Shown piece after piece: positions 1 through 41,056 of a stretch of DNA of 41,056 nt. The notes beneath the pieces were generated by a model, which was not told the origin of the DNA, searched no databases, and was given only the letters and a program-made list of their open reading frames with translations. The position numbers were made by a program, and so were the translations under genes. This DNA is from a virus: positions 1-41,056 of IMG/VR virus record IMGVR_UViG_3300017717_001382; one strand, 5' to 3'. Positions within the stretch are counted from its first letter, which is position 1. The number at the start of each line of letters is the position of its first letter.

Positions 1-144
1 ATAAAGTTTAGTCTGATTTTTCCACATGTGCGTGGTGGTTTGTACAGACTTAAAATAACAAAACCAAATTTGCGAGTTAATGTTTTGGTAGTTTTAAACT
101 CTAAAAAGAAAAACTATCCTTATTTTATTTTTAGAGAGGTATAA
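1..144 (+). CDS. C-terminal fragment of an unknown protein (cut by window edge)
   Basis: Frame 1 is open from the first base to a TAA at 142-144 and gives the last 47 residues of a protein ending in PYFIFREV. The fragment is basic (several Lys/Arg) and rich in Val, Leu and Phe. The stop lies one base before the next ATG (146), the same tight packing seen through the whole window, which supports it being a real gene end. I do not recognise the family and no motif is visible in this short piece. Confidence 0.55.
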   Translation: MKFSLIFPHVRGGLYRLKITKPNLRVNVLVVLNSKKKNYPYFIFREV

Positions 145-145
145 T

Positions 146-343
146 ATGACATTAGATGAATTAAATAGTACAGCAAAAACTTTAGTAGATGGTTTAGAAA
201 TAGATCTACAAAATCTTATTGAACAATACAATACAAATTCTAATCACGATTATTTAATTGATGACACTGAATTAGTCAATGCTATTGAAAAATTAAAATC
301 CAGAATTAAAATCTTTGTTCCGTCACATGTAGTCGACAAATAA
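146..343 (+). CDS. Small hypothetical protein, 65 aa
   Basis: The ATG at 146 is preceded by a purine-rich ribosome site (AGAGAGGT, about 130-137) and the gene follows the upstream stop by one base. The product is a short acidic protein with predicted helices (TLDELNSTAKTLVDGLEI, then ELVNAIEKLKSRIKIF near residues 42-57). No catalytic motif, membrane segment or signal peptide is visible. It sits directly ahead of the dCMP deaminase gene with an 8-base gap, so it is probably co-transcribed with it. Function is unknown. Confidence 0.7.
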   Translation: MTLDELNSTAKTLVDGLEIDLQNLIEQYNTNSNHDYLIDDTELVNAIEKLKSRIKIFVPSHVVDK

Positions 344-351
344 AGGAAATT

Positions 352-798
352 ATGAAACAGAAATTTATTGACGCACACATGAATGTTGCGGAGCAGTATG
401 CGAGTTTATCCTCTGCTAAAAATCTAAAGGTTGGTTGTGTGATTGTTAAAGACAATCGCATTATTTCTATTGGATATAATGGCACACCTGCTGGGTGGGA
501 CAATGAATGTGAGTCTACATTCATTGACGATTATGGTGATGAGATTCGCAAAACAAAACCTGAAGTATTACACGCAGAATTAAATGCCATTGCTAAATTG
601 GCAAGGTCTGGTGAATCTGGCGAAGGTGCTTCAATGTTTATTACACACTCACCTTGTATTGAGTGTGCCAAAATGATTTATGCTGCAGGGATTAAAGAAG
701 TATTCTATCGACACTCTTATCGTGAGAATGCTGGTATTGGTTTCTTAGATTACTGTAACATTTCTGTTGAACACATATCACCTTATGGGAGGTCTTGA
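352..798 (+). CDS. cd: dCMP deaminase (deoxycytidylate deaminase)
   Basis: Zinc-dependent deaminase family. It converts dCMP to dUMP and so feeds dTMP synthesis during phage replication. Visible motifs are the zinc-site HAE within HAELNA (His74, Glu76) and PCIEC (Cys102, Cys105), the classic H-x-E ... P-C-x-x-C signature. The N-terminal VGCVIVKDNRIISIGYNGTP (residues 27-46) is also typical of dCMP deaminases. At 148 residues it is shorter than T4 Cd (193 aa). The ATG at 352 is supported by AAAGGA just upstream. The gene ends in a TGATG overlap with the next gene. The allosteric dCTP regulation known in T4-type enzymes cannot be judged from sequence here. Confidence 0.93.
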   Translation: MKQKFIDAHMNVAEQYASLSSAKNLKVGCVIVKDNRIISIGYNGTPAGWDNECESTFIDDYGDEIRKTKPEVLHAELNAIAKLARSGESGEGASMFITHSPCIECAKMIYAAGIKEVFYRHSYRENAGIGFLDYCNISVEHISPYGRS

Positions 799-992
799 TG
801 CAAGCATTACAAGAAACAACTGATTGGGGAGAAGATAATATTCCTAATCATATATACTTTTATGAGAATAGTAAAATCTCTGCCTATATAAAAGAAGGAA
901 CGAATGAGATTATTAAATTTAAAAAACCTATTCCTTTCTCTAAGACACGAAGGAAATTTAAGCAACTAAAAGTTGAAGATTATAACCTGTAA
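798..992 (+). CDS. Small conserved phage-type hypothetical protein, 64 aa
   Basis: I place the start at the ATG at 798, which overlaps the deaminase stop (TGATG). An in-frame TTG at 795 is possible but GGGAGG at 787-792 suits the ATG. The product has an aromatic, basic layout: YFYENSKISAYIKEG in the middle and a C-terminal KPIPFSKTRRKFKQLK stretch. From memory this resembles a small protein common in T4-like cyanophages, but I know of no function. It probably shares a transcript with the deaminase. No membrane segment is seen. Confidence 0.75.
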   Translation: MQALQETTDWGEDNIPNHIYFYENSKISAYIKEGTNEIIKFKKPIPFSKTRRKFKQLKVEDYNL

Positions 993-998
993 AGAAAT

Positions 999-1496
999 AT
1001 GAAAACATGGAACATATATTGTAGTGGTGAAATCCACACTAATTGGAGAAAGACTCTAAAGAGTATGGCAAAGGCAGATGACTTGCCTATTGAATTCACT
1101 TCTGCTAATTGTAATCATGATGAGTCAGATGCTGCTGGTGATACTCTAGAACCATTCTGCGACAAACCAGAACATATGGGTGCAGAAAATTCTAAAGATT
1201 ATTTTTGGAGAGATAATAAATCTGCCAAAATAAATCAAGCAAGAATCCAAACACTGATTAAAGAATGCGATATTGGTATTGTTACTTTTGGTCAGGGTGG
1301 TCATTTAGATTTTTATCGTCAATGGAATGTTGCCTTTGAGGCAGGGTGTTTATATGCAAATGGTAAACCATTTATTATGGTACATCCAGATTCTATACTA
1401 CATCCTCTAAAAGAGATTGATGCACACGCATTAGCATGGTGTCAAAATTATGAACAAGTGATAGGAGTAATAAAATCAATATGTCTGAAATCTTAG
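999..1496 (+). CDS. YtoQ-family protein
   Basis: The 165-residue product matches the conserved blocks I know from bacterial YtoQ proteins: SGEIHTNWR (9-17), NHDESDAAGD (39-48), INQARIQTLIKECDIGIVTFG (about 78-98), QWNVAFEAGCLYANGKPFI (108-126) and HPLKE (135-139). YtoQ is related in pattern to nucleoside 2-deoxyribosyltransferase-like folds, but its reaction is not established. The position next to dCMP deaminase fits a nucleotide-related role (inference). Residues 49-66 look like an insertion compared with the compact bacterial proteins. The gene overlaps the next one by 16 nt. I am confident of the family and have no firm idea of the activity. Confidence 0.85.
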   Translation: MKTWNIYCSGEIHTNWRKTLKSMAKADDLPIEFTSANCNHDESDAAGDTLEPFCDKPEHMGAENSKDYFWRDNKSAKINQARIQTLIKECDIGIVTFGQGGHLDFYRQWNVAFEAGCLYANGKPFIMVHPDSILHPLKEIDAHALAWCQNYEQVIGVIKSICLKS

Positions 1497-1972
1497 AATT
1501 AAAAAAAGAACAAGAGATTGTGACAGTCACAGAATCTTACCCTTTAGTTGTTGCTAGAATAAATGAAAACTTTGAAAGAACATTAATATCTGTTGGGCAA
1601 AGTTTTTCTGAACAGATGTTTGATAGTGGACATAATAAATATGTACAATCTTACACTGAAGTTACAGAACCAAAGATAGAAGGCGAGTGGGGATTTGATT
1701 TAAATGAGGGTGATAAGAGTGCATTACCGAGATGTCTTCCAGGATTAATATCTTGGATATATTGCGAAAAGCATGCGTTTAATGTTCGTATAGGTGCACC
1801 TATTGAAGAGGATAAAGTTATTCCTCTCCAAGATAGAGGACTTTTCTTATATCCTTCTTTTGTTAGTTATGTTTCAGTTGAAGCAACAGCAAAACAACAA
1901 TACATTAGATATGGTTCATTATCAGTCCCACTACAGCATAAAGATGAAGACAATATTCCACACACTCAGTAA
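1481..1972 (+). CDS. Hypothetical protein, 163 aa
   Basis: The ATG at 1481 lies inside the end of the YtoQ gene, with AGGAG at 1463-1467 as a somewhat distant ribosome site. I do not recognise the family. The C-terminal part (GLFLYPSFVSYVSVEATAK, then YIRYGSLSVPLQ) loosely recalls the end of jelly-roll oxygenases, where a floor strand FxPS is followed by later strands. No HxD or distal His/Arg pair is visible, so I do not call it an enzyme. It overlaps the following oxygenase-like gene by 29 nt if that gene starts at 1944, so the two are probably co-translated. Confidence 0.75.
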   Translation: MSEILELKKEQEIVTVTESYPLVVARINENFERTLISVGQSFSEQMFDSGHNKYVQSYTEVTEPKIEGEWGFDLNEGDKSALPRCLPGLISWIYCEKHAFNVRIGAPIEEDKVIPLQDRGLFLYPSFVSYVSVEATAKQQYIRYGSLSVPLQHKDEDNIPHTQ

Positions 1973-2579
1973 TGAGTACACAATAGAGAAATATTTTTTA
2001 GGAAAGGATGAAAGACTAGAAAGTATTTGTCGTAACAATCTTAACGAGATTGTATCTAACTTATCCAAAGAAAGAACTGACTTTGGTTTTCAAAATTATA
2101 ACATGAGCACTTGGAATTTATTTCAAGAATATGCTGATGACTTTGAGGAATTGACTACAACATTATCTAAGATTTCTAAATCATATATGAAAAATTATTT
2201 TGATAAAGAATTAAATGGTAACTTTTTTGTAAGTGAGTTATGGGGTATAGTAACTGAACCAGATGGTCTTGCTACACCACATAATCATTGGCCAGCATTA
2301 TTTACTTTTGTTTATTATTTGTCATTGCCTAAAAATAATCCACCTCTAGTATTTACTGATAGCAATTTAGAGATACAACCAAAAGAAGGTGAGTTAATAT
2401 TTTTTCCATCTTGGATAAAACATGAAGTTCCTAAAAATGAAACTGATGGTGAAAGAGTTTGTTATGCTGGAAATATTTATTATGAAGAAAAGATGAAAGA
2501 GATAGGTGGTAGGACAGAAGGATTAGAACCTACTAGATATGATGACTGGGAAATGAAAGGCAGATGTATAGATTTTTAA
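1944..2579 (+). CDS. Putative 2OG-Fe(II) oxygenase-like protein
   Basis: I choose the internal ATG at 1944 (211 residues) because an earlier in-frame ATG at 1794 would overlap the previous gene by about 180 bases and adds a low-complexity stretch. The C-terminal half shows the jelly-roll pattern of the phage 2OG-Fe(II) family with an HxH-type first metal motif: PHNHW (His113, His115), FTFVYYLSLP, EGELIFFPSWIKHEVPKN (His160) and GERVCYAGN (Arg171, the likely 2-oxoglutarate contact). Family members hydroxylate proteins or small molecules using iron, oxygen and 2-oxoglutarate. The substrate here is unknown. The gene is followed at once by a short ORF whose ribosome site overlaps its stop. Confidence 0.8.
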   Translation: MKTIFHTLSNEYTIEKYFLGKDERLESICRNNLNEIVSNLSKERTDFGFQNYNMSTWNLFQEYADDFEELTTTLSKISKSYMKNYFDKELNGNFFVSELWGIVTEPDGLATPHNHWPALFTFVYYLSLPKNNPPLVFTDSNLEIQPKEGELIFFPSWIKHEVPKNETDGERVCYAGNIYYEEKMKEIGGRTEGLEPTRYDDWEMKGRCIDF

Positions 2580-2588
2580 GGAGTAACT

Positions 2589-2735
2589 ATGGATTATATT
2601 GATACAGGATATAGTTGTATGCCATTGATAACTGATGAAGTTATGAAACAAAAGATGTTGAGTTTTATGATAGAGATGTTTGAGATGGGTATAACTTTAA
2701 TGCGTGAAGAACTAATCACTAAAATCGTTTATTAA
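2589..2735 (+). CDS. Very small hypothetical protein, 48 aa
   Basis: ATG at 2589 to TAA at 2733-2735, with a good ribosome site AAGGAGT (2579-2585) overlapping the previous stop. The product is methionine-rich (nine Met counting the start) and looks helical (EVMKQKMLSFMIEMFEMG). No motif was recognised. It lies immediately upstream of the late promoter of gp5, so it is probably the last gene of the preceding transcript. Confidence rests on the ribosome site and spacing only. Confidence 0.55.
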   Translation: MDYIDTGYSCMPLITDEVMKQKMLSFMIEMFEMGITLMREELITKIVY

Positions 2736-2740
2736 ACTTA

Positions 2741-2748
2741 TATAAATA
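2741..2748 (+). promoter_or_regulatory. T4-type late promoter upstream of gp5
   Basis: Exact TATAAATA box, the T4 late promoter consensus read by RNA polymerase carrying gp55 and gp33. It lies 26 bases before the gp5 start codon. Immediately downstream an inverted repeat AATACTC (2745-2751) / GAGTATT (2762-2768) would form a hairpin at the start of the message and would enclose the ribosome site. Confidence 0.8.
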
Positions 2749-2773
2749 CTCTGAAACATTGGAGTATTTTTTA

Positions 2774-4231
2774 ATGAGCGAATCTTACTTTATGGGACTA
2801 GATGGTTTTGTCTGGTTCACTGGAGTTGTTGAGAATAGACAAGACCCAGCAAAACTTGGTAGAGTACAAGTTCGTTGTTTGGGTTTCCATTCAGAAAAAC
2901 TAACAGACATTCCTACGGAAGATCTTCCTTGGGCACATGTCATGCACCCTGTTACCGATCCAGCAATGCAAGGTTTAGGAAACACTCCGAGTTTTCTAGT
3001 AGAAGGCACATGGGTTATTGGATTCTTTCGTGACGCAGTAGAAAAACAACAACCAATTATCATGGGTACACTTCCAGGATATCCATCTGCTACTCCAGAC
3101 ACAACAAAAGGTTTTAACGATCCAACAGGAAAGTATCCTACTGATAGTGTAGAACATTCATTTCATAGTTTAGATGAATCGGATGTATCAAAACTTGCTA
3201 GAGGAGTTGATGCTGAAGGTCATAGGGCATTAATTGAAAGGAGAGGTAATAGATCAGAAACACCTACTATTCAAACTGCAATCAAACCAGACTTAAAAGT
3301 TGTAAATGATAAAAGTAAAACAGAAACAGCATCTTCCTTTAGTGAACCGCATCCTAGAGGTGTAGAAACTACAGATGAAACAAACACAGGTGTCTATCCT
3401 TTTAATCATGTACACGAATCTGAGTCTGGGCACATACTAGAAATAGATGATACACCTAATGGTGAAAGATTATTAAGACAACACAAGAATGGTACTTACG
3501 AAGAAATAACAAACACTACTAGAACTGTAAGAGTTGGTGGTGATATTGAAGACCAAAGAGCAGACGATTATCTTATTGTTACTGGTGATTCTAATGTTTA
3601 TATTATGGGTAATGCTAATGTAGTAACTGACGGAACTCTAAGACATAGAGTTAAAGGAGATTATGTTTTAGAAGTTGGTGGAGATTTTACAAGGAAAATT
3701 GATGGTAATGAAAAAGTAAAAATTGGTGCAAAGCAAGTCGATGATGGGGAAACAAAAAAAGGTGGTGGTAACTTAGAAGAAGTGATTAGAGGTAATCATA
3801 CATTTAGTATTGAGGGTGGTATTTCAGGAGCAATAGGAACACGCGAAGATTCGCCGAATAAAGATTCTATTGTAACAGTTGCTGGTAATGATGTTAGACA
3901 AGTTGGTGCTTCGTTTACTTTAAGTGTTACAGGTCAATCATTAATTAAATCTGTTGAAGAATCGTCATTAGTTAGTGACAAAAGATTGACTGCATTTAGT
4001 GCTGCCAATATAGATCTTATATCTGGAACTGTAACTAATTTAAAAGCAGGAACAAATATGAATATTAAATCAGAAGCAGTTGGTACATTATTGTTTAGTG
4101 GTAACTCAAGCACAGTTACTGCGAAGAATGGTGGTGGTACTGCGATAGAACTTACAGGTCATGTACATGGACAACCAGACACTGGTGTAGATGCAACTGT
4201 ACAAGGTAACACACTGGCACCAGTAGCATAG
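2774..4231 (+). CDS. 5: gp5 baseplate hub / tail spike, lacking the lysozyme domain
   Basis: Central membrane-piercing spike of the T4-like baseplate. The start is ATG 2774 (GGAG at 2761-2764); an in-frame TTG at 2759 is unlikely. Residues 12-104 are the OB-fold (WFTGVVENRQDPAKLGRVQV, PWAHVMHPVTDPAMQG, GTWVIGFFRDA). Residues 216-232 (ESGHILEIDDTPNGERL) lead into a beta-helix of short repeats (VGGDIED, VTGDSNVYIMGNANVV, VKGDYVLEVGGDF) to about 455. T4 gp5 (575 aa) has a lysozyme between these parts; here only about 110 unrelated residues remain. The C-terminus has an HxH (His463, His465 in GHVHGQPDTG), like metal-binding spike tips of other phages. Total 485 aa. Confidence 0.93.
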   Translation: MSESYFMGLDGFVWFTGVVENRQDPAKLGRVQVRCLGFHSEKLTDIPTEDLPWAHVMHPVTDPAMQGLGNTPSFLVEGTWVIGFFRDAVEKQQPIIMGTLPGYPSATPDTTKGFNDPTGKYPTDSVEHSFHSLDESDVSKLARGVDAEGHRALIERRGNRSETPTIQTAIKPDLKVVNDKSKTETASSFSEPHPRGVETTDETNTGVYPFNHVHESESGHILEIDDTPNGERLLRQHKNGTYEEITNTTRTVRVGGDIEDQRADDYLIVTGDSNVYIMGNANVVTDGTLRHRVKGDYVLEVGGDFTRKIDGNEKVKIGAKQVDDGETKKGGGNLEEVIRGNHTFSIEGGISGAIGTREDSPNKDSIVTVAGNDVRQVGASFTLSVTGQSLIKSVEESSLVSDKRLTAFSAANIDLISGTVTNLKAGTNMNIKSEAVGTLLFSGNSSTVTAKNGGGTAIELTGHVHGQPDTGVDATVQGNTLAPVA

Positions 4232-4240
4232 GAAAGAACA

Positions 4241-5317
4241 ATGGCAAACTTTAAAGATTTAACAGCAAAAGCATGCGGATCTAATGAGAAACTTAATAGT
4301 CTATTAACAGAGGTAGATTCTTTTCAAGATACTTTGTTATCAAAGATACAAGAAGAAGCAGACCCAACAGGGATGTTATCTTCTGTACAAGGTAACATAG
4401 ATTCTTTAAAAAATAAGGCAAAAGGTTTAGTACCAGAACTACCTAGTATACAAGACTTAGGTTTACAAGACCAATTAAAATCAATTAAAGATTTACAATC
4501 TAATTTAGGTGCTGCTAGTCAACAGTCATTGTTAGCAGTTTCATCACTTAAAGGCAAGTTTCCAGGTATAGATGTAGACACATTATTAAATCTAGATCCT
4601 TCTAGATTGGCAGAATTAGTTCCAGATTTAGATTTACAAAATCAATTAAAATCAATTCAAAATTTAAGAACTAGTTTAGGTGCTGCTAATCCAGAGTCAT
4701 TATTAAAAGTAGCAGGACTTAAAAAGAATTTTCCAGACTTTGATGTAGACACACTATTAAAAGGAGATGCTTGTTCAGCACCTAATGTAACTGTACCAAG
4801 TGTATCCACTGTAATAGATGGTGTAGAACAACCAAAAGTTCAAACTTCATTCGCAGAAAATGTTACTCTTGCTGATAAAGAAGTAGACACCGAAGAAGAT
4901 TATCGTATACCTACTTTAAAAATAGCATCCTATGGGCACAATGGGGCACTAAAAAAAGCAAAGGCAATGACAGCAGCACTTATAGTCAAGGATGCTGGTG
5001 GAACAACAGATGAACAAAAAAGGGCAAGAGATAGACAACGAATGAGAAATAATGGCAGGTTTGATTATGTTAAAGAAGTAGTTGTAGATTATACAGAAGA
5101 TCAGATAACTAACTTTATAAAACTAGATGCGTCAAAGTTTCCTAAACTAGAAGAGTTTGAAAAGAATCCACTTGCTGATAAAACTTTATATGACAAATAT
5201 TTAAAAGAAGTTACAGGTTATGATAGTGATTATGATTATACTGAAAGTAATCCAAACATCGAACCATTTGAATTAAATGATTGGTATGCAGAACTTGGAA
5301 GAGCAGTTCCTACTTAA
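4241..5317 (+). CDS. Hypothetical baseplate-associated protein with internal duplication, 358 aa
   Basis: Located between gp5 and gp25, 9 bases after the gp5 stop, so it is probably a late structural or baseplate-assembly protein (inference from position). The N-terminal half is helical, with two clear copies of a 45-residue unit at residues 72-116 and 129-173, period 57 (LQDQLKSIKDLQSNLGAA versus LQNQLKSIQNLRTSLGAA, both ending DVDTLL). The C-terminal half contains a basic stretch (KRARDRQRMRNNGRFDYVKEV, about 266-285) and an acidic tail. No enzyme motif or membrane segment is visible. I do not recognise a named T4 homologue. Confidence 0.85.
   Translation: MANFKDLTAKACGSNEKLNSLLTEVDSFQDTLLSKIQEEADPTGMLSSVQGNIDSLKNKAKGLVPELPSIQDLGLQDQLKSIKDLQSNLGAASQQSLLAVSSLKGKFPGIDVDTLLNLDPSRLAELVPDLDLQNQLKSIQNLRTSLGAANPESLLKVAGLKKNFPDFDVDTLLKGDACSAPNVTVPSVSTVIDGVEQPKVQTSFAENVTLADKEVDTEEDYRIPTLKIASYGHNGALKKAKAMTAALIVKDAGGTTDEQKRARDRQRMRNNGRFDYVKEVVVDYTEDQITNFIKLDASKFPKLEEFEKNPLADKTLYDKYLKEVTGYDSDYDYTESNPNIEPFELNDWYAELGRAVPT
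4454..4588 (+). repeat. Internal duplication, copy 1
   Basis: Encodes residues 72-116 of the 358-aa protein. It pairs with 4625-4759. Shared residues include QLKSI, LGAA, FP and DVDTLL. Both copies start at the same codon phase, 171 bases apart. Confidence 0.8.
4625..4759 (+). repeat. Internal duplication, copy 2
   Basis: Encodes residues 129-173, the second copy of the unit at 4454-4588. The linker between copies (LNLDPSRLAELVP region) is unique. Confidence 0.8.
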
Positions 5318-5344
5318 AAGTTATCTAACTATTACTAGATTCGT

Positions 5345-5352
5345 TATAAATA
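5345..5352 (+). promoter_or_regulatory. T4-type late promoter upstream of gp25
   Basis: Exact TATAAATA, 25 bases before the gp25 ATG. A small inverted repeat AATAT-GTT-ATATT (5349-5361) overlaps the box and the expected transcript start. The ribosome site AAAGGA (5364-5369) follows. Confidence 0.8.
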
Positions 5353-5376
5353 TGTTATATTACAAAGGACTTGCTA

Positions 5377-5820
5377 ATGGCGAACACATCAAAATCATAT
5401 TACGATGCACAAACTGTAAATGACAGTGAAAGAAACTCACAAAAATATAGTGACTTAGATTTATTCTTTCGTAAAAATGGTGGCAATACTGACATCAATA
5501 TAATTACTGATGTTCAAGCAGTTAAGAGATCTATTAGAAATTTAGTTTTACTTAACCACTATGAGAAACCTTTTCATCCAGAGATTGGTTCTGGTGTGCG
5601 TGACATGTTATTTGAATTAATGACACCTGTTACAGCACAAATACTAGCAAGAAAAATACAAGATGTTATAGAGAACTACGAACCAAGAGCAAGACTTGTT
5701 GGTGTTCGTGCTAACCCAAACCTAGACAGAAATGAATATGATGTTACTATTGAATTCTATGTGGTAAATGCTCCAACAGAATTAGTAGAACTAGATGTCA
5801 TATTAGAGAGATTACGATAA
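5377..5820 (+). CDS. 25: gp25 baseplate wedge subunit (gpW/gp25 family)
   Basis: 147 residues with the gpW/gp25 lysozyme-like fold pattern: KRSIRNLVLLNHYEKPFHPE (about 48-67), GSGVRDMLFELMTPVTAQ and the terminal strand YDVTIEFYVVNAPTEL. In T4-like phages gp25 joins gp6 and gp53 in the wedge core and helps trigger sheath assembly. The start is set at ATG 5377 with AAAGGA eight bases upstream; a TTG at 5371 is less likely. It ends with a TAATG overlap into gp6, which fits translational coupling of two wedge partners made in fixed ratio. Confidence 0.93.
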   Translation: MANTSKSYYDAQTVNDSERNSQKYSDLDLFFRKNGGNTDINIITDVQAVKRSIRNLVLLNHYEKPFHPEIGSGVRDMLFELMTPVTAQILARKIQDVIENYEPRARLVGVRANPNLDRNEYDVTIEFYVVNAPTELVELDVILERLR

Positions 5821-7760
5821 TGGCAACAGTAAACGATAAGAGATTAAGAGTAACAGAATTAGACTTTGATAATGTAAAGACTAATTTAAAAACATTCTTA
5901 AAGTCACAACAACAATTTAAAGACTATGACTTTGAGGGAGCAGGTATGAATATCCTGTTAGATACTCTCGCATACAATACTCACTATCTTGCAATGAATG
6001 CTAATATGTTAGCAAATGAAATGTACTTAGATAGTGCATCACTTCGTTCAAGTGTAGTATCTCATGCTAAGAGTTTAGGATACGAAGTAACTTCAGCAAG
6101 AGCACCTGTTGCTACAGTTGATGTTAAATTAATTACACCTGAAACTACAAAGACATTATCTGCAGGAACAGTATTTTCTACAAGTCTAGATGGGTCATCT
6201 TATCAGTATGTAAATATCTCAGATATAAGTGGTTCTAATGTTGGTGGAGAAATTATATTCCCTAGTGTTAAACTATATGAAGGAACATATATTACAGAAA
6301 GATACACTGTAGATAACAGTGATGTAGACCAAAGATTTGTATTACAAGATGTTAGAGCAGATGCTTCTACTTTAACTGTTAAAGTCCAAACATCTTCAAC
6401 TGATACAACTACAACAACTTTCACTAAAGCAACAGACATAACTCAACTTGCTAGCACTAGTGATGTTTATTTTTTACAAGAAACTGATAGTGGTTTGTTT
6501 GAAATTTACTTTGGTGATGGTTTAGTAAGTAAAGCATTGTCTGATGGCAACATAGTTATACTACAATATATTGTAACTAATAAATCAATCTCAAATGGTT
6601 CTAACACATTTAGTCCACCTGCTAGTATAGATGGTGTCACTAATGTTACTGTTACTACAACAGCATCCTCTATTGGTGGTGCTGAACCTGAGTCAATCAG
6701 GTCGATTAAATTAAACGCACCATTAGATTATGCGTCTCAAGGAAGATGTGTAACTCCTAACGATTATAAAGTTTATGTTAAAAAATTATTTGCTAACACT
6801 CAAGCAGTATCTGTTTGGGGTGGCGAAGATGGAAGTTTTGATACTAGCACAGGTGTATCAGCAAATCCAGAATATGGTAAAGTTTTCATTTCTATCAAAA
6901 CTACAACAGGACAAGATTTAACATCAACACAAAAGAGCAACTTAGTTTCTGCTCTTTCACCATTTAAAGTTGCTTCTATCACACCAGTAATAGTTGACCC
7001 TGATACTACAACTTTAATTTTAAATACTACTTTTAATTTTGACTCAACAGCAACAACTAAATCTAAAGAAGAACTCGAAACATTGGTTAGGTCTACTATT
7101 ACCAATTATAATAATTCATCACTAAAACAATTTAACAGTTCATTCAGACATTCTAGAATGACTGGTTTGATAGATAATACTGACAGTTCTATTTTAAGCA
7201 ACACTACAGTTGTGAGCATGGCAAAACTTATTAGACCTGTATCGCCTTCTGAGAATGCGTCATATACAATTAATTACAGTAATAAAATTTACAATCCACA
7301 TGCTGGTCACCTAGCAATGAGTGGTGGCGTGATTGCTTCTACAGGATTTTTTGTAGACAATGGAGCAACAGAATATTTCTTTGATGATGATGGTAATGGT
7401 AACTTAAGAATATATTCTTTAGTAGGTTCTGAAGGCACAAGAGTTTATTTAAACTCAAATGCAGGAACTATTGATTATGATAATGGAATTATATCAGTTG
7501 GTGCAGTTAATATTACAGGTGTTGGATTAGTTGATGGTTCTACATCTTTAGATATTAGAATTGTTGCTATACCAGATTCTTATGATATAGTTCCAGTTAG
7601 AAACCAAATATTAGAGATTGATGCAGGTAACACAGTTGTTAACAGTAGAGTTGATGCTGAGGCAACAACTGGTGTAGGTTACAGTGTAACTTCTACAGGT
7701 GTTACATCTACAACTTCAGTAAATACAACTTCGACTACAACACCAACAACATCATATTAA
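5820..7760 (+). CDS. 6: gp6 baseplate wedge subunit
   Basis: 646 residues, close to T4 gp6 (660). The N-terminus has the diagnostic pattern: NVKTNLKTFLKSQQQFKDYD, DFEGAGMNILLDTLAYNTHY, and LRSSVVSHAKSLGYEVTSA, matching T4 LRSSVVQAAQDNGYLPTS. The gp6 ring forms the iris-like frame of the baseplate that opens on contraction. The middle part (about 280-460) carries the gpJ-like baseplate domain pattern (ITSVAPVIVDPDTT-like strands). The C-terminal tail is Thr/Ser-rich (TSTTSVNTTSTTTPTTSY), an unusual low-complexity end. The gene starts in a 1-nt overlap with gp25. Confidence 0.93.
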   Translation: MATVNDKRLRVTELDFDNVKTNLKTFLKSQQQFKDYDFEGAGMNILLDTLAYNTHYLAMNANMLANEMYLDSASLRSSVVSHAKSLGYEVTSARAPVATVDVKLITPETTKTLSAGTVFSTSLDGSSYQYVNISDISGSNVGGEIIFPSVKLYEGTYITERYTVDNSDVDQRFVLQDVRADASTLTVKVQTSSTDTTTTTFTKATDITQLASTSDVYFLQETDSGLFEIYFGDGLVSKALSDGNIVILQYIVTNKSISNGSNTFSPPASIDGVTNVTVTTTASSIGGAEPESIRSIKLNAPLDYASQGRCVTPNDYKVYVKKLFANTQAVSVWGGEDGSFDTSTGVSANPEYGKVFISIKTTTGQDLTSTQKSNLVSALSPFKVASITPVIVDPDTTTLILNTTFNFDSTATTKSKEELETLVRSTITNYNNSSLKQFNSSFRHSRMTGLIDNTDSSILSNTTVVSMAKLIRPVSPSENASYTINYSNKIYNPHAGHLAMSGGVIASTGFFVDNGATEYFFDDDGNGNLRIYSLVGSEGTRVYLNSNAGTIDYDNGIISVGAVNITGVGLVDGSTSLDIRIVAIPDSYDIVPVRNQILEIDAGNTVVNSRVDAEATTGVGYSVTSTGVTSTTSVNTTSTTTPTTSY

Positions 7761-7763
7761 AAA

Positions 7764-10700
7764 ATGAGTGATATAGAGAGCAAGTCAAAACTGGTAACAA
7801 AATTATCACCTTTGATTGAAGGGCAAGTGCCTGACTTCATTCAGTCTGACCATCCATTCTTTGTCACATTTTTAAAACACTATTATCAGTTCTTAGAAGC
7901 AGGAAGAATTAAATACGATTCTGATATTCAGTATATTATAACAGAAACAAATGATACTGAGTATGTTGTGCTTGAGGGTTATACCGATGAACACCCTGAC
8001 CATATTGAAGATAGGATAGTTACAGAAAGAGGCGACAATGGTTCTACTGGTCATTTTGAAAATAATGAAATAGTTACTGGTAGCACATCTGGTGCTACTG
8101 CTACTGTTCTTGTAGAAGACTCTAGAAATGAACAGATGTTTATAACATCTCAACAAAAGTTTATTACTGGTGAAACTATTACAGGTGCAACCTCTGGTTC
8201 TACTGCAACAGTAACAGAGTATCGTGCTAACCCTGTTCAAAACATTCAACAATTATTAGATTACGCAGATGTAGATAATAACATATTTGATTTCTTAACT
8301 CAAATGAAAGAATCATTTATGAACGATATACCAGATTCTTTAGCAAGTGGTGTTTCTAAAAGAGATTTAATTAAAAACATTCGAGACCTTTATACTGCTA
8401 AAGGTACATCAGAAGGACATAAGTTATTTCTTAGATTGTTGTTAGGAGAGAATGCTGAGATAGTCTATCCTAACCAATTTATGCTTAAAGTTTCTAATGG
8501 TAACTGGAGTTCTAATGCTGTATTAAGATGTACAACATCCAGTGGTGTTAGTGGTGAAGAAGCACTGTCACAATTAATAACAGGTAAAGTTTCTGGTGCG
8601 ACTGCTACAGTGGTAAGTGTTGGTACATTTGTTGAAGGATCTTTTACAGTTACTGAGTTTATTATTGATGATATAGTTGGCACATTTAATGATGGGGAAA
8701 TTATAACTTGTACATCAGCAACAAGAAATACTGATGTAACTTATACAGTTTCATCAGTAGTCAATAAAGCAACAGTTGTTAACGATGGTATCTTACACTC
8801 AGTCAGTGAAGATATTGATGTTGAGGGATTAGGAAGTGGATTAGAAAAAGTTCAAGTAGAATCTGTAGCAGGTGGTTCAGTAAGTGAAGTGTTTGTTAAT
8901 ACTGTTGGTACAGGATATGAGGTTGGTGATGATATAGTGTTTACTGCTAATTCAGATGACCAAGATGTATCAACTGCTGATGCATTTGTTAGTGTAGTTG
9001 GTGGTGGTATATTATCAGAAGATAATGCAAATAATATTGTTTTAGAAGATGGGACTTCATCATCGTTACAACCATTTCAGATTGCTCTAGAAGAAGGCAA
9101 TGATTTATCAGATTTCTTTAGAGGTGATGGTGAAACAAAAGTATTTACATTATCAAATCTAAATGCTAACACTGATACAATTACATTACAGATAGATGAT
9201 GTAAATTTAGCAACAACGAACTTACTTAATGAAACAGTTTGGACTGCATCTGGAACAACTCTAACATTTACTAACGCACCAGCAGATGGTGTTAAAATAT
9301 TTGTAAGAGGTAATGAATCAAATTACATACTGCTTGATAGTACAAATGGTACTGCCGATGCAGGACATCAATTATTAACAGATACATTACAAGAAACTCA
9401 AGACACATATACTACGAATGATGATTTAATTGTATTAGAAAGTGGAACATTTGCTAATTTATCTGTTGCTACTGAAGAAGGAAACATTCGTAAAGTATTT
9501 GTAAACAATGGTGGCGAAGGATACACTAAACTTCCAGTTCTTACTATAACAAGCACAAGTGGTACAGGAGCAAAATTATTAACACTAACAACTGACATTG
9601 GTCGTGCCACTGGACTTAAAATTATTAATCCAGGATTTAGTCATACTTCTGATAATCCACCAGAATTAGATTTTAGAGCACACTTTGTACTAAAAAATGT
9701 TAGTGGTACATTTGCTGCAACTTATACTTTAACAACTCACAGTGGTACTGTGAAGTCCTACAATGCTGATACGCAGGTTCTTGAGACAACCTTTAGAGAT
9801 GTAGAGGAAATTATTTCTGAGTCTGATGGTTCTAATAATCAAGGTATAGAACTTGAGAACGAAACACTAACACCTGCTGGTGTTATACTAGAGGACATAC
9901 AACAGTTCGATGGTGGTGGGTTTGTTACACTTAATGGTACAGGAACAACTTCACCATCAAATGTATTCAGAAGATATAAGATTACTGCTGGTAGTTCATC
10001 TGCTGATGAGAATGTTATAAAGTTTTTCATTGATGGCATTGAAGCACCAACTTTAGAATTATTAGAGGGAAGCACATACTTCTTTGATTTATCAGATAGT
10101 TCACTTTATAATTTAAGTGAGTCATTAAACAGAAAGTTTCAATTATCAACAACTCCTGATGGAACTAATGCTAGTGGTACAGAATATACCACTGGTATTA
10201 CTAAAAGTGCAACTTCAATAAGACAAGGCACTGCTGGAGCATTTTTAAAACTTGTTGTTGCTGCGAGTTCACCAACTTTATATTATTACAATGCTAACTT
10301 ATCTGGTTTTGGTAACACAGTATTAACTCCAAAATTACCAGATACTATTAATGATGCAGACGATAGTATTTTATTAGATGGTACAACTAGTTATGAGTCT
10401 GTTATTTTACTTGAAGAAGGAACACCTAGATCTGATAATGCAACTGATACACTAAGACAAGAAAGTGGTCAAGCAATCGGCACTGTATTAGGTGATGTAA
10501 ATGGACCAGAGTTTTTATTAGAAGAAAGTATAGAGGGTGCACCAGTACAAGATGAGGGTGACAAGTTAGTCATAAACGCATATCAAGAATTAAGTAATAG
10601 CAGTTTCTTATTAACAGAACATACAGGTGGTAGAGTTTCACATGAAACATTTGGTAATACTTTAGTTCTTGAAGACAATGAACAGATTTTATTTGAAGAG

Positions 10701-12434
10701 GATGAGGCACAATATTATATTGTTGCTGATGCTACTGCCACTGGAAGTAGAGATGAAAACTATAATATAATTTTAGAACAACCGATAGATTTTTCAGATA
10801 GAGATGTTGTAATCACTGACTCTAGTGGAGCGAGTGGTACTATCATCAATGCTGATATAGGTACTGGTACATCTACCATAGATACTTGGATGCAATCTGC
10901 AGGTTCTTACATTGATGCATTTAGTATTATAGATGAAGACTTAATTCGTATTCAAGATTCTTATTACTATCAAGATTATTCTTATGAAGTTAAGGTTGGT
11001 CAATCATTCTCAACTTATATTAATGAATTAAAGAGAGCAATACATCCTGCTGGATTCCAACCATTTGGTAAAGTTTCTATCGCATCAACTATATCTGTCG
11101 GATTAAGAAACGCAGGTTCCTTTGCTCCAGAATATCGAGAAAAGTTCTCACCAATACTTGCATCATCATTTGAAGCACTGTTTGATGAAACTCTACAGAT
11201 GCGTATTGCTGCCAAGAAACTTGATGGACAAATCAATGATACACTAGTTCTTGAAAGTGGACATAGTATAATTTTCGAAGATAGAAACTCTGGTGGTAGA
11301 TTAATGTCAGAAGAATCTATTGCTCCAGGTGGAGATGCTGAGGGTTATGCATTACAAACTATTAATGTTAAACGAGAAACATCATTACCATCACTTCGAA
11401 GAGATAACTTATTATTAGATCTTGCGTTTTATCCATTTACTGAGAACGCAGGAATACAATTAGAGAATGATACTCCAGGAAGTTTTAATGGAGGTTATGT
11501 TGTATTAGATGGTGTAGAAGTTATACCACAACCAGTATTATTTACAATACTTGAAGACGAATCTGGATTTGTTTTATTAGAAGATAGTGGTAGAATTAGA
11601 CAAGAGGGTGATAGATGGTTTATTCCACCAGGAGATGATATCGCAGATATTGGTGAGAAAATTCATTTAGAAGAAGATTATGAAGATGCTGGTTTGACAT
11701 TTGAACAAGTTGGTGAGATAAGATTAAGTGATGTATTTGAACCAGACCATATAAGATTAGAAACAATTGAGTCTACCTATTTTCCAGATGCGATAGAAAT
11801 AGATGAGATACTATTAGAATCTAATGGTCAAATATTATTAGATGGTATTGATAGTGATGCCACATCTGCTGGTTATAAAGTATTACAAGAAACAACCAAG
11901 AGAGGATATTTTGATTTAGATAGTAATGGTCAAGTAGAAGCAGAAGAGTTTGACAGTACTTCTGTCTTTGATAAAATGCTTCAAGAAGGAGTGGATAATA
12001 TTGTATTAGAGGATTACTTCTCCGCAAATGACTTTGATGATATTATATTGGAAGATAGTAGTGGATTCATATTACTCGATGGTGATATTGTTGCTACTTA
12101 CTCTGACGCACAAAAATTTAGAGTGAACTTAGAAACATTTGAAACTACAACCACAGTATTAACTTTAGAAAGCACAAACTTAATAACTAATTCTGGTCAT
12201 GTTCCATTTGAGAACTACACATTAAGTCCAGAAACTACACCTAATAAGATGGGTCTGGGATCTCTACCAGTGGTACACGAAGCAATTATTGATGTTAGAG
12301 CAACTGGTGATGTAGCACTAGAAGATGGAACTGATACAACAGGTGGTAATTTAGTATTAAATGGAACGAATGGTTCTTCTGCTAATGCAGGTGAAAACTT
12401 GGATTTAGAGGGAGCAACTGGTATAACAATTTAA
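7764..12434 (+). CDS. Very large virion protein, putative gp7-like baseplate wedge initiator
   Basis: 1556 residues between gp6 and gp8, the place of T4 gene 7 (1032 aa). I infer gp7 by order; similarity to T4 gp7 is not obvious to me. The N-terminus (SPLIEGQVPDFIQSDHPFFV, LKHYYQFLEAGR) and the segment DFLTQMKESFMNDIPDS / LYTAKGTSEGHKLFLRLLLGE look like the conserved head of marine T4-like wedge proteins. The rest is repetitive: at least 15 degenerate units of the type (I/V)(V/L)LEDG..(I/F)(L/I)LEDS, most in residues 430-1480, plus GATSGATATV motifs near residues 109-160. The protein is acidic. The start has no obvious ribosome site, only three bases after gp6, so coupling is likely. Confidence 0.85.
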   Translation: MSDIESKSKLVTKLSPLIEGQVPDFIQSDHPFFVTFLKHYYQFLEAGRIKYDSDIQYIITETNDTEYVVLEGYTDEHPDHIEDRIVTERGDNGSTGHFENNEIVTGSTSGATATVLVEDSRNEQMFITSQQKFITGETITGATSGSTATVTEYRANPVQNIQQLLDYADVDNNIFDFLTQMKESFMNDIPDSLASGVSKRDLIKNIRDLYTAKGTSEGHKLFLRLLLGENAEIVYPNQFMLKVSNGNWSSNAVLRCTTSSGVSGEEALSQLITGKVSGATATVVSVGTFVEGSFTVTEFIIDDIVGTFNDGEIITCTSATRNTDVTYTVSSVVNKATVVNDGILHSVSEDIDVEGLGSGLEKVQVESVAGGSVSEVFVNTVGTGYEVGDDIVFTANSDDQDVSTADAFVSVVGGGILSEDNANNIVLEDGTSSSLQPFQIALEEGNDLSDFFRGDGETKVFTLSNLNANTDTITLQIDDVNLATTNLLNETVWTASGTTLTFTNAPADGVKIFVRGNESNYILLDSTNGTADAGHQLLTDTLQETQDTYTTNDDLIVLESGTFANLSVATEEGNIRKVFVNNGGEGYTKLPVLTITSTSGTGAKLLTLTTDIGRATGLKIINPGFSHTSDNPPELDFRAHFVLKNVSGTFAATYTLTTHSGTVKSYNADTQVLETTFRDVEEIISESDGSNNQGIELENETLTPAGVILEDIQQFDGGGFVTLNGTGTTSPSNVFRRYKITAGSSSADENVIKFFIDGIEAPTLELLEGSTYFFDLSDSSLYNLSESLNRKFQLSTTPDGTNASGTEYTTGITKSATSIRQGTAGAFLKLVVAASSPTLYYYNANLSGFGNTVLTPKLPDTINDADDSILLDGTTSYESVILLEEGTPRSDNATDTLRQESGQAIGTVLGDVNGPEFLLEESIEGAPVQDEGDKLVINAYQELSNSSFLLTEHTGGRVSHETFGNTLVLEDNEQILFEEDEAQYYIVADATATGSRDENYNIILEQPIDFSDRDVVITDSSGASGTIINADIGTGTSTIDTWMQSAGSYIDAFSIIDEDLIRIQDSYYYQDYSYEVKVGQSFSTYINELKRAIHPAGFQPFGKVSIASTISVGLRNAGSFAPEYREKFSPILASSFEALFDETLQMRIAAKKLDGQINDTLVLESGHSIIFEDRNSGGRLMSEESIAPGGDAEGYALQTINVKRETSLPSLRRDNLLLDLAFYPFTENAGIQLENDTPGSFNGGYVVLDGVEVIPQPVLFTILEDESGFVLLEDSGRIRQEGDRWFIPPGDDIADIGEKIHLEEDYEDAGLTFEQVGEIRLSDVFEPDHIRLETIESTYFPDAIEIDEILLESNGQILLDGIDSDATSAGYKVLQETTKRGYFDLDSNGQVEAEEFDSTSVFDKMLQEGVDNIVLEDYFSANDFDDIILEDSSGFILLDGDIVATYSDAQKFRVNLETFETTTTVLTLESTNLITNSGHVPFENYTLSPETTPNKMGLGSLPVVHEAIIDVRATGDVALEDGTDTTGGNLVLNGTNGSSANAGENLDLEGATGITI

Positions 12435-12452
12435 AAGTCGTGAAAAAACTTT

Positions 12453-12460
12453 TATAAATA
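12453..12460 (+). promoter_or_regulatory. T4-type late promoter upstream of gp8
   Basis: Exact TATAAATA, 35 bases before the gp8 ATG, in the 60-base gap after the large wedge gene. AGGAAA (12483-12488) is the ribosome site. Confidence 0.78.
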
Positions 12461-12494
12461 TAAACATAAGTAAGTAACAGACAGGAAACGACAC

Positions 12495-13991
12495 ATGTCA
12501 GCAATTATAACCGAAAAATTTAGACAACATAATTCTAAGCAGTTTGAGGAATCTTTCTCAGAAACAGCAGGAAATGCTTATTATTTGTTTGTCGGAAAGT
12601 CAGCACCATTTACCTCTGGTACAACATCAGGAAGTGATGGATCCCCACCAATACCAAGTGATTCCCCAGCAGATACAGAGTATTATGCATGGGATTCTAT
12701 GTTGGGTGCAAAGAAGATAACATCTTCAGATATAGCATTTACTATTCCTAGAAGGAACTGGGTAAATGGAACAACTTATGATATGTATGAGCACAATATA
12801 AGTTCTTCTAATGCAACAACAAGTGGTGCTTCTAATTTATATAACTCATCTTTTTACTTTGTAACATCTGATTATAAAGTATACAAAGTTCTGGATAATA
12901 ATGGAGGAACTGCCTATTCAGGTGCGGAACCAAGTTCTACCTCTAGTGCTCCTTTTGCTTTGGGTGGGTATGTTCTTAAATACATGTATACAATATCAGC
13001 ATCTAATGTAGCAAAGTATGTAACATCAGAGTTTGTTCCTGTCGTAACTGACTCTACTGTTTCTGCTGCTGCTGTCGATGGTGCGATAGAATCATTAACA
13101 ATTACTGGTGGTTCAGGTTATACTAATGGCACATATTATGCTGCAGTTTATGGTGACGGCACTAGTGCTGGAACTGCATCAGGTGCTATCATAAGAATTA
13201 CAGTAAGTAGTAACCAAATACAATCATTTGGTTTAACTGCTGGAACTGATACAACAGTTCATGCTAAAGGTGCTAACTATACTTTTGGTACAGTAAACTT
13301 GGGAACAGGATTTACATTTAGTGATGCAGGTTTAACAAGTGCATCTAATATGAGTGGTTCAGGTGGAGCAGTAAATGTTGTCATCAGTCCAAAAAATGGT
13401 CATGGGTTCTTCCCTTGTGAAGAATTGGGTGGTCACTTTGTAATGACATCAACATCTTTAACTGGTGATGAGGGCGACGATATTACAGCAGCAAATGACT
13501 TTAGACAAGTTGGTTTAGTTGTTGACCCAACAAACTTTGGTACATCAACTATTGCTAGTGCTACTACAATAAGACAAACATATGTTGTTAAGATGTCATC
13601 TAATAGTGGTAACTTCGAAGTGGATGAAAAGATTTCTCAAGCAACTTCAGGTGCTATTGGTAAAGTGGTTGAATGGGATTCTACATTAAAACTTTTATAT
13701 TATCAACAAGAAAGATTTGGTGACTTTGGTACTAATAGTACAACAGGTGACCATAGTCTATTTACTGGAACAACCACAGTTACTGGTGCAACTTCTGGTG
13801 CTACTGGTTCACCCTCAAGCACAACTGAGTCAGTTACATTAGCAAATGGCACTGCGTTGTCATTATCATCTGGTTATGCTAATCCTGAATTAGAACCAGA
13901 TAGTGGTTTGATATTGTATCTAGAAAATCGTAAACCGATACAAAGAGATACAGACCAAACTGAAGATATTAAATTAATAATTGAGTTTTAA
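12495..13991 (+). CDS. 8: gp8 baseplate wedge subunit, with central insertion
   Basis: The N-terminus (ITEKFRQHNSKQFEESF, YYLFVGKSAPF), the IPRRNW motif near residue 85, YVLKYMYTISASNVAKYVTSEFVPV and especially the C-terminus LYLENRKPIQRDTDQTEDIK match T4 gp8 (IPRRDW; MIYMENRPPIIMAMDQTEE). T4 gp8 is 334 residues; this one is 498. The extra length lies in the middle and before the C-terminus and contains GGSGYTNGTYY and TGATSGATGS-type repeats also seen in neighbouring structural proteins. gp8 dimers bind gp7 and gp10 in the wedge. The start ATG at 12495 has AGGAAA seven bases upstream. Confidence 0.92.
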   Translation: MSAIITEKFRQHNSKQFEESFSETAGNAYYLFVGKSAPFTSGTTSGSDGSPPIPSDSPADTEYYAWDSMLGAKKITSSDIAFTIPRRNWVNGTTYDMYEHNISSSNATTSGASNLYNSSFYFVTSDYKVYKVLDNNGGTAYSGAEPSSTSSAPFALGGYVLKYMYTISASNVAKYVTSEFVPVVTDSTVSAAAVDGAIESLTITGGSGYTNGTYYAAVYGDGTSAGTASGAIIRITVSSNQIQSFGLTAGTDTTVHAKGANYTFGTVNLGTGFTFSDAGLTSASNMSGSGGAVNVVISPKNGHGFFPCEELGGHFVMTSTSLTGDEGDDITAANDFRQVGLVVDPTNFGTSTIASATTIRQTYVVKMSSNSGNFEVDEKISQATSGAIGKVVEWDSTLKLLYYQQERFGDFGTNSTTGDHSLFTGTTTVTGATSGATGSPSSTTESVTLANGTALSLSSGYANPELEPDSGLILYLENRKPIQRDTDQTEDIKLIIEF

Positions 13992-13993
13992 AT

Positions 13994-16900
13994 ATGGCAC
14001 AAAATACTGATTTAAATGTCGCACCTTATTTTGACGACTTTAATGAAAATGATAATTTTCATAGAGTTATGTTCAGACCTGGATTTGCGGTACAAGCAAG
14101 AGAGTTAACAACTCTACAATCTATTTTACAAAATCAAGTAGAACGACATGGTAGTCATGTATTTAAAGAAGGAAGTGTAGTAATTCCTGGACAGATATCG
14201 TATACTGATTCTTACGATAGTGTTTCTTTACAAAGCACATTTGGTGGTGAAGATATAGACGCAAGTCAGTTCTTAAATACTACCGATCCTGTATCTATTA
14301 CTGGTGTTACAACTGGTGTTAAAGCATATGTTGTAGGATATCAAGATGCTACATCAACAACTGCACCAATCTTATTTGTAAACTATTACCAAACAGGGTC
14401 AGATAACTCAACTGCTGTTTTTGGTAATGATGAAAACATTACTGCTGATGTTGCTATAACACATACAACTGGTTATGCGATAGGAGCAGTTTCAGCAACA
14501 ACTTCTACTACCTCTGCTTCTAATACTGGTTCGGCAGTAGAAATTAATGAAGGTATATATTTTGTTCGTGGATCTTTTGTAAGAGTCGCAGAACAAACAT
14601 TAGTATTAAGTACAAACTCAATAACAGAATCTGCTCGTATAGGTTTAGTTGTATCTGAAGATTTAATTACACCTGAAGAAGATTCTTCACTTACCGATAA
14701 TGCTAGAGGTACTAGTAACTATGCTGCCAAAGGTGCACATAGATTAAAATTCACATTAACACTTTCCAAGTTAGATGAAGAATCTGCTGATGATGGTTCG
14801 TTTATAGAATTAATGAACCTTAAAAATGGTATCGTTCAATCTGAAGCAAGAAATACAGATTATTCAGTATTAGGTGACACACTCGCAAGAAGAACTTTTG
14901 ATGAGTCAGGTGATTACACTGTAAGACCATTTACATTTGAAGTAAAAGAATCTATTGATAATTCTGTAGGTGGTAGAGAGTTTTCTGGTGTGTATAGTTC
15001 TGGTAATACAACTGATGATGGTAATACTGCTGGGGAAACTTTATTATCTGTTGCTTGTTCTACAGGTAAAGCATACATTCGTGGTTACGAAGTAGAAAAG
15101 ATTGCTACTACATTTAAAGATATAACTAAATCAAGAGATTTTAATACTGTAAGTGGCGGAATAACTAATTTAGATTTTGGTAACTTTGTAAAAATTGATA
15201 ACTTGTATGGTACTCCAGACATTAGCGATGTAAGTGGTGAGGCAACACCATTCAAAGAAGTCAAGATTTTTAACACTGCTACTTCTTCTAGAGGTGCTGC
15301 AGCAGGAAGTCAAATAGGTACAACTAGAATTAGAGCAATACAATATTTAAGTGGCACATCTGGTAATGTGGCAGCAATATACAGAGCATACTTGTTTGAT
15401 ACTCGTATGTTTACAAAACTTACAATGAGTGGAACACCAAGTCCAACCATAGTAGCAAACGAAGCAACTGGTGGACAAAAAGTAACTGGTGTCACATCTG
15501 GTGCTACTGGTTTTGTTTATGGTTCACTAACAACTGGTACAGCAGTTTTCTTAACAAATGTAACTGGTACATTCCAAGCATCTGAAAAGATTACAGTTCA
15601 TGACTCTGGTGAAACAGATTTAATTGTTGAGAATAGCAGTAATGCAGACTTAACTATTTCAAGTATTAATAGTTTTAAATTTAGTGAAGGAAAACAATTG
15701 TTCATGGATGACGCAGATTCTGGACAAGATTTCACTGCTGACTTAATACTTGAGCAAGTTCGTTTAGATTATACAGTAGCAGGAGATTTATCTACTACCC
15801 TCGCAGCAGTTAAACAACCAATTATTTATAGATCGGATGAAAACACAACTCTATTCGATTTACCAAAAGATACAACTAAGACTTTATTGACTGCAGATAA
15901 CAGTGGTGCTAGTGACACACAATACACTATAAGAAGACAGTTCGTAGGAACATCTAACTCTTCTGGGGCAGTATCGTTCTCCGCAGGAACAAACGAAGTA
16001 TTCGCATCCTTTGCAGAGGGTGACTATGTTATGACTATACTTGTAGCAGGAGATGGTTCAGGTGCACAGGGTGCCCAAGTTCCTATTTCTGGAAAAATAA
16101 CAGGTACTGGTTCAGCAACAATTACAATTACTGATGATACAATATTAGGTGAGAATGCTAAAGTTAAACTTATCGGAACTATCGTTAAGAGTAATGTTGC
16201 TGCTGCAATTAAAACTACAAACATATGTAAGCAATTAAAAGTTGCTGCTGACTCAGATCCGTTTGGTACAAGACCAACACATAGTGTAATATCATTAGGT
16301 AGAGCAGATGTGTATCAACTACTTGCTGTGTATGATTCAGAAAGCACAAGTGCAGATGCTACAACACCAGAAATGACATTGTCATCTGTTACTGGAACAT
16401 TTGATAGAGGTGAAAGAATTACAGGTGCAACTTCTGGTGCTATTGCTAGATGTATTACAGCAACAAGTCCAATGTCTTATGTAATTTTAGGTGGAGTTGG
16501 TTCTACTGACTTTACTGCAGGCGAAACTATTACAGGTTCAAACTCTAGTGCTACAGCAACAGTCGGCACTGTAACTGTAGGAAGTAAATTACTTACAGAT
16601 AATTATAAATTAGATACTGGTCAAAGAGATAACTATTATGATATTTCTAGGATACACAAAAATTCTGGAGCAGCAGATCCTACTGGAAGATTATTAGTTG
16701 TATATGATTACTTCTCTCATGGTTCTGGTGACTTCTTTAGTGTTGACTCATATACATCACAAGCAGGACAAATGAATTTTGATGATATACCAGCATACAA
16801 TGAATCTTTAGTTAATCCACAAACAATACAAATAACAGGACATCACTTACTAAGAAACTCATTAGACTTCAGACCAACTGTTGCTAATATTAGTGGTACT

Positions 16901-17977
16901 TCTGAAACTATATCAACTGTAGACCAAGTAAATGCTGAATCCTTTGATTTTGTACATAGAGCATTTACAGGAACTGGTTCTGCTAGTATAGACATACCAA
17001 AACCAGATAGCACTTGTTCAAACGACTTTGAATTTTATCTATCTAAAATTGCTAACTTATTTTTGACTGCTGATGGTGAATTTAAAATTATAGAGGGTAG
17101 TTCTGCAGAAAGTCCTGAAGAACCAAAAGATTTAGATAACGCATTAAAACTTGCTAGATTCTTTATCCCTGCTTTCACATTTACACCAGATTCCGTTGAG
17201 TCTAGAAGATATAAAACACAAAGATTTACAATGAAAGATATTGGTCTTTTACAAGATCGTATCGAAAATATAGAATATTATACAGCATTAAGTTTATTGG
17301 AAAGAGATGCCGAATCTTTTGAAATATTAGATGCGAATGGTTTAAATAGATTTAAGTCTGGATTTATAGTAGATAACTTTGCTGGACATAAAGTTGGTGA
17401 TGTTTTCCATCCTGACTATAATGTTGCTATTGATATGATAGATAATGAATTAAGACCTATCGGTGATGGTAGAAATGTTACACTTGTAGAATCTGTTACA
17501 ACTGACTCAGAAAGAACAGGTGCTGGTTATCAAAAGACTGGCGACTTAATAACACTTCCATATACTGAAGAAGTATTTGTAGAACAACCTTATGCGACAA
17601 GAGTTGAGAATGTACAACCATTCATGACTAGTAACTGGGTTGGTAAAATTGAATTACAACCTGCTAGTGATACATGGTTTGAAACAAAACAAGCACCAGC
17701 AGTAATAGTAAATCAAGAAGGAAACTTTGATGCTGTAGTAGCATCTGCAGATATCGGAACAGTTTGGAATGCATGGGAAACTCAGTGGTCTGGTGTTGTG
17801 AGTACAATTACAACTAGACCATTCTTAGCAAATCAAGGAGTTATTCCACCAGAAGCAGTTATTCGTCGACCAATGATGGGTCCACCACCACCACCTGTTG
17901 CTAACAAGAAACAAAATGGAGATAAATTTAGATTCTTCTTGGTAAATGAAAATGGAGAAATAACTAATGACGCATAG
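13994..17977 (+). CDS. Large virion structural protein, DUF4815-type
   Basis: 1327 residues. The N-terminus DFNENDNFHRVMFRPGFAVQ and ARELTTLQSILQNQVERHG followed by FKEGSVVIPGQISY is the hallmark of the DUF4815 proteins of marine T4-like phages. They sit after gp8 and are regarded as baseplate or fibre-attachment structural proteins; the exact role is not settled. Further inside are GVTSGATGFV and TGATSGAIARC repeats, shared with the two preceding genes. The C-terminal region ends in a polyproline stretch (GPPPPP, about residue 1302). It starts two bases after gp8 and overlaps the next gene by 11 nt, so these three are probably made together. Confidence 0.88.
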   Translation: MAQNTDLNVAPYFDDFNENDNFHRVMFRPGFAVQARELTTLQSILQNQVERHGSHVFKEGSVVIPGQISYTDSYDSVSLQSTFGGEDIDASQFLNTTDPVSITGVTTGVKAYVVGYQDATSTTAPILFVNYYQTGSDNSTAVFGNDENITADVAITHTTGYAIGAVSATTSTTSASNTGSAVEINEGIYFVRGSFVRVAEQTLVLSTNSITESARIGLVVSEDLITPEEDSSLTDNARGTSNYAAKGAHRLKFTLTLSKLDEESADDGSFIELMNLKNGIVQSEARNTDYSVLGDTLARRTFDESGDYTVRPFTFEVKESIDNSVGGREFSGVYSSGNTTDDGNTAGETLLSVACSTGKAYIRGYEVEKIATTFKDITKSRDFNTVSGGITNLDFGNFVKIDNLYGTPDISDVSGEATPFKEVKIFNTATSSRGAAAGSQIGTTRIRAIQYLSGTSGNVAAIYRAYLFDTRMFTKLTMSGTPSPTIVANEATGGQKVTGVTSGATGFVYGSLTTGTAVFLTNVTGTFQASEKITVHDSGETDLIVENSSNADLTISSINSFKFSEGKQLFMDDADSGQDFTADLILEQVRLDYTVAGDLSTTLAAVKQPIIYRSDENTTLFDLPKDTTKTLLTADNSGASDTQYTIRRQFVGTSNSSGAVSFSAGTNEVFASFAEGDYVMTILVAGDGSGAQGAQVPISGKITGTGSATITITDDTILGENAKVKLIGTIVKSNVAAAIKTTNICKQLKVAADSDPFGTRPTHSVISLGRADVYQLLAVYDSESTSADATTPEMTLSSVTGTFDRGERITGATSGAIARCITATSPMSYVILGGVGSTDFTAGETITGSNSSATATVGTVTVGSKLLTDNYKLDTGQRDNYYDISRIHKNSGAADPTGRLLVVYDYFSHGSGDFFSVDSYTSQAGQMNFDDIPAYNESLVNPQTIQITGHHLLRNSLDFRPTVANISGTSETISTVDQVNAESFDFVHRAFTGTGSASIDIPKPDSTCSNDFEFYLSKIANLFLTADGEFKIIEGSSAESPEEPKDLDNALKLARFFIPAFTFTPDSVESRRYKTQRFTMKDIGLLQDRIENIEYYTALSLLERDAESFEILDANGLNRFKSGFIVDNFAGHKVGDVFHPDYNVAIDMIDNELRPIGDGRNVTLVESVTTDSERTGAGYQKTGDLITLPYTEEVFVEQPYATRVENVQPFMTSNWVGKIELQPASDTWFETKQAPAVIVNQEGNFDAVVASADIGTVWNAWETQWSGVVSTITTRPFLANQGVIPPEAVIRRPMMGPPPPPVANKKQNGDKFRFFLVNENGEITNDA

Positions 17978-20483
17978 AACTAATAACAATACAATAGTTC
18001 GTACAGTATCATCTGTTCGTACAGACCAAACAAGGACTGGTCTAAGAACTGGTGTTGTAGAAAATATAGAAACAGAATCAATAGGAAGTAGAGTAGTATC
18101 TAGAGCATTAGTTCCATTTATACGACCAAGAACTATTTCTTTTGAGGGTAAAGGGTTTCTACCAAACACTAGAGTATATGCTTTCTTTGCTGGTGTTGAT
18201 GTTAATTCATTCTGTACTCCTGGAGATGTTGCTTATAATTCTATAGGAGCGAATGGTCAAAGAGTATCTTACACAGCACAATCTGACGATGAAACTTTTT
18301 CAAATGTGACAAGTCCAGTTGAGGGCAGTTCACTTATCGCAAATGGTGTAGGTGAAGTAAGAGGTACATTTAGAATTCCTAACACTAGATTTAGAGATCA
18401 AGAAAACAATCCTAGATTTAGAACTGGTGAAGTAGAATTTAGATTAACATCCAGTTCAACTAACTCTAAAGATGAGTCAGTGGTTGAAACTGCTGGACAA
18501 ACAATCTACAACGCACAAGGTATTTTAGAAACTGAACAAGAAACTATCATAGCAACTCGTAATGCTAGAATTGTACAAAACACTGTTACACAAAATAGAA
18601 GTTTAACAAGTTCAACATCTCGTGATAGAATAGTTGAACCACGAGGTCGAGTAGATCCTTTAGCACAAACATTCTTAGTAACAGAAGATGGTGGTTGTTT
18701 TGTAACTAAAGTAGATTTATACTTTGGTGCTAAAGATAAAATTTTACCTGTTTGGGTTGAGATAAGAGATGTAGTAAATGGATATCCTGGACCAAAAGTT
18801 TTACCATTCGGTAGAAAGGTATTAAATGCCAGTGATATAAACATTTCTTCAAATGGTGCTACACCAACAACATTTAACTTTGACTCACCAATTTACTTGA
18901 AGCAAGGTTTAGAATATTGTGTTGTGTGTTTAACAAACAGTTTAGACTACAGACTTTGGATCTCACAAATGGGTGAAGTTGATTTATCTGGTACTGGTCG
19001 AACAGTGTCATCTCAACCACATCTTGGATCTTTATTTAAGTCACAAAACAATACAACTTGGAATGCTGTACAATCTCAAGATATGAAACTTAATATGTAC
19101 AAAGCAAAGTTCTCTACAACTGCTGGTACAGCAACATTAAAGAATGAAGAAATAGGGGAAGAAACTACTCAAGAAGATGGCACTACAAAATTATATGGTG
19201 CTCGTCTCGGAGCAAATCCTATCGTATTAACTCATGATACTCTAGAGGCAAGAGTAAAGCATGGTGACCATGGTATGTACTCTACTTCTAATAATGTAAC
19301 AATCACTGGTGTTAAGTCTGAGATATCTACTACTCTTGATGGTGCTATTACTGCAACTAGCACATCATTAACTCTAACATCGGCAACAGGATTCCCAGGA
19401 TCTGGTACAGCATTCGTTAAGATAAACAACGAGATAATCTCTGGTACTATTTCTGGAACAGCAATATCGTCCTTGACAAGAGGTGTAGGTGGAACAACAG
19501 CAGCAGCACATGTTGATGACTCAACTATTGAGTTATACATGCTTAACAATGTACCATTAACAGAAATTAATACTACACACACTGATATTAGTAATGTCAA
19601 TATAGATTCTTATACTATAACAATATCAACATCACCTGCTGTAACTGGTGGTTCTACAGATGCTGAGGTGGGTGGTGCTAATGTATTTGCTACTGAAAAT
19701 TATAGATTCGAAACTGGTAAAACTATTATTGGATCTATGGAGTTACCTGATACAGATATATCATTAAACATAAAGAAAACTACAGGTACAAGTCCAAGTG
19801 GTACTGAAACATCATTTACAAAAGATGCAACTTCATCAGTAATTACTTTAAATGAAAACTTTAAATTAGATTCTACTGCTATTGTTGCTTCTCGCATAAA
19901 TGAATTAAATGAATTAGGTGGTGCTTCTTCTTTAGAATTACCAATTACTTTGTCTACAACAAATGAAAACTTATCACCTGTAATAGATTTAGATAGAGCA
20001 TCTTTAATTGCTGTATCTAACAGAGTAAATGATGTCGAATCATCTTCAGATGTTTATCCTACAGCAAACTTTGTTGACTCAACTAAACCTAGTGGTGACA
20101 ATAACTCTGCAATATATTTTACTAAATCTGTAGTTTTAGAAAGTCCTGCTACTGCTTTAAAAATATTCTTTGCTGCTCAAAAACATTCTTCAGCAGATAT
20201 TAAAATTATGTTTAGAATTAAACCACAAAACTCTGATGAAGATTTTGAAGATTTAGGTTTTACATATTTTAATACTGATGGTTCACCAGATGGTGGCATA
20301 ACTAATTCTTTAGATGAAAATGACTTTAGAGAATATTTCTATACTGCTGGTCTTGATGATGAAGGTAGTGGAACAGCACTAGAAGAATTTAAACAATTTC
20401 AAATAAAAATTATTTTACAATCAACTGATGCTGCGAATCCTCCAAGAATTAAGGATTTAAGAGCAATTGCTTTGGCGACATAA
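17967..20483 (+). CDS. Large virion structural protein, probable baseplate/fibre-attachment component
   Basis: 838 residues, starting inside the end of the DUF4815 gene. The core contains VDPLAQTFLVTEDGGCFVTK, VDLYFGAKDKILPVWVEIRD and YCVVCLTNSLDYRLWISQMG, a pattern I associate with large structural proteins of T4-like marine phages located between gp8 and the fibres. A second module (SATGFPGSGTAFVKINNEII, LTRGVGGTTAAAH, about residues 472-515) looks like a small beta domain found repeatedly in such proteins. No T4 gene number can be assigned from sequence alone; gp9/gp10-like function is a positional guess. No membrane or signal segment is seen. Confidence 0.85.
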   Translation: MTHRTNNNTIVRTVSSVRTDQTRTGLRTGVVENIETESIGSRVVSRALVPFIRPRTISFEGKGFLPNTRVYAFFAGVDVNSFCTPGDVAYNSIGANGQRVSYTAQSDDETFSNVTSPVEGSSLIANGVGEVRGTFRIPNTRFRDQENNPRFRTGEVEFRLTSSSTNSKDESVVETAGQTIYNAQGILETEQETIIATRNARIVQNTVTQNRSLTSSTSRDRIVEPRGRVDPLAQTFLVTEDGGCFVTKVDLYFGAKDKILPVWVEIRDVVNGYPGPKVLPFGRKVLNASDINISSNGATPTTFNFDSPIYLKQGLEYCVVCLTNSLDYRLWISQMGEVDLSGTGRTVSSQPHLGSLFKSQNNTTWNAVQSQDMKLNMYKAKFSTTAGTATLKNEEIGEETTQEDGTTKLYGARLGANPIVLTHDTLEARVKHGDHGMYSTSNNVTITGVKSEISTTLDGAITATSTSLTLTSATGFPGSGTAFVKINNEIISGTISGTAISSLTRGVGGTTAAAHVDDSTIELYMLNNVPLTEINTTHTDISNVNIDSYTITISTSPAVTGGSTDAEVGGANVFATENYRFETGKTIIGSMELPDTDISLNIKKTTGTSPSGTETSFTKDATSSVITLNENFKLDSTAIVASRINELNELGGASSLELPITLSTTNENLSPVIDLDRASLIAVSNRVNDVESSSDVYPTANFVDSTKPSGDNNSAIYFTKSVVLESPATALKIFFAAQKHSSADIKIMFRIKPQNSDEDFEDLGFTYFNTDGSPDGGITNSLDENDFREYFYTAGLDDEGSGTALEEFKQFQIKIILQSTDAANPPRIKDLRAIALAT

Positions 20484-20484
20484 T

Positions 20485-20715
20485 ATGGAAAAACGAGAGT
20501 ATGTAAAGGTAGAAGATAATACAGATCTAGCAAGAGATATGAATTCTGGTGCTGTAGTTAATGTTAATACTTCTGCTTTTGAAAACGCAAAAAGAAGATC
20601 TTTGGATGCTCAAAGACAGAGGGATGAAATAAGAGATGCCACTAGAGAAATAAATAGTTTAAAGTGTGAGATGCATGAAATAAAAGACATGCTAAAAACT
20701 CTAATCGATAGATAA
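20485..20715 (+). CDS. Small coiled-coil protein, 76 aa
   Basis: Start at ATG 20485, one base after the previous stop; an upstream in-frame TTG (20467) inside the preceding gene is unlikely. The product has DLARDMNSGAVVNVN followed by a long charged helix (residues about 30-76, RSLDAQRQRDEIRDATREIN ... MHEIKDMLKTLIDR) with heptad-like spacing. Similar short proteins (a 'RDMxSGA(V/I)xN' head and a coiled-coil tail) occur near baseplate genes in cyanophages, from memory, without known function. It may be a trimeric linker or assembly factor (inference). Confidence 0.8.
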   Translation: MEKREYVKVEDNTDLARDMNSGAVVNVNTSAFENAKRRSLDAQRQRDEIRDATREINSLKCEMHEIKDMLKTLIDR

Positions 20716-20725
20716 GGTTTCTTAA

Positions 20726-22210
20726 ATGGCAACTGTAATTAAACCCAAAAGATCCGAAACTGGTAGTTCAGTTCCTTCTACATCTAATCTTGCTGTAGGG
20801 GAAATGGCAGTAAATACTGCTGACCAAAAAATATATGTAAGAGATAGTTCAGATAATATTGTTATAGTAGGTGCAGGTACAGCATCAGCATCAGAACTTG
20901 CTTGTGATGATTTAACTGCTGGCGATGCTGCTGTAACTATATCTACATCGTCTGGAAATATTACAATCGATGCAGCAGCAAATGATAGTGATATAATTTT
21001 AAAAGGTACGGATGGTGGTGCTGATACAACATTCTTAACTATCGATGGTTCTGCTGCTGGAGCAGCAACATTTAACAATAAGATTGTCGCAACAGAATTA
21101 GATATTTCTGGTAATATATCAAGCACAAGAACAGACACAAACACAAATCTTACTTTAACTACTACAGAAGATAGTGCTAGTGCTGGTCCAGTTATAGATT
21201 TGAAACGAAACAGTGGTTCACCTGCTGACAGCGATTACTTAGGGCAGATTAAATTTCAAGGTGAAAATGATGCAGACCAAGAAGTTTTATATGCAAAAAT
21301 TACTGGTAAGATTGGTGACGCATCTGATGGTACAGAAGATGGTATTATAGAGTTTGCTTGTAAAGAAAATGGTTCTAATGTTATTAACATGAGATTAACT
21401 AATGACCATTTAAATCTACTTAACAGCACAGATCTAGATGTAGATGGAACAGTAACAGCAACAGGTACTTCTGTCTTTGCTTCATTAGATATATCAGGTG
21501 ATATAGATGTTGATGGTACTACAAACTTAGATGTAGTTGACATTGATGGTGCTGTAGATATGGCAACAACTCTCGGTGTTACTGGAGTTGTAACTGCTAA
21601 TGCTGGTGTAGTTATAGATAACATTACAATAGATGGCACAGAGATAGATTTAAGTTCAGGTGATTTAACATTAGATGTAGCAGGAGATATTATTTTAGAT
21701 GCTGGTGGAGATGAAGTTATTTTTAAAGATGGAAGCACTAATGTAGGACATGTTAGTTTAGACAGCGATAATTTAACAATTAAATCTTTAGTTAGCGATA
21801 AAGACATGATATTTCAAGGTAATGATGGTGGTAGTGGTATTACAGCACTTACATTAGATATGTCTGCTGCTGGAGCAGCAACATTTAATAACGATGTTAC
21901 TGCGTTCTCAGATGTAAGACTTAAAGAAAATATTGAAACTATACCTGATGCGTTGAATAAAGTTTGTCAAATACGAGGTGTAACATTTGATAGAAAAGAT
22001 ACAGATGGACCAAGACAGATGGGTGTAATTGCTCAAGAAGTTGAAGAAGTTGCACCAGAAGTAATAAGAGAAGATAGTTCTGATGATAAAATTAAATCAG
22101 TTGCTTATGGTAATATAGTGGCACTCCTTATCGAATCAGTTAAGGAACTAAATGAAAAAGTAGAAAAACTTGAAAAAACAATTATAAATACTAAAAAGAT
22201 TAACAGGTAG
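20726..22210 (+). CDS. Tail fibre protein with C-terminal S74 self-cleaving chaperone domain
   Basis: 494 residues. The N-terminus (IKPKRSETGSSVPS, LAVGEMAVNTADQKIYVRDS) is the particle-attachment module typical of marine phage fibres. The middle is repetitive beta structure (LDISGDIDVDGTTNLDVVDI and GNITIDAAANDSDIILKG). The last 100 residues are an intramolecular chaperone auto-processing domain (peptidase S74): SDVRLKENI begins at Ser395, with QMGVIAQEVEEVAPEVI and a C-terminal coiled coil (ESVKELNEKVEKLEKT). In the family this domain trimerises the fibre and cuts itself off just before the Ser. A late promoter for the next gene lies inside its 3' end. Confidence 0.92.
   Translation: MATVIKPKRSETGSSVPSTSNLAVGEMAVNTADQKIYVRDSSDNIVIVGAGTASASELACDDLTAGDAAVTISTSSGNITIDAAANDSDIILKGTDGGADTTFLTIDGSAAGAATFNNKIVATELDISGNISSTRTDTNTNLTLTTTEDSASAGPVIDLKRNSGSPADSDYLGQIKFQGENDADQEVLYAKITGKIGDASDGTEDGIIEFACKENGSNVINMRLTNDHLNLLNSTDLDVDGTVTATGTSVFASLDISGDIDVDGTTNLDVVDIDGAVDMATTLGVTGVVTANAGVVIDNITIDGTEIDLSSGDLTLDVAGDIILDAGGDEVIFKDGSTNVGHVSLDSDNLTIKSLVSDKDMIFQGNDGGSGITALTLDMSAAGAATFNNDVTAFSDVRLKENIETIPDALNKVCQIRGVTFDRKDTDGPRQMGVIAQEVEEVAPEVIREDSSDDKIKSVAYGNIVALLIESVKELNEKVEKLEKTIINTKKINR
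21011..21053 (+). repeat. 43-base exact repeat shared by the two S74 fibre genes, copy 1
   Basis: Identical, base for base, to 22793-22835. It encodes DGGADTTFLTIDGS in both proteins. The two copies lie 1782 bases apart in direct orientation. Confidence 0.9.
22193..22200 (+). promoter_or_regulatory. T4-type late promoter upstream of the second S74 fibre gene
   Basis: Exact TATAAATA located inside the last codons of the first fibre gene, 20 bases before the next ATG (22220). AGGTAGGA (22205-22212) is the ribosome site, leaving only a very short leader. The spacing fits the other late promoters in the window. Confidence 0.7.
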
Positions 22211-22219
22211 GATACAAAC

Positions 22220-23869
22220 ATGGCAATATCTGCTACAAGTGTTCCAGCAACGAACACATTAAATCAGTTAAGGACGCAGTTCAATAACCTCGTAACCGAT
22301 GTTACAGGTATTGAAGCAGGTACTATTGAATATAACGAATTAAATACTAATAATATTTCTTCAGGTACTTTTAATGTAAAAGAAGATGGAGTGATAGTAT
22401 TTGAGGGTGCTACTAATAATGACTTTGAAACTACCTTAACAGTTGCTGACCCAACAGCAGACAGAACAATTACATTTCCTGACGAAACTGGCACTGTATT
22501 ATTAAGTGGTTCTACAAGTACATTTAGTGGTGCAGCAACAACAGTTGTTTCAAGTGCTAATAACACTGCTAACGAAAGTGTTTTTGTTACTTTTGTAGAT
22601 GGTCAAACTGGAAGTCAAGGAATTGAAACAGATTCTAATTTAACATATAATCCTAGCACTAATATTTTAAATGCTGAGATTCCAGCAGATAATCTTTCTG
22701 CAGGTGATGCTGCAATTAACCTAACTACAACATCTGGTAATATAACCATAGATGCTCAAGCGAATGATTCTGATATTATAATTAAAGGAACAGATGGTGG
22801 TGCTGATACAACATTCTTAACTATCGATGGTTCTGATGCAGGTAAAGCAACATTCAATGGTAATGTTACAGCAGCATCTTTTACAGGTAATATAACTGGT
22901 GCTGTTACAGGCAATGCTGACACTGCTACAGCACTTGCTACAGCAAGAGCAATCGCAGTCGCTGGGGCAGTTGCTGGTACTGCTAACTTTGATGGTTCAG
23001 CAGGAATTAGTATTTCTACAACACAACAAAATAATTCTGTTACATTAGGAACACATACAGCAGGTGATTATGTAGCAACGATTACTGGTGGAACAGGTGT
23101 AGATTCCACTGCTGCAACATCTGGAGAAACTACTACTCATACACTATCAGTAGATTTGTCAGAACTTACAACTTCAACTTCTGACGGAGATGGTGATTTC
23201 TTTGCAGTTGTTGATGCTTCAGATGCTCAAAAGAAATTAACAAAAGGCAATATTGCTCTTTCTGGTTTCAATAACGACTCTGGATTTACTACAAATGCTG
23301 GAACTGTAACAAGTGTAGAATTAACTGCTGGTGCTGGTATTGATGTATCAGGTGGTGCGATTACAGGATCTGGTGCGATTACAGTAGCAGTAGAAAGTGA
23401 TTTAAGAAACGATGTATTTCAAATAGGTAGAGATACTAACGATTATTATATTATCAACACAACAACTCATGATTGGTATCTAGATGGCAACATGGATATG
23501 CGTTTAGAGAATGATGGAGATTTACATGTAGATAACGATGTAATTGCTTTCTCAACTACAACTTCTGACGAAAGATTAAAGACTGATATTTCTACAGTAG
23601 AAAACGCATTAGAAAAAGTTAAAAGTATCAGAGGTGTTGAGTTTACATACAAAAATGATGGTAAGAGAAGTGCTGGTGTAATAGCACAAGAAGTAGAAAA
23701 AGTATTACCACAAGCAGTTAGAGAAAAAGCATTACCACTCCAGATGGGTGTTGAAGATGAAACCGAATATAAAGTATTACAATATGACCAATTACATGCC
23801 TTATTAATTGAGGCAGTGAAAGAATTGTCTGATGAAATTGAGGAGTTGAGAAGTGGCATTACCAAGTAG
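22220..23869 (+). CDS. Second tail fibre protein with C-terminal S74 chaperone domain
   Basis: 549 residues. The shaft shows repeated beta modules (DGVIVFEGATNNDFETTLTV, LTVADPTADRTITFPDETGT, GNITGAVTGNADTATALATA). The last 101 residues form an S74 domain: SDERLKTDI starts at Ser449, then SAGVIAQEVEKVLPQAV and a terminal coiled coil (AVKELSDEIEELRSG). Self-cleavage before Ser449 is expected from the family. It shares an almost identical block with the fibre upstream (ITIDAQANDSDIIIKGTDGG), so the pair probably arose by duplication and shuffling. It overlaps the adhesin gene by 17 nt. Confidence 0.92.
   Translation: MAISATSVPATNTLNQLRTQFNNLVTDVTGIEAGTIEYNELNTNNISSGTFNVKEDGVIVFEGATNNDFETTLTVADPTADRTITFPDETGTVLLSGSTSTFSGAATTVVSSANNTANESVFVTFVDGQTGSQGIETDSNLTYNPSTNILNAEIPADNLSAGDAAINLTTTSGNITIDAQANDSDIIIKGTDGGADTTFLTIDGSDAGKATFNGNVTAASFTGNITGAVTGNADTATALATARAIAVAGAVAGTANFDGSAGISISTTQQNNSVTLGTHTAGDYVATITGGTGVDSTAATSGETTTHTLSVDLSELTTSTSDGDGDFFAVVDASDAQKKLTKGNIALSGFNNDSGFTTNAGTVTSVELTAGAGIDVSGGAITGSGAITVAVESDLRNDVFQIGRDTNDYYIINTTTHDWYLDGNMDMRLENDGDLHVDNDVIAFSTTTSDERLKTDISTVENALEKVKSIRGVEFTYKNDGKRSAGVIAQEVEKVLPQAVREKALPLQMGVEDETEYKVLQYDQLHALLIEAVKELSDEIEELRSGITK
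22793..22835 (+). repeat. 43-base exact repeat shared by the two S74 fibre genes, copy 2
   Basis: Second copy of 21011-21053. Recombination between the copies would fuse the N-terminus of the first fibre to the C-terminus of the second in frame. Confidence 0.9.
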
Positions 23870-24845
23870 TCCCAATAGTTTATCTATAAATCAAATAGCA
23901 GGAGAGTTCGGTGGATCTACTCCGCATTCTCTATCAGAATATTATGCTGGTGGTGATAATGTAGCATCTGGAATACAAGGTGACAGTGGTGGTATTCCAT
24001 CATCAGGTGCAATCTCTATCGGTCAATTTTATGGATCGGCAAATAGAATTAGTATTGCTCTAACAATATCTTCCAATACAAACAACTATCAAATATCTCA
24101 AAACAGAGGTGGAACTTATTCATCAGGTATAACTGACATAGTTCTAACTAACAATGCTCAAGTAGGTTCTAATGCTGTTGGAACTGCTGCACTTGCTACA
24201 GGTGCATCACCCAACTGGGCAACTGGCGACACAATTACTATTGTAAACAATGGTGCATTTAGAGGTCGTGGTGGTGATGGTGGTGGTGGTATGACTTCTG
24301 CAGGTGCATCAGTACAAGCAGGTCAAGCAGCAGGTGATAGTATAGAAATTAATTATCCTGTTACTGTACAAAACACTGCTCCAGGTGATATCTATGCTGG
24401 AGGTGGAGGAGGTGGTGGTGGTGCCAGAGGTTCATCTGTACAACCTGGACAACCTGGAAATCCAGGAAACCCACCAAGTGGTGGTAAGAGTCCATCTCCT
24501 GGACAACCTGGACAACCTGGAAATCCACCAAGTACACAATTCTTCGGAGGAGGAGGAGGTGGCGGTGGTGCTGGATCACAAGCAGGTTCTGGTGGTGCTG
24601 GTCGTAATAGTCAAGGACAAGCAGGACAAGCAGGATCAGCAAATTTAACTAGTGGTGGAGCAGGTGGTAACTCTACTGGGCAAACAAATCCTAATGGTGG
24701 AGCAGGTGGTGCTAATGGTGCTGCTGGAGGACAAGGTACTGGAACAAGTGATGGTGCTGGAGGTGCAGCAGGTAAAGCAATTGAACCAAACGGAAACCAA
24801 TTAACATTAAATAATTCTGGGCAAGTCATTGGAGCAACATCTTAA
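23853..24845 (+). CDS. Polyglycine-rich tail adhesin (putative receptor-binding tip)
   Basis: 330 residues. The N-terminus (SLSINQIAGEFGGSTPHSLS, then GAISIGQFYG) is a common attachment module of marine phage tail proteins. From about residue 135 the sequence is extremely Gly-rich: runs of eight Gly at 183-190 and 232-239, collagen-like GQPGNPGNPP segments (about 199-226), and GGAGG repeats to 306. It ends in a short beta-like tail. Packed polyglycine helices form the receptor-binding tips of gp38-type adhesins in T4 relatives, so a receptor-recognition role is likely (inference). Its 3' end overlaps the next gene by one base. Base composition is G-rich, unlike its AT-rich surroundings, because of the GGN codons. 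Confidence 0.8.
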   Translation: MALPSSPNSLSINQIAGEFGGSTPHSLSEYYAGGDNVASGIQGDSGGIPSSGAISIGQFYGSANRISIALTISSNTNNYQISQNRGGTYSSGITDIVLTNNAQVGSNAVGTAALATGASPNWATGDTITIVNNGAFRGRGGDGGGGMTSAGASVQAGQAAGDSIEINYPVTVQNTAPGDIYAGGGGGGGGARGSSVQPGQPGNPGNPPSGGKSPSPGQPGQPGNPPSTQFFGGGGGGGGAGSQAGSGGAGRNSQGQAGQAGSANLTSGGAGGNSTGQTNPNGGAGGANGAAGGQGTGTSDGAGGAAGKAIEPNGNQLTLNNSGQVIGATS

Positions 24846-26161
24846 TGGAATTAAGTAGAATTGTAGTTCAGAATAAAGATATAAAAGAAATCGCATATTA
24901 TGCTTTGACTAAAGATGATACTCAGATGTTATCTTTGAAGTCAAGAATACATGCTGTTTGGAATAACTTCTTTATTAATAGAAGAGGATTTGAACAGTTT
25001 ATTCAGGAAGCATACATTGATGTTTCTAATCCAAATATTATAACCATCGCATCTTATTATCTAGATGATGATGGAGAAACTGTTAAAAATATTTTAGACT
25101 CTGTTCCAGATACTGTTGCTAGTGGTCTTTCTAGAGCAGAAGCAGATCGAGAATTTCATAATGATACACAAACAATAGAGATAGAGTATACCTCTCCAAG
25201 TTTGCCATTTAGTATGCCTTCTAATGTTAGTCTTAGAAGAATGACACATGACTTTGATGCAAAGTATGTTGATAAGAATAAATCAAATGTATATGTTATA
25301 GGTGAACTTGCAAATGTAGACTCTTTAGTCAAATCATTAAACAGTAGTTTATCTGCTACTATTCCATCAGGATATACACTTAGTGTAAATGATTCTTTTA
25401 AATTAGTTTTTGATAACGATGACAATTTAACTGCATGCACTTTATCTCCCCAAGATTCTTTTCCATATGCTGATGAGAATATTCCTCTTTCTTTATACCA
25501 TAATCTATTATTAAATAAAGAACAAATGTTCTGGACATTTAACTTAACAGATGAAACAAGAAAGTTTGAAATCGCATATAATTCAGGTTCAGCATATCCT
25601 GTAGAACCATTGGGAAAAAATCTATTATTGCTAATGATAACAGAAGAATACGATTCAAGTTTTAATAATACTAATGTTCAACATGTATATGTTCAAGGTA
25701 GATTACATGATGTATATGCATGGGCAAAGAGTTTAAAGTCAGATATAGATTTGCCAATACCTGACGATTTAGATACAACCGATAAAATATTATTTGAAGA
25801 TGGTTCTGTCTATATGATACAAGAAGGTGAGTTTATGCCGAATGATGATATGGATTATATTTGTTTCGAGACTGGTGAGAGAATGATAATTCGTGAACAT
25901 GAATTAACTGAAGATACTGATTACTTTAAATTCTCATTTAACTCTGATGATGAATTAACAAGTGTAGAATTATATGGTGGTGTTCAGGTACAACAAGTCA
26001 GATCTAAAAAGGTTAGAAGACAATTTAGTATTGAACATACTTTAAGATATTCTGATGGTATTAAAAACTTAGATGTAACTAAAACACTAGTTTCAGATTC
26101 AGCATGTAAAATTGTTCAACCAAAATATGACACAGATGGATTTAGGTACGCAGACGAATAA
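24845..26161 (+). CDS. Unknown protein with repeated domain shared with two downstream genes, 438 aa
   Basis: It starts in a TAATG overlap with the adhesin. I do not recognise a named family. Two stretches share a pattern with the genes at 26165 and 27436: about residues 136-205 (FDAKYVDKNKSNVYVIGE, DSLVKSLNSSLSATIP, FKLVFDNDDNLTACTL) and 270-430 (HDVYAWAKSLKSDIDLPIP, FKFSFNSDDELTSVELYGGV, YSDGIKNLDVTKTLV). So the unit is present about four times across three genes. The protein is acidic, with no membrane segment or enzyme motif. Position directly after the adhesin suggests a tail-associated or fibre-assembly role, but this is only inference. Confidence 0.8.
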   Translation: MELSRIVVQNKDIKEIAYYALTKDDTQMLSLKSRIHAVWNNFFINRRGFEQFIQEAYIDVSNPNIITIASYYLDDDGETVKNILDSVPDTVASGLSRAEADREFHNDTQTIEIEYTSPSLPFSMPSNVSLRRMTHDFDAKYVDKNKSNVYVIGELANVDSLVKSLNSSLSATIPSGYTLSVNDSFKLVFDNDDNLTACTLSPQDSFPYADENIPLSLYHNLLLNKEQMFWTFNLTDETRKFEIAYNSGSAYPVEPLGKNLLLLMITEEYDSSFNNTNVQHVYVQGRLHDVYAWAKSLKSDIDLPIPDDLDTTDKILFEDGSVYMIQEGEFMPNDDMDYICFETGERMIIREHELTEDTDYFKFSFNSDDELTSVELYGGVQVQQVRSKKVRRQFSIEHTLRYSDGIKNLDVTKTLVSDSACKIVQPKYDTDGFRYADE

Positions 26162-26164
26162 ATT

Positions 26165-27028
26165 ATGTTCTTACATAGAGTATTGATTGAAGACTGTAAA
26201 GTCTTAACTAGAGTATGGTGGTTTGATCCAACAAAACTATCTGAAGTAAAATTTGTCAAAAAGATTCACAAACAGATAAGTGATGTGTTTCCTGATGAGA
26301 CATATACTTATCCTGTCAATCACATCTATGGTATGAACCATGATGATAATAATATTATATTTCATATGTGTTCTCCCTTTGAAGATGAAATGAAAACTTT
26401 AGAAAGGAAACACGCACTCAAAGCACAACATCCTATATTGACAGGCAAAGCATACACTCGATACCTTTACAATATGGAAACTAAATCAAAAATATTTGAA
26501 GTAGTTTATAGAGATATAGAAAACTTTGGATATGAAAACTATCCAGATCCTGTTGTTGATGTTCCATCTACAGTTCATATTAATACTGTCTCAGAATTTT
26601 ACGATGAAGATTTTAAATACATATCTCAAAATATATTAATAAATGGATGTGATAATATTAAAGCAGTGTATGACTTCGCAGATAGTTTGAACAAAGATAT
26701 TCCTAAACCTATACCTGTAGATAAATGGTTACATAAAGACGATTTATTTAAGTTTGTATTTGATAAGTATGGACACTTAATTAGTTTACAATTATGGGCA
26801 CATGTTGATAGAGTTTCTATTCGTGAGAAAGGTGAATACAGAACAGAGTATAAAGCAGATTATGCAGACTGTATAAATAATTTAGATGAAACTGAAATAG
26901 TAATACCAGAGTATGATGATTATGGTAATTCTATAAAGTCATCAAAACCAAAAGATAATGAACAATATATTTTATTTCCTAAAGCAAGGGATAAAGACTA
27001 TGAAAAAATTAATTACAAAGATTTTTAA
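26165..27028 (+). CDS. Unknown protein, paralogue A of the duplicated cassette, 287 aa
   Basis: Starts three bases after the previous stop. It aligns along its length with the gene at 27436: MFLHRVLIEDCK versus MIYLHRVIVEDNE at the start, VKKIHKQISDVFPDETYTY versus VKKIQEQIYKVFPSETYSW, SEFYDEDF versus SEYYSDTF, and near-identical ends (ILFPKARDKDYE versus IFFPKARENGEYE). The region from about residue 145 is the repeated unit also found in the gene at 24845. No known domain, membrane segment or catalytic motif was seen. The last 29 bases overlap the following cupin-like gene, exactly as in the second cassette copy. Confidence 0.82.
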   Translation: MFLHRVLIEDCKVLTRVWWFDPTKLSEVKFVKKIHKQISDVFPDETYTYPVNHIYGMNHDDNNIIFHMCSPFEDEMKTLERKHALKAQHPILTGKAYTRYLYNMETKSKIFEVVYRDIENFGYENYPDPVVDVPSTVHINTVSEFYDEDFKYISQNILINGCDNIKAVYDFADSLNKDIPKPIPVDKWLHKDDLFKFVFDKYGHLISLQLWAHVDRVSIREKGEYRTEYKADYADCINNLDETEIVIPEYDDYGNSIKSSKPKDNEQYILFPKARDKDYEKINYKDF

Positions 27029-27431
27029 AAACTGTGGCATAGGCACAAGTCATGTAATCAATAAAGATGGTATTACCTGTATAAAAAGGTATGGTTTCTG
27101 GACTCCCTATCTAACTATCTTTATTTCAAAAATATATCCAATCACACATTTACATAAGATATCGCAGGTGTATCATTCACATCAAGGAAGTTTTCTATCC
27201 TTTATTTTAAAAGGAGCATATCTACAAGATGTGTTAGAAGTAAATAAAGTATTTCGAACTTCACATAAATGGTTTAATTATCTTCCTTGTGGATGGCATC
27301 ATAAAATTACTTGTTATAAACCAGTATATACATTAATGTTTATGGGAAAACGAAAGTGTGAACCAACTGTAAGATTAAAAGAAAGTGGTAGGAAATTAAA
27401 ACATGAAAGATTTTTTACAATAAGCGATTAG
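27000..27431 (+). CDS. Cupin-like putative metal-binding protein A
   Basis: I choose ATG 27000 (143 residues; AAGGG at 26986-26990) over an in-frame ATG at 26958, because the equivalent start is used in the paralogue at 28298 and both give the same 29-nt overlap. The pattern VYHSHQGSFLSFILKGAY (His59, His61) followed by KWFNYLPCGWHHKITCYKP (His100/101) fits a small cupin family seen in many phages, in which an HxH..F.S.I..G.Y strand pair and a later His form a metal site. Function of the family is unknown. It is basic and rich in aromatic residues. It pairs with the preceding unknown gene as a unit. Confidence 0.75.
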   Translation: MKKLITKIFKNCGIGTSHVINKDGITCIKRYGFWTPYLTIFISKIYPITHLHKISQVYHSHQGSFLSFILKGAYLQDVLEVNKVFRTSHKWFNYLPCGWHHKITCYKPVYTLMFMGKRKCEPTVRLKESGRKLKHERFFTISD

Positions 27432-27435
27432 AGAT

Positions 27436-28326
27436 ATGATATATTTACATAGAGTGATAGTTGAAGACAACGAAGCAACTTGGAAGATATACTGGTTTAA
27501 TCCAGGAATATTGTCACATAGAAAAAAGGTGAAGAAAATACAAGAACAAATATATAAAGTATTTCCAAGTGAGACATATTCTTGGGCAGATCCAGCACAC
27601 CAATGTTTTGGTTATCATTTAAAAGATAATCTCGTTGTAACTAATGTATGTGGTTCTGATGATTTTAATCTTGAAAAAAATAAACACTACAAAGAATTAA
27701 AAGACCAACATGAAATATTTTATGATAAAGATTTTATCTGTTTCTATTATGATTTAGATAATGCTAAGAAATGGTCTGAAGTTTATTATAAGACTGACGA
27801 TAATCCAGAAGTTATTTGTAAAACTAAATTAGATGATGGTTTAGAAATTGCTTGGATGTCAGAATATTACTCAGATACATTTGAAAGAATGGGACAAAAC
27901 CTTTTTATAACAGGTAATACTGAAGATGTATATAAATGGATTGATAAACAAAATAAAGATATTGCTAAACCATTTACAAATCTTGTTCATGTAGATAATG
28001 GAACTGATGCTATTGATAGGATAAACACAAAGAACGCATTTAAGTGTGAGTATGATAATGAGGGAAATTTAATTAGACTTAAATTTTTTGGTTGTGTTAA
28101 AAGAACTAAAGTTAAAAAGAAAGGTGAATTTTCTCATATTGAGATTACATCAAGTTATTCAAGCAGTATAAATAATATAGAACAAATAGAAATTGTCGAA
28201 TCGAAGTATGATGATAATGGTAATCAAGTACCATCAGATATTATAAAAAGAGTTGATGATTATATTTTCTTTCCTAAAGCAAGGGAGAATGGTGAGTATG
28301 AAAGAGTTATTCTCGAAGATATGTAA
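27436..28326 (+). CDS. Unknown protein, paralogue B of the duplicated cassette, 296 aa
   Basis: Paralogue of the gene at 26165 (same start pattern LHRVIVEDNE, VKKIQEQIYKVFPSETY block, repeated C-terminal unit VYKWIDKQNKDIAKPF, FKCEYDNEGNLIRLKFFGCV, YSSSINNIEQIEIVESKYDD). It starts four bases after the first cupin-like gene and overlaps the second by 29 nt. It contains no recognisable catalytic motif. Conservation of DD.GN near the C-terminus and of the final IFFPKAR in both paralogues marks a probable functional surface. Role unknown. Confidence 0.82.
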   Translation: MIYLHRVIVEDNEATWKIYWFNPGILSHRKKVKKIQEQIYKVFPSETYSWADPAHQCFGYHLKDNLVVTNVCGSDDFNLEKNKHYKELKDQHEIFYDKDFICFYYDLDNAKKWSEVYYKTDDNPEVICKTKLDDGLEIAWMSEYYSDTFERMGQNLFITGNTEDVYKWIDKQNKDIAKPFTNLVHVDNGTDAIDRINTKNAFKCEYDNEGNLIRLKFFGCVKRTKVKKKGEFSHIEITSSYSSSINNIEQIEIVESKYDDNGNQVPSDIIKRVDDYIFFPKARENGEYERVILEDM

Positions 28327-28771
28327 AAAACTTAAAATTGGATTTGGTCCAAATCATGTTGTTGCCAACAATGGTGTTACAGCATTATCACGATGGGGAT
28401 TCTGGTCTCCATTCTTCACTATCCTAGTATCAAGAATACATCCTATCGACCATGATAAGATGTTCAACAATACACGAAACGATGCTAGAGTAATATATCA
28501 CAGTCACGAAACAAACTTCTTATCATTAATTTTTTGGGGTAAGTATATTGAGGAAAGAAATGTTAATGGTACAATTGTTGTCAAAGAAAGAAAGTGGTTT
28601 AACTATGTGAAACGAGATACCTTTCATAGAATTAAAGCAAAAGATTATGCTTGGTCTATACAAGCAGGTTTTACTAGAGATGAAAAGGTGAAAGTAAAAA
28701 TTAATAATAAAATATATCCACATAGAAGATTGTTTACTATGGGTGGTAGGAGTGATGGAACTTTAGGATGA
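28298..28771 (+). CDS. Cupin-like putative metal-binding protein B
   Basis: 157 residues from ATG 28298 (AAGGGAG at 28281-28287 and GGTGAG just upstream). Paralogue of the gene at 27000: the same opening (MKELFSKICKKLKIG versus MKKLITKIFKNCGIG), GFWSPFFTILVSRIHPI versus GFWTPYLTIFISKIYPI, and the cupin-like core VIYHSHETNFLSLIFWGKYI (His68, His70) with KWFNYVKRDTFHRIKAKD (His110). The family's reaction is unknown; the HxH plus distal His suggests a bound metal. It overlaps the following oxygenase gene by the ATGA type, tying the cassette to the oxygenase cluster. Confidence 0.77.
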   Translation: MKELFSKICKKLKIGFGPNHVVANNGVTALSRWGFWSPFFTILVSRIHPIDHDKMFNNTRNDARVIYHSHETNFLSLIFWGKYIEERNVNGTIVVKERKWFNYVKRDTFHRIKAKDYAWSIQAGFTRDEKVKVKINNKIYPHRRLFTMGGRSDGTLG

Positions 28772-29472
28772 TGAAAGTATTAAATGATGTAGATAGCACT
28801 GATATTGAAAACTATTGGGAAGTAACTAAAAGTGATAGTGAAGTTTTTCCTTACTTGATTGTTGATAATTGGTATAACCCAGAAGAACTAGAATCTGTTT
28901 GGAAAGAACTAGATTTTTATCAGTCTTGTCCTAGACATAAAATTTCTAGAACAGAAGAAAACAATGCACCTGTTGCTCGTGAGATAGATGGTACACCAAA
29001 GAGTAAAGCATTTAGATTTCATTTGTGGGATTTATACTTAACACAAGAGGGTAGAAACTTCTCAAACATATTGAGAAATATGTACAAACAAAGATCGCCT
29101 GAGTTTTATAAGATTGTTGAAGATGCGTTTCCTATTCACCACCATAGTTACAAAGGTACAAATACTGATGGAACTATGATTTCATATTATGAAGATGGTG
29201 ATTATTATAAACCACACATTGACAGTATGATGTTTACTTGTTTGATATGGGTTTACAGAGAACCAAAACAATTTAAAGGTGGCGACCTACGATTACCACA
29301 AGCAGAAAAAACAATAAAAGTTAAGTCTAATCGAATGTTACTCTTTCCGAGTTATTTTTCACATCAAGTAATACCTGTAAAATTTGACAAAGAACCAACA
29401 CAAAGTGGTCTTGGAAGATATTGTATTACACATTTTTATAATTGGGAGTCTAGTAATGTTCAAAGTATATGA
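28768..29472 (+). CDS. 2OG-Fe(II) oxygenase (prolyl-4-hydroxylase-like fold)
   Basis: 234 residues (the second ATG at 28771 is an equally possible start). The double-stranded beta-helix motif is complete: YKPHIDSMMF (His150, Asp152), GGDLRLP, SNRMLLFPSYFSHQV (His199) and GRYCITHFYNW (Arg217). These are the iron ligands and the 2-oxoglutarate contact of the family, which hydroxylates protein side chains or small molecules. The N-terminal half (VFPYLIVDNWYNPEELESVW) is the usual helical support. It is the first of a group of such genes and lies directly after the cupin-like gene. Substrate unknown. Confidence 0.9.
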   Translation: MMKVLNDVDSTDIENYWEVTKSDSEVFPYLIVDNWYNPEELESVWKELDFYQSCPRHKISRTEENNAPVAREIDGTPKSKAFRFHLWDLYLTQEGRNFSNILRNMYKQRSPEFYKIVEDAFPIHHHSYKGTNTDGTMISYYEDGDYYKPHIDSMMFTCLIWVYREPKQFKGGDLRLPQAEKTIKVKSNRMLLFPSYFSHQVIPVKFDKEPTQSGLGRYCITHFYNWESSNVQSI

Positions 29473-29983
29473 TAATGTTTTAGATACACAAATGTTAAAT
29501 TATGTTGACGATTACATTAAAACACTCCCATACTTTCCACATACATCTACTACGATGGATGAGGGTAACTTCTTTGCCACAAATGATTTAAGAGAAGATG
29601 TATTGTTTAATTTTTTAACTAGTGTAATTACAGAGTATAATGACAAACCTTTATTTAAAGAATGTCCACATGTAACAAGAGTATATGTTAATGCTCACAA
29701 TTATGGTAAACACAATGGTGGTCGTTGGCATACTGATGAAGGCGATAATGGTAATGGTTGGTGTAATGCTACAATTATCTTTTATCCACAACAATGGCAA
29801 GTAGACGATCTTGGTGGTACATTATTTAAGAATGGTGATGAAATAGAAACAGTTGATTATGTAAGAAATAGAATGGTAGTATTTCCTGCTAATATGCCAC
29901 ACAAGGCACAACATCATCTTAATAAAAAAACAATGAGATACTCAATCGCATATAAAATGAGAGGTAAACTTAATGATTGGTAA
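29456..29983 (+). CDS. 2OG-Fe(II) oxygenase (prolyl-4-hydroxylase-like), short form
   Basis: 175 residues from ATG 29456, which has GGGAG (29444-29448) upstream and overlaps the previous gene by 17 nt. An in-frame ATG at 29384 would overlap much more and adds a poor N-terminus. Motifs: GGRWHTDEG (His92, Asp94), ATIIFYPQQW, LGGTLFKNGD, VRNRMVVFPANMPHKAQH (His149), MRYSIAYKM (Arg161). All three iron ligands and the 2-oxoglutarate Arg are present, so it should be active. It overlaps the SDR gene by 11 nt. The target is unknown. Confidence 0.9.
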   Translation: MFKVYDNVLDTQMLNYVDDYIKTLPYFPHTSTTMDEGNFFATNDLREDVLFNFLTSVITEYNDKPLFKECPHVTRVYVNAHNYGKHNGGRWHTDEGDNGNGWCNATIIFYPQQWQVDDLGGTLFKNGDEIETVDYVRNRMVVFPANMPHKAQHHLNKKTMRYSIAYKMRGKLNDW

Positions 29984-30671
29984 AACAGCATTAGTGACAG
30001 GTGCGACAAGTGGTATTGGTAATGCTATCGCAAACAAACTAAAACAAAGTGGTGTTAATGTAATTGGTGTTTCCATGACAGAAGAAGATAAACATAAATT
30101 TGATGGTGAATGTATTGTTATAGATTTAACTAATGAGGAACAAATAAAAGAAGAACTTTCTAAGATAGACAAACCAGATATCTTAATTAATTGTGCTGGG
30201 TTTTGTTTAGTCAATAAGAACATTGAAGATACAACTACTCATGATTGGGATTATACATTTGATTGTAATTTAAAATCTATGTTTTTACTAGTAAGAGAAG
30301 TTGTTCCTAGTATGAAAGAAAACAAGTATGGTGTTATTGTAAATATGTCATCAATATATCACAAAGGAGAATCGTTTCAATCTCCATACTCTGCATCTAA
30401 ATCAGCAGTTGTTGGGTTTACTAATTCTCTTGCCAAAGAACTTGGTGAATATAATATAAGAGTACACACTGTATCTCCTGGATATACTAGAACTGATATG
30501 ACAAAGATATGGAGAGACGAAGGGTATGAACCAGAGATTATATCTATGACTCCATTAAGACAGGCAGGAATGCCTGATGATATTGCAAACCTAGTAATCT
30601 TCTTATGTTCAGATGAGGCAAAGTTTATAACAGGTCATGTAAACCATATTGATGGAGGATTGTCTTTATGA
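29973..30671 (+). CDS. Short-chain dehydrogenase/reductase (SDR), FabG-like
   Basis: 232 residues with a complete classical SDR layout: cofactor loop TGATSGIG (9-16), NCAG (73-76), Asn99, catalytic Ser126, Tyr139 and Lys143 in YSASK, SPGYTRTDM (168-176) and the terminal NHIDGG. The family reduces or oxidises carbonyl/hydroxyl groups using NAD(P)H; FabG acts on 3-oxoacyl-ACP and relatives act on sugars and many small molecules. Asp51 in VIDLTN is the usual adenine-contact position. The gene is wedged between oxygenase genes with overlaps at both ends (11 and 4 nt), which suggests that it works in the same pathway (inference). Substrate cannot be read from the sequence. Confidence 0.92.
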   Translation: MIGKTALVTGATSGIGNAIANKLKQSGVNVIGVSMTEEDKHKFDGECIVIDLTNEEQIKEELSKIDKPDILINCAGFCLVNKNIEDTTTHDWDYTFDCNLKSMFLLVREVVPSMKENKYGVIVNMSSIYHKGESFQSPYSASKSAVVGFTNSLAKELGEYNIRVHTVSPGYTRTDMTKIWRDEGYEPEIISMTPLRQAGMPDDIANLVIFLCSDEAKFITGHVNHIDGGLSL

Positions 30672-31396
30672 ATTTATATCATGACTATTATTGGTTTAAA
30701 GAAGCAATCTCTCACGATGTATGTGATGCCATTATAAAGATGGGTGAGAAAAAGTTAAAAGCAATACGAGAAGGTGGTGGAGAGGTCTCTGGTACAACGA
30801 GGAGCAACGATGAAAGACAATCTGGTACAAACTTACCTAGTGTCAAAGAACTAACACCTAAAGAAGCAAAAGAAAAGTTGGGTGACTATTATATCAGAGA
30901 TTGTAATGTAGCATGGTTTAACGACCAATGGTTGTATGATTTAATTTGGCCATATCTAGAAACTGCTAATAGTGAAACAGGTTGGAACTGGGATATAGAT
31001 TGGGCAGAGAGTTTTCAATTTACAAAGTATGACAAAGATGGGTTATATGGTTGGCACAACGATGGTGGTTCAGACCACTTTGGAAAATATATTTTAGGTG
31101 AAGAAGATAAGGAATCAAGCAATCCATATACAGATGATAAAACATTTGAAGGAAAGGTTAGAAAGATAAGCATGACTTTAAATTTATCAAGACCTGAAGA
31201 TTTTGAGGGTGGTGAATTAAAATTTGATTTAGGTAAGACGCATGATACTGGAGTTGATATTATGGAATGTGCAGAAATAAAAGCAAAAGGTTCTATGATA
31301 TTTTTTCCTTCATTTAAACAACATACAGTAACACCGATAACAAAGGGCACTAGATATTCATTAGTGCTTTGGGCATTAGGAAAACCTTGGAGGTAA
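30668..31396 (+). CDS. 2OG-Fe(II) oxygenase (phage prolyl-hydroxylase-like), 242 aa
   Basis: Starts in an ATGA overlap with the SDR gene. Motifs: YGWHNDGG (His130, Asp132), ISMTLNLSRPEDFEGGELKF, GSMIFFPSFKQHTVTPI (His219) and GTRYSLVLWALG (Arg229). The arrangement closely follows the PKHD-type hydroxylases common in T4-like marine phages. The longer spacing between the HxD and the next strand is filled by a charged loop (YILGEEDKESSNPYTDDKTF). All expected active-site residues are present. Substrate unknown. Confidence 0.92.
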   Translation: MNLYHDYYWFKEAISHDVCDAIIKMGEKKLKAIREGGGEVSGTTRSNDERQSGTNLPSVKELTPKEAKEKLGDYYIRDCNVAWFNDQWLYDLIWPYLETANSETGWNWDIDWAESFQFTKYDKDGLYGWHNDGGSDHFGKYILGEEDKESSNPYTDDKTFEGKVRKISMTLNLSRPEDFEGGELKFDLGKTHDTGVDIMECAEIKAKGSMIFFPSFKQHTVTPITKGTRYSLVLWALGKPWR

Positions 31397-31399
31397 AAT

Positions 31400-32092
31400 A
31401 TGTCAATTAGAAAACAGTCGAATGAGTTTTTCAATGAGAATGGTTGGGTTATACTCGACAATTTTCTACAAGACGAAACAACTTTAATATTATATCATCA
31501 CTTGAAGATGTCTGCCCAAAAAGCAAAATATGTTCAAGAAATAGAACCAGATTTATTTGATGATGAACAAGTACATTATGGTGAGTTTAGTGATAGTAAT
31601 TGTTTAAATAAAAAGGTTTGGAACAAATATGCTGAACCAGTTATTGAAACTGTCTTAGCATTAGCAACACCAATGGTCCAAGAACATATGGGTATGAAAC
31701 TTATTCCAACATATAGTTGGTCTAGAATGTATACAGAAGGCACTGAAATGGAAAGACATATTGATAGGAGCGAGTGTATTGTAAGTGGGACACTTTGTTT
31801 AGGATATGACTTATCTAACATGCATGGTGATAAATTAAAGGACACATATTGCTGGCCAATATTCTTTGGTGATAAGAGTGGCAGAAAGAATACGAAAGGA
31901 ACTCCTGTACAATTAACTCCAGGACAATTATGTTTATATAAAGGAACTAAGATTGAACATTGGAGAGAACCATTTAGAGGAGTAGACCACGCACAAGTAT
32001 TTTTACATTGGGTTGAAAATAAAGAAGATAATGTAAATCTGCATTTAGATAGCAGACCTATGTTAGGAATGAACAAGGACTTTGTTAAATAA
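31400..32092 (+). CDS. Putative 2OG-Fe(II) oxygenase, divergent, 230 aa
   Basis: Starts three bases after the previous stop. The core WSRMYTEGTEMERHIDRSE (His120, Asp122), ISGTLCLGYDL-like strand, GTPVQLTPGQLCLYKGTKIE followed by HWREPF (His187) and QVFLHWV is a known phage variant of the oxygenase fold. The usual Arg after the distal His is not at its normal place: the strand reads DHAQVFLHWV (His197), so binding of 2-oxoglutarate may be through another residue (Arg189 or Arg193 are near). It ends in a TAATG overlap with the next gene. Enzymatic activity is likely but less certain than for its neighbours. Confidence 0.82.
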   Translation: MSIRKQSNEFFNENGWVILDNFLQDETTLILYHHLKMSAQKAKYVQEIEPDLFDDEQVHYGEFSDSNCLNKKVWNKYAEPVIETVLALATPMVQEHMGMKLIPTYSWSRMYTEGTEMERHIDRSECIVSGTLCLGYDLSNMHGDKLKDTYCWPIFFGDKSGRKNTKGTPVQLTPGQLCLYKGTKIEHWREPFRGVDHAQVFLHWVENKEDNVNLHLDSRPMLGMNKDFVK

Positions 32093-32682
32093 TGTATCAA
32101 AAACTATTTAAGAAAAAAGAAAAAGAACTGTGTCAGTTTGTTCAAGACTTTCAGATTAATATAACTGAAGAACAAATGTTTGATATACTGAGAATGAAAA
32201 GGAGATGGCCATTCGTACATCCTACTGCACCTGACCAACAACCTACTGTTGAAATAATATCTATGTATGGAGAGAAGCATAGTTATGTAAATGACGGAAC
32301 TGGATTCCTTGATTTCGATAAAATGAAGTCGTTTTATGATAAGGGTTACACTGTATTATTGGCAGATATATTAGACCTTACAGAGGAACTCAGGACTCTT
32401 GAGGAGGAACTTATAGATAGAACTGGTATAGGTAACATACGAGGTAATTTCTATTTTGGTAATGGTAAAAAAGATGTTCATCCTAGTTTCAATTTACATA
32501 ATCATGGGTATAGTGCTATATCAAAACAAATCTATGGTACAAACTATTGGACTGTAGATGACCAAAGGTATAAGTTACATGAACAAGAAATTATACTCGT
32601 TCCTGCTCAAGCATGGCATGAAGTTTACAAGTCAGATGGTAAACGACTTTCACTTACTATAAATTTGGGATATGGTGATTAA
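32092..32682 (+). CDS. JmjC/cupin-like putative oxygenase, 196 aa
   Basis: Starts in a TAATG overlap. No HxD of the P4H type is seen. The segment HPSFNLHNHGYSAISKQIYG followed by TNYW, and later HEQEIILVPAQAWHEVYKSD and LSLTINLGYGD, fits a JmjC/cupin_8-like barrel in which His136/His138 and the distal His176 would bind iron. In JmjC enzymes the first motif is HxD, here it is HNH, so the ligand set is unusual or the protein is a non-catalytic binder. The N-terminal half (VQDFQINITEEQMFDILRMK) is helical. Overlaps the next gene by 11 nt. Confidence 0.7.
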   Translation: MYQKLFKKKEKELCQFVQDFQINITEEQMFDILRMKRRWPFVHPTAPDQQPTVEIISMYGEKHSYVNDGTGFLDFDKMKSFYDKGYTVLLADILDLTEELRTLEEELIDRTGIGNIRGNFYFGNGKKDVHPSFNLHNHGYSAISKQIYGTNYWTVDDQRYKLHEQEIILVPAQAWHEVYKSDGKRLSLTINLGYGD

Positions 32683-33220
32683 TACAATTGACAATTTTCT
32701 AGATGCTAATTATCTAGAAGAATTAAACAATGTTAATCTTTGGGACTTATTACACAAACAAGATATGAAGTGGGTGAGTTTAAGTAACAGACCTACAAAT
32801 ATATTTGAAAGAATAGTATACAAAGAATATAGAAAAACATTTAAAGATACATTTCATAGATATGCTGGATATGAATATTGGAGAGTTAAGATTTCTTCAA
32901 ACTCTACGAATAACTTACCACCACATCAAGACTTAGATGAGACATTACAAAAAAGAACAGGAGTAAAGAAACCTGCTTCATTAAGTACAGTGTTTTATGG
33001 ATATCCACATTTTGTTAAAGGTGGCAATCTAATGTTTGAAGATATGTCTCAATACGAACCAAAATACAACAGACTAATATATTTCAATTCAATTATACAG
33101 CATCAAGTATTGCCTGTAACATTAGGTGATAGATATGCTCTTTCTGTAAACTTTTGGGAAGAAAAACCTGAAGGATATGTTAAAAGTAATTTTAGAATAA
33201 AAAAAAGGGAGTCTGAATAG
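32672..33220 (+). CDS. 2OG-Fe(II) oxygenase, last gene of the accessory cluster
   Basis: 182 residues. Motifs: LPPHQDLDETLQK (His85, Asp87), GGNLMFED (117-124), NRLIYFNSIIQHQVLPV (His144), GDRYALSVNFW (Arg154). The active-site set is complete. The start overlaps the JmjC-like gene by 11 nt. The stop codon (33218-33220) falls inside the hairpin that terminates the opposite-strand alkB gene, so the two convergent genes share their 3' boundary. The C-terminal tail is basic (NFRIKKRESE). Substrate unknown. Confidence 0.9.
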   Translation: MVINTIDNFLDANYLEELNNVNLWDLLHKQDMKWVSLSNRPTNIFERIVYKEYRKTFKDTFHRYAGYEYWRVKISSNSTNNLPPHQDLDETLQKRTGVKKPASLSTVFYGYPHFVKGGNLMFEDMSQYEPKYNRLIYFNSIIQHQVLPVTLGDRYALSVNFWEEKPEGYVKSNFRIKKRESE

Positions 33221-33228
33221 ACTCCCTT
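33201..33228 (-). terminator. Strong intrinsic terminator for the minus-strand alkB gene
   Basis: Perfect 10-bp stem AAGGGAGTCT (33205-33214) / AGACTCCCTT (33219-33228) with a 4-base loop. On the minus strand the stem is followed by a T run (complement of the A run just before 33207), the classic form. On the plus strand the following sequence is only GATTT, so plus-strand termination should be weaker. The alkB stop is about 24 bases upstream. Confidence 0.9.
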
Positions 33229-33251
33229 GATTTAAAAATGATTATGATAAC

Positions 33252-34364
33252 TTATATGGTTTGATAACCTGCTACCTTATTCATCTCTCTTGCTATCTTC
33301 TGCTCACCTTCTGTTGAATCATGCTTATCGATATCTTCTAGATATGGTTCAATAAACTTTCTCCATAGAGGTGGGAATAAAGCAATTGCGAACAATGTAA
33401 AGTATCCGTGACCAGTATTTGGTGCACCTACTTCATCTAACTCCCAGAAGTGTGTTTCTCCACGATCGTGGTGGTCACCTTGACGACCAATCTCAATAAA
33501 GAACCAACTTGTGAAAGCACTGTTTGTATCCCATGAATGTCTGTAGTCAATAGGTTGACCTTTCTCACGGATTAATCCATAGTGCTCCAAGTAGTTAAGT
33601 GTTTCTAACTCGAAGTTGGATATCATCCACATTCCAAACAAACATGCTATTCCTACCCAACCACCTGCGAACCAGAATAATCCGATTGTTGGTAATGCCA
33701 TAGCATAACCTCTTAACCATCTGTTTTGCCATGTTAGGAAAGGTACACCAAGTCTGTTTAGTCTTGATTTCTCCATTAAGAATAAGAACTTAGATTGTCC
33801 TAAACCTGATTTGGGGAAATGTGCCCACAAACTACGACCTCTTGGTGCTGTTGCTGGATCGTCTTCATGTGCTAGTTCTAAATGGTGATTGTATACATGA
33901 GCATAACAGAAGTGTGCTTTAGCAGACAATGCCATCATCCAACGAGCAATTATGAAACTAAATCCTTTAGTATGAGCAAGTTCATGACCATAGATAATTC
34001 CGATACCCAAGAAAATACCTGAAGACATTGTAGCACCAATCAACTGTGAAGTTGTTAATGCGTCTACAGCACCACCTGTGTATTGCCAGATTCTCCATGC
34101 TAATACTGCTTGAAGTAATACAAACACTGGTAACATTGTATACATTACTGCATTTTGGAACAATGGTACACCATTTGTATCTCCGTTTTCATCGAAACCT
34201 GCACCTGGAGTTCTTGTTTTCACTAATGTGTCAACAACAATTCCCATGCCTAGAAGAACAACTCCTGTCCATACAAATGGACCACCTGCGTACACACCAG
34301 CAACTGCTGCAAGTATGAATAGAGGTGCTAGTAAGTAACGAATATTGATTAAAAATTTCTTCAT
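33252..34364 (-). CDS. alkB: AlkB-family membrane di-iron alkane/fatty-acyl hydroxylase
   Basis: 370 residues. The family inserts oxygen at the terminal carbon of alkanes, with electrons from rubredoxin. Histidine motifs are in order: GHELAHTKG (His127, His131), HVYNHHLELAHEDDPATAP (His156, His160, His161), NYLEHYGL (His261) and GRQGDHHDRGETHF (His298, His299). The EDDPATAP and EHYG signatures are specific to AlkB rather than to plain desaturases. One of the nine expected iron-ligand histidines (box 3, RHSDHH) is Gln295 here. Hydrophobic segments lie at about 8-26, 30-47, 72-91, 106-126 and 222-250. The only minus-strand gene, it has its own promoter, AAGGAG ribosome site and terminator. Hand-counted G+C in three 60-base lines is 75/180, above neighbours. 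No rubredoxin gene is in the window. An XylM-like or fatty-acyl substrate is also possible. Confidence 0.9.
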   Translation of the reverse strand: MKKFLINIRYLLAPLFILAAVAGVYAGGPFVWTGVVLLGMGIVVDTLVKTRTPGAGFDENGDTNGVPLFQNAVMYTMLPVFVLLQAVLAWRIWQYTGGAVDALTTSQLIGATMSSGIFLGIGIIYGHELAHTKGFSFIIARWMMALSAKAHFCYAHVYNHHLELAHEDDPATAPRGRSLWAHFPKSGLGQSKFLFLMEKSRLNRLGVPFLTWQNRWLRGYAMALPTIGLFWFAGGWVGIACLFGMWMISNFELETLNYLEHYGLIREKGQPIDYRHSWDTNSAFTSWFFIEIGRQGDHHDRGETHFWELDEVGAPNTGHGYFTLFAIALFPPLWRKFIEPYLEDIDKHDSTEGEQKIAREMNKVAGYQTI

Positions 34365-34398
34365 TTTACTAAACTCCTTTGTTTAATTTACTTCCATG

Positions 34399-34427
34399 AT
34401 TATACTCTATTTACTTAGTTTTGTCAA
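34399..34427 (-). promoter_or_regulatory. Consensus sigma-70-type promoter of alkB
   Basis: On the minus strand: TTGACA (complement of 34422-34427), 17-base spacer, TATAAT (complement of 34399-34404). Both boxes match the bacterial consensus in all six bases. Transcription would start near 34392, giving a leader of about 28 bases with AAGGAG (complement of 34374-34379) before the ATG. This is a host-polymerase promoter, not a T4 late promoter. Confidence 0.85.
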
Positions 34428-34550
34428 TAGATTCCGTATAGATTTATCTATACATTACCTATACTAAATAAAGCAAGATAATACTATTTATTATAATACT
34501 ATACTGAAACGGAATTATCAACCTATACGAAACATATACTTCTAAATTAT
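34428..34550. promoter_or_regulatory. Operator-like spacer between divergent promoters
   Basis: A non-coding spacer between two back-to-back promoters. It holds a perfect palindrome GTATAGA-TTTA-TCTATAC (34436-34453) next to the alkB -35 box, two further CCTATAC half-sites (34458-34464, 34522-34528), and ATAATACTAT at 34478-34487 and 34493-34502, with a third copy at 34575-34584 covering the rightward -10 box. These are typical positions for a regulator's binding sites, but no regulator gene is recognised in the window. Confidence 0.55.
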
Positions 34551-34579
34551 TTGACATTTCTATTCAAGTCGAGTATAAT
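34551..34579 (+). promoter_or_regulatory. Consensus sigma-70-type promoter, rightward
   Basis: TTGACA (34551-34556), 17-base spacer, TATAAT (34574-34579): again a full consensus match. It is 30 bases before the ATG of the small membrane protein. Together with the alkB promoter it forms a divergent pair whose -35 boxes are 123 bases apart. Confidence 0.85.
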
Positions 34580-34608
34580 ACTATAAAATCGTCAGGTAAC
34601 TATTTATT

Positions 34609-34896
34609 ATGCAGAAAATTTATGCCACACTAGAATGGATATCAGCAGACTATCAAACTAATTCATTTAGATTTATAGTTGAAGTTGTCGCTTGGGCACT
34701 TAGTATCGGATGCTCTATTGTCATGGCATTAACTGTACCCAATCCACCATTACTAGAATTATACATAGTTTGGATCTCAGGTTGCTTAATGTACACTTGG
34801 TCAGCATGGACAAGAGGTTCATTTGGTATGCTAGCAAACTATCTCGCCTTAGTTGTTATAGACATTGTGGGTCTAGTTCGCATTATTATTTCTTAA
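34609..34896 (+). CDS. Small three-helix membrane protein, 95 aa
   Basis: Hydrophobic segments at about residues 21-42, 47-66 and 72-94 predict an inner-membrane protein. The stretch MALTVPNPPLLELYIVWISG and the segment SAWTRGSFGMLANYLALVVI recall a small conserved family of phage and bacterial membrane proteins with a PnuC-like flavour (ANY..L...D..GL.R); I recall it only loosely and know of no function. It is transcribed from its own consensus promoter, divergent from alkB. AGG at 34594-34596 is a weak ribosome site. A role beside the membrane-bound AlkB is possible but unproven. Confidence 0.82.
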   Translation: MQKIYATLEWISADYQTNSFRFIVEVVAWALSIGCSIVMALTVPNPPLLELYIVWISGCLMYTWSAWTRGSFGMLANYLALVVIDIVGLVRIIIS

Positions 34897-34914
34897 AGTC
34901 AATACTAATTCTTT

Positions 34915-34922
34915 TATAAATA
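34915..34922 (+). promoter_or_regulatory. T4-type late promoter upstream of the 34959-40734 gene group
   Basis: Exact TATAAATA, 37 bases before the next ATG. It is followed at once by an inverted repeat AGATGT (34922-34927) / ACATCT (34934-34939) that would place a hairpin at the transcript start. No other TATAAATA lies between here and the terminase genes in my reading, so this promoter may serve the whole group. Confidence 0.8.
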
Positions 34923-34958
34923 GATGTGTTAATACATCTAATTGGAGAATTGAGGTAA

Positions 34959-35297
34959 ATGGCAGCAATTTCTAACATCTTCATCGATCAAGGTGCAGAT
35001 TTTTCAACTACAGTCACTGTGTCAGATTCTGCTGGATCTGCTTTAGACTTAACTAATTACACTGCTTTAGCAATGATTAGGAAAACATATGATTCGACAT
35101 CAGCGACTTCATTTACATCAGCATTTGCGACAGACAGAACTACAGGAAAAATAACTATTTCTCTTACAGATGTACAAACGACTGCTTTAGAGCAAGGTCG
35201 TTATGTTTATGACTTATTAATTACAGATGGTAGTGGCGATAAGACCAGAGTTTTAGAAGGCATTGCTACTATAAGTCCAAGTGTATCAAGGAGTTAA
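34959..35297 (+). CDS. Small putative virion structural protein, 112 aa
   Basis: First gene after the late promoter (TTGAGGTAA ribosome site just upstream). The sequence is beta-rich, with alternating Thr/Ser/Val, e.g. GADFSTTVTVSDSAGSALDL and LEQGRYVYDLLITDGSGDKT, typical of a small immunoglobulin-like or fibre-collar domain. From memory, similar short proteins precede repetitive fibre proteins near gp13 in T4-like cyanophages. No enzyme motif is seen. Structural role is inferred from promoter class and position. Confidence 0.78.
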   Translation: MAAISNIFIDQGADFSTTVTVSDSAGSALDLTNYTALAMIRKTYDSTSATSFTSAFATDRTTGKITISLTDVQTTALEQGRYVYDLLITDGSGDKTRVLEGIATISPSVSRS

Positions 35298-35300
35298 GAA

Positions 35301-35573
35301 ATGTCTATTACTGCAACATTAAATAGTGGTACTACAATTCAAGGTTCTATTTCAGAGGGCAAAACTGCTGCTGTAACAAGAGTTACAATACAAGGTCCAA
35401 AAGGTGACACTGGAGAAGCAGCAACTTCATTCGCAGCACTTAGTGATGTGAATACTACAGGTCTCGCTGATGGAGCATTAATACAATATAAATCATCTAC
35501 AGGAAAGTTTACTGCAGTGAACGAAATAGATACTACATCAGGTACTCTTAGAATTACTGGTGGAATATTTTAA
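35301..35573 (+). CDS. Small putative structural protein with a collagen-like segment, 90 aa
   Basis: Starts three bases after the previous stop, with AAGGAG upstream. The N-terminal 30 residues are beta-like (LNSGTTIQGSISEGKTAAV); residues 32-40 are GPKGDTGEA, a short collagen-like stretch often used in phage fibres as a trimeric linker. It is followed by ATSFAALSDVNTTGLADGAL, a motif frequent at the junctions of phage fibre modules. Probably a small fibre or whisker component (inference). Confidence 0.78.
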   Translation: MSITATLNSGTTIQGSISEGKTAAVTRVTIQGPKGDTGEAATSFAALSDVNTTGLADGALIQYKSSTGKFTAVNEIDTTSGTLRITGGIF

Positions 35574-35587
35574 AGGAATAAAAGAAT

Positions 35588-37774
35588 ATGGCAACAACCA
35601 TTCAAGTAAAAAGAACAACTACAGCAAATCTTCCTTCTACACTGGAACAGGGTGAACTTGCTTACATATATGACACATCAGCAGCAGATACAGATGCTGG
35701 TGGTAATGGTGGTCGTCTATTCATAGGGGATCCTACATCAAACAGCAACACTCCATTAAAAGTTGGTGGAAAATATTACACTGATTTAATGGATCACACT
35801 TTAGGAACTGTAACTGCTAGTAAAGCATTACTTGTAGACTCAAATAAAAAACTTAATGAGTTACTTGTAGATAATATTACTATCGATGCTAATACTATTT
35901 CTTCTACAAACTCAAATGGTGACATTATAATAGACCCAAATGGTACTGGTAATGTTAAAGTTGGTAACTTTGAATTTAATGCAGACCAAACTGTTGGGTC
36001 AGGACAAGACAATTATGTTTTAGTGTACGACCACAGTTCAACATCAATTAGTTTAGAAGCAGCAGCATCTAGTTCGTTTACACTATCTGCGGATAGTGGT
36101 TCTAATGACACATTTAGTACAGGTGGAACTTTAACTTTTGATGGTGGTACTGGTATTGACACTACAGTATCTGACGACCAAATATCATTTGCTATTGATA
36201 GTACAGTTGCTACACTTGGTGGAGCACAGGTACTTTCAAACAAAACTATAACTAATCCTATATTAACACCTACTGCTACAACTGCTGGTAAAATAGAATT
36301 CTTAGAGGGTACTAATAACGGAACTAACAAAGTAACATTAATTGGTCCAGCATCGACAGCAGATGTTACAGTAACATTACCTGCTGCTGCAGATACATTA
36401 GTAGGTAAAGCAACAACTGATACATTAACAAACAAAACTATTAATGCTAGTAATAACACATTATCTAACATTGCTAATGCTTCATTAGCAAATAGTTCTA
36501 TCACTGTAAGTGATGGATCTACTACAACTGCTACTGCTTTGGGTGGTACTATAACATTCGCAGCAGGTGAGGGTATGGATGTAGGCGAAAGTTCAGGTAC
36601 AATAACATATTCAGGTGAAGACGCAACTACATCAAATAAAGGTGTTGCTTCATTTAGTAGTGATAATTTTGCTGTATCGTCAGGTGCAGTAACTATTAAA
36701 GATGGTGGTGTTGCTAATGCTGAATTAGCAGGTTCAATAGCAAACTCAAAACTTGCTAACAGTTCTATCACTGTAAGTGATGGATCTAATACTACTGCTA
36801 CTGCTTTGGGTGGAACAATTACTTTCTCTGGTACTGCTAATGAGGTTACAGTAGCAGAAAGTTCTGGTACAATTACAGTTGGTTTGCCAAATGATGTTAC
36901 AATCGGAAATGATTTAGTTGTAACAGGAGATTTCACTGTTAATGGTGATACTACAACTATTGCTACAACAAACAAAGTTTTAACTGACACATTGATTGAG
37001 TTAGCAAACGGAACAACAGGTACTCCATCACATGATGCTGGTATCGTAATAGAAAGAGGTAGTGCAGCAAATGCATTTATAGGTTTTGATGAAAGTGCTG
37101 ATAAATTTATAGTTGGTACTGGTACATTTACTGGTGCTACAACAGGTAACTTATCTATTACAACTGGTACACTTGTTGCTAACTTAGAAGCAACAACTGC
37201 TACATTAGGTGGTGCTGACATTGTTTCTGTTTCTGCTAGTCAGACTTTAACAAACAAGACACTAACTACACCAACACTTACTACACCTATTGCTAATGCT
37301 GGAATACAGTTAAAGAATGGTGCTACTAGTGCTGGTTTCTTAGAGTTCTTTGAAGATTCAGATAATGGTACAAACAAAGTAACATTAATTGGTCCAGCAT
37401 CTACTGGTGATGTTACAGTAGTATTACCTGCTGCTGCAGACACACTTGTTGGTAAAGCAACAACTGATACACTTACAAACAAAACAATCAATGGTCCAGA
37501 TAATACTTTAACAAACATTGCTAATGCTTCGTTAGCAAATAGTTCTATCACTGTAAGTGATGGATCTAATACTACTGCAAGAGCATTAGGAACAACAATA
37601 ACTTTTGCTTCTGGTGAAGGTATAGATGCAACAGAAAGTGGTGGTACAATAACAATTGCTGGTGAATTAGCAACAACATCTAATAAAGGTGTAGCATCAT
37701 TTAGTAGTGATAATTTCACTGTTAGTTCTGGTGCTGTTACAGTAACCACTGTAGATGGCGGAACATACTCATAG
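35588..37774 (+). CDS. Repetitive fibre-like structural protein, 728 aa
   Basis: The N-terminus IQVKRTTTANLPSTLEQGEL followed by AYIYD is the Mtd-N-like attachment module of phage fibres. The body is made of beta modules, with a large duplicated block: VTLIGPASTADVTVTLPAAA ... DTLTNKTIN ... NIANASLANSSITVSDGS ... TTSNKGVASFSSDNF, once at about residues 236-375 and again at about 585-722. A third partial copy (SKLANSSITVSDGSNTTATA) lies between. The C-terminus is abrupt (VDGGTYS) with no S74 domain, so it may be longer in relatives or end in a separate tip. Likely a fibre or whisker anchored near the neck, judging from the following gp13 (inference). Confidence 0.85.
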   Translation: MATTIQVKRTTTANLPSTLEQGELAYIYDTSAADTDAGGNGGRLFIGDPTSNSNTPLKVGGKYYTDLMDHTLGTVTASKALLVDSNKKLNELLVDNITIDANTISSTNSNGDIIIDPNGTGNVKVGNFEFNADQTVGSGQDNYVLVYDHSSTSISLEAAASSSFTLSADSGSNDTFSTGGTLTFDGGTGIDTTVSDDQISFAIDSTVATLGGAQVLSNKTITNPILTPTATTAGKIEFLEGTNNGTNKVTLIGPASTADVTVTLPAAADTLVGKATTDTLTNKTINASNNTLSNIANASLANSSITVSDGSTTTATALGGTITFAAGEGMDVGESSGTITYSGEDATTSNKGVASFSSDNFAVSSGAVTIKDGGVANAELAGSIANSKLANSSITVSDGSNTTATALGGTITFSGTANEVTVAESSGTITVGLPNDVTIGNDLVVTGDFTVNGDTTTIATTNKVLTDTLIELANGTTGTPSHDAGIVIERGSAANAFIGFDESADKFIVGTGTFTGATTGNLSITTGTLVANLEATTATLGGADIVSVSASQTLTNKTLTTPTLTTPIANAGIQLKNGATSAGFLEFFEDSDNGTNKVTLIGPASTGDVTVVLPAAADTLVGKATTDTLTNKTINGPDNTLTNIANASLANSSITVSDGSNTTARALGTTITFASGEGIDATESGGTITIAGELATTSNKGVASFSSDNFTVSSGAVTVTTVDGGTYS
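36292..36710 (+). repeat. Fibre module duplication, copy 1
   Basis: Encodes the IEFLEGTNNGTNKVTLIGPA through SSGAVTIKDGG block. It aligns with 37337-37745 with long identical DNA stretches (for example around the GTAACATTAATTGGTCCAGC segment in both). Boundaries are approximate. Confidence 0.75.
37337..37745 (+). repeat. Fibre module duplication, copy 2
   Basis: Second copy of the block at 36292-36710 (LEFFEDSDNGTNKVTLIGPA to SSGAVTVTT). Boundaries are approximate. Confidence 0.75.
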
Positions 37775-37783
37775 GATAATTAA

Positions 37784-38599
37784 ATGGCAATCCCAAGTAC
37801 AAAATCAACATTTAAAGAATACTGTTTAAGAGCATTAGGTAAACCTGTAATAGAAATTAATGTCGATCCCGACCAAGTAGACGATCGTATAGATGAAGGA
37901 TTACAATATTTTGCTCAATATCATTATGATGGTATTGAAAGAATGTTTCTTAAACATAAAATAACTGCTGCAGAAATTGCTAGAGCAGCAACTAATGCTA
38001 CTACAACAGCAACAGACACTGCTGATAATAGCATTACTGCTAATTGGTTAGAAGGCAAAGGATTTATTCCTATTCCTTCCCCTGTAGTTTCTATAGTTCA
38101 AGTATTTCCATTTGATGACTCGTCAACTAACAATATGTTTGATATGCGTTATCAATTAAGATTAAATGATTTATACGATTTCTCATCAACATCACTTGTT
38201 CATTATGAAATGACAATGAGTCATTTAGACCACCTATCACATTTATTAGTAGGTGAAAAACCACTTCGTTTCAATCAACACCAAGACAGATTATACATTG
38301 ATATGGATTGGGCGAACGATGTGGCGGAAGATGACTTTATCGTTATTGAGTGTTTTAGAAAAGTAGATCCTGATACATATACTGATATTTGGGATGACAT
38401 TTTCTTAAAGAAATATTGTACTCAATTAATTAAAAGGCAATGGGGAGCAAACCTTTCCAAGTTTCAAGGAATCCAGATGCTGGGTGGTGTACAAATGAAT
38501 GGTGAACAAATATACCAACAAGCAACAGAAGAGATTCAAAAACTGGAAGAACAGATACAACTTGCTTATGAGTTGCCTCCTATGTATCAAATAGGATAA
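37784..38599 (+). CDS. 13: gp13 neck protein (head completion)
   Basis: 271 residues (T4 gp13 is 309). Diagnostic stretches: FKEYCLRALGKPVIEINVDP, DQVDDRIDEGLQYFAQYHYD (T4 [20 protein letters not shown]), DFIVIECFRKVDP (T4 DLIIVESWTKS) and LIKRQWGANLSKFQGIQMLG followed by VQMNGEQIYQQA (T4 [32 protein letters not shown]). gp13 forms the neck ring that seals the filled head and joins it to the tail. A Thr/Ala-rich insert (ATNATTTATDTADN, about 69-82) is unlike T4. Five bases separate it from gp14. Confidence 0.94.
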   Translation: MAIPSTKSTFKEYCLRALGKPVIEINVDPDQVDDRIDEGLQYFAQYHYDGIERMFLKHKITAAEIARAATNATTTATDTADNSITANWLEGKGFIPIPSPVVSIVQVFPFDDSSTNNMFDMRYQLRLNDLYDFSSTSLVHYEMTMSHLDHLSHLLVGEKPLRFNQHQDRLYIDMDWANDVAEDDFIVIECFRKVDPDTYTDIWDDIFLKKYCTQLIKRQWGANLSKFQGIQMLGGVQMNGEQIYQQATEEIQKLEEQIQLAYELPPMYQIG

Positions 38600-38603
38600 G
38601 GCA

Positions 38604-39476
38604 ATGCCAACAAATGTATATTTTGACACAGGAACTGTTAGAGAACAAGAACTCTATGAAGATTTAATTATAGAGCAACTTCGTATATATGGTCAAGATG
38701 TATACTATATTCCTCGTAACATTGCTTCAAAAGATTCTATTTTAGGTGAAGAAGATTTCTCAACTTTCGATGATGCATACTTGATAGAAATGTATATTGA
38801 GAATGTAGATGGTTACGAAGGGCAAAAAGAACTGATGTCTCAGTTTGGTTTAGAAATAAGAGATGAAACAACATTTATAGTTTCAAGAAGAAGATGGGAA
38901 CAGTTTGTATCACAAGACTCAAACCTTACCACAAGCACTAGACCAAATGAAGGAGATTTAATTTATTTCCCTAAAGGTAAAAGATTATTCGAAATAGGTT
39001 TCGTAGACCATGACGATCCTTTTTATCAAGTCCATAATTTACCAACATATAAACTCAAGTGTAGAACATTTGAATATGGTTCTGAAGACTTTGATACTGG
39101 TATTAGTGAAATAGATGGTATAGATGATGCGTTAAGCATAGACTCTATGCAACATCAATTTACTATGGAGCAATCAACTGCTCAAAACGAAAATATTACA
39201 ATACAACATGCTCAAGGAAGTTATGGTGTATTATTAGAAGAAACTGATGGTGATAACATCACTATGGAAAATGACTCTACTTCAGTTGGTGAAAGTATAT
39301 TACTTGAAAATGATACTGACGCAGATGATTCTGATTACTTGATACAAGAAGACTATATAGTAGGAGATGGTGTAAACGATAAGTCTGCACAGAATGCTAT
39401 ATTTGATACACAAGATGATAATGTATTAGACTTTACAGAGTCTAACCCATTCGGAGATCCAGGAGTAAATGAATAA
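38604..39476 (+). CDS. 14: gp14 neck protein with LLE-repeat C-terminal region
   Basis: 290 residues. The N-terminal part matches gp14: LYEDLIIEQLRIYGQDVYYI, PRNIASKDSILGED-like segment, VDGYEGQKELMSQFGLEIRD (T4 FEGYEGQNSFFSNFGMQVQD) and RRRWEQFV. Residues 175-290 are acidic and carry degenerate units of the kind GVLLEETDGDNITMENDSTS and ESILLENDTDADDSDYLIQE, much like the repeats in the large wedge protein at 7764-12434. gp14 is part of the neck collar with gp13. It overlaps gp15 by one base (TAATG). Confidence 0.93.
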   Translation: MPTNVYFDTGTVREQELYEDLIIEQLRIYGQDVYYIPRNIASKDSILGEEDFSTFDDAYLIEMYIENVDGYEGQKELMSQFGLEIRDETTFIVSRRRWEQFVSQDSNLTTSTRPNEGDLIYFPKGKRLFEIGFVDHDDPFYQVHNLPTYKLKCRTFEYGSEDFDTGISEIDGIDDALSIDSMQHQFTMEQSTAQNENITIQHAQGSYGVLLEETDGDNITMENDSTSVGESILLENDTDADDSDYLIQEDYIVGDGVNDKSAQNAIFDTQDDNVLDFTESNPFGDPGVNE

Positions 39477-40285
39477 TGTTAGGTAATAGACAATTTTATC
39501 ACGAAACAGTAAGAAATATTGTAGTGGCATTTGGTACACTATTTAATGACTTGCACATCGTGAAGAAAAATAGTAGTGGAAGAGTTACACAATCTATGAA
39601 GGTGCCATTAGCATATGGACCAAAACAAAAATGGTTAGGAAGGTTAGACCAAGATGCTAATTTAGATAGCAAGGTTGCTATTACACTTCCTAGATTAGGA
39701 TTTGAAATACAAAACTTACAATACGATCCTACTAGAAAGTTAAATCGTGTACAAAAGTTTAAAAAAGTAAAATCAAGTTCAAGCGATTCTAGTAAATTAG
39801 ATACACAATATATGCCAGTTCCTTATAATTTAAACATACAATTATATGCTATGGCAAAACAATCTGATGATGCATTACAAATAGTTGAACAAGTATTACC
39901 ATTCTTTCAACCAGACTATACATTAACAATTAATGATATGGCAGATATGGGTGTCGCAAGAGATATTCCTATTGTATTAAATGGTATTGACTATGAAGAT
40001 AGTTACAAAGGCGATTATGGTGAAAGAAGAGCAATTATATACACATTAGACTTTACTACTAAATTCTTTCTATATGGACCAGTTACCTCTAGCAAGGTTA
40101 TTAAAACTGTTCAAGTCGACCAATATACAGATTTACCTGATACTGCTCCGAAAAGAGAACAAAGGTATTCTGTTACACCTTCGCCAACAACTGCTGATGC
40201 CGATGATGACTTCGGATTTAATGAAACAGTATCTTTCTTTGAAGATGCTAAAAACTTTGATGAGGAAAGTGGCACTGACAAATAG
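39476..40285 (+). CDS. 15: gp15 tail terminator / proximal sheath stabiliser
   Basis: 269 residues (T4 gp15 is 272). Matches: RQFYHETVRNIVVAFGTLFN, IVEQVLPFFQPDYTLTIND (T4 IVEQILPYFQPHFNTTMYE), the IPIVLNGIDYEDSYKGDYGE region and the YTLDFTTKFFLYGPV strand (T4 WSLTFEVNGWMYPPV). gp15 caps the tail tube and sheath at the head-proximal end. It starts inside the gp14 stop codon and is followed after 8 bases by the small terminase. Confidence 0.94.
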   Translation: MLGNRQFYHETVRNIVVAFGTLFNDLHIVKKNSSGRVTQSMKVPLAYGPKQKWLGRLDQDANLDSKVAITLPRLGFEIQNLQYDPTRKLNRVQKFKKVKSSSSDSSKLDTQYMPVPYNLNIQLYAMAKQSDDALQIVEQVLPFFQPDYTLTINDMADMGVARDIPIVLNGIDYEDSYKGDYGERRAIIYTLDFTTKFFLYGPVTSSKVIKTVQVDQYTDLPDTAPKREQRYSVTPSPTTADADDDFGFNETVSFFEDAKNFDEESGTDK

Positions 40286-40293
40286 GACACATT

Positions 40294-40734
40294 ATGAGCA
40301 CTAAAGATATATTAAATGAAGCATTGAATATTGATGACAAGTCAGAGTTAATCACAAAAGATGAAACCATACCTGTTGTTCCAAGACCTAAAGAAAACTT
40401 GGAAGATATGGATGCTGACTACAAATATCAAAGAGAAAATTTTTATAATTTAATTGAACGAGGTTCGGATGCTATCGAAGGTATACTAGATCTCGCTCGT
40501 GAGTCTGAACATCCAAGATCTTATGAAGTTGCTGGTCAACTTATTAAACAAGTTGCTGAGGTAACTGAAAAACTTGGCGACCTTCAAACTAAAATGAAGA
40601 AGTTAAAAGAAGTTCCTAAAGATGCACCACAGAATGTGACCAACGCATTGTTTGTAGGTAGTACAAAAGAATTACAAAAGATATTAAAAGGCAAACTTCA
40701 AGAGATAGATGATGTCGACAACAAAGGCAAGTGA
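40294..40734 (+). CDS. 16: gp16 small terminase subunit
   Basis: 146 residues (T4 gp16 is 164). The central helices (DYKYQRENFYNLIERGSDAI, ILDLARESEHPRSYEVAGQL, IKQVAEVTEKLGDLQTKMKK) match the gp16 pattern, including the R.NF..LI..G..A...L...A..S.HPR.YEV motif typical of T4-like small terminases. It forms rings that recognise the DNA and stimulate the gp17 ATPase. The 3' end overlaps gp17 by about 25 nt, as in other T4-like phages. Confidence 0.94.
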   Translation: MSTKDILNEALNIDDKSELITKDETIPVVPRPKENLEDMDADYKYQRENFYNLIERGSDAIEGILDLARESEHPRSYEVAGQLIKQVAEVTEKLGDLQTKMKKLKEVPKDAPQNVTNALFVGSTKELQKILKGKLQEIDDVDNKGK

Positions 40735-41056
40735 TAATCAATATTTAGGAAATCCTAATTTAAAAAAGACTAATGTTCCCTTTGAGTACACTGAGGAGCA
40801 GGTTGCCGAATACGCAAAGTGTATGCAGGATCCAGTATACTTTATAGAAACATATATGCGTATTGTTTCTCTTGATGAAGGTCTTGTACCATTTAATATG
40901 TACAACTTTCAAAAAGAAATGGTTGGTACATTTCACAACAATCGTTTTACTATATGTAAACTACCCAGACAGTCTGGTAAATCTACTGTTATGATTTCTT
41001 ATCTATTGCACTATGCACTATTTAATCCAAGTGTAAACATAGCTATACTTGCAAAC
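40709..41056 (+). CDS. 17: gp17 large terminase subunit, N-terminal part (cut by window edge)
   Basis: 116 codons are visible from ATG 40709 (an adjacent in-frame ATG at 40712 is equally good). PFNMYNFQKEMV (about 61-72) is the adenine-binding region. TICKLPRQSGKSTVMISYLL (81-100) contains the Walker A motif; T4 gp17 has TICNLSRQLGKTTVVAIFLA at the same place. The motor packages DNA into the head and its nuclease part, beyond the window, cuts the concatemer. It begins inside the gp16 gene, so translation is coupled. Confidence 0.95.
   Translation, partial: MMSTTKASDNQYLGNPNLKKTNVPFEYTEEQVAEYAKCMQDPVYFIETYMRIVSLDEGLVPFNMYNFQKEMVGTFHNNRFTICKLPRQSGKSTVMISYLLHYALFNPSVNIAILAN

Follow-up and report, generated by a model that had tools for sequence, protein, structure and literature searches.

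Phage genes that change the lipids or hydrocarbons of the host are known, and they are few. Cyanophage lipid desaturases were reportedly described by Roitman et al. in 2018, and the phage set of Ru et al. 2023 is said to include alkane-hydroxylase families. Sea-ice and brine phages carry desaturases (PMC7300359), and aquatic phage genes have been assigned to hydrocarbon oxidation (Ru et al. 2023, as cited in PMC13343209). In AlkB, the alkane 1-monooxygenase, nine ligand histidines are arranged in four motifs, the last of the form H-x-x-H-H, and are invariant and indispensable (PMC10110569). Front-end desaturases are recognised by a glutamine in the last histidine box (PMC4404247).

Here, we analysed a 41,056-nt stretch of viral DNA (IMG/VR record IMGVR_UViG_3300017717_001382), hereafter the window, which belongs to a marine, T4-like phage. 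A minus-strand open reading frame at 33252–34364 with an ATG start encodes a protein of 370 aa, exactly where the first-pass annotation had placed an alkB gene. We assign the product to a clade of AlkB/XylM-like membrane non-haem di-iron oxygenases, referred to below as the Gln-box clade. Annotation of both flanks confirms that the gene lies between an oxygenase cluster and late structural genes. To the left, a FabG-like SDR (29973–30671) is embedded in a dense cluster of cupin-like and 2OG-Fe(II) oxygenase genes (28768–33220); the GenBank phage matches of the SDR are all distant, at <37% identity among the best matches listed. To the right, beyond a gene for a 95-aa membrane protein, T4-like late genes follow (L-shaped tail-fibre assembly at 34959, head closure at 38604). 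Elsewhere in the window, a tail-fibre-like gene (35588–37774) contains a ~420-bp internal repeat (36274–36693 and 37321–37740, 79.5% identical), and a Gly-rich, probably tail-associated protein of 330 aa is encoded at 23853–24845 with unusually high G+C (0.447).

The arrangement recurs in another metagenome, where a contig (L001) is 99.5% identical to positions 30411–41056 (53 differences), a stretch that includes both junctions of the oxygenase gene. Two further contigs repeat the right junction at ~76–80% identity (L002, L011), and another repeats the left (L070). A chimeric assembly, the danger named in the first-pass annotation, is therefore excluded, and in dozens of other phage contigs a relative adjoins genes for terminase, capsid or neck proteins, so that we give next to no credence to a chimera or to host DNA binned as viral by mistake. 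The feature that would fit such an error is that the gene is richer in G+C than its surroundings (0.396, GC3 0.288, versus 0.334, sd 0.033, and GC3 0.184, sd 0.042, in the remaining long ORFs). This contrast, previously taken as a sign of acquisition from a host, is real but modest, and as an argument for acquisition it is weak because a bacterial copy (L017), in a genome similar in composition to the window, likewise exceeds its neighbours (0.377 versus 0.324). The L001 terminase is closest to that of the Methylophilales phage Melnitz (72.5% identity) and shares 68% identity with that of pelagiphage HTVC008M.

Assignment of the predicted protein to the membrane oxygenases is well supported by sequence and by modelling. 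A PDB sequence search matched two solved AlkB chains at levels well above chance (8f6t_A, E 4e-32; 8sbb_A, E 2e-30), and the Pfam match is the FA_desaturase superfamily; neither PHROGs nor NCBIfam held a matching family. An AlphaFold2 model built on 46 relatives (pLDDT 82, pTM 0.85) is weakest at residues 281–310, which include box 3 (pLDDT 52–61). Nearly its full length aligns with AlkB–AlkG 8f6t (Z 37.8, 352 residues, 2.6 Å) and with the AlkB cryo-EM structure 8sbb (Z 35.2). The confident matches of a structure search were AlkB only, with no solved desaturase among them. The Pfam match, the glutamine of the last histidine box described below, the existence of desaturases in phages and the presence of FabA near many bacterial copies would all suit an enzyme that desaturates fatty-acyl chains and makes the host membrane more fluid, the role suggested for desaturases of cyanophages and sea-ice phages. 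We regard such a desaturase as unlikely: fold and sequence match AlkB and XylM, both hydroxylases, the AlkB fold is described as unlike that of SCD1-type desaturases (PMC10110569), and tblastn at 1e-5 recovered no cyanophage desaturase. With an AlkB fold and AlkB sequence matches, the protein is also not the desaturase lacking AlkB signatures against which the first-pass annotation had warned.

The predicted metal-site residues are H127, H131, H156, H160, H161, H261, Q295, H298 and H299. All nine positions are invariant in 46 non-redundant relatives, and E260, which corresponds to the Glu conserved in NYxEHYG of AlkB, is nearly so. In the last box, the first histidine is replaced by glutamine (Q295), giving RQGDHH in the window protein and RQ[AGC]DHH in every relative that covers the site, whether from phages or bacteria. 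Histidine is kept at the equivalent position in true AlkB (RHSDHH), in XylM (NHINHH) and in a XylA–XylM fusion from Polaromonas (RHSHHH). The glutamine shared by the clade and front-end desaturases is probably convergent. Q295 could lower or abolish activity, and the loss of an otherwise conserved ligand might indicate a degenerate or non-catalytic membrane protein. This we consider highly improbable, because the glutamine is invariant rather than drifting, the eight ligand histidines are retained throughout, front-end desaturases have glutamine at the same point of the box (PMC4404247), and the gene is under strong purifying selection (dN/dS 0.04–0.19 in 18 measurable pairs).

A tree built from 76 proteins supports the Gln-box clade at 100/100 and sets it on a long stem (1.7 changes per column). 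The clade falls outside the AlkB clade, itself supported at 100/100, and next to XylM at 89/86. The grouping with XylM is tentative: the data also accommodate the Gln-box clade beside AlkB (AU p 0.47), and the three may branch in more than one order. By sequence, the protein is best placed in a family related to, but distinct from, alkane-degrading AlkB, for which the name AlkB is too narrow. The identification as AlkB therefore stands for the fold and for the di-iron membrane oxygenase class, but not for the clade, which is separate and has glutamine for a ligand histidine. Similarly, the motifs once listed as AlkB-specific (HELAH, HVYNHH, EDDPATAP, NYLEHYG and GDHH) are all present, but only NYxEHYG has the AlkB form.

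These data also bear on whether the gene encodes a true alkane 1-monooxygenase, with which the phage would boost alkane degradation by the host for energy. The AlkB fold, NYxEHYG with its Glu conserved, 27–31% identity to AlkB proteins and, close to the Methylophaga copy, an outer-membrane protein resembling FadL/TodX agree with such an enzyme. Nonetheless, we find it quite unlikely: three of the four AlkB histidine boxes deviate (HELAHT, AHVYNHH and RQGDHH), glutamine stands in every member read for one of nine histidines reported as indispensable in AlkB (PMC10110569), the protein lies outside the AlkB clade, NCBIfam is without a match, and the bacterial copies have a 2Fe-2S donor, GST and globin for neighbours, not rubredoxin or alk genes.

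A scan of GTDB genomes yielded 44 loci, 43 of them in the Gln-box clade. All nameable bacterial loci are gammaproteobacterial (Thiotrichaceae, Methylophaga, Kangiella, SAR86 and Halieaceae). About twelve of the 274 Gammaproteobacteria sampled contain the clade, and among 398 Pseudomonadota sampled only the centre genome does; phages apart, no homolog of it was seen outside Gammaproteobacteria in the genomes sampled. A [2Fe-2S] ferredoxin or XylA-type reductase lies near the oxygenase in 12 of the 43 clade loci, and a reductase is also found beside it at L144, L145, L147 and L151. Rubredoxin, sought at the locus only, is near the oxygenase in none of the 43 bacterial clade loci and in no viral locus, and ~0.97 Mb of viral loci contained no ferredoxin, rubredoxin or reductase motif.

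The bacterial neighbourhoods differ in composition. In the Methylophaga group (L055, Methylophaga sulfidovorans), the oxygenase gene is accompanied by those for a XylA-like 2Fe-2S reductase, a truncated globin, GST-like proteins, a FadL/TodX-like porin and a membrane protein of 70 aa, while the Kangiella and SAR86 group has a stand-alone 2Fe-2S ferredoxin and a third group a divergent MerR-type regulator and FabA. The ferredoxin and reductase neighbours without rubredoxin therefore point to an XylM-like electron supply. Because of these neighbour genes, and because some of the relatives are kept in one or two copies by genomes near 1 Mb, we infer that the bacterial clade serves something other than specialist alkane growth. 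The role in alkane metabolism originally proposed is not supported as stated; the bacterial relatives include the methylotroph genus Methylophaga and genomes of ~1 Mb. An operon-like gammaproteobacterial set surrounds the oxygenase at L144:2328–5247, L147:155–3895 and L055:6001–11206; its members, not all present at each locus, are the oxygenase, truncated globin, GST-like proteins, XylA-like 2Fe-2S reductase, 70-aa membrane protein and FadL-like porin. One protein encoded on a Polaromonas plasmid (L130:2567–4825) is annotated 'fatty acid desaturase' but joins a XylA-type reductase and a XylM-like hydroxylase in a single chain; its gene clusters with those for a GMC oxidoreductase, an acyl-CoA ligase and an aldehyde dehydrogenase. 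Second AlkB-like proteins of 717–832 aa, with a long uncharacterised C-terminal region, are encoded close to the Gln-box gene in sponge-symbiont-like genomes (L016:10985–13137, L025:9430–11880, L027:10163–12661 and L045:10454–12928).

Relatives of the oxygenase are encoded on at least 198 IMG/VR contigs, and 80 loci were kept. Among 50,697 GenBank phage records, no genuine phage had a relative, and the two matches were Acinetobacter-phage records with true AlkB. We rejected these as phage carriers: CAKLQH020000011 (Acinetobacter phage MD-2021a in INPHARED; L135) reads as a bacterial contig, apparently chromosomal, with isc, siderophore and alkB genes, and CAKLQF020000009 gives the same alkB match. 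The genomic setting varies widely. The gene stands beside the oxygenase cluster in the window, L001 and L070, beside neck genes in the T4-like L003, L065 and L057, and next to Gp23 in the T4-like L007. It is found in a group with gp32-like and tail-tube genes (L061), beside a T7-like terminase and internal virion protein (L096), in a terminase/portal group (L088, L076) and in a DUF6267 group (L105), and it adjoins another terminase in L059 and a ribonucleotide reductase in L008. Lipase_3 genes lie near the oxygenase in one phage group, a hint at lipid remodelling that proves nothing. Genes observed near phage oxygenases include a class 3 lipase (L102:5681–6490), an aminotransferase-family gene resembling 5-aminolevulinate synthase (L110:4490–5689) and a ribose-phosphate pyrophosphokinase (L126:3972–4931).

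Phage and bacterial sequences interleave in the Gln-box clade, and the window sequence falls in a group of 28 phage and gammaproteobacterial rows, at a fork that the tree does not resolve. A single phage clade is 127 log-likelihood units worse and is rejected (AU p=0.0002), and with it a single phage origin. Phages of different types have taken the oxygenase several times from marine gammaproteobacteria. Acquisition from marine bacteria, as first suggested, is thus borne out by the placement of phage copies among gammaproteobacterial sequences; the single phage branch predicted inside bacterial AlkB is not, as the copies form several branches in a gammaproteobacterial clade outside AlkB.

The oxygenase gene is preceded by a perfect sigma-70 promoter match (TTGACA-17-TATAAT; 34399–34427, minus strand), with the −10 element 34 nt before the ATG, and is followed by a predicted intrinsic terminator (33205–33228, minus strand) formed by a 10-bp stem and a T run. 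A second perfect TTGACA-17-TATAAT match (34551–34579, plus strand) precedes the divergently transcribed gene for the 95-aa membrane protein (34609–34896, plus strand). No other site in the window scores 12/12; 0.07 such sites are expected by chance, and none of 100 shuffles had two. In other phage groups, promoters with 11 or 12 of 12 matches precede the oxygenase gene (L009, L065, L116, L123 and L125), and the GGGAGTCT/AGACTCCC terminator stem also lies 3′ of it in L057 and L058. The gene is antisense to the late genes in the window, and L058 carries the same pair of oxygenase and 95-aa genes and the same stem in reversed orientation relative to the late genes. The T4 late promoter TATAAATA occurs at 8 sites in the window versus 7 expected, none of them upstream of the oxygenase gene.

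The 95-aa gene also adjoins the oxygenase in L001, L002 and L058. Of the 45 IMG/VR contigs with 95-aa relatives, only those with the three closest (91–100%) also carry the oxygenase; a two-gene functional cassette was rejected as a general arrangement, and the 95-aa protein is probably a passenger, being usually found without the oxygenase. The oxygenase gene itself reads as a self-contained, moron-like unit: it is an extra gene with its own predicted promoter and terminator, and Melnitz has no counterpart annotated directly 5′ of its equivalent tail-fibre gene.

We think it fairly likely that the phage supplies a terminal oxygenase that borrows host ferredoxin and oxidises a fatty or hydrocarbon chain in the host. 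Host RNA polymerase would read the unit early in infection, a timing suggested by its own promoter and terminator and by its antisense orientation to the late genes. The protein would then insert into the host inner membrane and draw its electrons from the host's own [2Fe-2S] ferredoxin or XylA-type reductase, since the phage loci read carry neither. Its target would be the hydrophobic chain of a lipid or hydrocarbon in the host, oxygenated by hydroxylation rather than desaturation, with a host lipid, presumably of the membrane, as the most likely substrate. We know of no measured activity for the Gln-box clade. A broader proposal, which we offer tentatively, is that this clade constitutes a separate family of membrane di-iron enzymes whose substrate is a lipid and not an alkane, with ferredoxin, globin and GST partners of its own in marine gammaproteobacteria, and that unrelated marine phages repeatedly took only the terminal oxygenase, as an early moron that alters the host membrane.

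The oxygenase is a good test of what membrane-lipid oxidation provides for marine phages, because it is widespread, captured several times, donor-less in the loci read and absent from the GenBank phages searched. The His-to-Gln exchange in an AlkB-fold enzyme, which parallels front-end desaturases, offers a handle on hydroxylation versus desaturation in the superfamily. When the literature was searched for auxiliary metabolic genes of phages that encode AlkB, XylM or an alkane monooxygenase, only PMC13343209 emerged, a review that cites Ru et al. 2023, and the main text of one marine auxiliary-gene survey mentions none of the three. As seen through that citing review, the Ru et al. set possibly overlaps with the oxygenase family and may not describe the Gln-box clade, its cassette form or its repeated capture. 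Phage hydrocarbon genes and phage desaturases have thus already been reported; judged against these sources, the Gln-box clade and its cassette form appear new.

When compared with AlkB (8f6t, 8sbb), the oxygenase shares the fold over nearly the whole chain, the four-motif layout, NYxEHYG and an inner-membrane di-iron site. The clade differs in box 1 (HELAHT versus HELGHK), box 2 (AHVYNHH versus EHxxGHH) and box 3 (RQ[AGC]DHH versus RHSDHH), and its loci are without the rubredoxin that serves AlkB as a fused or adjacent donor. XylM, the hydroxylase subunit of xylene monooxygenase from TOL plasmid pWW0, is similar in length, has a box 2 that also starts with AH (AHVNTHH) and has a similar C-terminal motif (WDxxxASEGE / WDQRYATPGE), and Gln-box relatives adjoin XylA-type 2Fe-2S reductases; it differs by its 27% identity, by a box 3 that keeps histidine (NHINHH) and by NYFQHYG. 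Phage fatty-acid desaturases are likewise phage-carried membrane di-iron enzymes thought to change host lipids, but those of sea-ice and brine phages are linked to stearoyl-CoA desaturase (PMC7300359), whereas the window protein has the AlkB fold.
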